Origin: Amylostereum areolatum
Lineage: Eukaryota; Basidiomycota; Agaricomycetes; Russulales; Stereaceae
NCBI GenBank assembly: GCA_012932865.1
Contig: SAXG01000142.1
Coordinates: 1-55,378, forward strand
DNA: 55,378 bases
Direction: 5' to 3'
Below are positions 1 through 55,378 of this stretch, piece by piece (within the stretch, counting starts at the first letter, position 1; each line of letters starts with the position of its first letter). The translations under genes were made by a program, and so were the position numbers. The notes under the pieces were generated by a model. The model was not told the origin of the DNA. It was given only the letters and a program-made list of their open reading frames with translations, and searched no databases.

Positions 1-1708
1 GCCGCGCACGTGGCAATCGGAGGACGATCCTGAGCGAGTCAAGGAGACGATCGTCAGTGATTGCCTGAGTGTACGCGTCCACGACGCGGGGCACCTTTGT
101 CGAAAATGACTTGGGGTGATGCATGAGGAAGCGAAACGGGAGGTCGGACGACTGTTATCTTGGGGATCGGTCTGTCGAGAAACCAAACAAAGCGGGCCCG
201 CCCCGTGGAAGGGATTGTGTGTGATGCAGTCGTCGAGAGACTTGGGTGGACGGTCCGTGCGTTGATTGATCGACATCTCCACTGTCGCCGTCGGTTCTTG
301 GGTACAGCGCGTGCACGACCAAGATCGCAGCCAGGCAAGGTTATCGCCACCGATGCGCAGGATCAAGCACAATCCGCTAGCTATATGCGTGTACACTGAT
401 TCGTTCGAGCAAGTCAGGACACGTAACGCTTGAACAAATCGCACCGAAGCGGACATACCTAGCGCGATATCTCTGCGGATGGGTGCTACGGGCGTTTGGA
501 TCCAAGCGACGCGGAGGGTTGGGCGGTGCCGAGATGACATTGGAAAATCCCCATTTCGAGAGGGAAGACGAGGTGAGAAAATGTCGATGTTCAGGTATGG
601 ATGAATGAGGTGGGGTTGGCGTTGACAGTGAGTCTGTGACGGCGCACGTGAGGGCAAGTAGATATCCCGAAAGCTATCTGACACGCGGAAGGGTTAGAGT
701 TGAGAACCGTCATCTGGACGTGGAAAAAAACGCACGGGTCGAGACAGCGAGGGGGGGGGGGGGGGGGGGGGTAAGGCAAGTACGTGGGTGGGAATTGAGC
801 GCCGGCGGATACACTGCTTGTAAAGACGTATCTGAGGACGTAGAATGCTGGCGGTCGACAGATGTTGAAGAGGACAGATAGCGAAGTTCGTAGGATGTGA
901 GCGGCCGTGGCATATGGACTTGGAGCGGGCTTCTTGCGGGCTTCAATGATTGCCCCAAGGTACTCTCCACAGCGGGCATGCTCGCCGCTCCCGTCGCCTT
1001 TGTCGGCCAGCAACCACCGCGATCAACGGTCAGGCCTGGATCGCCTACCCTACGCTTGTTAGGGCGAACTTCCAAAAAAAACAGCAAAGATGCGCACCTC
1101 CTCGGTCTTCGGCTACACTGGATCCAGCTCACGCGACCGGGCATGTCGAAGAACATGCTGATGGGCCCGCCAACGTTGACGCGTGACGTACGTACGTGTA
1201 TCCACAGAAATGGCAGCAGCTGAACGTCGGGCGGCTGCCTGTCGATGTCACTGATAACTTGTAACCTGTCCATTCCCGGCCGACTCAGAACTTGAACTTG
1301 ACATGGGGTGGAAAAGCGCGAGGTGGAGGAATGCATGCGTGTGTGAGCCGGTGCAACGCTTTGAGAGCGAGGGAATCGAAGTGAGAAGTGAGAAGGGTTG
1401 CCGTCTGCCGGTGAGAGCCTGAGAGCCTGATTGTGTGAGAGAGGTTGGTCACCGTTGGAACTTGGTGGCGGCGCCGCGGCGGAAAAGGACCGCGCAATGG
1501 GCGCCTAGGCGCCTATCTGTCGGAGTACGGGGATTGGCTTGGCATGCGTGCGACCCGTTCTGTTTCCTGCCGCCACCCTCGACGGCGATCGCCCTTTCCT
1601 CAACGTCCTCGACGTTCCTCCTCCCTCCCTCCCCGCCCCCCCCCGCCCCCGTCGTCTTGCTCTCCCTCCACCCTTCCCAGAAGGCGACGCTCCTTTATCC
1701 TCCTCACG
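1..1708. other. Intergenic region upstream of the KRE6-like gene
   Basis: I see no convincing gene here. Open frames on both strands are low-complexity or rich in Pro/Arg and match nothing I recognise. The segment from about 1600 to 1690 is strongly pyrimidine-rich (C/T runs) directly before the ATG at 1709, as is common in promoters and 5' leaders of highly expressed fungal genes. The upstream half may contain the end of a neighbour beyond the window, but nothing supports that. Confidence 0.5.
751..771. repeat. Poly-G tract (21 G)
   Basis: An uninterrupted run of 21 guanines sits in non-coding DNA. Such a tract is length-unstable and hard to sequence accurately. It can form quadruplex structure, but no function can be claimed. 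Confidence 0.9.
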
Positions 1709-4416
1709 ATGTCCGGTAACGACGAAGGCTTCGACTCGTCTCGGACCACCCCCAGGGCCTCGCCGTCTCCTGAAGGCTCGTCCTCCGTCCTCTCCCCCAA
1801 GACGCCCACCTTCGGCTCGGTAGAGTCGCCACTGCTGCCCCCCACATCCCCCGACGGGTCAAGAACCCCCACACGCTCGTTTTCTCAGGCAAATTCCTTC
1901 GTCTCCTCCCCGCTCAAACCCCAACCCCTACGCTCCCGGCGCTCGTTTCCCGTCCAGCGTCCAGAGGGCAGCCACCTATCTCCCCCGCATCGCGTCGGAA
2001 GACTCGCAACACGCCTCGGCTCCCAGTTCGGCGAACCGGCGGACGCGGGGTCCATGATCCTTTACCGCCCTTGCTTCGGACGACGAGCACCAAACCCTCC
2101 TCCCTCCCCCGCCCCTTCCCCCAACGCAACCGCGATTCGATGGTCTCCACCTCAGGCGAATCAATATGGTCCATCTCATCCGATTTCCAAATATCCCTCC
2201 GGCGCCATTCCCACCCAACGCGGTCTTCTCGTGCCCTTACGCATACGATCCCGCCGTGGACGACAAAGAACCCCATGGACGCAGAGGACCGACTTCACGA
2301 ACCAGATGCACCCGACAAGCCCTCGGGTCTCGCTATGCGCGGCTGTGCTCAACATCGGCGTTGCTCGTCATCGTCATCGCCGCCCTGCTCACCCTTTTTC
2401 ATCGGCTACCCTGTTCTCTCGTTCGTCCACGACCAGAACCGCAACGTCTCGTGGCCAGCAATGTCGTCAATACGACCGATCCCCTGATCAACAAGAAACC
2501 CTGACTTCTACATGCCCACGGTCATCGACGTCGAGACGCCGGACAACGTCAAGACGCGCAAGGGGTTCGACGGCGAGGACTACGTCCTCGTTTTCTCGGA
2601 CGAGTTCAACATCGACGGGCGGACATTTTACCCCGGAGACGATCCCTACTGGGAGGCGATGGACTTTTGGTACGGAGCGACGCACGATCTGGAGTGGTAC
2701 GATCCCCGGCAGGTCTCGGACGGGCGGAGGCAAGCTGCGAATCAAGATGGAGCAACAACAAACCAACGGCCTGGAGTTCCGCTCGGGGATGTTGCAGAGC
2801 TGGAACAAGTTCTGCTTTCACGTCGGGCTACATCGAGATCGCCGCAACATTGCCCGGTCCCAGCGAAAGCGCCAAGGGCTACGTGCGTCTCGTTATTTCC
2901 CCCCCTTTTTCTCTCTCTCCCTCTGACGAATACATGGACAGTGGCCCGGCGCGTGGACGATGGGCAACTTGGGAAGGCCAGGATACGGTGCGACGACAGA
3001 CGGAACCTGGCCGTACTCGTGCGTGCTTATCGTAGTTCTCACCCTCGCCTTTCTCACCGTTTGCAGGTACGATTCGTGCGACGTGGGCACCTTCCCGAAC
3101 CAGACCCTCAAGGATGGATCCGGTCCCGCCGCCGCTATCAACTCGGACGCTTCCAAGGCGCAATACAATAATGAGCTGTCCTGGCTGTCCGGCCAGCGTG
3201 TCTCGTAAGCGGCTCCCTTTCCCTTTCCCTTCCCACGCTTTCTAACCGTTTCTTAACCAGCTCGTGCACATGTTCAGGAGAAGACCATCCGGGGCCCAAC
3301 GTAGGCGTCGGTCGCGGTGCGCCTGAGATCGATATTTTCGAGGCGGAACACAATAAAACGACCGGCGGCACCAACGGCATTATCTCGGCGTCGTCCCAGT
3401 TCGCGCCTTTCTCGGCGGACTACGTGTTCCAGAACGACTCGACGGACAAGTGGGTCGTGTACAACAATACGCTCACGCAGACAAACGATTATCAGTGCGT
3501 ATTGCGTTTTTGATCTCCCGCCAGCTTTCTAACGCAGCTATATCATCTTTCAGCGGATCCGCGGTGTAAGCTCCTGGTGGGCGGTGGAGGCGCGAGGACT
3601 GGTTGCTAACGACCTCATATAGACAACAAGCCGTATCTTCTCTCACCGGCCTCCCCTCGGATATTTTCGAAGGCGCAGGACAAGTCTTTCATAAATTCGG
3701 TGCGTGAATTCGTCAAATCCGTCGTACGCAGTCCCTCAACCCCTGCTGCAGGCTTCGAGACGTTCGCCGACCCTAAAGATCCTACGGTGGGATTCACAAC
3801 GTGGGTCATGGATGACACGGCGCTCGCGAGGCTTGGTGCAGGAGCTGTGGGTCCCGACACGGCGACGGGCGTTGGCCAACGATTAATCTCTGTGGAACCG
3901 ATGGTGCGTCTTTTCCTTGCTTGGTCCGTCGTTTCTCTCAGGCTTACCTTCTTTGCAAGTCCATCATCTTTAACTTGGGCATGGCAAGTGAGTGTCTACG
4001 CCGTCCTGTATCTTTTGGTTTCGCGCATGCTGACACGCAGGCGGGCAGACAACTGGCAAAAACCCGACTTCACGACGCTGACGTTCCCGACGGAGTTCCT
4101 GATCGACTACGTGCGGGTGTACCAACGCAAGTCGAACCAGAACATCGGCTGCGACCCCAAGGACTTCCCCACAATGGACTACATCAGCCGGCACCCTGAC
4201 GCGTATTCGAGTATGTTTTCTTCCATCGCCCCTCTCCCATGTCGTCCTCGCTGACCGCGCCGTTTCCCCGCGCCATAGATGCGAACTTAACCACGTGGAG
4301 GGGCACAGCAGACGTGGGCGGCGCAGGATACACCTGGCCGAAAAACAGCGCAGTGCGTTCCGACAATCCCTCCCTATTCTCTTTTGCTGACTTCCACGTA
4401 GTACGACGGCTGCTAA
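1709..4416 (+). CDS. KRE6/SKN1-like beta-glucan synthesis-associated protein (frame-disrupted first exon)
   Basis: This is a type II membrane protein of the KRE6/SKN1 family (GH16-like fold), which acts in the secretory pathway in beta-1,6-glucan assembly of the cell wall. A Ser/Pro/Thr-rich cytoplasmic N-terminus starts at 1709 and is followed by a hydrophobic anchor near 2355-2430 ([23 protein letters not shown]). The luminal domain begins near 2510 with [15 protein letters not shown] and [16 protein letters not shown]. Diagnostic segments include [10 protein letters not shown] near 3328 and DYVRVYQRK near 4105. The C-terminus is AYDGC, ending at TAA 4414-4416. Introns are visible, for example from 3018 to about 3066 and one ending at 4401. 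From ~1960 to ~2820 the conserved sequence hops through all three frames about a dozen times by single bases, with no room for introns. The rest reads cleanly. This is either assembly error or decay of exon 1; the family assignment is secure. Confidence 0.88.
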
Positions 4417-5395
4417 GCGTCGCCCCCCCCCCCCCCTCCCCCTCCATCCTTCCCGCCGTTCCTTAGACCGCGATCCCTTTTGATCACGCCCTCCACGCTT
4501 GTAGTTATTCGCATCGCGTCCGTCCGGACGCACAGACCCTCCTTCGTACACTCGCTGCGCCCCAATCCATTTATTGATTATCCAATCCTACGTACCGTAC
4601 CAGTATACTCACGATCCGCTCTGTGTCTGCATTCATAGCACCCCTGCATGTCCGTTCTGTGTTTACCCGCCTCGCCTCGTTCTGTCCCCTCGTCTCGCGC
4701 ATGTACATACCTTCTCCCCTCGCCCTCCTTCGTCCACCCGCCCCGCTCACCCCTTTACCCCTCACGGACGTTCTCGCAACGCAGGGAGGATCCCCCAGCC
4801 CACCTACGCCCGCCACCCGCCCGCACGCCCTTCCTATCTTCGGAATGCATATTTTCTTGTGTATCTTTATCTAACTCACCCTTTTTACTGTGCCGCCGCA
4901 TCCTCTCTCCTCCCTCTCCATCTCCCTGTCCCTTCTACCCTCGGACTCCCTCCCCCCCTATCCCCCCTCACGGACGGCACACACTGCTACTTACCGCTCA
5001 ACTTTGACCATTTATTGGGCCGGATGTCGACTGCATTTTTTTTGCTTCGGTCACCATACGTTTACAGTTTTTGTTTCTTCGTCGACGTCCCTACTTTTTC
5101 TTCTGCTTTAGGTAGTGTAGTTTTTGCGACCTCGCGCGCCGTCTCCTTCTAGAGGGGTGCTCGAAATTATAATTTAGGGTGTACAAATGCAGGCCATGGA
5201 GGTTACTCGTGCAGAGGATTGGAAGGATGCTTCGCTCGATCGAATATCCGTCGATGACTCGCTGTTCCAGTGCTCATACATACATCGCGCGAGGCGTGCA
5301 TTTATATCAGGAATATTACAGTAAAAGTACCACATATATATACATACATACATGCATCCCAAACAGAAAGAAAGAACCCCTCCGTCGCCCGGACC
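4417..5395. other. 3' intergenic region between convergent genes
   Basis: KRE6 (plus) and the SNF2 gene (minus) converge here. The stretch is C/T-rich with a poly-C run near 4425-4437. It contains AT-rich segments (for example TATATATACATACATACATACA near 5334-5353) that could serve 3' end formation. I see no protein-coding signal. Confidence 0.5.
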
Positions 5396-8300
5396 CTACT
5401 CGCGCTCAAGCGCCTCCTTCGCCTGCCGAATCTCGTCCTCCCACTCGCACTGGAACTGGGGCTCCTCCCTGAACCGCTCCACGCAAGTCGGGCAGTCGAT
5501 GTAGTACGAGCTGCTTTTCACGCCGTACCCGCGAATAAGGCTGGACAAAAGCAGGCGTCAGGCGACGAGAAGGGCGAGAAGACAAGAAAGAACGCACAAA
5601 GTGGGGATGGTCTCGCCGATGGGTGAAAAGGTGTCTTCAGGAAGACAGTCTTCGCAGTAGGCGTCCGGACACGTCTGACACCTATGGAGGAGTAAATGGC
5701 AAGTGAGTATTTACAACATCCTTTGGGAAGAGGACAAAGAACGCACCTGAAGAGCATACCGCCTGCTTCGTGCACCGAACGTTCGCAACCCACGCAGGCG
5801 TGCTGAGTACAGGTGAGCCCAAAAGCCGAGCGCGCCTGCGCCGCGCTCATCCCGCGACACTTCGCATGAAATACTATGTGCAAACGAAGTTCAGAGAGTA
5901 AAGGGGAAAAAAGGAAACAGCAACGTACCTCGTGGACAGTGCCCGCACAAGAACAGCTCGCCGCCGTCGCGACAGTGAATGCACCAGTCTTCATGTTCGA
6001 ACTTGGCCTTCTTCCTCTTCGGCGCGGCCGGGATCGCCACCGAGACGGACAGCTGCAAGTGACCCACCCTTAATTCATGATTCTCCAAGTCATAGCAAGC
6101 ATAAGACCCACTGGCTCCGCACCGATCCGATCCGCGATGAACTGCATGCCGTCCACGGTGACCAATCGCTCGTACCGCGCACGCTTCTGAACCTCCTCCC
6201 ACTCCTTGGCGATCTTCTTGTTATCTACGCCCAACCACTGGCGGCTGTGTGTTGTCGGGTTCTCCTTCGCCCGTTGGACGATCTTGCCCTCGAACAGCCG
6301 GCTGTGGACCTGCGCGACGCCGCTCATCAGCCTGCGCTCCTCCTCCTCCGCATCTGCGAGGAGCTTCGGGTCCATCTCGCCCTCCGGCTCGGCCTTGACC
6401 TCCTTCTTGAGCTTGGTCTCGCGCAAGCCCTCCCGCGCATTAGATTCTGCCAGGATCTGACCGATGCTTGCGTGCAGAAACTGGTTCAGCTCCATGCCTG
6501 TTTGTCCGTCCGCGAGCGCGCCGGTGCCCCGGCGAAGGATGGACATCAAGTCGTCCGTCTTGAGAGCCGTTGAGTCGGATTCCGAGGAAGGGGTGTCGGA
6601 CCCCATGACCTTGAGAGAGAGGAAGAGTTTGCGGCGGATGCGGTCGAGCATCTGGTCCTCCACGCTTCCCGCACAGATGAGATGATAGACCTGGATGAAC
6701 TCTAGTGAAAAGGGAGCACAAGGCATCATGGAAAGAGTACATACTTTGACGGTCTTCGTCTGCCCTATTCGGTGGGCACGCGCAATGGCTTGGAGGTCGT
6801 TCTGGGACAACATGAGGATTACGGGCCAAGCGGGCTATGAAGGTCAGCTCACCTGGGGATTCCAGTCACGATCGAACATTATGACATGGTTTGCTTTCGT
6901 GAGGTTGATACCCAACCCTCCCGCCTTGGTCGAAATCAGGAAGACGTCGTACGCTAAGGATGGAGTATCAGCAACACCACAATGCAATAGAGGCCGAGAA
7001 ACGTACGGGACTTTTCTTGTTGGAACTATGAGTCGAAGCCATTGTTAGACGAGAATAGGACAGCATATGTACAGACGTACTAGTTTGATGTCTAGAGCTC
7101 GTCGTGCTCGGCTCGTCCCCCCGTCCAGACGTCCGTATTTGATTCCGCGGAGATGCATGAAGTCTTCCAGGAGATCTAACATGCTATTATACATGTCAGC
7201 ACGAAGATCATCGAAATGCGAAAGAGGTCGTACCCAGTCCATTGCTGCAGATAGTCAGGGTTAGATGATGGAATGTATATATGAGGGGAGGGGAGTAAGC
7301 TCACCGAGAAGATCAAAACGCGTTCTCCGCGAGGGATGATGTCGGCCAAGAGCTTGTCCACAGCCGTCAACTTTGTCGACGCAGCCACGATATGCTCTCC
7401 AATGGAGTATGGCTCGGGCTCTGCGCCATCCAACAGATAAGGGCTGACGATGTGGACGTTAGTATCAAATTCATAGGCACGGAACTCATAAAACACCTAC
7501 TGGTCGCACACTTTTCGGAGCTGCATGAGGAGGTTCATCAATTTTTTCCACACTACACGCAAAACGACGGTCGGTCAGAATTTGAATGCAGAAGAAGGAC
7601 GACGGCGGCACTCACAACCCTGCTCGCCGGTTTGTGTCTTCCTTAGTTGCGCACTAAGGTACTCGCGCATCTCTGTCCGACCGGCATCAGACTCCACCTT
7701 CGCGATCTCCGCCTTGAAGATCTCGTCGATGGTCATAGTGTCCATCCTTGTGAGGAGCCTGCAACATTGAAAGTGCTCTTAGTACGAAATTACGCACTAA
7801 GGAAGGGGTCGATACGAACCGGTACGTCCAAAATCTTTGCGCTTCACTTATTGGCACTGGTAATGTTATGAGGGCTCGTCGATTATCCGCTAAAGTAGAA
7901 GGTTGAATGAACCTACCATAAATTGTCATCTCCTCGCGCTGTGGCACAGAAAGTTCGACATTGGCCTTTGTCCTCCGGATCATTATCGTCTCCAAAAGCC
8001 TGCGAGCGTCCGAGGTGAAGGTTGACGAATACAAGCCCCGACTTAGGTCGAAAGACTGGGAAAAAAGGCGCTCCGTAGGCGGTGTGAACACGGCCGGATA
8101 GAGAAAGTGGAGGAGCGACCAAAGCTCCTTCAAATCATTATGGATCGGTGTCCCCGTGAGGACTGCAAACCAGCGATCAGCGACAGGGTGAAAGGGCGGG
8201 GACAACAATCGCTCACTTAGACGGTAAAGCGCGCCGAGACCTTGCAACCGACTGCTGATATCTGTCTCTGAGTTCTTGATCTTGTGACCCTCGTCGAGAA

Positions 8301-9788
8301 CGAGATATGTCCACCTTCGAGTTTTGAACCAGGAATGGTCGGCACGGAAGGACTCGTAGGTGGTAATGCAGACATCGAATTCAAAGTTGTCTCCGCGCAA
8401 TTCGTCCTTGAGACGTGAACGCTCCGTGGCGGAACCATGGTAGCGAATCGCACGGAAAGAGGGTATCCAGCGCGCGATTTCCTGGAATCCATGTTAGCGG
8501 ACGCGCGAAAGGACGCGGAGGAACACGATACCGAGAGCCACGACGACATGACAGACAGCGGGCAGACGACGAGGTGAGGGGCGTCTTTAGGATTTTGTTC
8601 CTTGGCGTAGGCAAAGAGAGAAAGGGTCTATAAAAAGGTAAGTCAGAAGGATACGGGGCGGAATGATTTTGAAATAGCTCGCCTGCAGTGTCTTTCCGAG
8701 CCCCATTCTATTCAGATTTAGGTCAGTATGTATATACAACGCGCGATATCAGATACATCACGCACTCATCCCCGAGGATGCAGTTCATTCCTGCGAATAC
8801 ACCGTTGTCAACTATAAGCATCCGGGATGTGTGAACTAGACACACCATTGTTATACATCCACGCAAGGAATGACAGTCCTTCGAGCTAGTCTCGTCAATA
8901 CGGGAACTTTGAATAAGCGCCATGCACGACGAACCTGATAATCTTTCATGAGTCCACCTTGAACCAGCCGAGGTTGCGTGTCAAATTGATGGAGGGGTAC
9001 ATAACCACGAGGGCCGGTGTGGCGGTCGCGACCGAACTCCTTCTCGAGAGAGTCCAGTAAGCTTTTGGCGGGTAAAAGAGGGGCGAAGACATCTCGATGG
9101 CGGTGTATCCACCGACCCCGTGCTGTGTCTATGTTCGATTTCCTTGCATTGTTGGTTACGGTGAGCTATACAAAATAGATCTTCGGGTTAATACCGGCAT
9201 GCAAGCACCTATGTTGAAAAGACATGGGTGTCGAGACTCACCGCCTTTTTCGCAACCGCTTTCTTCCCCTTCTGCCGCTTCCTAAGAGCGCCCTCATTCT
9301 CGACAGTGTCCGGAGAAGCGCTTCGCCTTCTCTTTTCGCCCGTTCTAACGTCGTCGTCGTGGTCTTGGATGTTTTGCAAGGGTTGAAGAGCGTGGCCCAA
9401 GGGCTCGGGTGGATATGATAGAAAATCCAAGGGGTCTGCTTCATATTGCACGGTATTCATTGTGGAACTAATATTCAGGAGATGATGAGGATAGGTATAA
9501 CGGAGAGCGGGAGGGGGTTCGTGGGCACTGGGTAAGTCGCGACGCGTCGAACCAGTCACGGTTCGCGTCGAGTAACGGCGTTACTTACATCACGGTCACG
9601 CCGAGTGGACTCAACTCAAGTCTCGGAAGATTTTCCTGGGTCTTTCTGCGCATGCCGAAGTTCTCGAGACTTTGACGTATATTCCAATCCTCATGGCGTT
9701 TCTTATTTCTCCGTACCCTCTTGACGACTTGAGAACCTGCGTCATGAAAGACCTCCATCTCCAGACGCCCTTTTTTGGATTCCGACAT
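5396..9788 (-). CDS. SNF2-family chromatin-remodelling ATPase with C-terminal PHD finger
   Basis: This is a DNA-dependent ATPase that slides or evicts nucleosomes in the nucleus. Transcription runs from ATG 9788 (MSESKKG; an in-frame ATG at 9827 is an alternative) to TAG 5398-5396 through many short introns. After a basic N-terminus (a KRRR segment near 9330) comes [11 protein letters not shown] near 8950. Walker A MGLGKT lies near 8690-8710 and the DEGH box ([11 protein letters not shown]) near 8285-8315. [20 protein letters not shown] follows near 8100-8165. The second helicase lobe has [20 protein letters not shown] (7240-7140), [20 protein letters not shown] and [16 protein letters not shown] (6790-6690). 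The C-terminus has a Lys/Glu-rich linker and then a PHD-type finger ([17 protein letters not shown], then VFHAKC) near 6000-5840, followed by further Cys pairs. The DEGH motif resembles ISWI-like remodellers, but no HAND/SANT/SLIDE domain is evident, so the subfamily is left open. It is divergently arranged with the membrane protein gene at 9940, about 150 bp away. Confidence 0.92.
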
Positions 9789-9884
9789 CTTCGGGATCTG
9801 TACCTTGTCTGTACGTTTTGCACACATCGGGACTAGTCTCCGTGGCTGACCTTATTCAGAAGACAGTCGTTCTGAGAATGGGTA

Positions 9885-9893
9885 CTTATAACG
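9885..9893 (+). promoter_or_regulatory. TATA-like box
   Basis: CTTATAACG lies about 50 bp before the ATG at 9940, a plausible TATA element for the membrane protein gene. The whole divergent promoter shared with the SNF2 gene is only about 150 bp. Confidence 0.35.
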
Positions 9894-9939
9894 TTGGGAC
9901 CGTCTGGCCGGCATCTGGCCATCCTTCTCTTCTCCTACT

Positions 9940-11295
9940 ATGTCTGGAGTAACGTTGTACGTGGGCATCTTGTTCGAAACTGCTCTTTTCGGTGAGTAGC
10001 TGGCAAAGCTTTCACGTTTCACCCTTATACATACTTACGACGAATCTTAGGCGCGAACACCGTTCTCCTCCTCATAGCATGTAGCATTGTGTACGGGTCC
10101 CTCGCTTATGTTGTTTGTCCGTACTGAACATATTTTTCTCTGGGGAGGCTTCGCCGGAGATGCAAATCAAGCACTATGATTGTCTGCAGTTGCGCGATGT
10201 ATGCACTCTCTGCTACGGTGTTCGTTTCCTCCGCATTGTCTGTTGGACGCGTCGCTGTCTCTGCCTTGGGTCTGTCCCCGGCGGAAAATGCGTGGATAGA
10301 CCCCGCCAACGCCCCCGCCGCAACCACTCTCGTAGCGCTCGTTATCAACGTTCGTCTTATCTCTGTCATCCACCGCGTCTGTCGCAAGCTGATATTGCTT
10401 TGTGTACCTTAGTGTTTCATCGGTGATTTCGTCATTATTTGGCGCTCCTGGCTTCTCTGGAACCGTCGGACGACGCTGTTCGTCATACCCTCAGGCCTTG
10501 TCTTCTCCGCCACAGGTTCGTGCCTTCTTTATCTCAAAAGATCTGGCATCCCTTACTTGTGGCGATGGAAGTCATAGGAATATCGGCGGCATGCTACACC
10601 TGCATACGAAATAATCTGGGGCCATCGCCAATATTCCACATCCTCCTTCTCGTCTTTGTGGTACTAACCTTGACGACTAACGCCTTCGTCACGGCGCTCC
10701 TGCTCAATCGTGCGATGTGTGTACAATCTTCTATCTGCGTATACAGTGGACACTTATGATCTCTTACTCTCCAGTCATCACTATCAACTTTGGAAAACAC
10801 TGGGAGAAGCCATCTCCCACAGCCATATCTACCGCGTCCTGCTCATTCTTGTCGAGTCAGGCGCGCTTTACTGCGCTACCTGGGTATGCATTTCGGATCT
10901 ATACATCTACGACATAGCTCACACTTGGGGCTGTAGGTCATCCTTCTATGCTTTATACGCATAGGTAACCACCAAGCGCATTATTCCATCGCAACTATCA
11001 TCGCGCAGTTAACAGTTCGTCTGTTTTTTCTCCTTCGCCGTTTGTTAAATGTAACGATGGGCCCCAGACGTTGTACCCGATATCCGTCGTCGTGTTGGCC
11101 TCGCTCCAAAATGACGCCCACAAAACGAGCTTGGCCGCGGTTTCGGGCACTTTTATCTTCGCTTCCAACTCGAGCTCGGACGAGGGTGATAGCTCTTCGG
11201 AACTGAGCGCCAGCGCTGATCATGAATCAAGGGATGCGGTGGCTAACGCAACTCCGGGCATGGAAATAGTAGTCAGAAAGATGGCAGAAGCATGA
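9940..11295 (+). CDS. Multi-pass (7-TM-like) membrane protein, tandem copy A
   Basis: This belongs to the large uncharacterised basidiomycete family of seven-TM-like proteins marked by a GD..IIWR..LLW motif. The start MSGVTLYVGILFETALFG (ATG 9940) runs straight into a GTGAGT intron. Further exons carry MYALSATVFVSSALSVGRVA (~10200), CFIGDFVIIWRSWLLW (~10410-10460) and FHILLLVFVVLTLTTNAFV (~10635-10690). HHYQLWKTLGEAISHSHIYR with VLLILVESGALYCATW follows (~10773-10880). The C-terminal tail is Ser/Asp/Glu-rich (~11150-11295) and hydrophilic. The family is often described as receptor-like, but its ligand and role are unknown. A second copy lies at 12850-14093, so this is a tandem duplication. 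Exon borders are approximate. Confidence 0.75.
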
Positions 11296-11604
11296 CTGAA
11301 CACGTTGGCCTTCGTGATTACAGGCATCGACCTATGTATACGTCTCCCTCGTATGCTATACTCCCGCATCGAATTCAAGGACATCGAGCATGTTGTAACA
11401 TTCAATGTGTCAATGTGAACATCAAGCTCAAGAAGTACTTCAGTGGAGCGATTGTATCGTAACGCTTACATAGAGCAGGATCGCTTCAGCACGTCCAACA
11501 TTTGCCAAGGGTGTTTCGCCGAGTCACTAGTCAACCCAGCGTCCACGAATTAAGCATCACCTGTGAATGGTCTATTTCCATTGTTAGTCCCAGGCTCGTG
11601 ATAC

Positions 11605-11803
11605 TTTATTGCTTTTTGCAAAGATCTTGGCGCGGCCCGGTTTTTCTCGCGCGCGCGCGCGCGCGAGCGAGAGCTCAAGTATATATACGAGTATTTTTAT
11701 ATCTCGGGATCTAAGCAGTGGGGACGCAAGGGGACAATCGGGGCGTGTTCAGGTCGTAAATACGAAGAGAATGGTGTAAAGATATCACGGAAATCCATGC
11801 AAG
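11605..11803 (+). repeat. Left arm of ~200 bp inverted repeat
   Basis: The segment starting TTTATTGCTTTTTGCAAAG and ending near ATCACGGAAATCCATGCAAG reappears in reverse complement at 12562-12758 with roughly 90% identity. It contains a (GC)n run with Z-DNA potential near 11649-11666. The arm lies downstream of membrane protein copy A. The arrangement resembles the terminal repeats of a foldback or MITE-like DNA element, but I could not identify a clean target duplication. Confidence 0.85.
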
Positions 11804-12561
11804 AATGGGCTGTAAAAATCATTTGGCCTTTTAGTTGCTCTTCAACTTTGTCCCCGCCTCTGGCGGGCCTCTAACGACCTAGATTGAATATTGGAGCCAG
11901 ATATTATCGTTTGGAGAGGTTTGGAGTGTGCTGCTAGTATGCATTGTGAGTACGGACACCGCGGATGGGTGTAGCGAGACAACAGACTCGGGAACGGGGT
12001 GTCGCCGCGTGAATTGTGTGAGCGCGTGAACTTGGCTGATGCCAATTGAACCTTCCGTACTCCCACCACCCCCTGCCCCCGCCGCAAAACCTCTGGCGTC
12101 TCCGTTTACCCACTCTATCATCCCAGACCAAGGAATAGTACCCGCCACACACAAGTTGAGTAGAGTACATATGTGATGGGCTGATAGCAACGGACGAGAT
12201 TGAGGGATCCAATCCACTGGCATTTGGTGAGCATGTCATACTCTTTCCATTCCACACATCCTCCCTCTCAACTTCGTCTAAAATCACTTCGTTTCGTAAT
12301 GGAATTCGCTTCCTTCTCATCCAACCTGTTTTTTCTAGGTCTTATCATTACTCTACCTCGACATACTACATGAGAAACCTACACCCTTGTGGTGCCGCGT
12401 CCCCCAATGTTCCCCTTCAAGTTTCACCTACAATGCTTGTCCTCATCCGTCGTCTTTACTTCCCAGAAGATATATCTCCAGTCCATCAGTTGCCTCGGGC
12501 CATTGGAGTTCATGAGAGTGTTGGAAGGGGCTAGAAAGTGAGAGTGATTTCTGGTACTTGT
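11804..12561. other. Interior of the inverted-repeat structure, no recognisable gene
   Basis: About 760 bp lie between the two arms. The longest open frames (minus strand, up to 128 codons) have no recognisable motif and unconvincing composition. If the structure is a transposable element it is non-autonomous, as no transposase is visible. Confidence 0.45.
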
Positions 12562-12758
12562 CCTGCATGTATTTCCGTGATATATCTACACCATTCTCTT
12601 CGTATTTACGACCTGAACACACCCCAATTGTCCCATTGTGTCCCCGTTGCTTAGATCCCGAGATATAAAAATACTTGTATATATACTTGAGCTCTCGCTC
12701 GCACGCGCGCGCGCGAGAAAAACCGGGCCGCGCCAAGATCTTTGCAAAAAGCAATAAA
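12562..12758 (-). repeat. Right arm of ~200 bp inverted repeat
   Basis: This is the reverse complement of 11605-11803, ending GCAATAAA at 12758. It ends about 90 bp before the first codons of membrane protein copy B, so it has replaced or displaced the promoter region of that copy. Confidence 0.85.
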
Positions 12759-12849
12759 TAAATAACTCGTCGGCGCATCTAGCCGTCGCCTTTTCCATCC
12801 CCTGCGACCATAAACTCTCGTCGGCATTTGGACGGCTCTCAAGGAATTG

Positions 12850-14093
12850 TAACATACGCCAACGTCTTGTTCGAAACTGTCCTCTTCGGTGGGTGATTGT
12901 CAATCCTATTTTCACACCTTAGTACGTACTCACGACGGATGCTAGGCGTGAACACTGTTCTTCTCATCGCAGCATTTGTATCATGTAGGGACATCTCAAG
13001 TCTCGCTTCTGTCGTTTATATGTGCTGAGCAGCATTTTCTCTGAGAAGGCTCCGCCGGAGATCCCGATCAAGGCCTACGATTGTATCCGGCTGCGCGATG
13101 TAGGTCCTCTCTTCAATGACGTTCGTTTCTTCTACGACAGACGTCGGTCGAGTTGTCGTCACGGAAAACAAGGTGATATGCCGCGCCAACGCACACGCCG
13201 GAATCACAATTTTAGCGCTTGTCCTTGGCAATGTGCGTATGTCTGTACTCATGCACACCGCGTTTAATGCAAGCTAACGCCGGCACCTTGTGGACTCTAG
13301 TGTTTCATCGGCGATTTGGTCATCATCTGGCGCGCATGGCTTCTCTGGGACCGTCGAATACGCCTGTTCATTTTGCCTGCCTGTCTAGCCATTTTCGCGA
13401 CAAGTTCGTGTCCCAAGGATATCAAAGTTCACATACTTACGACGATCTAAGGGGTCGGCATATCGGCGGCGTGCTACGTCTGCGTTCAAGTTCGAAATGA
13501 CTCGGAACCATCGCCGATGTTCCACCTTCTCATGCTTGCCCTTGCAATCATAACCTTGACGACCAACGCCTTTATCACCGGACTGATTCTCAGCCGTACG
13601 ACGTATGTACACACGCTCTTCTGTATTTATTGTAAAAGTCCTCATGCACTTCAGAGTCTTCCAGCCATCACCATCACCTCTGGAAAACGCTAGGAGAGGC
13701 GGTTTCCCAAAGTCAGGTCTACCGCATTCTCCTCATCCTTGTCGAGTCAGGTGTGCTCTACTGCGCGACATGGGTGTGTATTCCTGGACACGTCTACGAC
13801 ACAGCTCACACGTGTGTCTGTAGGTCGTTCTTCTATGTTTTATACGCACGGATAATCATCAAGCACATTTTTCCATTGAGATAATCATCGCACAGTTCAC
13901 GGTCAGTCGTCCTCTTTCTCCCCGATATCTCAATCACTCGCTTACCGACGATGGAACTCAGACATTGTACCCCAACTCCGTCGTCGTTCTGGCTTCGCTT
14001 CAAACAAACGCGCACAAAGCAAGTTCAACGGCCGCGTTTCCGGGCACAGGCCTTGCCTTCGCTTCCAACTCGGATGAAGTTGATATCTCTTAG
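12850..14093 (+). pseudogene. 7-TM-like membrane protein, tandem copy B, probably decayed
   Basis: This copy is colinear with copy A. It has VTYANVLFETVLFG followed by a GTGGGT donor, then CFIGDLVIIWRAWLLWDRR (~13303-13360), FHLLMLALAIITLTTNAF (~13520-13575), HHHHLWKTLGEAVSQSQVYR (~13660-13720) and LLILVESGVLYCATW. Several things argue for decay. No ATG exists in frame before VTYANV, where copy A has its start. The segment matching the second TM region of copy A is altered and partly lost. The acidic C-terminal tail stops early (TAG 14091-14093). A non-annotated upstream exon or an assembly error could rescue the start. Base composition and intron positions match copy A, so the duplication is local. 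Confidence 0.6.
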
Positions 14094-14952
14094 GAACTGA
14101 ATGTGAATGCTGACGCAACTCTGACGATGGGAAGGGAGGGAGCAACGAGGAAAACGACGGATGCGTGACTGAACACGGCGAGTGACATTCACAACGACAG
14201 ACATCTCCATGTTGTACGTCTACCTGTCCCTCCATTATTCTACACTTATATTTTATATCGACATCCAACTCCAGATCTGGCACCCTCAGGCTGCCACCTA
14301 AAATATATCTGTCAATCTTGTCTTCTCATACTGGACAGGACTCCATTCAAACGAACACGCACCCTCTGCTATGTACATACAAGCGGCGTTCCGTACCCAC
14401 GGTCTGTAGGGAGTTTCAAGAAGCGATGGAAAAAGCAACATGATCAAATTGTGTGAATTGTCAACTCTGCCACCGCCTTGAAACATTACCAAGTGGATCG
14501 CCGAGTGCTGGTATAATACAAACGGTCCTTATTGGCAACGAAAGGGGTGATCATAAAGCAAAGGTGCTCGCTATCTCACCGGGTGTGCTAGGAGGTATAC
14601 CAGTATGATATGCGACGCTTTTACTAGGACATCAAGTCGATTCGAGTTTTCCTGGCGTATGTACGGAAGGAGCCAAATCTGTCAATGACCAGTGTCAGCG
14701 CGTGGGTTCGCGGTTGGTATATGCGGGGAAAGCACACAGTGTATGGGAATCATCATTCTGGACTGTGTGCGTACACGCGTTATGACCACATATCGACCGC
14801 CGTACGCCCTTCCTTGCCAGTGCCCTCATCTACTACCATCCAGGCCTATATCGCGCCATGCCCTATAGGACTCGTCCACGAAACTGGACACATCAAAGTG
14901 AAAACACATCGATGATCTCGTCCCTCCCGCTGGGCGGATAACCAACTCGACC
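14094..14952. other. Intergenic region, no gene seen
   Basis: Convergent 3' flanks of membrane protein copy B (plus) and the F-box gene (minus). Short open frames on both strands lack motifs. Confidence 0.5.
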
Positions 14953-16847
14953 CTACAGACCTTCGTAAGACCTCCGGTGATTAGATGCACGTGGGAAAGA
15001 AACACGCACAATCGCGATGCAGTCATCGCTAAGCTGCACTCTGGTGAGTTCCGCGTCGAACCGGCCATCTGGCACACCCGCCAACGATATCCGCGTCTCC
15101 ACAAATCGAAGAGGCAATCCGGGACCATGAATATCCACAAAACGTTCGTCTTCTATTGCGCTCACCACGCGCCTCTTAACTTGGGGCCCCGACGTCTCGT
15201 ACCGCAGCGTGTGCTGCAAGCGTGAGGGGTGGAAGTCCAAAACGACGATCTCATTGCTGCCTCCGTTCCACAGTGCCATACGAGAGTCCGAGATCGAAAG
15301 CTCCTGTTTGACAGCATGCGGCTTCATCTCGTCGAAGGCTGGCTGGAGCCTGACCCCACCGTCACAGCCCCAGGCTTCCCATGGAACAATAACACGTCCG
15401 GTCGCGTCGGCAGGCCCCTGCACGGTATTTGATAGCTTCAAGAACAACTTGGACTGGACGAATAAGATAACGTCGTGTTTTGGGTAGCCCAGCGAGAGTT
15501 GCATGTAAAAAAGCAAGAGGCCATCGTTGCGAGCGGGATAGAAGTGACCGGGATGAACAGGCACGGAGGTGGGAGGTTCACTGGTGATAAGTCTTATGGT
15601 GGACTGCAGGCTGGACAGGATCAAAGGGGGGAGGCGGAGATGTAGAACTCGGGGACGAGACATCCGATTCAGAGAAGCACCATTGTCGTCGGGATCGATA
15701 TGGTAAAGGAGTATTTCGGGCCGTTCTTCAGACCGAAACGGGTCTTGGACTTCCATAGGCTCTCGGAACAGTACAACATCCCGGTCAGATATGATGCTAA
15801 ACCCAGGGCTTTCAGGGACTGATATCATCTAAAAGGCGTTCATATGAGTCTTTAAGCGGTTCAACTATGTTATGGACACGCACCCACAGCAATAACCCTG
15901 ATTTCCAGTGATACGCGTATATGACCGGGGCTTTACCTTCGCTGTGGTGATAAATGGCTATCACGTTTCCCTTGACCTGCACGGGACTGCCCCACGCATA
16001 ATCTTGATGCCAGAGGACGCCCCCAGGAAGACGTCTTTGATCGAGCACGCCAGAATATGTGCACGCAGGATGGACGGTGCCCGTGCTCAGGGATAAACAC
16101 CTGTACGTTGTGCACTCAACCTCAACGTCGTGTCTATACGACACCATGAGCAGGTGAGCGCGCGATGGAGATAGGACGTACGTAGGTGGGTCGACGAGGA
16201 TGGACAACTGCTCAATCAGAAGGTCTTGCGTGGCATCCACCGCGGCTATACTGTCAATGTCAACGTCCGGCAAAGTCCAGACCTTTCCCTCTATCCCGCG
16301 AAGGCGCGATGGGAATCTTTCGATAGACAGATCCCCTTGCTCCCCCACCTTCATCAGAGCGTTCCCTCCTAAGAGCTTCCACGACCAATGTACCAGCCAC
16401 ATCGATGCGTCGGCCGTGATGTTGGCGGACGTCTTCACAAAGTACCAGTGTTTCCAGGCCTCGTTGAATTGCTTCAAGTTATCCAATCGATCTTGAAGAG
16501 CGAGCGCGCCTGGGGGTCCGTTCGTCATCCCGCCCGCGTCAAGGGCGACGAGATATTGTATCGTGTCCGAGTCCCGGATTATGGCATAAAAAGATCGGCA
16601 CGCCTTGAAGATATGTACTGCTTAGAATCGCATAGCGCAACTAGAGTACGCAGCTCACCAGCTGGCATGCTGCAAGCGACACAGGATCTAGATGACCGAA
16701 AACCGCGAGCAGTAGTTCGGTTGGGAGTGGCACATCTTCGTGCGCCGATTCGTTCAAGTTCTCGTGATTTTGCGTTCTTTTAGAGAAACAATCACAGGAA
16801 GGTTTGGGGGGACTCACAGGTTTCTGAGGTCTTTCCGACATGTTCAA
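14953..16847 (-). CDS. F-box protein (mushroom-type)
   Basis: This is a probable substrate-recognition subunit of an SCF ubiquitin ligase. Exon 1 (ATG 16847, or 16841 for MSERPQ) holds the F-box LPTELLLAVFGHLDPVSLAA near 16740-16680, ended by a GTGAGC donor. Exon 2 continues KACRSFYAIIRDSDTIQYLV and GGMTNGPPGALALQDRLDNL, the arrangement typical of a large basidiomycete F-box family (F-box, residue-tight linker, then a long beta-rich region). The downstream part (MISVPESPGFSIISDRDVV and onward) forms about 500 residues of unrecognised, probably propeller-like sequence. At least one more intron lies near 15830-15880. It is divergent from the MYND gene at 17522. The target protein is unknown. 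Confidence 0.82.
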
Positions 16848-17521
16848 GTATGGTCAACTTTGAAAGTACTATGGTTGCCGATGGTCCAAGGATAACATGT
16901 AACAGACGGGGGAAGAGACGCAAGCCGGTACACCGGCGTTCCCGGAAGCAAAAAGAGTACCTTCCGGCCCGACCCGGCGCACTGCTTTCCTTCCTCCGTT
17001 CTTAACATGGGACTGGCATCCGTGCATCCATCTGTAGACATTCTGACGTCGACCACTTGCAAGCCTGCCAGACCATTCATTTGTTGAAGAAGGATGTGCT
17101 GTTTTTCTTTGCCAAGTTTGCGGTGGGTGATACTCGACGACGTTCCGACTTTTCTGCACCAGGATTCTACTTAGGCTGCAGTGGGATGATGAAGTCACTA
17201 ACTCTCGCGTCCCCCCCCCCTTCCGTTTATACTTGTATGCCAGGCATCGAAGCACCGTTCGTTCTCGAACGCTATTACCGCTGCGCATCCATTACGCACA
17301 CTGTTCCAGTAACTCCCATATTGAATTGGAAAGCCTCGTGGCAGTTGTACAAGGTTTGGGTATCCGCAGAGCATGCTTCTCGACGCGCGGCTGTTGACAC
17401 TGGATCTTAGAGCTTAGACACGCGGCGTCCTTGAAGCAAAAGGTCAAGTTTCCATGCCGTACTCGAAGCTTTATTTAACCTTGTGCTCTGCCTTTCCATC
17501 CCAATAACCGCCCTCCTCATC
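16848..17521. other. Divergent promoter region
   Basis: It separates the F-box gene (minus) from the MYND gene (plus). A TATA-like TTTATTTAA sits at 17470-17478, about 45 bp before the MYND start. A poly-C tract lies near 17211-17220. No coding signal was seen. Confidence 0.5.
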
Positions 17522-20182
17522 ATGTCGAACGACGACGACTTCAGGCTCCAGCTCCTCTCTCAAAAGCTGTCTTCTCTCTCTACGGACGACGAAAAAGTCT
17601 CCGCTGCACTCGACTTCCTCGAACAGACGGCGGCATCTCAGGGGCCCGTAGGCTTGGGTACTATCTTTTCAGGAAACTACGGCCCTCCGGTTCCATCTAA
17701 CCCACCGCCACTCTATCTCGACGAACACAACGCCTTCGACATACTGCTCGAGCAGCACAACATCGTTGACGCGTTTTTGGCATCCTATCGCAAGCGGCTC
17801 GACTCCGGAAGCAAATTACCAGGCGCTAGAGACCATGCGTTCGATCGCATGCCGTGCGCCCATGTTGTCGTAGGGTCAGGTTGGGCGTGTCCTAATACAT
17901 CACTGGCAACCATGTCCGTGTGCAGCAACTGTCGCCTTGTTGCGTACTGTTCAACGGTTCGTCTGTTGCCTACTCTTGATTCACTCTGTTGTTGATCGTA
18001 TACCCGTTTAGGAATGTCAAAAGGCGCATTGGAAGCTCAAGCCGTACGGGCACAAGAGAGGTGCGCTCCGTCCGAAACCATCGGTGGCTCAAGTGCTCAC
18101 GCCGACTCCTCCGTATTTCAGATTGCAAAGACCGAGTCCTCGCGGAAACATGGCAGCCAGCGTGGGTCGAGGAGAAACGGTCGCCCTCATTTATCAACGA
18201 GTCGAATGCCGAGATTTGGACGAAGGGTCTGCATCCGCTCGCTTTGGGAAGGGTGTTGTAAGCTCTATCCTGTTCTCGCCGCATCCTCCGAATTTCTGAT
18301 GGCTTGTCCAGGTGGGGAAACGTTCCCGCAGTGGATGTGGTAAACCTCTCCAAGAACGAAGCCGATTCCGGTGTAAATCTATCCATCGCGTTTGCCGGTG
18401 CGTTGTGGTCTAACTCAGCCACTGGGACCACTTTGCTGAGCTTTTTTCCTCGCGTGCAGCTTCGGGTGACCTGCGCAATGTCGTCAAAACCGTGAATTCC
18501 CTTCCGACAGACTATCATGGGGAGCTGACGGTCCTCCTCAACGATCATGACCCTTACGTCGTCCTGCGAAACTTCGCATTGCTTCATCTGCTAGGTTCAG
18601 TCGTCGACCAACGTCGTGCGGCGGACGTTGCTCTCCACTTCTGGTATTCGGCGTTTATGCCCCACGACTACGTTCTCCACGTGAGCTCGTCGTTCGCTTC
18701 CCTCGCTCAGGGGAAGGGGGATTTCGACCTCTCTCTTGGCGGTGGTGCATCGTCTCTGTCCGGACGCGTTTCCGCAGACACATTGCTGCTCATGGCCAGG
18801 ATGCAGACCTCGGTGTACACGGTCGAAGATGTAAACAACGAGATTAACCGTGTCCGGTCGGTGTTGCTTCTACTTTTGCTCTACCTTATCTGACACCTCG
18901 TAGATTTTCAGAGGCTCGCGTCGACCTTCACCACCGCTTATATTGCCGCCTCGAACCGTCGCATCGTCTTTCGCATCTCGAGTTTCGCAGGTTCGGCCTG
19001 GCTCTTCCGTTCGGCGCACAGAATGCGTGGTTCAACTCCCCGAATCGCTCTCTCTTCTCTCCCGAAGGGCGTTACATGCAAGGCGACTTGGCTAACCCGC
19101 TCGATTCATGGGAGTACGTGTCCAGTGCTCCTCACACACTCACGCTTCCTCTCTAACTAATGAATGGTACCCTTCAGCCCCGTCGCGGTCGTCGAAGCAG
19201 GAAGACATCACGGAGCCCCGTGCGCCGATCTGTACGGCTGCCTCTACTTCTACCTGTCGGACCAACTGCGCGAGTTCCATGCGCGGCTCGCCCGATTCCA
19301 CATCAAGTTCAAGATGTTCGACTTGGACACCGTCGCGCTCTCAGGCGCGATCCGTTCGGGGTCGCTTTCGAAATTTGGACTCCCGCCATCCACGCGCTTT
19401 GACCGCATCGACGTCTCTAATGTCGTCGACGTGGAGTATGTTGGGTTGAGGGGGGTGGTAAAGGCGTGGGGTGGGCTGATGCGTGACTCCCCACACGCAA
19501 CGTTGCTCGCCTATTTCATGAACTGGGCCACGGGAAACAACGATGCCCAGCCTGGAAAGGACGCCATGAGGCAATTGACAACGAGGATGGTGACCGAGGG
19601 AAAGGTGCGTGACCGTCCATCAGCTAAGTATATTGTCCTCAGCCCTGACACAACTACGCGGAATCCAGCTGCCTCTCAAAACAATTCTGGCCCAGAAAAA
19701 GGACACGGTACTCGGTATGGCGGAGGCATTCGTTTCCGTTTACTTATGTTCCCTGTCGCCGCGCGATCCTGATCCTGCCACGCTGTGTATCGTCATTTTG
19801 TAGCCTTCGTCACCGCATACCACGAGACGTCCGCAGCGCTCTTCGACAACTCTCCTGCGTTCGCGGTATTCCTGTCAAGTCTGCGCATCCAGCCGGTGCT
19901 CGATGATATGGGCCTGAAACTCAAGGAAGAACACACGATCTCCCCTCACGTACGTATCCGACTCGCGACTGTCAATTGCCTACTCATGCACATTTAGCGA
20001 TACTATGCCCCCTTGGGTGCACCACCGAGCGCTCTCCCAGTGTTTCCCGACGCAGAAACATGGTATCTGCGCGTACGTAGATGCCCTTATCGCGTTGTGT
20101 AATGCCTGTCCTAACGTTTCCTTAGACAAACATAGGAGCACCCCTCTGGTCCGAACGTTATGTCGAGATTTGCCGTGCTTGA
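17522..20182 (+). CDS. MYND zinc-finger / DUF4470 protein (intact copy)
   Basis: The protein starts MSNDDDFRLQLLSQKLSS. A MYND finger is assembled across two introns: CSNCRLVAYCST (exon 1), ECQKAHWKLKPYGHKR (exon 2), then DCKDRVLAETWQPAW. This completes the Cys/His set. A DUF4470 domain follows (SGDLRNVVKTVNSLPTDYHG, LLNDHDPYVVLRNFALLHL) near 18460-18600. Farther on are LYGCLYFYLSDQLREFHARL (~19230) and a C-terminal WSERYVEICRA ending at TGA 20180-20182. MYND fingers mediate protein-protein contacts; DUF4470 has no known activity. A close paralogue in the opposite orientation at 35340-53853 has been split by a transposon. The two copies bracket the region that contains the UstYa cluster. Roughly eight exons are inferred. 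Confidence 0.85.
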
Positions 20183-20313
20183 GCGTAACGTGCACGGCCT
20201 GAACTCCTGTTCTTGCCCGCCGCCGCACCAGCGTACTAGAGTGTACTCTGCCTGTTTGACAACCCCCGTGTGCAAAAAAATGCTACATCACATAGAGCAA
20301 AGGCGGTCTTATA

Positions 20314-21382
20314 TCAATCGCATAGTACAACGCGGGGGGAAATATTGACATGACACCAAGAGACACCGGTAGGTGCGTACGCGATCGCGTTCATCGAGGC
20401 ATCGCACCTTGGGTGTGAATAGACTGCCTCTGCACCAGAACAGCGCCTATGGAAGCGCCCAATGAGACAGCGCCGACGAAGCCAATCGAAACGGGACGTA
20501 CCAGCCGACGGCGCAACGCTCTGGGCCTGCCAAAAGTTGACCATACAACGGGGTGTCGACACGGCACAGGCGAGTTCCAAGGTGGTCCAACCGCCCGACG
20601 GACAGGCGAATTCGTCCGAAAGGCGCGGGGCGTCTGAGGAGAGCGGGAGGGTGGCGAGGAGCTCGACGCGCCTGGGTGCATGCTTCCAAGATTCCGGCGC
20701 ATGAGGGGAGATCTCTTCGGGGGCATCCAACACCCAGATGTCGACGTCTCCGGGTTGCGTAGCGATGGGGCCGAAGCCTTCCGTGGTCAAAGGGAAGGAG
20801 AACTGGAATGTGCAACGCTCCATACCGTGGTCAAGATGGCGGAACTGGACGACGGTCGATGCCTGCTCGGTGATCTTGTCAGTAAGTGCGCAGACGAAGA
20901 TGAGATGACTGACCTCGGTCGAAACGACGATATGCCTGTCATCGGGGAACACGTAGCCATGGGGGGTGTCGTGGGCGCGAGTGTCCTCCCGCATCACCCG
21001 GCTGGGGTCAGACGTCTGCAGTTGCAAGACGACGGGGGGAAAGTTCGTGATGGGCGGATAAACCGTGGACAGGTTGGTCGGTATCCTGTCGAAGTTCATG
21101 TACATGCTCGGGCGGCGCATAGGTCGGGTAGGGTCCAAAGGCGGAGAGGTGCTGAGGGTTGCGCTTGCGAATGTGACGACGGAGAGCACCGAGGAGCAGA
21201 TGGCGCCGATGCATGCCCAGAAGACGAGTCGATTGCGACTGCCAGAAAGCGGGCGCGGAGCTGCGTACAACGTCAGCGAGTAGAAGAGCACATGCTGCGT
21301 GGTACGAACCGGCATTCTCACCGATGAACACGTCCTCTTCGGAAGACGAAGCAAGGGGTACGTATTCGACTGCTTTGCCCAT
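20314..21382 (-). CDS. Conserved basidiomycete single-TM protein of unknown function
   Basis: Exon 1 encodes MGKAVEYVPLASSSEEDVFI (ATG 21382), a short cytoplasmic-type leader. A GTGAGA...CGCAG intron follows, then PRPLSGSRNRLVFWACIG and a hydrophobic stretch (CIGAICSSVLSVVTFASATL, ~21190-21240), consistent with one N-terminal membrane anchor. Downstream segments such as NLSTVYPPITNFPPVVLQL, DDRHIVVSTE and DIWVLDAPEEISPH match what I recognise as a conserved mushroom-only family, with no function known to me. A 57-nt in-frame segment near 20866-20920 has GTCAGT and GAGCAG ends and is probably an intron. The last ~50 residues are less typical and could change with another splice choice. Confidence 0.7.
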
Positions 21383-21439
21383 ACAGTCCGCTGTAGGAGG
21401 AGCTGATTAGTCGCCAAAGAGAAGAGAACGCGGGGCTAC

Positions 21440-21800
21440 GTACTTATAGGGAATATGTAGCAACTGAATTCTTCCACCTTGGTCGTGCATAGATGGCCAT
21501 CAGGAAAGCTAGAACAATTGAATCGATGGGTGTAAAGCGAGAACCTCAACAAGGCGAGAAAGCCGAGGGCGCCGGGCGCCAGGCTTCGTGACCCAAATGT
21601 CACGCTTATGGGTCACTTACGTGATGGGTGACGTCACAGCGCTTGCGAAGTTTGCCGTCCCCGGGCACTTCAAAGTTCAATCGCACCGTGCCAATTCGTA
21701 CCCGTGATCCCCTCTTCCTCCCAGTCTCGAAGTCTTCGACAAACTGTTTGGCATTCTGTGAGAGCTGATGGTCGTATTTGACGGGCCTCCAGCTCGGCAC
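21440..21800 (-). CDS. Possible exons of a small hypothetical gene
   Basis: A segment beginning MPSWRPVKYDHQ (ATG 21800) continues VRIGTVRLNFEVPGDGKL and ends at a good GTAAGT donor near 21620. A CTAG acceptor near 21508 could join it to FPDGHLCTTKVEEF. The sequence looks protein-like but I do not recognise it. It could alternatively be 5' exons of the neighbouring single-TM gene, although that gene already has a suitable start. Weak evidence only. Confidence 0.25.
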
Positions 21801-22522
21801 AGTTATCTGTTCGGTTCTCGTGAGTCGTCAGCGCTTCAGCGGCGTCCCCAAAACCGTGCGCACTTTCCCTGTTCGTCATCGGTGAATCAGGCTGCATCAC
21901 GGCGGTATTCGACGATCTGATTTCCTGTAGGTCATATGTATTGGCCCCATCGGAGTCCGCCCCTCGATGTTCGAGTTTTGTGTAGACTGCGTGCATTGGG
22001 CGCACCATCATGACAATGCGTGGGGGTGAGCACGTCTGCTTGCTCATCTGTCGACCGAATAAGTGCAACAGACTTGTCGTTTCTTCTCTCCGGTCTCCGT
22101 CGACCACGGTCTACGCCTCACATCCAGGTCCAACGTCAATTCTCCGGCGACGACCACCTCCCTCGTGCTCATCGCTTCTTCATTCGCGAAGAAACCACTC
22201 CCGGTTCGGCCGCTCTACCTCCCGTTCATTCGCCCGTCCTCCACTAAACGCACAGCGTCTCGGTGATGCCCTAGGTACGGTCGAACTGTCAATGGTGGGA
22301 CATTCCTGGTAGGAAGGTTACTCGATGGCCCTAAGCGTCGAGACGATCCGCAACCGCCACTTTCGCTCAGCTCGGTGACGCTCGGGACCTGTAGATTGCG
22401 CTCAGCAGATGAAGTCGTGATGCGCTGTCCGTTATCAGCTATAAGTGTCGTCGTCCACCACGGTCCACCTCCAGCGACATAACGCCACTTTTCTCGTTAG
22501 GACGCCCCCTCTCACGCTCCCA

Positions 22523-23887
22523 ATGTCTGCTTCGCAGTGGAAAACCCAAGAGACTCCCGCCTTCCTCTGGTTCGAGCAAGCCAACAACGCCGCCGTCACG
22601 ATCGGCGCCATCGCCTATGGCAAGTTCTTCCCATCTCTGCGGGTTCTTTCCGCTTTCTCCACCGTGCTGAGCCGTCGGACTCGTGTTCCCTTCCAGGCAT
22701 GCACATCGCCATCTTCTATCAGTGCGTGACGCAGCTACTCCGGGAGAAGAAGCCCAAGTACAAGTTCTGGCTCGCGCTGATCTGCGCGCTCTTCGTGCTC
22801 GGCTCGATCAACATCTGCATGAACCTCAACTTCAGCGAGCGCGCCTGGATCGACTTCCGCAACTACCCCGGTGGGCCCCTCGCGTACCTCCTGGAGCAGC
22901 AGGCGCAGACGATCAACACCATCGGAAACGCGGCAGCGATGATTGCGACCTTCATCGCCGACGGTCTCCTGGTACTCGCGCCTTCCCGCTTGGGCCGCCG
23001 CCATGAACGTGCTCTCGCTGACGTTGTTCTCCTTCTCTCTCGCAGCTCTACCGTTGCTACGTCGTTTGGAGGATCTGGTACATCCTCGTCATCCCCGTCT
23101 TGATGTACATCGCCGCCACCGGTCAGTAGAGCCCTCCGAGTTTCGACCATGCCCGCAGCGCTGATCCACTGCCGACTCCAGTCCTCTCCGTTTTCCTCGT
23201 CGTCGCCGCCGCCCAGCCCGCCTCGAGCCTGTTCGCGAACGTCACGCTCAAAGTCTCGATCCCGTACTGGTCCGTGTCCATGACGCTGAGCATCGTGCTC
23301 ACCATCCTGCTCGTCACGCGCCTGCTCTACATGCGCCACCAGGTGATCTCCGCCATGGGTTCTCACTACGGACAGATGTACGCCAGCATCGCGTCCATGC
23401 TCGTCGAGTCCGCGCTGCCCTACGGCGTGTTCTCGTTCATCTTCATCATCCTGTACGGCATCCAGAACACGGCCGCGAACCTCTTCATCCCGCTCCTGAC
23501 GCAGGTCGAGGTGCGTTTCTCTCGCTCGCATCTCTCTGCGCCGCGTTGGTTCCCCTCGTACTGACGTTTCCATGCGCATTTCAGTGCATCGCGCCGATGC
23601 TGATCGTCATCCGCGTCTCCCGCGGTGACGCCATGTCGAGCGACACCGTCCAGCGCGCACACACCATGTCGTCCTCCGGCATGCAGTTCGCCGCGAACAA
23701 CGCCAAGGCGACCGAGGGCGCCAGCGTCAACGGCGGGTCCTTCCCGAACGGCTCGTCGAAGACCGCGTTCAGCAGCACGCGCAAGGTCAACCGCGACCCG
23801 GAGTTCCACCTCAAGACGGCCGAGTTCCCCGTGGGGACCGAGTTCCATGTCACGCAGTTCGAGAAGGAGGCGGACGGCGCCGTTTGA
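22523..23887 (+). CDS. 7-TM-like membrane protein
   Basis: A multi-pass protein starting MSASQWKTQETPAFLWFEQA. Hydrophobic helices include GMHIAIFYQCV, FWLALICALFVLGSINI, AAMIATFIADGLL, LYRCYVVWRIWYILVIPVLM, LSVFLVVAAAQPASSLF, WSVSMTLSIVLTILLV and GVFSFIFIILYGIQNTAANL. The LYRCYVVW motif after helix 3 marks the same broad uncharacterised basidiomycete family as the pair at 9.9-14.1 kb, though the sequences are far apart. The tail is Ser/Asn-rich and ends FEKEADGAV at TGA 23885-23887. The first intron (22620-22696) has a GC donor (GCAAGT) instead of GT; later introns are GT-AG. The reading frame is intact throughout. Ligand and role are unknown; nothing marks it as a mating receptor. Confidence 0.85.
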
Positions 23888-25293
23888 AGTTGGGCGCGCC
23901 GTAGGCCATCATGCTGAACGAGTCGTTATGTCGCTCTTTTTTTCTCTTCCTTCCTTCCTTCCCTTTCTTTTTACATGTGGGGGATCTTTTTCAAAAGGCA
24001 AGGGTCACGTTGGTAAAATTGCTGGGGTTTTTCTTTCGTGGTTGAATGTATTTATTATGTGGGCTTCGGGGTAGTAGGCCGCGGTGTACGTTTGTATGTG
24101 CCTCCGAATGCATGTTGTATTTTATTGTGAACTACTTATCTCGTTCATCTCAACTGGGCTCTCTCGCTGGCTGATTCTGGATTCACGAAGAACTGAGGAG
24201 AATGGTCGCCGCGCGCACTTCGGCGACCGTCCCAGTCAAGAGACTTGACATGTATGGGTACGCTGCACTACTGAATGGAACTCTTCCTCTGATTTTCAGA
24301 GGGAACACTTACATATTGGTACGTTACGCCCTTCTGAGCCAACTCGGAGGTTGAAGTATCAAAGAATGATACTTGTCAGGAGGGTGGCGTATCACAGGAT
24401 GAGTGTTTACAGTATCATCATATGCATATGTGATGACGCGTTTTGACAGGCTGAAGCTCTGAGAAGAATTATGGGAGGAGGAACCGAGGATCTCTGATAA
24501 ACAAGATGTGGATGCCAACTTAGCGCCAGCTTGGGTGTCCGCCCAGGCACGTCACTGGCTTCGGGAGTTCCCGATGGACCATTGTCCGGTCATCTCCTGA
24601 CTTGCCGGCGACTTTTGGCCCCGTTTCATTCTCCGCTGGCAAACTCAGACTTCAGTTACTCAAATCTGTAATTATCGTTCGCTTGTCGGTGTCGAACCGG
24701 GACACCGTTGCGCCGATGCGTGCAATCTAGCGTGCGCCACGACCGTCGCGCCACAACGGGAGGATGTAGCATCTCTCTACTCTCTTGCGCACACTTCCGC
24801 CGCCGCCGCCGGTGCCTTCAATACGACGCCGCGATGAATTGATTGCAGCGAGGAGGCCACTGGGTACTATCATGTAATGGATCTTCTCCCATCTTCCGCC
24901 ACTCTGTACTCAATCATCAATCCGAGACTCATCATCGCCGTAGACGTGGCGCCAGGGCCTCGAGAACGTCCGTGCGTAGCGGTGATGAATCCCACGAAAA
25001 CGGCCGCAAGCCTGCATCCCAATTGAAGGCATGACGAGTGCAACTTCGTCGACATGTCGAGGCTGGCGCGCCGCGCTCTGGAGTCTGCCATTGCTTACCC
25101 ACGTCAACCTCAGGTCCTATGTACAACACTGACACACGGCGCAGGGCCGTCAGAATCTGATCTCCCCGTCCTCAATTGCTTTTTGTCGAGCGCCGTGCGA
25201 GCTCAGGTGATTCTCACTCCGTTTCATTCGAGTCGTATTCTGCCTGAGCTGGGCTACCCGTCCGCCTCTGAAGCGTCCCTGCACAGACCCCCC
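23888..25293. other. Intergenic region upstream of the UstYa cluster
   Basis: It contains the 3' flank of the membrane protein and a GT-rich 3' region near 23930-24110, and then sequence without coding signal. An open frame in phase with the next gene begins around 25054, but its sequence is not protein-like compared with the ATG at 25294. Confidence 0.45.
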
Positions 25294-25976
25294 ATGGCGC
25301 GAAGTGTCCGCATCTCGGTACACCTACTCTGCGCGCTCGCCACCGCGCTCGTTCTCTCCATCGCCGTGCACATAGCTTGCCTCTCTATCTATGCGCCCCT
25401 TTCAAGCAGGACCCCCCGTCGTACGCGCCGGATTTCACGCTCTTGCATGCCGGCCGTTCTTTTTCTTGACCTATGAACCTTACAGACGTCGTCGACCCGT
25501 CGTCCCCGCCCTTCCCGATCCCGATCCGCCCCGCCGCGATGACGACCATCAAGTCTCCGCGCCTGGGCCTGCACGCGAACGACAGCGACTGGGACACGAT
25601 CCTGCCCGCGGGCGAAGGCTTCCTGTATGACCCCGTGCACGACGCGCACTACCTCGTCGCACAATACCACCAGGTGCACTGCCTGCGCGCGTTCCGGACA
25701 TACTTCCTCGCGCAGGCCGCCCGCGGGCTGTCGGCGGAGGAGACCGGGCACGTCGACCACTGTCTGGTGTACATGCGCCAGGCGGTGATGTGCAACGCGG
25801 ACCTCACGCTCGAGCCTGCGACGCACAGGCAGCTCACGCCGGACGGAAGATTGACCAACGCCGTGACGGGGGTCGGGGTGACGCATCGGTGCAAGGATTG
25901 GACGCAGGTGCGGGACTATGTGGAGGAGAATTACATGGAGTGGAAGTCGTCGCGCGGCAGGGATGTCGATGGGTGA
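25294..25976 (+). CDS. UstYa-like (DUF3328) protein 1
   Basis: UstYa-family proteins are membrane-anchored, metal-dependent oxidases. They install oxidative cyclisations on ribosomal peptides, as in the ustiloxin pathway. The N-terminus MARSVRISVHLLCALATALV gives one TM helix. A 65-nt intron (25421-25485) joins it to VVDPSSPPFPIPI. The catalytic-type HxxHC motif is YHQVHCLRAFR (~25665-25700), followed by HVDHCLVYMRQAVMC, ADLTLEP and HRCKDW near 25890. The C-terminus EENYMEWKSSRG is typical. About 205 residues, normal length. Third positions are strongly G/C. It is the first of four family members in 8 kb, beside a candidate peptide precursor. It probably acts in the secretory pathway lumen. 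Confidence 0.88.
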
Positions 25977-26224
25977 ACGCAGAGTCCCGCCCGTGGCCGT
26001 TCAGTCAATGTACTTATGTATTATGAGAGAAGAATGTTGGGAAAATCTCGAATTCGATTGCGTCAATCGTACAAACAAACACCACGAGAACCGCGCTCTC
26101 GAAACTACATTCCAATCCAAACGTTTGCAAGCCTCTGCAGGAGCAGATCAGCCCGCCATATACTATCGTAACAAGACGCGGACGTTGACCTACCCCGCAG
26201 ACCTCGGCGAAATGCCGTTACATA

Positions 26225-26599
26225 TCAAGCCGAATGCTCGTGCTCGTGCTCGTGCGCATGCTCGTGCTGGTGCTCGTTCTCGGTGATGTGCACCTGGGAG
26301 CGGTTGGGCAGGCCGACGAAGATGTCGGGGCGCGGGAGCGCGTCGAGCGCGCGGTGATAGCCCTCGACGCCGAGTTTGCCGCGTAGATCGACGGCGACGG
26401 CGAGATTGGCGAGGGAGAAGAGGAGCGCGACGGCGCAGAGGGCGTACACGAGGGCCTTCATCTTGGTGGATAGGATATAGACGTCGGCGGAGAGCACGTC
26501 GGAAGAGTCCGACGACGCGTTCTCCAGCTCGGTGGGGGAGTCGACGAAGGGCTTGGTCTCTGGCTCGTCGTGGGGAAGGGCGGTGTATACGGATTTCAT
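26225..26599 (-). CDS. Small single-TM protein with His-rich C-terminus
   Basis: About 124 residues from ATG 26599 (MKSVYTALPHDEPETKPFV). An acidic/Ser-rich N-terminal half is followed by KMKALVYALCAVALLFSLAN (one TM helix). Next is ALDALPRPDIFVGLPNRS, and the tail alternates Glu and His (HEHAHEHEHEHSA) to the stop at 26225. A frame extends 20 codons upstream to 26659, but MKSVY gives the better start. I do not recognise a named family. The alternating His tail is the kind of sequence that binds Cu, Zn or Ni. Next to four predicted metal-dependent UstYa proteins, a role in metal supply or as a membrane partner is plausible but only inferred. Confidence 0.65.
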   Translation of the reverse strand: MKSVYTALPHDEPETKPFVDSPTELENASSDSSDVLSADVYILSTKMKALVYALCAVALLFSLANLAVAVDLRGKLGVEGYHRALDALPRPDIFVGLPNRSQVHITENEHQHEHAHEHEHEHSA

Positions 26600-27579
26600 G
26601 GCGATCTGGGGGGTGCGGATGAGCGTCCCAGCCGAATTGACTGCACTTGGAGAGCTCACCTGCGGTGTTCCTTGGACTGCCTCTGCTGGCCAGCTTAGGA
26701 GCCGTGTCGCGAAGTTTTAAGGCATCATGCGTCACGGGAGATGGCTGTGGTCTCGGTGGTATAGCCGCGAGGGTGGCGCATATCCAGATGAAGATGCCCG
26801 CGGAGTGTCAGATAGGCCAAGCGAATTGTAGACTATGGGGAAAACTTATGACATGAGAACGCAATGAACCGTGAGCGTAGCGCGGAAGAGCCCCTACATT
26901 TGTGCCGTTTTCGAAGGGCGCCAAGCTGAGTATATCGCCTTTCTACCACCGGTTGAGTCCTACAGATGTGTTCCTAGGATCATGAGGGCACTGGAGAGCG
27001 TCAGAGCGATATGCGGCAAACGGATGGGTGGATGCGAGGTCGACGGACGAAGCGCCTGCCCAGCTGTACGGACCGTTCAGATCGGCACAAATGCCGAATG
27101 CGGTATTCAAACTCCGATCCTCTATGTTCGCATCTGATCTTCTACAACTTTCCACTCACTTCGTCTCTTGACCACGAAGTCGCTCTCAGGCTGTCTTCCG
27201 TCTTTTCGTGCATCCCCTACAAACATGTTCATTCCACCGAAGGGTTCTGATACGAATTCGTATTGAATTCTTCGTCAGCAAGGTATGTTTTCCCACTGTC
27301 ACCGACTCACCGTCACGGGTACGTCGTAGGACGCAGGCGTGCCTCCGAGGCCGAATACGCCCTGCCAGGCCTGCACGAATCGTAAGCCTGATTTCCGAGT
27401 AGATGGACGCTATGCTCGCGCCCTGCTGCCCTCCCTCGCTCGAATCTTCACCGGGTGGCCGCTTCTTGTCCGTACTACGCGGGGGTGGGACGCATAAAGT
27501 CGTATAATCACCCGCGATTCGCCGTTCAGCTCCCAGAGTCACCTCAGAGTCTACCGCACACAGCCTTGCAGACTTCACC
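26600..27579. other. Intergenic region with promoter of the peptide gene
   Basis: No coding signal stands out on either strand. Near the 3' end a TATA-like TATAATC at 27503-27509 sits about 70 bp before the ATG at 27580. Confidence 0.45.
27503..27509 (+). promoter_or_regulatory. TATA-like box of the small peptide gene
   Basis: TATAATC lies 71 bp upstream of ATG 27580, at a normal fungal distance for a core promoter element. Confidence 0.35.
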
Positions 27580-27813
27580 ATGCGCTTCCTCGTCAACTCC
27601 ATCTTTGTTATCTTTTTCGTCGCCATGCTCGCCAGCGCTAGCCCCATCCCCGCCAACGACGGTGAATCTCGTTTTTCCGTGTTTTCGTTTGACCGCCGTT
27701 GGGCCACGGCTCACATTTTTTGTTCTTCAGTCGAGGAGGTCGACTGCGACGCAGAAGACGTCGCCAAACGCGCGTTCGACATCAGCGGCCCCGGTCTCGC
27801 CCTCTGCGCCTAG
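27580..27813 (+). CDS. Small secreted peptide precursor with Kex2 site (candidate RiPP precursor)
   Basis: The N-terminus MRFLVNSIFVIFFVAMLASA is a classic signal peptide, probably cut after SAS. A 69-nt intron with GTGAAT donor and TTCAG acceptor (27662-27730) fits well; spliced, the product is 54 residues. After an acidic spacer (VEEVDCDAEDVA) there is a dibasic Lys-Arg, the recognition site of the Golgi protease Kex2. It is followed by a 13-residue C-terminal peptide AFDISGPGLALCA and TAG 27811-27813. Fungal dikaritin RiPP precursors share the order signal peptide, spacer, Kex2 site, core. Here there is only one core copy, with Phe and Cys but no Tyr. The CA end is not a CaaX box, so a mating pheromone is unlikely. 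The intron length is a multiple of three without stops, so the unspliced frame also stays open (77 residues). Function is inferred from context. Confidence 0.6.
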   Translation: MRFLVNSIFVIFFVAMLASASPIPANDGESRFSVFSFDRRWATAHIFCSSVEEVDCDAEDVAKRAFDISGPGLALCA

Positions 27814-28139
27814 GAGGCTCTGCATGTTCGTCTCCAGCTTTTCTCCGCCGAACGATCGTGACTAACCACGGCACGGTCAGGATACGTCCTTGTCCTTCAA
27901 ACAACGGTAGTGGGGTTTACAGGGTGTAAAGTGATCTTCGGGCTTGCGGAATCTATGTATTTCAATTTGGCACTCGCGATGGTGTATGGTGAATGGCACG
28001 GCTATGATGGAAATGTTTTTTTGCCCGATGAAAGGACTGGGAGCCTGGCGCACAACTTATAAACCACAACCTCCCATGGGCCCACTAATCGCGCCCTCCT
28101 TCCCCGCCACCTTGGTCCTTCACCGCGCTTTCTACCACA
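27814..28139. other. Short intergenic region
   Basis: It holds the 3' flank of the peptide gene and the promoter of UstYa-like 2. TTATAAA at 28057-28063 lies about 77 bp before ATG 28140. Confidence 0.45.
28057..28063 (+). promoter_or_regulatory. TATA box of UstYa-like gene 2
   Basis: TTATAAA sits about 77 bp upstream of the ATG at 28140, a good match to a TATA element in sequence and spacing. Confidence 0.45.
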
Positions 28140-28937
28140 ATGCGAGCTCCCAAAGGTGATTCCACGTTCGCCACGTCCGAGTTGCTCAGAGCGTCCGATT
28201 GAATGGCTCGCCCTCGTATGTGCCCCCACCAGCATCACGCGACCTACGCAAGCTCGCGGAATTCCTTGCGCTCGCGCTGCTCCTCGGGACGACCGCCGTC
28301 CTGGCCTGCATTCGTGCGCGCCAGTTCACCATCGCCTCCGGACGCGCAGTTCCCGCGAGCAGGACGTACAGTGCGTCCCCGTCCATCCACCTCCATCTTC
28401 GATCGTACCGTGTTCACGACGCGCGCGCGTCCAGCCTACCTCGGGCGAGACTACCCGCAAGAGTGGCCGCTCGACCTCGGCCCGCCCGTGCACATGTCGT
28501 TCTCGGACAGCGCCCACTACGCGCTCGACACGGACCTCGGCCGTGCGGAGTGGAACGCGAGCCTCCCGCGCGGGGGCGCGACGGTGCGGCTCGGGGGCGC
28601 GCGCCGTCCGTTCACGGTCGGGATGTTCCACCAGGTGCGCTGCCTGGACATCCTGCGGGAGACGTACGCGGCGTACTACGCGGACGACTCGCCCGGGGCG
28701 ACGGTGCCCCCTCCGGCGAGGGCGATGGCGCGCCATTGCATGAACTACGTGCGGCAGATGGTGCTGTGCCGCGCGGACCTGCGTCTGGAGAACGCGAGGA
28801 CGGACATGGGGAATCGGAAGGCGGAGTCGGAGGTGACGCACACGTGCAGGGATTGGAGCGCGGTCTACGCTGCGGCGGAGGAGAACTACGAGGAGAGTTT
28901 ATGGCGGGGAGAGGCGGGCGCCGCAGAGCGTCTGTAG
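28140..28937 (+). CDS. UstYa-like (DUF3328) protein 2, variant HxxRC motif
   Basis: The start MRAPKGDSTF (28140) and the TM segment LAEFLALALLLGTTAVLACI (~28254-28315) are one base out of phase near 28198, so an indel is likely in the first exon. An intron with donor GTGCGT near 28373 and acceptor CCAG near 28435 restores the frame into YLGRDYPQEWPLDL. The family motifs follow: FHQVRCLDILR (~28625), HCMNYVRQMVLCRADLRLEN (~28735-28795) and HTCRDWSAVY (~28840). The stop is TAG 28935-28937. The usual HxxHC reads HQVRC, with Arg in place of the second His; this ligand is thought to be important in UstYa proteins, so activity may differ. A frame from ATG 28203 is open across the intron but loses the TM segment, so I prefer the upstream start. 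Confidence 0.8.
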
Positions 28938-29118
28938 TGCGAAATGAAAATGTTTGTTTATTTGAGACTGCAACCGAACGCGACATGCGGCATCGAACGA
29001 AACAGTAAAAATCAAAGAGGGACCCAAACCTTCACAACGCCCTAACTGAAGGTGTTTTGAACCGAACCGTCAGTCAGAAGCCGGAGAGGTGACATGCAGT
29101 AGCAAGTCCCACTTTCTT

Positions 29119-29767
29119 TCATGTGGCCGTGCGATCCCGCCACGCGTAATAATTCGCGTCCATGACCGGGTAGACCGCGCTCCAATCCCGGCACGTATGC
29201 GTCGCGCCCACCCTCTCGACCTCAAAGTCCCTCTGCTCAAAATCGCCCGGCTCGAGCGTGACGTCCGCGGCGCAGAGCGCGCCCTGGCGGAGGTAATCGA
29301 GACAGTGCTTGAGGTGACCGCGGGTGGCGGGCGGCGTCTTGGAGAACGCGAGGTTGAGGATGCGCAGGCAGTGCAGCTCGTGGAACATGGTCACGATGAA
29401 GAGGCGGTCGTCCGGGCCCAGGCGGACGTAGTGGTACCCCGCCGCGGTGAGCGCGGCCCACTCTTCGTCTGCGGAGATGCCGATCGCGGGGTAGTGCACG
29501 CTTTCCTCGACCGTGAGTTGGACGGGGGGGAGGCCGCCGTCGGGGAGGGGGAGGGTCTCGGGGAAGTCGTGGCCGTGGTATGCCTGCAGAAGTCGATCGA
29601 ACTTCGTCAACGACGATGGGCACGAGCGTATGTATGTGATTGCACTTACAGTACGCTGGGTCCTTGGCCCCCTTGAAGAATGCACGGTCGATGTGTGAGG
29701 CAATGTAGGCGAGGTTGGAGAAGCTGGCGAGCAACGCCGCGAGTGCGATGCCTGTTTGGAAACGCAT
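29119..29767 (-). CDS. UstYa-like (DUF3328) protein 3
   Basis: ATG 29767 gives MRFQTGIALAALLASFSNLA, one TM helix or signal anchor. The first exon ends at a GTAAGT donor near 29650 and joins YHGHDFPETLPLPDG past an acceptor near 29585. The join is in frame only if one G is removed from the five-G run in FFKG, so a 1-nt insertion is likely. The family motifs are complete: FHELHCLRILN (~29370), HCLDYLRQGALCAADVTLEP (~29310-29255) and HTCRDWSAVYPVMDANYYAW, with the stop at 29119. Convergent with UstYa-like 2, 180 bp apart, and divergent from the S33 hydrolase gene at 30454. Expected role: oxidative modification of a peptide substrate in the secretory pathway. Confidence 0.82.
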
Positions 29768-30453
29768 GGCGTGGAGGGTGGGTTCACGTTGTGGGGCGAG
29801 GCTCGACGCGGGGACTCTCCCCTCGCCGCCCGACTCTGTTCGACGCACTAACATCGCCGAGATCCGAATCAGCAGACTCGCATGGCCGATTGAACACGCG
29901 AACCTCGACGCACCTTCAAGCTTCAGTTCCCGCGACGAGCACGGCGCCACCCCGAATCCACCATGGCATCCAAACGCAGAGAGTCGCCTCGCGCCCTCGA
30001 CGTTGCCCGCAGAACGGCCAGCCGGTCCTGAATTCTCCAAAGCGTTCAACCTTCGCATTGTTGCGTGGGATCCCACCCACGTCAACTCCCGGGACGCCAT
30101 GATGCGCCTGTCACTCTGTCCACATATCAGATTTCCGGCCGTCAATGCATCAAGGTCGACCTGCGCGACGAAAAGCGCAAAGAGAGGGGCCCATTCAGTC
30201 CGGCGCAAACTGCCATACGGCACGAGGACCGTGGCTGTCCCCGCGGTCTTCCCAGACCCCGACGCTGCCCTTTCCCGCATCTTCTTCCCGCATTCAATGC
30301 CGCGAACTCAGCCGCGAAAAAAGGAGCACGGGCCCTCCTGCCGCTCTAGTCCGCGCGTGCACCCCGGAACGAGCTTCCCCTCGCGAGACGGTCACAAAAA
30401 GGCTGGGGCGAGAGGACCGTCCGAGCCCAGGACGCGACGCCCTACTACTTACC
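29768..30453. other. Divergent promoter between UstYa-like 3 and the S33 hydrolase
   Basis: About 690 bp separate two divergent cluster genes. Long open frames run through it on both strands, as expected in very GC-rich DNA, but none shows recognisable sequence. A shared bidirectional promoter would suit co-regulation of the cluster. Confidence 0.45.
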
Positions 30454-31488
30454 ATGCCCGCACCGTACCGCACTGCTCTCAGCCTCCTCGCGCTCCTCGC
30501 GCTCATGCCCGTCTTCGCCCGCGCGCTCGCGCCGACGTCGGAGGGCACCATCCCGTTCCCGTACCAAGGCGAGACCTTCCAAACCTTCACCAAGGTCTTC
30601 GGCGACCTCTCCGCCGCCGCCGCGCCCGCGCCCCTCGTCGTCCTCCACGGCGGCCCGGGCCTCTCGCACGACTACCTCCTCCCGATCGCCGACCTCGCCG
30701 CGGCCACCGGCACCCCCATCGTCTTCTACGACCAGATCGGGAACGCGCGCTCGACCCACCTGCGCACCAAGCCCGCGTCCTTCTGGACGATCGACCTCTT
30801 CGTCGCCGAGCTCGCCAACCTCGTCGCGCACTACGGCCTCGGCGGGAGCTTCGCGCTGCTCGGCCACTCGTGGGGCGGCGTGCTCGGGTCCGAGTTCGTC
30901 GTGCGCACGCAGCCCGCGGGCTTGCGCAAGCTCGTGCTGTCGGACACGCTCGCGAGCGAGGCGCTCTGGAGCACGTCCGTGGGACAGCTCCTGCAGCCGT
31001 TCCCCGAGTGGGTCCAGCAGGGCGTCGTCGGGGCATGGCCGACCCGAGCGCGTTCCAGCAGGCGCTCGACGTGTTCTACGGCGTGCACGGATGCACCGTT
31101 CGGCCCCTCCCCGAGGGGTGGGTGTACTCCTTCGACCAGATCTTCGGACCGGACGGCGACCCGACCGTCGCGAGCGCGCCGTGAGTGCCCCCCCCTCCTT
31201 CCATATTTTTTTTTTTCGGTTTCGTGTGGAACGAGGCTGACGGTCGGCATTCGCGTGGGCAGGATCGTGCCCGGCGGCTGGACGATCGAGGACCGCGTCG
31301 GCGAGATCGCCGCGCCCACGCTCGTGATCAACGGCGCGGCGGACCTCGCGCAGGACTTCGTCGTCGCGCCGTTCGTGCAGGGCGTCCCCGGCGCGCGCTG
31401 GGTCAAGTTCAACGCGTCGAGCCACACGCCGTTCTTGGAGGAGACGGCGCGGTACATCCAGGTCGTGGGAGGGTTCCTGGCCGAATGA
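30454..31488 (+). CDS. Secreted prolyl iminopeptidase-like alpha/beta hydrolase (peptidase S33), copy 1
   Basis: Members of this S33 family remove N-terminal residues, typically Pro, from peptides. The start MPAPYRTALSLLALLALMPV gives a signal peptide that copy 2 lacks. Family marks are APTSEGTIPFPYQGETFQT, the oxyanion loop LVVLHGGPGLSHDYLLP (~30640), YDQIGNARST, the nucleophile elbow GHSWGG (Ser near 30866), the acid-bearing INGAADLAQDF (~31330) and the His in SSHTPF (~31430). An intron at 31181-31262 (GTGAGT...GGCAG) matches the position in copy 2. One base is missing in a G run near 31030: the frame shifts from VQQGVVG to MADPSAFQQALDVFYG. Apart from that the gene is complete and alignable with copy 2, so a sequencing error is as likely as inactivation. 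Sits within the UstYa cluster, where it could trim a peptide product. Confidence 0.85.
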   Translation: MPAPYRTALSLLALLALMPVFARALAPTSEGTIPFPYQGETFQTFTKVFGDLSAAAAPAPLVVLHGGPGLSHDYLLPIADLAAATGTPIVFYDQIGNARSTHLRTKPASFWTIDLFVAELANLVAHYGLGGSFALLGHSWGGVLGSEFVVRTQPAGLRKLVLSDTLASEALWSTSVGQLLQPFPEWVQQGVVGAWPTRARSSRRSTCSTACTDAPFGPSPRGGCTPSTRSSDRTATRPSRARRECPPLLPYFFFSVSCGTRLTVGIRVGRIVPGGWTIEDRVGEIAAPTLVINGAADLAQDFVVAPFVQGVPGARWVKFNASSHTPFLEETARYIQVVGGFLAE

Positions 31489-32196
31489 GGGAACGGAAAG
31501 GTGAAGGGGGCGAGCAGACGGGGTTTCTTGGGGAAGATCGTGAATGGATTCTTCCGGTCGACGTTTGTGTTCGAGTACTGGCTGTTCCGCATGTGAAAGC
31601 GAAACGGGTGGAGCGTGACGCGGGGTCGCGTTGGCGTCAAGGCGGGGGGAGTTGGGGCGCAGGTCCGATAATACAGTATATGATTCTTCTCCTGAAGCTT
31701 GGGCGCGAGTCATCGGTCTGTGCGGGTCCCTGGTACAGGAAGGTGTGAACGCAGAATCCGTGATGTGGCAACAAAGATGTGAGGGGGGGGATTGGCAGAT
31801 CCGGGGAAACGCGCACCCTAAAGTCAAAAAAGGACCTCGATCACGATCGAGGAGGAAGGGGGCCCAGATACGACGTCGTCGGATCCCTTCGATTGAATGG
31901 GGAAGGCGAGGTACGTGGGCCCAGGTCGGTGGCGCCACGGTGCTGCTCAAGTAACCTCAACCCGCGCATGACCAAGTTGCGGAGGACCGTGGGGGGAGAG
32001 CGGCTTTTCCTACGGGTGACATGTCGAGGGAAACGTTTCTGTCGTGTTTCTGATATGAGAACTGGGTCTCGATCCGCGGAAGGGGTGTGTAGGGGTGCCA
32101 GGTGGGGAGAGGAGGCGCGTGGAGCGCGACTAAAGGCCCAAAGGACAAGGATCGAGGGGACTTGCCCGTGGCTCCCCCACATCATCTTGTCCGCCC
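31489..32196. other. Intergenic region
   Basis: Between the S33 hydrolase and UstYa-like 4. G-rich open frames are present but nothing protein-like was recognised. Confidence 0.45.
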
Positions 32197-32930
32197 ATGT
32201 ATCTCATCCGCAAGTCTCGTGGACAGTATCTGATCCCTGCGCGCGTCGCGCACGTCGTTCTGGCGGCCCTCGTCGTATGCGCTCTTCTCAACGCGTTGGG
32301 CACCTTTCTGTGCGAGCCCAAGGGAGGGGCAGGTAAGTCCGAAGCCGGTGCAGAGGAAAGGGTGCGGCGGTGTGACTCACGTGTATATTACTTTGATTCG
32401 CAGTATCGGAGACGACGGTCGAGGTCGTGAACGGGCTCCCGGTGCGGCTGCCCATCGAAGAGCACCGGGTCGCGCTCGAGATCGTGGACAGCGACCGGTA
32501 CGGGATGGAGGACGACAACGACTGGGCGTCGGTGATCCCGGTCGGGCACGGGTTCGTGCGCATGGGCGAGGACGCGGACGCGTTCTACGCGGTGTCGATG
32601 TACCACCAGATGCACTGCCTGAACAGCTTCCGGAAGATGTTCAACGGGCACCGGAACGCGTCGCGGGCGGGGCACGACGGGGCGCACGCGCTGCACTGCC
32701 TGACGTATCTGCGGCAGAACGTGCTGTGCGCGGCGGACGCGTCGCTCGAGCCTGCGTTCACGGCGCGGAACGTGGACGGGAGGAGGACGAAGGCGGCGTA
32801 TGGGAGCGGGGTGACGCACCGATGCGGGGACTGGGTGCGGGTGCGGGAGTACGTGGAGAAGAACTACGAGGAGTGGAAGGAGATGGACGACTTTGTGCAC
32901 ACCGAGGCCAGCGCCATAAACGCCATCTGA
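32197..32930 (+). CDS. UstYa-like (DUF3328) protein 4
   Basis: ATG 32197 starts MYLIRKSRGQYLIPARVAHV, followed by a TM helix (VVLAALVVCALLNALGTFL). A GTAAGT...GCAG intron at 32333-32403 joins to VSETTVEVVNGLPVRLPIE. The motifs are YHQMHCLNSFRKMFNGHRN (~32600-32655), HCLTYLRQNVLCAADASLEP (~32695-32755) and HRCGDWVRVREYVEKNYEEW (~32818-32878), with the stop at 32928-32930. Both His of HxxHC are present and the frame is clean. Length about 220 residues, normal for the family. The closest relative by eye within the window is UstYa-like 1 (same V.VREYVE.NY.EWK ending). Expected to be a lumen-facing oxidase acting on a ribosomal peptide. Confidence 0.9.
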
Positions 32931-33775
32931 AGGCGTGGCCGATGAAGGAGGCTCGACTTGTTTGTTTTTTTCGCGTTTGTGAACACCGTGTACAGTACAG
33001 CTTCAGCCTTCCGGGAGGACATTGATGCCAAAAAATAAGGGGCGCACGTGCCGGGCAGTTGCCGAGAGACTGCCGAGTCGGACTTTGCTGAAAACGAAAC
33101 TCCGCCATGGACTTGTACACGGACCTCTTCCCTTCGAGCGATCATCTCGATCGACCACGCCCTCGATCCCAACGAAATGGAACGCTTCCCCGGCGGCAAA
33201 GAGACGACCGAGGTTTCCCAAGAAAGCATCCAAGGCTGGGTTCTCCAGCTCCTCAGGACGGCAGCTTCCCCAGGACAGCAAGCAGCGTGAATCGGCTTCT
33301 GTTCGCATGCCTCTTCGCTCCGCGCTCATCGCATACCAGGCCGCACAACTCGCATCGGGAACTCGGGTGCGCTTTGACTAGTGACTACTCCCAGGATCAG
33401 AGCAGTCACGCTGACCATCTAAGTACCGACCATACGGGACGCGTTTCTCCGGCAGCTGAAAGACACGCAGCTCTTCGAGAGGGCACAATGAGTACGGATC
33501 GGCTTGGGTTCCCCACCCCGCGCTCGTCGCGTACAAGGCCGCACAAGCCGCATCGGTCTATCTGGTGCGTTTGCGCCGTTCCCAGGATCGGAATGGTCAC
33601 GCTGAACGCATACCTAAAAGCAGCCAGCCTCGATCCTCCACGCCTTTCGTCGTCCTCGCCTCGCCTGACCCTCGCCTGGTCCTGCCCCCCCGCCCCCGTC
33701 ACGCCCTCGTCACGCCCTCAAAAGCTCCCCGCTCGCCGTCGACAACCGCGAAGAGGCTCGTTTAGGTCGGTCCCC
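32931..33775. other. Intergenic region with duplicated promoter-like segment
   Basis: An approximate direct repeat of ~110-130 bp occurs at about 33290-33425 and 33492-33615. Shared blocks include CGCTC.TCGC.TAC.AGGCCGCACAA and TCCCAGGATC. It lies upstream of the second S33 hydrolase. A small open frame around 33107-33290 (SIDHALDPNEMERFPGGKE) looks somewhat protein-like but is not recognised and lacks an in-frame ATG. Confidence 0.4.
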
Positions 33776-34779
33776 ATGTTCAGACTCCCCTTCCTCGCCG
33801 CCTTCCGTCTCAAACGTACCCGCGCTTCCAGCATGGCCACCGTCGCTCCCACCGCCGAGGGCACCGCACCCTTCCCCTACCACGGCGAGACCTTCCAAAC
33901 CTACTACAAGGTCTTCGGCGACCTCACCGACACCACCCGCACCCCCCTCGTCGTCCTCCACGGCGGGCCCGGCCTCTCCCACGACTACCTCCTCCCCATC
34001 TCCGACCTCGCCACCGCCTCCCCCTCCACCCCCGTCGTCTTCTACGACCAACTCGGCAACGCCCGCTCCACCCACCTCAAGGACAAACCCCCCACGTTCT
34101 GGTCCATCGACCTCTTCGCGGACGAGCTCGCGAACCTGCTCGCCCACCTCCGCATCGACGCCCGCTTCGACCTCCTCGGCCACTCCTGGGGCGGCATCCT
34201 CGCCTCCGAGTTCGAGGTCCGTCGCCAGCCCGCGGGCCTGCGCCACCTCGTGCTCGCGGACTCGCTCGCGTCCTCCGCGCTCTGGGGCCAGTCCAACGGC
34301 GTGCTCCTGAAGGAGTTCCCGAAGGACGTGCAGGACGCGATGGCGAACGGCATGAAGGACCCCGCCGCGTACTACGCCGCGCTCAAGGTCTACCACGCCA
34401 AGCACGGCTGCACCGTCACGCCCGTGCCGAAGGAGGTCCAGTACTCATTCGACCAGGTCTTCTCCCCCGAGGGCGATCCCACCGTCGCCTCCGCCCCGTG
34501 AGTCCCACCCCCTCGTTCTCCACTGTCCTTCATCTCATGCTCACCCCCTCCTGCAGGATCCTCAACAAGTGGTCCATCGTCGACCGCCTGCACACCGTCC
34601 GCGTCCCGACCTTCGTCGTCAACGGGCGCGCGGACATCGCCCAGGACTTCGTCGTCGCCCCGTTCTTTGAGAAGATTCCCAAGGCCAAGTGGGTCACGCT
34701 CGAGCGCTCGAGCCACATGCCGTTCTGGGAGGAGCGCCCCCGCTTCATGCAGCTCGTGCGCGAGTTTTTGGCCCTGTGA
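33776..34779 (+). CDS. Prolyl iminopeptidase-like alpha/beta hydrolase (peptidase S33), copy 2
   Basis: A close paralogue of the gene at 30454 with an unbroken frame. Two starts are possible: ATG 33776 (MFRLPFLAAFRLKRTRAS) and ATG 33833 (MATVAPTAEGTAPFPYHGET). The second would give the usual cytosolic S33 N-terminus; the first adds a short basic extension, not a clear signal peptide. Family marks are LVVLHGGPGLSHDYLLP, FYDQLGNARSTHL, GHSWGGILASEF (Ser near 34184), VNGRADIAQDFVVAPF (acid) and RSSHMPFWEE (His). An intron at 34498-34556 lies at the same site as in copy 1. About 315 residues, normal for the family. Copy 1 has a signal peptide and this one does not, so the pair could act in different compartments. 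Confidence 0.9.
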
Positions 34780-35339
34780 CGGGCGAAGGGTGTCCGTGCG
34801 TCTTTGAACTGGAATGTACAGTACCGTGTCTGCGTCTTCCGTCGTTTCGCCATCGCCTTCATGTTTAGTACCTACGTTGCTCAGGCGTTTATTCCCTCAA
34901 TTGATCGTGACATCGGCCGTCGTCCCGCTTCGTCCTCGCGACCACAGCATCAAGCACCTTACATCCTCTTTCCCCGTGATAGGAGCTTTTTTGTACACGG
35001 GGGCGGTGTACGCTAGTGCGTCGGTGGGTGAGAAAAGGCTCGATCCCTCAAAAATCTAGGCCTGTAGAATTCGTCAAGCTTCAAGCGTTGACTAGTGAAT
35101 AGGTGCTTCTGTAACTGTTCAGTACTCAGTACTCAGTGTTCTTCGCGTACCGGGCTCATCACATGCAGTTATTTTTCTCGCCCATATCGGGTCAAAATAG
35201 ATGCCTTTGCGCAAACGCCTATCAACGCCCGACGAATTCTACCAGTCTGACAGAACACTACCTGCTCGTCTCGTCAGTGTTCGTTAAAGACCCGGCCTCC
35301 AGTCCATCAAAAATCAACTTCTTGCCATGCACGCTGTAG
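34780..35339. other. Intergenic region
   Basis: Convergent 3' flanks of the S33 copy 2 and the MYND paralogue. A short inverted match around GTAGAATTCGTC (35055) and GACGAATTCTAC (35229) spans about 185 bp and could be a tiny MITE-like remnant, but it is too short to call. Tandem CAGTACT repeats occur near 35119-35137. Confidence 0.4.
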
Positions 35340-37774
35340 TCAAGTACGGCAAATCTCGATATAACGTTCGGACCAGAGGGGTGCTCCTACGTTTGTCTGG
35401 GGAACGTCAGGACGGGTAGCAAACTCGAGGCGTGAGTCCACGTACGCGCAGGTACCATGTTTCTGCATCGGGAAAAACTGGGAGGGCACTCGGAGGTGCA
35501 CCCAGGGGGGCATAGTATCGCTAAACGTGCGTGAGTAGCTGAGATCATTACAGCCGACAGTCGCGAATCGGAGACAGACGTGAGGGGAGATCGTGTGGTT
35601 TTCCTTGAGTTTCAAGCCCATATTCTCGAGCACCGGCTGAATGCGCAGACTTGACAGGAAAGCCGCGAACGCGGGAGAATTGTCGAAGAGAGCGGTGAAT
35701 GTGTGGTGGGATGCGGTGACCAGAGCTACATAGTACAGCGCACGCCGAAGGATCAGGCTCGCACGCCGGTGAAGAAACCAAATGCCAGATAAGTACCGAA
35801 TGCCGCGTCTTGTCCGAGTTTTTGGGCCACCTTTTTCAGAGGCAGCTGGATGCCACAGCGGAGCTACCTCAGTCTGTGGAGAATAACGTTGGTAGAGCGC
35901 ACGCACCTTTCCCTCGGCTTCCATCCTATCTAGCATCTTCCCCAAAACGTCCCCTCCAAGCCCGGGCCGTGCGCCGTCGTTTTCTGCGGCCCAGTTCATG
36001 AAGTAGGCGACCATCGTTGCGTGCGGGGACTTGCTTAACAGTCCACCCCACGTCTTCAATACCTTTTCCAGCCCAACGTACTGGGCATCGACGACGTTGG
36101 AGGCGTCGATCCGGTCAAAACGCATGGACGCCGGTACACCGAATTTCGAGAGCGATCCCGAGCGAATTGAGCTAGAAAGTGCAACGGTGTCCATACCGAA
36201 CAGTTTGAATTTGATGTGGAAGCGGGAGAGGCGCGCATGGAACTCGCGTAGTTGGTCCGATAGGTAGAAGTAGAGGCAGCCGTAAAGATCGGCGCGCGGG
36301 ACCCCATGAAGTCTTCCTGCTTCGACGACCGCGACAGGGCTGAAGAGTACATTCGCCACGAAACAGTTAGAGAGGGGGCATGAAGGTGAGAAGGGTACTG
36401 GGTACTACATACTCCCATGAATCCAGTGGGTTATCCAGGTCACTCTGTACGATACGCCCTTCGGGAGAGAACAAAGAGCGATTCGGAGAGTTGAACCAAT
36501 TGTTCGGTGCGCCGAACGGAAGAACCAGGCCAAATCTGCGAAATTCGAGGTGCGAAAGGCGATGCGAGGGTTCGAGACGGCAATATAGTCGATGGTGGCG
36601 ATCGGCGCGAGATTCTGCAAAGCTGAGAGGTGTCAGATAGAGCATGGATATTCCAGAGACCGCACCGACCGAACGCGCCCAATTTCCTCGTTCGCGTCTT
36701 GCAGTGTGTACATCGAGGTTTGCGTAGCGACCAAAAGCCGCCATACCGCCGTGGAAACGACCCCGGATAGGGAAGAAGCCCCACCGCCGAGGGGGAAGTC
36801 GAAACCGTCCGAGTCGTGTCCTTGGACGAGAGCAGCAAACGAGGATCTTACCTGAAAATCGTATCCTTCCGGGATGAAACTGGAATACCAAAAATGAAGA
36901 GCAACGTCCGCTGCACGACGTTGGTCTGTGACCGAACCCAATAAGTGGAGTAGAGCGAAATTTCGTAAGACAACGTAAGGGTCGCGGTCGTTGAGGAGGA
37001 TCGTGAGCTCTCCGCGATAGTCTTCCGGAAGGGAGTTCACGGTTTTGACAACATTTCGCAAGTCACCCGAGGCTGTGAATGAGAGAACACGTCCATTAAA
37101 AGGCATGTTTCTGGTACTTTATAACGCACCGACGAATGCAACGGATAAGTTTGCACCAGACACGGCTTCGTTCTTGGAAAGGTTTATCACGTCTACTGCT
37201 GGAACGTTGCCCCATCTGTCCGAAGTTCGGCTACAATCAAGAAGAACGCGGAGAACGAAAACACGAAAAGCTCACAGCGACTTTCCCAAGCCAAGGGGAT
37301 GTATGCTTTTCGCCCAAGACCCAGTATTCGAAACGACAGAAAAAGAAGGCGGACGCCGCTCCTCGACCCACGCTGGTAGCCACGATTCGGAGCGGATGGG
37401 GTCTTTGCAATCTATGGCAATGATCGCTGTGAGTAGATACCGCCGGGCAGTGTGCATGCCATCGTCGCGCACCTCCTTTGTGCCCAGACGGCTGTAATTT
37501 CCAGTGGGCCACTTGACATTCCTGGATGAGTATATAGTCAATCTCGACGCTGTACGTCGACAGAAGGGAGCCGACGGACCTTTGAGCAGTACGCGACGAG
37601 GCGACATTTACTGCATACGGAGAGTCCCGAGGTGTTCGGACACGACCAAGCCTCCCCGGCGATGACGTAGGCGCATGGCAAAGTGTCGAGTACGTGGTTC
37701 TTAGTTTCTTGGCGCTTGCTTACAGAGTCCAGTGCGTTCTGATAGGCAGCGAAGAGCGTCTTTGTGATGTTGTG
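35340..37774 (-). pseudogene. MYND zinc-finger / DUF4470 paralogue, C-terminal portion (interrupted by transposon)
   Basis: On the minus strand the sequence reads from HNITKTLFAAYQNALDS (37774 down) through CSKCRLVAYCSK and ECQVAHWKLQPSGHK to CKDPIRSESWLPAWVEERR. DUF4470 follows (SGDLRNVVKTVNSLPEDYRG, near 37070), then LYGCLYFYLSDQLREFHARL (~36260) and WSERYIEICRT, with the stop at 35340. It aligns exon for exon with the intact gene at 17522-20182. The first ~70 residues are missing here; they lie 15.9 kb away at 53644-53853, beyond the inserted KDZ element. A frame open upstream to 37852 starts inside the transposon terminal repeat and is fortuitous. Unless the element excises, the gene should not make a normal product. 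Confidence 0.88.
37768..37774. repeat. Target-site duplication, left copy (TGTTGTG)
   Basis: TGTTGTG immediately precedes the left terminal repeat and recurs at 53637-53643 immediately after the right one. In the MYND gene this is the His-Asn codon region (CACAACA on the coding strand). Zisupton-type elements are described as making 8 bp duplications; the eighth base differs here. Confidence 0.85.
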
Positions 37775-37846
37775 GAGTAGCATCAGTTGACTAGTTGCAT
37801 CCGGCTGTGTAACTGGTTGCATCTGATCTGTCTCCCTCCCCAGGCA
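37775..37846 (+). repeat. KDZ element left terminal inverted repeat
   Basis: It contains GTTGCATCCGGCTGT, then GGTTGCATCTGATCTG and CTCCCTCCCCAGGCA. The octamer GTTGCATC occurs twice, a possible transposase-binding motif. It matches 53564-53636 in reverse complement with small differences only in the outer 25 bp and around the central GTAAC. Confidence 0.88.
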
Positions 37847-37953
37847 CATCAAACCCCTATTTCATTTCAGAGCTTCAAGCTTCAGTACTTATCATTTCAC
37901 ATTACGTTTCATTCAAGACCTGCACTACATATATCCCAAGTAAGTATAAGTCC

Positions 37954-38041
37954 AATTACTCCCCTTGTCCGTCGCCGCCCGTCGCGCGCCGCCCCCCAAT
38001 TACTCCCCTTGTCCGTCGCCGCCCATCGCGCGCCGCCCCTC
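37954..38041. repeat. Tandem 44 bp repeat, two copies
   Basis: Units 37954-37997 and 37998-38041 begin AATTACTCCCCTTGTCCGTC and are nearly identical. They lie in C-rich subterminal DNA of the KDZ element (37847-38379), where no gene is seen. Confidence 0.85.
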
Positions 38042-38379
38042 TCGACCCCGCCCCTCTCGACGCCCCTTCGTGCCCCTCCTCCTGCGCCGCCAGTCCCGCC
38101 CGCCTTCTCGCGCACCCCTCGTCGGCCCCCGCCGTCGCGCCGTTGCGTCTCGACCCCCGCTCGTCGCCCACGCCCCGTCGTCACGTGCTCGCACTCGTCG
38201 TGCGCCGTGCGCCCCCTCCTCCCGCGCCGTTGACGCCCCCACGTAGTACGCGGCCGCCACTGTCCCGCCGTGCGGCGCACGCCGGGACCATGACGGCCGC
38301 GTGAGGGGACCGGCGGCATCCACAAGCAAGTCAGATGGTCGTGCGCCGTGCGCCGGTAGGGTACATGTAACATACTATA

Positions 38380-40320
38380 TTACAAACGTCTATCGAACGG
38401 CGGCACTCCCGTCACATGCTCGTCGACCGCGAGTACGCCAAACCATCCATGCCCGCCGGGGATCGACGGCGCGAAAAACTCCATGGGCGCGAGATCCCGG
38501 TCAAAGTTGGAGCGGCATGGGCAGAGCGTCTCCATCTCTCGCAGTTCCTCGGCGACGATGGGGAGCCTCTGTCGCCACCATCGATCGCCCAGAGTATGCG
38601 CACGTACCATGCCTGGCTCGGCACTCTCACTTGGATACGTCCATAGCCCCTGCGCCTCAATTTCCTCTTGCGCGCCTCGAGGCCAAACCATATGGCCTAG
38701 CGTGCCGTCTCCGTCGCCCAGCAACTGGAAAGGCTCCCACAGCCAACGGTCGAACCCCCACGGGCGACGCGCGGGACCCTCGGGTTCCCGGTATTCGTCA
38801 TGATCGCGAGGTATCGGCGGGCCCGACAGGAGCTTCAACCCCGACACGAAGATGTGCGGCAGACACATGTCGTAGCCGCACTCAACAGCGTCCGACAACC
38901 CGTCTAACAAACGGTGCAGCAGGGAAGCGGTGTCATCGTCTTCGAACTGCAGGCGCTTCGCCGGGTGAACCAACTCGACGCGGGAGAGCCTCGGGACTTG
39001 CCCCAGCGAGAGGAGCGACGGCAGGCCCTCGGCCAAATCGTCGGCTGCGCGATGGGCAGCAATGAGGGTCACAGGTGAGAAGCGGGCGGCGTAGAGGCGC
39101 CCCACGCGCGTGCTGCTCGCGGACGTTGCCTGGACCACCAGCGTGTCGACTTGACGCATATGAGGAGGAGGGTTGGCGAGGAGGACGTCAAAAGGGGGAC
39201 TCGGGGGGGCGTCCCAGGTAGCATGGTGGGGAGGATGGACGGGCCCCCGTAGGGCGAGCTGTCGAGACCCCCAGCGTGCGTCTTGGTTCCCGACGTCGAC
39301 GTCGATGTGCACATGATGGGCGAGGCGGGCGGGGACGCGTATCGACGCGTGGTCGATATCGTGCGAGATGGCGACGGAGGGTATCGGGAGGGATGAGGGG
39401 AAGAGAAGGAGGAAGATGCCCTCCAAATGCATCATGTCACGGTGAGACCCGTCCACGGTCATTCGGTGCTGGCAGCTGGGGAGGACTTCGCAAACGAGGA
39501 GGGCGCGGTGGACGAGCGTTGTCTCGTCCGCAATTTCGAGGTGCTCCAAGCGAGGGAGGGCCACGCGCATGTCGGAAGGGGGGCACATGGCACCTCGTAC
39601 GAGCGGGAGGGCGTACGCCAACGTCAATTCGCGAAGCTGGGGGAGAGACGCGAGGGTGGCCACGAACTCGGAGGTGGTTGTCCATTGGCGAACACCGAGC
39701 AGATCCACGCGCGCCAGACCGGGGCTGAACCACGATGAAGTTGGAGACAATAAAATGCCTGAGAGTTTGAGGGATGCGAGCCCGGCAATGGCGTTGGGCA
39801 GCGGGTTGGGGAGGGTCGCATCGTGCTCCGTCCAGACATTCTGGCCCCACCTGTCTCGATCCACGGCAGGAAGAGCCCAGGGAACGCGCTGGTCGGACGT
39901 GAGAGTGATGCAGCGTAAACTGGATGTGCATGCGGCGACGAGGCGATCCGGGGGGCAGTCGCGGACAGACGCTACGATGGACCGGAACGGACATTGAAGA
40001 CCGAGGAGATGGACGATCCGGGCGTGCCAGCCAGCCGGAAAGACATCGCGGGCGACATCGCGCGGGGACTGCGGCACGCTCTGTAGGTCGGCAGGGTGGT
40101 TCCCTAGGCGTTCAACGAATAGGTCGAACCAAAATTGTGACGCGATCGGGATTATGGACCAGAGAGCGCGGTCTGCGATGGCACATGCACGCCACCGCCG
40201 ACAGACGTGCGTGGCCGAAATCCATGGCCCTGGATGGACGAGGATCCCCGTGCTGGTCGAGGTGTCGCGGAGATGGCGGAAGACCATTTGAAGCACTTCG
40301 GTGGGGAGGGCGTCAGACAT
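38380..40320 (-). CDS. F-box protein carried inside the KDZ element
   Basis: A single-exon frame of ~646 residues from ATG 40320 (MSDALPTEVLQMVFRHLRDT) to TAA at 38382-38380. The F-box is LPTEVLQMVFRHL followed by HVCRRWRACAIADRALWS and GPWISATH, the classic mushroom F-box layout with a CRRW turn. The rest has leucine-rich, repeat-like segments (LPQLRELTLAYALPLV, LPRLEHLEIADET) consistent with a substrate-binding solenoid. The frame is undisturbed, unlike other genes in the element, and the gene lies between the left terminal repeat and the transposase. It probably represents host cargo captured by the transposon. An upstream in-frame ATG exists at 40371 but adds a non-typical leader. Target unknown. 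Confidence 0.82.
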   Translation of the reverse strand: MSDALPTEVLQMVFRHLRDTSTSTGILVHPGPWISATHVCRRWRACAIADRALWSIIPIASQFWFDLFVERLGNHPADLQSVPQSPRDVARDVFPAGWHARIVHLLGLQCPFRSIVASVRDCPPDRLVAACTSSLRCITLTSDQRVPWALPAVDRDRWGQNVWTEHDATLPNPLPNAIAGLASLKLSGILLSPTSSWFSPGLARVDLLGVRQWTTTSEFVATLASLPQLRELTLAYALPLVRGAMCPPSDMRVALPRLEHLEIADETTLVHRALLVCEVLPSCQHRMTVDGSHRDMMHLEGIFLLLFPSSLPIPSVAISHDIDHASIRVPARLAHHVHIDVDVGNQDARWGSRQLALRGPVHPPHHATWDAPPSPPFDVLLANPPPHMRQVDTLVVQATSASSTRVGRLYAARFSPVTLIAAHRAADDLAEGLPSLLSLGQVPRLSRVELVHPAKRLQFEDDDTASLLHRLLDGLSDAVECGYDMCLPHIFVSGLKLLSGPPIPRDHDEYREPEGPARRPWGFDRWLWEPFQLLGDGDGTLGHMVWPRGAQEEIEAQGLWTYPSESAEPGMVRAHTLGDRWWRQRLPIVAEELREMETLCPCRSNFDRDLAPMEFFAPSIPGGHGWFGVLAVDEHVTGVPPFDRRL

Positions 40321-40581
40321 GTTGAGCTGGAGATCTGTTAGCGAGAAATGCAAGCGAATGGTGATCAACATACCCGGGCAATCGACGAATATGCCGGGAG
40401 GGGGTAGGTTACAGCGATTATCGTCGTTGCACTTGGTGGACGAAGGGCAGAAAATGTTGAGGGACGGCGATTGGACCGGCCTCCATGGTTGACACCAGAA
40501 GCCGGGCCCGGACGAGGAACCGATTGCGCGCTGAGCGATCTAATGAGACCAAGTCCCCCGGAGCCCTAGATCGGTCGGACA

Positions 40582-40860
40582 CCGTTAACGCGTCCACGCG
40601 AGGAATCCGTTAACGCGTCCGCCCAAGAAACCCGTTAACGCCTCTGCGCGAGGAATCCGTTAACGCGTCCGCCCAAGAAACCCGTTAACGCCTCTGCGCG
40701 AGGAATCCGTTAACGCGTCCGCCCAAGAAACCCGTTAACGCGTCCGCAAGAAGCCCGTTAACGCCTCTGCGCGAGAAGTCTGTTCACGCCGCGCAAGAAA
40801 TCCGTTAACGCGTTCCCCCAAGAAACCCGTTAATGCATTTGCGCGAGAAGTCTGTTCAAG
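40582..40860. repeat. Minisatellite of ~26-27 bp units containing GTTAAC
   Basis: About ten degenerate units follow the pattern CCGTTAACGC.TC.GC.C.AG.AA.C. Two unit types (ending GAGGAAT and AAGAAAC) alternate in the left half, so the higher-order period is ~53 bp. Each unit has the palindrome GTTAAC. Related CGTTAA words recur near 48955-48985. It lies between the F-box gene and the transposase, where clustered transposase- or host-factor-binding sites would be plausible. Confidence 0.85.
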
Positions 40861-41222
40861 CGGATAAGACAACAATCATCCAATATCCATAGGCCAGACC
40901 GCCGCGAGTTGACACTCACGTGAATCCGGTGTCTTCGAAAAGAGTCGTCCCTCATTGTCACCCCACCCTCCCACTGTGTACTTTTTGTTCCCCATAATAA
41001 TACATCCATTCTGTGAAGGCAATCCGTTGAGCGCGCTATGCCAAACCCCCCTGTATACAGAGCCCATGGCATACCTTTGCGTGGTTGAGTGTGCCGTGCT
41101 CGCCGCCATGGAGCAGGGGCCATGGTCCGGAGTCCAATCCAAACCGCGCGAAAGCCACACGCATCCATATGAATAATAATATTTCTAATGTCATACACCC
41201 AGCACCCACTCCCTGACCACCC

Positions 41223-44200
41223 TTACCAGTCCGACACATCAACCACGCCCGCGAAATCCTTTAAACACTCTTCCAGAAGACTCCGATAGTTATGACTTTG
41301 TCTAGCGCGGGCGTCAGCCGGGGCACAACCAGTGTGGTACTCAGAGCTTACTTTCGACGATACGCCGCCTCGCCGGCCCTGTTGGCCACTACAGATTCTT
41401 TCGCCAGGCCATACCATTGTTCTACCTTTGCGCGAAAGAAGCGCACGATACGGCGCATCTCCCGCTCTAGCAAGGCCTTTTCCTCGGTCCACCGGGCCTG
41501 CAGTGCCCGCGTCCGAAACCAGTGTACCTTCAGCACTAATAAAGAAGCCGGCATGAGCATGTAGGACTGAGTTTGGTCCACACAGCACGTACTTTCCCCG
41601 CAGTACTTCTTCACTTTGCCATCGTCTTGGTTATGAACAAAGGTGAAGTCGCTCCAGACCCAGGAAGGGCTGGTCTTCCCCTCCCCGAGCGTGTCCTTGT
41701 CTGATGCCACCGCGAATGCCACAACGTCCTCTCGCGCCAAGGGCCGATACTTCTGGTCTTCTGGCTTCATGCCGAGGCGCAGAAGAGCCAGCCTTGCGCG
41801 ACAATATCGGTCTGCAGCTAAGGCGACTGCCGCTCTCTTGCGTTCCTGCTTCGCAAACTCGCGCAAGTTCTTCTTGACACCGGAGACGTTGCGCGCTCCC
41901 CTGAGCAAGGCGTAAGATGTGATCAGTTGGACCCGAACGTCATCCAGAGCCTCATTGGCTTCACCCTCCCGCAGCATCCGTTCTGCGTCCACCGCGCCCT
42001 TCGCCGCCGCTGCTGCTTTGAGTTCCTCCCCCCAATGGCAAGGAAGCTCCACCGTCGCTTCCGCCACATCCTTCCACAGAGCGCCGCGTACCCCGTCATC
42101 CCGATTCGTACCGTCGTCCTCCTGCCTCCTCTTCCGCGTCTGGCCCGTTGCTTCCTTCCCGTCCCCGTATCCCTCCTCCAGCTTATCCTCCACCTCCTCG
42201 TAACCACCATCCGCCACATTTTCCACAGCCAACTCAGACGCCGCCACCTTCACGACGTCCAAGAATAAATGCCACATTTCCGTCCAGTCTTCGAATCGTC
42301 GCCACCAGTTCTTCTTTGCCTCCTTCGTCGCTTTTGTGTCGGCTTCAGGGTCGTTCTCGAGCTTCTTCAGCAGCTGTGCCCTGCGCAGAACACTTTGAGC
42401 CGTCGTAGTGTCGCCAAGGATGCCATGTACCTAGCCTCCTCCAAAGCGATCCCCTCTGATATCGTTCCTGCCAATCCCGCCGTCACATCCTTACGACTGG
42501 CCGACTCGCTCAACATTTCCAAGGCATCCTTTTGAGTGAACCCTGGCCATTGGTCAGTCCAATCGCCCCGGAAGCATGCGCCTCAGCTCACCTTTCGTCG
42601 CACTGGTGCTCGGCTCGTACGGATTGTTCAGCCCTTTGTGGTTCTTGAAGTCCGTAACCTTGCTGAGCCACTCCTTCTCCTCATCTCTCCATTTCACCAC
42701 CGTCTCAGCCTCCAACCCGCCCTCGACATCCGCCACCACCGCGTTCACGACGCCAATTTGTTCCACAGCCTCCTTGTGCTTCCTCACGCACGCCTTTCCT
42801 ACGAAACGTCAGTAAAAACTATATTGGACCATCACTTGCGATGCTCACCCACTCCCACCGTCCTACGCCAATTCATGTCACCATGGTGGTCGTTGATTCT
42901 GTCGTGGCGGTGACCCGAAGTCATCTCCCGCGTGCTAGCCCCGAGCGCGTTCAGCGTCGCCCAAATCCGCTCTTGCCCTTCCCCATCTGTGCGCCCCAAT
43001 CCAGGTAAGAAGTTGCAAGAGAAATTATACCTGCACCCCGGCTTGTGCCCCGGGAGGTGAAACTTCCCGATAACCTGGATAATCTTTGGCCAATCCAGAT
43101 TTGCCAGGGATTTGCACTCGGCGACCGCCTTTTTCAACTCGAGCATCCGCTTCTCGAAATTGATGCAGTATTGGCACCCGATGTCATATGCGAATATGTG
43201 CAGCGACAAGGTCATCCACGGCTGCAGCCCTGAGGCCAGCGCGAAGTCGACGTTAACGAACCTGCACGAGTCCATTCCATCAACGAAAATGTCCATACAT
43301 CGGAGTACGATAGTTACCTTTCTCCTTTCTGGAGATCCACGCCTCCTGCTGGTAGGACGAACATATGGCGTGCGCAGGACAAGCCCAGGGTCCCGGCGAC
43401 GCTCCCCCACCATACCCCATGCCCCATGGCGCGGAAATGTTGACAGCTTGAAGGCTGAACGCGTGCGTCAGCGTCGACCAATGCATCTGCAGCGACCAAC
43501 TCACCTCTGGCTCCATCGGGCCCAACGTCTTCTGATACTCCGTAAAGTCCTCCATGTTTGCAAAGTAGGCGCTGCCCTCCGTTAAAGCGACGTCGTTCGG
43601 GTCCAAGGGCTTGACCTTTTGATCTTGCTGGTAATTTCCATCCACAGTGTAAAACAACGCGTCCAAGTACCTGAAAGCGTTAAGTGTCAGCCAAGTGGCA
43701 TTTGCCCACACAGTAGGAGACCAATACCACTCCTCCTCGGGACGATCCATCCAATCCAGCTCCATGTTTAAGCCCGGCTGAGGACAAGCTGGGCACAGGA
43801 TTGCCAGCTTACCAGCCCCAAGGTGGGTCCCCGGCCTCGTTCCCGAACGCCTGACCATCGTCAGGTAAGAGTGTTCTCGGTTGCTAGTCAACCATTCCCG
43901 ATATCGATTCTAACACCAACGCGGTCAGTACCTAGATCGAGCCCTCGCCGATAGGTAACTCACCACCACTTTGGTGAACAAGACGCCCTCGCTCAACCGT
44001 TCCAGATACTTGACGTAGTCTTGGCAAGCAGTTTGAGACTGGCAGGACAGGAGGAGGAACTTATCGAGCAAGCGCGTGCAGAACGCCGTCTGAGGTTTCT
44101 CCCATGACCCGGGGAACAGACCGATCCTGAGCAATTGCAACGCCTCGGGCTCCTGGACGCCGGTCCCCTCCTGCGGGCAATAGCAATAGCTTATGTGTGC

Positions 44201-45158
44201 GGTCTGAAACCCCTCGTCAGTGCATATCGTCGTCTCCCTTGGCGGTCTCAAACTGAGCAAGCAACGCATCTGGTCGTGCCCAGTGTACACCACCATGTTC
44301 AGCTTGTCCAACTCCGTGCGCGTCCAAAATCCAGTATCTTTGTCCCACACCTCGATCCGATGAAATGGCATGTGACGGTGGTCATTCATCGTACACGTCC
44401 CACATGCAGGCTTGGAGAAAAAACACTCCACACATCGATAGAGGGGCATGGCCTCGGTACCCTCGCTCTTCTTGCAGATGGAGCACACGCTCAGCGTTGG
44501 CCCCGCCTCTCGCGCCAGCAATGTGTCATGCGCCGGGCCCGCTTGAGTGCTCAGGAATTGATTCATGCGCTTGGACGGAGCCTGCCAACCAACCTAAGCA
44601 TGTGCGCGCGTTCCACCATGGCCAAGCAAAACTCACTATTGTGTTGTTCACCTTTGCCCTCTTGGGTGCAGGCCCGTCCTTCCCCAACGCCTTATGCCGC
44701 GCCTGCGCCGCCGCGTCTTTCTCTGCTTCCGCTTCCGCCTTCGCCGCTTCTTTCGCTGCCGCCTTCGCCTCCCTCGCCGCAGCCGCCGCATCGTCCTTCG
44801 CGGAATGAGGACCCGTGAAAGGGTTTGTGGTCCATCCTCCGCGCACCGATCCACCACCCGCCTTGACCTTATGCGGCGTGCTCCCCCGGCCCTGACGCAG
44901 CCCCCCCGACATGGTCTGAACAGGGGCGTGTCCCTTGGGCGTGACGCAGCCCTCGAAGGACGGAGCTTTCAGAGGTTGAGTCGGCGTGATCCATATTCTC
45001 TCCGACCGAGAATAAGTCATCACAGGGGTCTGCGGGCCCCCCACCCTGGCCCGTCGAGGCGTCCCAGGCAGTCGCTGAGTGTTCAGCGCCACGGACCCGG
45101 CCGCAAAGACGCCGGGAGATCTTCCTGGCTTGACGGGAGACTTGTCGTTTGACGCCAT
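41223..45158 (-). CDS. KDZ transposase with CxC2-like cysteine cluster
   Basis: This enzyme would cut and move the element. The N-terminal exon (ATG 45158, MASNDKSPVKPGRSPGVF) includes an Ala/Lys/Glu-rich helix (AAREAKAAAKEAAKAEAEAE). After an intron comes MNQFLSTQAGPAHDTLL and the cysteine cluster CSICKK, YRCVECFFSKPACGTC, NDHRHMPFHRIE. The CPACPQPGLN segment precedes the catalytic part (~43800). The core is in IFVDGMDSCRFVNVD (~43290), FAYDIGCQYCINFEKRML (~43190), IGKFHLPGHKPGC and GRTDGEGQERIWATLNALG (~42950), matching the Asp/Asp/Glu blocks I know for KDZ. The C-terminal helical part has HWFRTRALQARWTEEKALLE (~41500) and ends VVDVSDW at 41223. Several introns. Frames look largely intact, so the enzyme may be functional. 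Confidence 0.87.
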
Positions 45159-46484
45159 GAGAGTCAGCGCATCTAGGCCCCACGGCGTTGATACTTAACG
45201 GCGACGGCACTTCGCAAGATCACCTCAACCTCATCATTTGAATTGCACATCCATAGCCAGGTCCACTTTCCAGACGCGCGTCTCGCGTTGCTAATGTCTC
45301 ACTATTTGACACTACTCCACGCACCCCCAACATAACCTCAAACGATCCCCCCTGACCCCGCCGCTTTCCGTCTAAAAGGTATTCGGTCAGCCCGCCCCAA
45401 ATTCCAGACCTCGATACTTAAGTACTTACCTCCCGATCCTCCAACGTAGCCCTCCACCTTCCTCACCTCCGCCCTACACGTTTTGCTAGCCTCCGTGAGC
45501 AATGAAAACGTGATGTCATTGCCTTTGCGCACTTTCCGATGAGATCCAAGTGCACTAAGGTAAATCTCCACGCACCAGATCGTCCGCCGATATTTGGCAT
45601 CCGCGCGTCCATGAGAGAAAGCCCATTGTTGGGCCCTGGAATCGGACGGTCGAGTCAGGACACCCGTGACAAAGACGGAGTGCGAACCCGACAAGCTTCT
45701 GCACAAAGGCAGAAGTCCACAATGCAAACGAGGCCGGGCCTTGGAGGATGGAGGACGGGCGGCACCGGGGAAAGGAAAGGACAGCCAGAGTAGTGCTGGT
45801 ATGAGGGACGGTCTTGGTCGTGGCGTCGCGACTTCCGGTTTGAAAGCGAACAAGCAGACCACGTGCTACTGCCGCATTTGGTCTTAGGTACTTGATCCGG
45901 GGTATACTTAAATGTATCTAAAAACCTAATTAATTCAAACGCAGACCACGTGCACTGTTTGAGCGCCAAAAGCTCTGACATAATTCCAACCCACGCGCGT
46001 CGCCTTGGGCGTCCCCTTTGGCAATTAAGCCCTTACCCACAGACGTCCACAGTCCCCCACGCGGTCCTACGCCATATCCCCCTCCCGCTCTCCTGCCCGG
46101 GACCTTTGTGCACCTTCTGCTCGCGCAGAAACTCAGACGCAATCTACTGCTTTTTAGCAGTGGCGCGTTCGTGTGGTGGCACATCCTCGACCTGGACACT
46201 CCTGCCGCCTTTTCCAGGCCTCCCCCGGGCCCTTCTTGTGCGTATATCACACTCTCCCCCCCGACCCCCGACCCCCGACCCCTCGCCCCCTTCTGCTCGC
46301 GCAGAAAACGATCTCTTTCCTCCCGTACAGCTCCCCCGCTCTCCGGCCTGCCTCCTCCCGTCCTTCTCACCAAATATCAGATCACCTTCACGGATTCTGT
46401 GCGTATATCCATACCCATATGATCTCCGGCCAACCTCGCTCATTGTCCGACTCGTACCACGCTCCCAGCCCTCAACATCGATAC
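45159..46484. other. Divergent non-coding region inside the KDZ element
   Basis: It separates the transposase (minus) from the plus-strand cargo. A CTTCTGCTCGCGCAGAAA hairpin-like word occurs twice (46118 and 46291 areas), as do GCGTATAT words. Long open frames are proline-rich and unrecognised. It probably holds promoters for both directions. Confidence 0.4.
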
Positions 46485-47722
46485 CATGTCCTCGCACTCT
46501 GCAGCCACGTCGACCACAAATCCCCAGCCAGCATTCGGCAGCACCTCTGACCCGTCCATGTATGTCTTTTTGCTCGCTCGATGTCACCGTCGCTGAAGCC
46601 CTCCTCAGTGAGGCCCAGTCCCTGAACCTCCCCCCGCCCGAGCCCCTGAACCTCGCCGACCTCACCGTTTTGCAATCCGAGTCGTTCCCCAAGTTCGATC
46701 CCGCGAAGGTTCGCTTCCGAGCGACCGATTGCTTCGTGATCGGCGAGGCGCCCCACTCCCGCGGTCTGTTTCTACATCACCTCGCCCAACGCGTTCTGGC
46801 TCCCCGAGCTGCCGTGGCATGCCCCCGGGGACATCTTCACATACTTCAGCGATGGCATGCTTGGCGTTCACGAGTACACCAAATGGCCCCAGATATGGGA
46901 TATCAAAGAGCCCCACTTGGTTGTCGCACCTTTGCATCCTGCAGTGCGCCGTGGCATTCCCCACCAGGCTCACCCCCGCGCGCCCCTTCCCCTCACCCCC
47001 ACCCCCCACCCCCACTTATCGCAAGCCCTTCGCCTCCTACATCCATCTCGAGGAAGACGTCGACTTCTTGTTCTGCGATTTCATGCCTCGATGGTGGGCA
47101 AAGGTCCTAGACAACCGCCGCCGGACCTCTCGGCCGCGTCGACAAGGCGCTCTCAACACAAATCGACTCCATGGTCTCCGACAAGTCATTGTGGGCGCTT
47201 CAGTATGCGCAGGCCCTCTATCCACAATCGGACGACCCCTCTCGCCGCTATGTTTATCAACAAATCGTTCGCGTGAGTCGCGCGGTGAACAAGCTATTGG
47301 ACGGCTTGCTCTCACTCGTCGATGCCATCATGTGGTTCCGGGAGATCCAGCGCCTCCTCATCGACATCGTAGCATGGGCGGATTACCAACGCTACCTGAA
47401 GCCCGTGTGGGAGCACGACAGCATGCACGAGCCCTCCCTGCCCTGCTATCCCACGTATTCCCTCCGCGGCGCCATCTTTGAGGCGGATGTCATGCACGAT
47501 CGTGCCGCCTTTTGGCGGCGCCGTGCGCGGGGCAGTCGCTTGCGTCAGCGTGGGTCTGCCCGTTCATCCCACCAAACCTGTTTCGCACATTCTGGTCCCC
47601 GGCCTCGTGGTGCGTCTTCGGTCTGTAACTCGGGTTGCTTCAGGGCGTGGGCGAGGGGCCTCGGCGCTATGCTGATGTCTTTGGCATATCGTTCTCAAAT
47701 CGCCGATGGCGCTGATTGGTGA
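46485..47722 (+). CDS. KDZ-element cargo protein A, unknown, frame-broken
   Basis: The start MSSHSAATSTTNPQPAFGST (ATG 46485) leads to a likely intron (GTATGT near 46561 to CTCAG near 46607). Protein-like blocks follow in different frames: FPKFDPAKVRFRATDCFVIG, then FYITSPNAFWLPELPWHAPG with FTYFSDGMLGVHEYTKWPQI. Next are YIHLEEDVDFLFCDFMPRWW and GRVDKALSTQIDS, followed by LWALQYAQALYPQSDDPSRR and IMWFREIQRLLIDIVAWADY. At least two joins need a single-base change (near 46765 and 47112). I know of no function. Its C-terminal region is helical with Trp/Tyr-rich patches. The end is uncertain because the last ~60 residues differ between frames. Transposon-associated by location. Confidence 0.5.
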
Positions 47723-47804
47723 CTTCACCGTGAAGAGGTGTATATAATCTACCTTACCCCGTCGCCCCTCCGCCCACGCTCCAACTTCTGCCTCTTCCCT
47801 CACC

Positions 47805-48696
47805 ATGGCCTTCCCCAACTCCTTGAAACACGCCCCCCTCCCAGATTGTTTGTGCCCGCCCAAGGCAGGAGTACAACCCAAAGTCGAAGTGCGATTTGTG
47901 GAAAAAATGGGATGCGAGATGCTGGGGTGTAAGAAGTATAGGACGCAGGGGTGGATCGACTGCGGTGTATACGGTGCGCCGCCTCCTAACTCCTGGAGGG
48001 TCTGTGGTATTGACCTGTTCACAGTGCCGCAGGATACCTACGACGCCAGGTACGAGGCTTGCGGCGACAGGGTCGGAGTGCCGGATGATGTGATCCTCCA
48101 ATGGAACAAAGAGGACCTGAACCCGCGCTGGAACAGAGAACAGGTGAAAGCACAGGCTGCGCAGGGCCTTCCAGCCATTGACAAGCGCACTCGGGGGTTG
48201 CTCTACAAGTCCACGACCGCCCAAGGGAAGCGCCCGATCGGAGAAGTGGAGGACGGTGCGACCCAGCCGGCCAGAGTAACCCCTTTCTCCTCTCCGACGC
48301 GCGCGCCCGAGGCCGCCTCATCCCACCACCCACCGCTCGGCCCTTTCGCGACAGCTTCTTCACCCCAGGCTTCACCATCTGGCGCCAATAAGCGCCAGGC
48401 TGCGCTCCAAATGCTGGAAGAAGCAGACGTCGAAGAAAGGTTTGGCGAAATCCAGACCGCGAGGCTCAACAAGGTTGTTCGGGAGCAAGGTGTCACGATC
48501 CAGAAGCTCAAGGTGGACCTCGACGTCCAGCGCAAGGCTGTGAAGGGGCGCGACGATCGCATCATCAAGAAGAGCGAGGGAAAACAGCGAGCTGTCGAAG
48601 AAGGTGCGGGAGCTGCAGGCGCGCGTCGAGGACTTGGAGGAGAAGTTGAGGGACGCAGAGATGTACGTGGGCACGCTCCCAGAGGCCGACGCTTGA
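47805..48696 (+). CDS. KDZ-element cargo protein with C-terminal coiled coil
   Basis: ATG 47805 gives MAFPNSLKHAPLPDCLCPPK. The N-terminal domain has Cys pairs (CLC, MGCEMLGCKKYR, IDCGVY) that might bind a metal, and is followed by a Pro/Ser-rich linker. A long charged coiled coil runs from ALQMLEEADVEERFGEIQTA to VREQGVTIQKLKVDLDVQRK. Near 48590 the frame slips by one base at an A run. With one A restored, it continues ENSELSKKVRELQARVEDLE and stops at TGA 48694-48696; as written it ends at 48704 with an Arg-rich tail. Neither function nor family is recognised. It follows cargo protein A by about 80 bp in the same direction. Confidence 0.55.
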
Positions 48697-48736
48697 GGCC
48701 TTGAGGCATGGGGTGAAACATTGGCTGGTTACTTTT

Positions 48737-48828
48737 ACGCTTCAGGTCGTTGCAGGCAGTGTGCGCGTGGTCGAAGGCCCTCTCGGGGTGTTGGCGCGGG
48801 GGCGGGGTGGCGGTCGCGATTGGGAGCG
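48737..48828 (+). repeat. Internal palindrome, left arm
   Basis: A ~92 bp segment starting ACGCTTCAGGTCGTTGCAGG is repeated in reverse complement at 49042-49135 with about 95% identity. The 213 bp between the arms holds no gene. Such an inverted repeat could be a nested non-autonomous element or an inactive old terminus. Confidence 0.85.
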
Positions 48829-49041
48829 GGTTGATATATGCGTACTTACATCACGGAGTGCAAGCATGAGTTGTTTTTTCCATGGCATGCGTGAGGACTG
48901 GTGCAAGTTGAATTAAATTGAACGCGTGAACGGACCTGGCGGCGCGACACGACACGTTAATGGATCTGGCACGCAGGCGCGTTAACGGGTCAGGGGCGTG
49001 AGAACGAATCGGCTCAGTACTGCGGGGCTGTTTAAAAAGGG

Positions 49042-49135
49042 ACGCTCCCAATCGCGACCGCCACCCTGCCCCCGCGCCAACACCCCGAGAGGGTCTTCGA
49101 CCACGCGCACACTGCCTGCAAACGACCTGAAGCGT
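49042..49135 (-). repeat. Internal palindrome, right arm
   Basis: This is the reverse complement of 48737-48828, differing by one inserted T and two or three substitutions. The surroundings (48900-49040) contain GTTAA-type words similar to the minisatellite at 40582. Confidence 0.85.
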
Positions 49136-49655
49136 ACGGTGACCCATGGGTGAGTCCTCGCCTGGTTTATTTTATTTTCCACTGCACCAGCCGCCCAAGT
49201 GGGAGCATGGGGGCTGCGTGAGCCGCGACTACGGCACGTACATTTTTTTCTCTTTCACATCCCCACATCGTCCACCGTGTCACTTTGCGCGGTGGGTTCT
49301 GAATATAAGCATGGGAGCCGCGTGATTATACCGGCACCCTGCGACGAGGACGAACCCTCGCCAGAACCACATTTCTTGTTGCGCAGACCCTTTGTTGTGT
49401 TATCATTGGCAGCGTCTGGCGCGACGCGTCCCATCACGTGCCTTCTTATCAGTGCACGTGCGTGTTGGTCAGCCCGCAGAGGTGCCAGGTGGACGACTCC
49501 TCTTCTTGCTTCCCGCCCCAACCACCCCAACCCCCGTGGACACCTTGTCCTCCCACCGCAGCGGTCCGCCCTTTGAGGCGGACCTACGCATGCTTGTGCC
49601 GCCTTTTGGCGGTCTCATGTGCAGGCCAGTGCGATCCCCCACCCCCGCCCCTTCT
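49136..49655. other. Non-coding stretch inside the KDZ element
   Basis: No gene is recognised. The words TTTGAGGCGGA and GTGCCGCCTTTTGGCGG near 49574-49611 also occur with the same spacing in cargo protein A near 47480-47521. This suggests a duplicated fragment of that gene. Confidence 0.4.
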
Positions 49656-50900
49656 CCCCCTTCTCCCCCCACATTCTCGGATGCCTTACATAATTATTTG
49701 CTCTATCGGCTTGGGCGTCATCTGGAGGCCGATGGCGACGTGCTGACCTTTGCGCAAGAAATCATACAGAGGCACTCTTTACTGGGGGGACGTGATGAAG
49801 ACCCATCCGACTTCTCTTCCCGGTGTGAGGTGGTCTGGGCGGGGCCGATGGGCGCGTGCCCCCTGGACGCGGTCCCCAGCAGGGTTTGAAAAGCCTTGGG
49901 AGCAATGTTTCGTTTGCAGACCAGCCGCCGCCCTTGGTGAGAATTGCTTCTCCCTCTACTTCTCCTGCCGACTGACCGCCCCGAAGCGACGGCCCGCCGC
50001 GACCTCCCCGCGAAGTTCGACGGGGTGCCGCCACAAGGCCATCGTATCTGGGCAAGCGTTTGTCAGCTGGCCGCGCTCGACTACGCCGCGCGTGACATGT
50101 CAAACCTGGCGCTGGTTTGTCGTCATTTCTGGGAGGTCTGCAAGCGACCTCCTGCGGTTTTCTGGGCGGAGGACACGGAGAAGCTCGGGAGTTTTTTTGA
50201 CGACGTTGTGGGCTATTATGCCGCCATGGAAGGGCTCGCGCCGACTCGCACGGCAAGCTTCCTGGGCGTGGAGGAGCTGGCAGTCTCGCTTCCATGGGGG
50301 GGGGTGGCCGCGAGGGGTTCGCGAGGCGGCGGCGCGGGCGATTCCTCTCGTCGGAGGGCTGGGTCGAGTTTGTTTGGCGTGGGAATGCGCTGGAGGAGGG
50401 GGAGGCGGAGGCGCTGGCTGCTGTCGCCAGGTGCTGGCCTGAGGAGGGTGGCGGTGCGACGGCTCTGGAGCTATGGAGCGGGGCGCCGCGCCGTGCGAGA
50501 ATGGCTGGCGCAAGGCGGGGCGCCTTGGGACGACGAGCGGTTTATGGAGGTTGCCTGCCGGTTTGGAAGGGTGGAGGAGCTATGCATTGTCACAGCGGGG
50601 CATGGGTTGGGGTGATGGCGTCGCTGGTGGCGGGTTTGAGCCTCGGCGGGCGTTGCACATGCTGCGTCGCCTGCGCGAGTGCCTGCCGGGCTTGGAGAAG
50701 GTTCGACTCGTGCTCGGCGCCCACTTCGACAAGATGTCTCCGCCCTGCATGGGCGTGTGGGCGGGCGCAGAGGCTGACGTAGTTTGGGCGGCTGGAGGCG
50801 GGCGCGTGGCAAGTGTATACATCCTCGTTTTCTCAAATTTGATGCATACTGTCTCCTCATGCCACGGCCTGCGGCACGCAGGGAGACGGGAGGCGGGGCT
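49656..50900 (+). pseudogene. KDZ-element cargo B, F-box-like protein, frame-broken
   Basis: Protein-like blocks succeed each other on the plus strand in changing frames. They are PPTFSDALHNYLLYRLGRHL (49670 area) with FAQEIIQRHSLLGGRDEDPS, then LPAKFDGVPPQGHRIWASVC followed by MSNLALVCRHFWEVCKRPPA (50010-50160). FFDDVVGYYAAMEGLAP comes next, then later WDDERFMEVACRFGRVEELC and LRRLRECLPGLEKVRLVL (50660-50720). The LALVCRHFWEV block is typical of an F-box or of the hinge after it, and the last blocks resemble leucine-rich scoring repeats. No single frame or clear splice pattern connects them. It is either a decayed gene or one affected by sequence errors. Confidence 0.4.
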
Positions 50901-50999
50901 TTTATGAGAGAGCACGAAGGGGTGCGCGGCCTGCAACGCAACGCACCCCAAACTCACCCCACACGCCAGTGAACAATTCAATTCGACCCTTCGACCCCG

Positions 51000-52350
51000 G
51001 CCTCCCTCCCCGGCCTTCAAACACAATTTTCCTCTCCGGCCTTCAAACCCGCCCGGAAGGTGGCGGCAAAGACCGTCGGACCCTTACAACGACGGCCTTC
51101 ACTGCCCGGGCGAAGGGGGGACGGCGGGTGGGTGGCGGGGACGGCGACGGCGGCGTCCGTGGGGGTGGTCGAGGGTGAAACGGCCGAGGCGCCGTCGTCG
51201 ACGGGCAGCTGCACGGCGCTGGTAGGGGTGGGGCACGCAGAGCGTGCTCTAAACAAGGTGAGATACTTACAATTGTATTAGCAACCAGCACTCACCCGAG
51301 GGCAGACGCGGAGGGCGAGAAGCGAGAGGTAGGTGGGTCGTGGGGAGGCAGCGTGGGAGCAGGGCCATGAGGTCGGACGTGGAGGGCTGAGGTGGAAGGT
51401 AGAGGTGGAGGGCGGAGGTGTCGAGGTGGTAGAGGAGGGTGAAGGACTGAAGGGACGCGCTGGGTGGAGCGGACGCGGCGGGACAGTTCGACGCGGGATC
51501 AACGCAGGATCGACGCGGGATCAATGCAGGATCGACTGGGGAATCAACGCAGGATCGACGCGGGATCCGACGCAGGACCCCACCCGTTTCCGCCGGTTCC
51601 TCGCCCGTCCTTTCCATAGCGCGGGTTGTCCGCTCCCACCTCCGACGAACTCCTGCTGGGAGCACGGTTGCCCCTGGCTTCATGCCCAGCCGCAGTGCTC
51701 GCGCGTTGCGCGGGGATCAAGGGCGGGGCGTGCACGCGCGGGTCTAACATTCAAATTCATTCATATTGGTCAGGCTATATACAGCAAGCATCAAGACAAA
51801 AAATGACAAGAAATTTCAAGCAAAGAACCCAAGAATAGCCTCGACTTCAGCCCCCCCCTCTCCGACCTTCAAACCTGCGCCCTCTCCGACCTTCAAACCT
51901 GCGCGCGAAGGTGCCGGTAGAGACGGCGAACGCAACGAACGACGGCCTTCATCGGCCGGGGCCGGGGGTGGTGGTGGTGGTGGTGTAGTGGTGGTGGTGG
52001 TGGTGGTGGTGGTGGTGGTGGTGGGCCGATGGCCGAGCCAACCGTCGTCGACAGGCGGCTGAACGGTCAGAGTGGGTACTAAAAAGGTGAGAAACTCACC
52101 TTCGCTTTTGCGACTCGGAACTCACCTGGGCGGGGAATACACAGGTGGAGAGGGCATGCGAACGCCCGCGGTTTTGACGAAAGGACGAAACTTGAATGGA
52201 GGGAGGGAGTGGGTCGTAGAGGAAGAGCGGGAGTGGGGCCATGTGGGCAGAGGTGGTGGGCGGAGGTAAAGGGTGGTGGAGGCCGAAGGAGGACGCGGCG
52301 GGACGTCGAGAGGACGCGGTGGGACGGAGTAGGACGCGGAGGAACGTCAC
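51000..52350. repeat. Diverged direct duplication of ~450 bp
   Basis: Segments ~51000-51450 and ~51850-52300 share, in the same order, paired CTTCAAACC words, ACGACGGCCTTCA, GTCGTCGAC, an AAGGTGAGA block, ACTCACC, and a GGTGGGTCGT/AGTGGGTCGT block. Between them lies a set of GACGCGGGATCAACGCAGGATC-type repeats (51488-51575). No coding sequence was recognised; GC-rich open frames here are artefacts of composition. Confidence 0.6.
51968..52022. repeat. GGT/GTG microsatellite
   Basis: About 18 GGT triplets with one interruption (GTAGTGG). Confidence 0.9.
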
Positions 52351-52715
52351 GTCGAAGTGGTGGAGGTCGAAGGAGGACGCGGAGGTCGACGGAGGACGCG
52401 GAGGGACCGGATCGAAGGAGGACGCGGAGGTCGAAGGAGGACGCGGAGGTCGAAGGAGGACGCGGCGGGACGTCGAGGGGGTGGAAGTCGAGGTGGTGGA
52501 GGACGAAGGAGGACGCGGGGGAAGGATGAGGACGCGGGGGACGTCGAGAGGACGGGCGGGGACGTCGAGGGACGCGGCGGGGACGTCGAGAGGACGCGGC
52601 GGGGACGTCGAGAGGACGCGGCGGGACGTCGAGAGGACGCGCGGGGACGTCGAGAGGACGCGGCGGGGACGACAAGGAGCGGCGGGGACGACGCGGCGGG
52701 ACGTCGAGAGGCGTG
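52275..52715. repeat. GACGCGG minisatellite
   Basis: Two related arrays: ~18 bp units around GTCGAAGGAGGACGCGGA (52365-52480) and ~20 bp units around GGACGTCGAGAGGACGCGG (52530-52710). Purine-rich on the plus strand. Translation of any frame gives repetitive Arg/Asp/Gly or Pro/Ser/Arg sequence, which I regard as non-coding. Confidence 0.85.
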
Positions 52716-53563
52716 TGCACGCACCATCTAAGGTGGCTGCCGGGCGGACTCATGGGTTTAACGAACACGTTTGCCCCAGTGTGTCTGTGTTCGGGGGCAG
52801 GGGGGCGACGCACCCTTCCAAACAATACACCGACCACCCCTCCTGAATGGGTTATCGGGACCGCATCGCCCCGCCTTTCCTGCGGACGTCAGTACTGATC
52901 TAACGCGGCCCTGTGCATCACGTCGTGCGACGCACGCGCGGATGCAGGGGGTCGCGTACCACAACAGGGGCGGGACTAATGGGAGACGTCGGGTGGCGGC
53001 GGGATGGTGGGGGGCGGCCGTGCACGCGTGCGACGGTGAACGTGAATTCACCAACCGCGCAGGCGTGGATGGCGGGGCCGTGGAAACGGTGGCTGGGGAG
53101 AAGGCAGACCAATGATGCACCAATGCCGAAATGGCGCCTTTGAATGCCAGAGAAGGGGTTAGCGGATGGAGAGAGGAGACGTGTGGGGCGCTCACCCGGG
53201 AGCCAAGTGGAATCTCCAACCCAAACGCATCCTTCGCACAGCTTGAGGAGGGTAGAGGGGGCGGCGCGGGCACCCTGACGTCGTCGTTGGACGGAGCGCT
53301 GCGGATTGAAACGTAGAGGTGGTGGAATGAGTGGCGAAAGGGGCGGATGAGAAAGGATCGGGGAGGGAGGACGTGAAGGAGGCGCGCGAGGAGCAGGCTG
53401 AGTGAGGTCGAGATGACCTTGGAACGAGAAGCGATGATGCGCCACTTAAATTCAAGGATATATGGTTAAGTGGTAATATGCTACATAGGTTCCAAAGGCT
53501 GGAGTTCAATCCCGCAGGAAGTCATTTATTTTGTAATCGAAATTGAAGCCGGGCACGGGACCT
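52716..53563. other. Subterminal region of the KDZ element, right side
   Basis: No gene is recognised. Near 53455-53520 there is a tRNA-like stretch (TGGTTAAGTGGTAATATGC as an A-box-like word and GAGTTCAATCCCG as a B-box-like word, ~35 bp apart). The acceptor and T stems do not pair properly, so it is not called a tRNA; it might be a SINE-type remnant. Confidence 0.4.
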
Positions 53564-53636
53564 TGCCTGGGGAGGGAGACAGATCAGATGCAACCGGTGT
53601 TAACAGCCGGATGCAACCAGTGAACTGAACATCTAC
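53564..53636 (-). repeat. KDZ element right terminal inverted repeat
   Basis: TGCCTGGGGAGGGAG at the inner side through CAGATGCAACCGG and GCCGGATGCAACCAG to CATCTAC at the outer end; reverse complement of 37775-37846. It ends at 53636, where the target duplication starts. Confidence 0.88.
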
Positions 53637-53643
53637 TGTTGTG
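53637..53643. repeat. Target-site duplication, right copy (TGTTGTG)
   Basis: Identical to 37768-37774. It marks the outer border of the KDZ insertion on the side of the MYND start codon. Confidence 0.85.
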
Positions 53644-53853
53644 TTGTCCGAGCGATTGATCGAAGCCCTCTCGCTCGTCAGGATGGCGTGGTTTGGGGGA
53701 CGGAGTTGGAGGGCCATGATCCCCTGGGCCGGGGAGAGTGTGAGCGCCGGCTAGTTCTTCGAGATAGTCGAGCGCGGCAGACGCCTTTTCGTCGTCCGTA
53801 GAAAGCGAGGAAAGTTTTTCGGAGAGATATTGGAGGCTGCCTTCATCCGACAT
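53644..53853 (-). pseudogene. MYND zinc-finger / DUF4470 paralogue, N-terminal portion
   Basis: From ATG 53853 the minus strand reads MSDEGSLQYLSEKLSSLSTD, AALDYLEELAGA, GDHGPPTPSP and EGFDQSLGQHN. These align with the first ~70 residues of the intact gene at 17522 (LSQKLSSLSTDDEK, ALDFLEQTAA, NYGPPVPSNP, LLEQHN). After QHN the frame enters the transposon terminal repeat and soon stops. The missing remainder is at 35340-37774. The region upstream of 53853 should still hold the native promoter, so a short truncated peptide could be made. Confidence 0.88.
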
Positions 53854-54526
53854 GACGGGAGTTTTGAGGGGACTATCAGAGTAGAAATGGGATGCGTGGA
53901 TTAAGTATTTCTTCAAGGAAGACATAAACTTAGCGCTTAGCCTCGAGGACGCCTCATGAATCAACGACATCGAGAAGACAGATGGGCAGATAGAAGAGGC
54001 CTGCTGCGCGTAAGTGTACCCAAACCTTGTACCGCTCACATCTGTAAAACCTCTCGTGCGAATTGGATCTTTTTGGAGGATATTGGACCTAAACGGCGAG
54101 TTAGAGGATTTGACGTGTTTAGGAAGGTCCTCTTACTACTAGATCTAATTTAGCGGCTAATGGTTTCTCAAGACGGTACAATCTCGGTCCAGCCGCACAC
54201 CAACAGTGGTCTCAAACTGATCTCAACAGCATCCAAGCATTTTCACAACATAGGTTTGGTTCACTTTTAGATACCGTTGTCCTGCCTTTGTCACGGCTTT
54301 TGGGGCTTGCTCAGACACCATTAGAGAAACCGGGTATCCATTTTTCATACATTAGCACGAGGCACGGATTGTAAACTAAGTGTTAATGAATGAGCGGAGG
54401 GGGGGGATGAAGCTACGGATGCGAGGGGAAATAGAGTAGGAGCGAGAACCATTGTACACGAACACATATTACGAGAATCGACTAAAGCGGAAGTGAACGT
54501 AAGCGTAGCGGGAGGGGGACACACAT
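53854..54526. other. Intergenic region
   Basis: Presumed promoter of the split MYND gene and the 3' flank of the DUF6532 gene. AT-richer than the surroundings; no gene seen. Confidence 0.5.
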
Positions 54527-55378
54527 CTACTCATCATTATAGTCAATCAATGCAGCAGGAACACCGGGGGCGGGCAGCACCGACAAAGGGCCTGTTCTAG
54601 ACAGATAAATGAGTGGAATGGATTGAAAAGCTAGGGAAACAACTTACAAAGCCGCCGTGTACAAACCGGACATGAAGCTGTGGTAGAACGGGAGGCGAGT
54701 GTTCTCCATCTCGTTCAAAGTGGCAATATGGCCACCGTACACATCCAGGTATGTCCCGCCGAGAAATCGGACTTGACATGATGCCCGGATCGACGCTCGT
54801 GCAGAGATGCGTAAACCTACACAAGGATAAGCAAAGGTTTATCATATTGAGATCAAAATGAGTCACTCACCGCTGTAAATGCCAGTGCAACCATTGCCTT
54901 CGGGAGCTCGATGCGACACTCGTTAGTTACCGAGTCAATTGTAAACGGGAGCCTATCGCGGAAGCCGTCCGGAATTCCCTTTGCGAAAATGGTCTGGTGA
55001 AGAATTGTGATCCCGATTGGGTGACGGTAAGGTTGACCACGGTGCACAGCCCCAGTCAACCCATCCTACAGTATGATACTATAAGTCAGTAGAAACCCAC
55101 AGAGACATGACCAGTGAAAACACACCGGAGAGTTGCGATGGAATATGTAGTTATAATCCCGGACAGCGAAAGCTACTGCCGCTTGACTCTGCTCCCCTTC
55201 AGGAAGCAGGTTGTACATTCCGACGATGTGATTGTCGCTGGATTCCTTGAACTTCAAGTGAAAGATACCAATGCGAGCGATGGGCTAGTACGAAATGGTC
55301 TGAGAACCGTGCTGCCAGGAAAAATCCAAACTGACTTACCAAGGGAATGAGACGGTTGATGTACCCGGGTTCCTGGAG
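54527..55378 (-). CDS. DUF6532-domain protein, 3' part (5' end beyond window)
   Basis: Reading leftward from the window edge, GMYNLLPEGEQSQAAVAFAV and VRDYNYIFHRNSP are followed by an intron and then GAVHRGQPYRHPIGITILHQ. TIFAKGIPDGFRDRLPFTID leads to ELPKAMVALAFTAV. After another intron come VYASLHERRSG, DFSAGTYLDVYGGHIATLNE and FYHSFMSGLYTAA. The last intron (GTAAGT near 54643 to CTAG near 54598) leads to GPLSVLPAPGVPAALIDYND and TAG at 54529-54527. The order (short helix, ELP..MVAL..TAV, Y..VY..H...L, F...L) is that of the mushroom DUF6532 domain, whose function is unknown and which often occurs in expanded families. Only the C-terminal ~200 residues are in the window. Confidence 0.8.

Follow-up and report, generated by a model that had tools for sequence, protein, structure and literature searches.

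The window analysed here, the whole 55,378-nucleotide contig SAXG01000142.1 of Amylostereum areolatum (C48), very probably contains a CxC2-type KDZ transposon of 15,862 bp, which interrupts exon 1 of a MYND/DUF4470 gene, is flanked on either side by TGTTGTG and likely arrived there by cut-and-paste insertion with a 7-bp stagger. An uninterrupted version of the same site is present on another contig, C153. Insertions of this kind are ordinary among DNA transposons; the part of interest is the F-box-like gene that the element carries.

The element is bordered by 7-bp duplications and terminal repeats

The element occupies positions 37775..53636 and is full length, with no large nested insert relative to a copy on contig C99 (15,823 bp). 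The two copies of the target-site duplication, TGTTGTG, were read directly in the sequence at 37768..37774 and 53637..53643. Alignment of both ends identified a left terminal inverted repeat at 37775..37846 (plus strand) and a right one at 53564..53636 (minus strand); 61 of their 73 aligned columns are identical. Agreement between the two is poor at the outermost bases, and the element starts with GAG and ends with TAC. Thus, the borders given in the preliminary description were right. It had also proposed a search for further copies with the same terminal repeats. Such a search of the genome (57.1 Mb, 182 contigs) revealed at least 13 left and at least 13 right ends, and the repeats are therefore the ends of a transposon family and not a chance match.

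Eleven copies with two ends were found. Five of these (C48, C150, C76, C2:965k and C142b) have the same 7-mer at both ends, and six do not. Because five copies show 7-bp duplications, we argue that well-defined borders are the rule in this family, and the earlier view that such borders are rare among KDZ elements did not hold; 7-bp duplications are also on record for Kyakuja elements in the available text of PMC12730594. The left 7-mers of four mismatched copies were also found to pair with right 7-mers on other contigs, through misassembly or recombination (left/right: C127/C141, C141/C120, C120/C142a and C2:399k/C30). One cross-contig pair has eight bases in common, which chance can give. 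Queries made of joined flanks found uninterrupted spanning matches for seven of the eight other left/right flank pairs: C150, C2:965k, C127/C141 and C120/C142a (40 of 633 candidates scored) as well as C141/C120, C2:399k/C30 and C76 (40 of 75 candidates scored), where the C76 match covers 172 of 220 bases. No spanning site was seen for C142b among the 40 of 75 candidates scored. Some of the spanning targets are repeats themselves, and the sites that may be alleles are therefore limited to those of C48, C150 and C127/C141.

The pairing of 7-mers across contigs, each pair being continuous in an uninterrupted relative, would be expected if the mismatched copies resulted from real crossing-over between KDZ elements located on separate chromosomes, that is, from translocations and not from assembly errors. 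We consider this improbable. The copies are about 99% alike over about 15 kb, and such likeness is the classic cause of misjoins. Translocation would also require several separate exchanges at the same time, and the contig ends share identical sequence.

The insertion splits a MYND/DUF4470 gene

The insertion point lies in exon 1 of the MYND/DUF4470 gene. The N-terminal part of this exon is found at 53638..53853 on the minus strand (72 codons), and the rest of the gene at 35340..37774, also on the minus strand, in a crude splice model whose 3' end is uncertain. An N-terminus of 53853-53644 ending in QHN had been described. The QHN ending was confirmed, but the part ends at 53638, and the duplication includes the codons for H and N. 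Continued into the element, the N-terminal frame would run for another 17 codons before a stop (ORF 53584-54132 on the minus strand).

Flanks and one duplication were joined computationally. The C48 reading frame stays open across this join in the crude splice model, and in the spliced model zf-MYND scores above cut-off across it (2.5e-8). DUF4470 is found above cut-off at 36633-37118 on the minus strand (2.8e-20). A Pfam search of the unspliced ORF 37237-37719 taken alone gave no MYND match, because an intron splits the finger. In the same model, the residues at the join read QHN|ITKTLF in C48, QHN|LTKALF in C153 and QHN|IVDAFL in the paralogue at 17522. The proposed agreement of the joined frame with the paralogue is hence borne out by the three-residue context QHN, which is common to all three. 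Likewise, the two MYND parts belong to one gene, as had been proposed: the flanks are collinear with C153 and zf-MYND spans the join.

An uninterrupted counterpart is found on contig C153

The preliminary description had named an empty site as its test, and within the assembly such a site was found on C153, where the two flanks meet at one 7-bp site. The C153 match to the left flank of C48 has 93% identity, that to the right flank 95%. On C153, the left flank matches up to 37956, the right flank matches from 37961 on, and the two matches overlap only at the target site. The joined C48 flanks align with C153 free of gaps at the insertion site. The target site reads GGTTGTG on C153 and TGTTGTG on C48 (6 of 7 bases in common). 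The MYND gene and its paralogue are about 20 kb apart on C48, and their counterparts are also about 20 kb apart on C153; the two contigs are therefore collinear. Over 4,539 aligned columns of the flank, they are 97.4% identical. We infer that C153 represents the other haplotype.

Together with the KDZ and CxC2 domains described below, the uninterrupted C153 copy supports the earlier view that the gene was split by a KDZ transposon. The claim of an exact in-frame repair upon removal stands as far as the computed join and the C153 allele without the element are concerned, but it does not extend to an actual excision, as the C153 allele either never had the element or has it no longer.

During insertion, binding of the transposase to the terminal repeats would be followed by a cut in the target DNA with a 7-base stagger, and gap filling by host repair would generate the 7-bp duplication. 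The host protein would then lack the MYND finger, ending after its 72 codons and 17 more read from the element. Because of this truncation the C48 MYND allele is predicted to be null; its function could be provided by the C153 allele.

The element encodes a CxC2-type KDZ transposase

The element is a CxC2-type KDZ transposon. Its transposase gene lies at 41348..44566 on the minus strand and comprises predicted exons with good splice sites (44566-43964, 43909-43505, 43454-43318, 43261-42849, 42798-42592 and 42542-about 42430) and a terminal open reading frame (42430-41348). The CxC2 cysteine-cluster domain (PF18803, 1.7e-20) was found at 43988..44311, minus strand, in ORF 43928-44593. The KDZ transposase domain (PF18758) at 42871..43287, minus strand, reached 112.8 bits (cut-off 26.6) over model positions 90-217 of 217. 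The transposase frame stays open through the predicted exons until it shifts near 42430. No indel explaining this change was present in the four other copies compared there, and a missed intron or a family-wide frameshift is possible. The predicted exons contain the motifs VDGNYQQ, YDIGCQ and DGEGQERIW, which may hold the KDZ acidic catalytic triad.

A tandem array with a 25/50-bp unit (CCGTTAACGC...) is located at 40582..40847, upstream of the F-box-like gene, and a fold-back sequence with 79-bp arms at 48750..49121 is present in all six copies compared. A giant, Starship-like cargo carrier was considered, with located copies measuring 19-38 kb. This was ruled out, since the six copies compared consist of a core of about 15.8 kb plus nested inserts. 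Relative to this core, copy C150 has an insert and a 4.4-kb deletion. The genome holds 27 TET/JBP matches, none of them inside a located copy of this family, and a TET/JBP match was found 2-4 kb from several other KDZ matches in the same genome.

The element carries an F-box-like gene and gene C

The F-box-like gene (38383..40320, minus strand) is a single exon of 646 codons that is open in C48. PF12937 matched residues 3-55 of its product with 34.7 bits (cut-off 24.3; 1.5e-8), and PF00646 remained below cut-off on this protein. Structure prediction was of low confidence (mean pLDDT 33.7), and no solved structure matching the protein by sequence was found. An ORF near 50 kb that had been guessed by eye to encode a second F-box had no Pfam match and was dropped.

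Beside the left end, the F-box-like gene was matched in all 13 left-ended copies found, always in one place. It is full-length and stop-free in six of them, has one stop in two and is broken up in five. The closest relatives outside the family are on C176, C94 and C41. The one on C176 sits among other F-box matches, and the gene was therefore likely captured from a host F-box family. A link of the C176 relative to a KDZ element was considered but not borne out: the nearest listed KDZ match on that contig is about 30 kb away. Against this relative, the two halves of the gene (277 and 406 codons) gave dN/dS values of 0.20 and 0.17, with dS saturated near 2. Substitutions between family copies were counted as the sum of five comparisons to one common reference, which are not independent. 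In the F-box-like gene, 60 were non-synonymous and 66 synonymous, where 1.55 to 1 is expected for CpG changes; in the transposase exons the numbers were 22 and 30 (expected 1.44 to 1). The sequence comparison suggests mild constraint on the F-box-like gene, no more.

The gene might have been a chance passenger in a once-composite insertion, with no role in the element, and we rate this as quite possible, at somewhat below even chances. The seven copies in which it is not full-length and stop-free and the mild depletion of non-synonymous changes would fit a passenger. Yet the depletion in the transposase exons is just as mild, the gene keeps its one place in every left-ended copy and is open in six, and dN/dS is low (0.17-0.20), though calculated with saturated dS. 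That the KDZ lineage instead kept the captured gene as a working module, which as an SCF adaptor would mark a host silencing factor or the transposase for destruction, is a doubtful proposal.

A further gene, gene C, was located at 46562..47521 on the plus strand. It is read in pieces in C48 and forms a single long open frame in copy C99. The frame breaks in C48 coincide with single inserted bases absent from the other copies. Gene C was matched in 12 of the 13 left-ended copies and is missing from C150, which lost that stretch; the match in C141 has an identity of 71-73% only. A database search with the single sequence returned no relative, and a three-sequence profile gave one match, in Bondarzewia mesenterica (7,997 candidates scored). 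The F-box-like gene and gene C would move along with the element.

Assembly quality and CpG decay

On C127 and C99, the right flank known from C48 is joined to other copies of the element. C127 stops at the very base where C48 stops, the two have 1,742 identical bases, and both lack two bases that are present in C99. The assembly near the repeats is therefore partly chimeric or recombined. In addition, C48 has private indels (31 inserted and 28 missing bases) that are confined to 46769-53563, with none in 38018-46768, and the right third of the window looks like a poorly polished contig end.

These observations would also fit an assembly chimera, in which the MYND flanks are real and the sequence between them was stitched from at least two KDZ copies. 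We hold this to be unlikely, though it deserves some weight. The same 7-mer is present on both C48 flanks and the flanks lie together on C153, which would not be expected from random stitching; moreover, a chimera concerns the body of the element and not the insertion site. Thus, the insertion site is solid, and the body of the C48 element may be a mix of two copies.

Among 54 private substitutions of C48, 40 are C-to-T or G-to-A changes, and 36 of these 40 fall on CpG sites, against an expected 31% of C. The other five copies show the same pattern (34/38, 21/23, 37/46, 49/58 and 42/50). The alleles differ by 64 transitions in the host flank, and 15 of these have that CpG context, a rough comparison since the changes are unpolarised. 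The CpG observed/expected ratio of the element is 1.02, and the decay is therefore young. The CpG decay would fit a methylation of the element copies.

Discussion

The element is KDZ by its transposase, with mixed end features. As described in the accessible part of PMC12730594, Kyakuja-1_LB and Kyakuja-2_LB of Laccaria bicolor have 7-bp duplications and 5'-CA..TG-3' termini without TIRs and carry TET/JBP. The C48 element resembles these in its KDZ transposase, its Agaricomycete host and its 7-bp duplication; in contrast, it has TIRs, GAG..TAC ends and no TET/JBP match. The same excerpt gives 8-bp target-site duplications for Zisupton and Dileera, unlike the 7 bp in the five self-matching copies here. 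KDZ1 of Cryptococcus neoformans (about 11 kb, 241-bp TIRs, 8-bp duplications, CxC1) was seen inserting into a gene, according to the available portion of PMC12810828. Both are large KDZ elements with TIRs, an N-terminal cysteine cluster and an insertion in a gene, but the C48 element has CxC2 and a 7-bp duplication. The nearest transposase relatives are CxC2-KDZ proteins of Artomyces, Auriscalpium and Heterobasidion (best 46% identity over 97% of the query), which have the same two domains; this likeness is known at the protein level only. In Marasmius oreades, insertion polymorphism between nuclei was studied by the same joined-flank idea (PMC9674265, in part).

An F-box has been connected with KDZ elements in fish, where the text at hand of PMC12062965 mentions Zisupton with an F-box isoform and F-box/CxC7 fusion genes of zebrafish. 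There the F-box is a KDZ fusion or isoform, whereas in this fungus it is encoded by a single-exon gene of its own, next to the transposase. Searches of the open-licence literature gave no account of a fungal KDZ element that has an F-box gene inside it. The same partial source notes a recurrent association of F-box and transposon, with no evidence found for F-box domain capture by transposons (PMC12062965).

The clean insertion and the empty allele provide a dated, testable KDZ event, though one that is expected of DNA transposons. In fungal assemblies, near-identical KDZ copies of about 15.8 kb can give rise to chromosome joins, whether false or real. As a KDZ family with an F-box-like gene of its own that moves along, these elements are a concrete candidate for the missing case of F-box capture. 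If the module reading were true, the F-box would counter host silencing through proteolysis, where other KDZ elements of the same genome have a methyl-cytosine-erasing TET/JBP gene beside them.

Sequences flanking the element and the collinear MYND locus

The genes to the left of the element, at 28-35 kb and 1.4-8.5 kb of the window, are ordinary ones and comprise two alpha/beta-hydrolase matches, one SKN1/KRE6 match and one SNF2 match. Upstream of the split MYND gene a second repeat was found at window 54035-55378, which starts ~180 bp before the MYND start codon and extends to the contig end. A genome search revealed 26 other places matching this repeat at 86-99%. Comparison with the KDZ-free, collinear copy of the MYND locus on contig C153 showed that the repeat is absent there. 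On C153, the MYND gene has a private insert of 291 bp (C153:38190-38480, opposite window 37541/37542), located within a predicted intron that divides the MYND finger. The insert termini are CATCAGG..CCTGATG, and these ends resemble the Plavaka-B termini reported in PMC12730594.

Irregular and shared structure of KDZ copies

A fold-back sequence with 79-bp arms is present inside the element (window 48750-49121) and was observed in all copies compared (6/6). The copy at C150:198204-217468 contains a 7.1-kb insert bounded by direct repeats of ~420 bp; at the insert site 4.4 kb of the core is missing, including transposase and gene C sequence. Elsewhere in the genome, TET/JBP matches were found 2-4 kb from other KDZ matches, for example on C14, C164, C128 and C75.

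Gene C of the C141 copy (C141:73843-74736), the second gene carried by the element, shares only 71-73% identity with gene C of other copies, whereas the F-box-like gene of the same copy is 99% identical. Judged by these sequence identities, the C141 copy may be either a mosaic or a misjoin. For the KDZ copies on C127, C141, C120, C142, C99, C2 and C30, the left and right flanking 7-mers match between contigs. This cross-contig pairing points either to misassembly or to copies having exchanged sequence.
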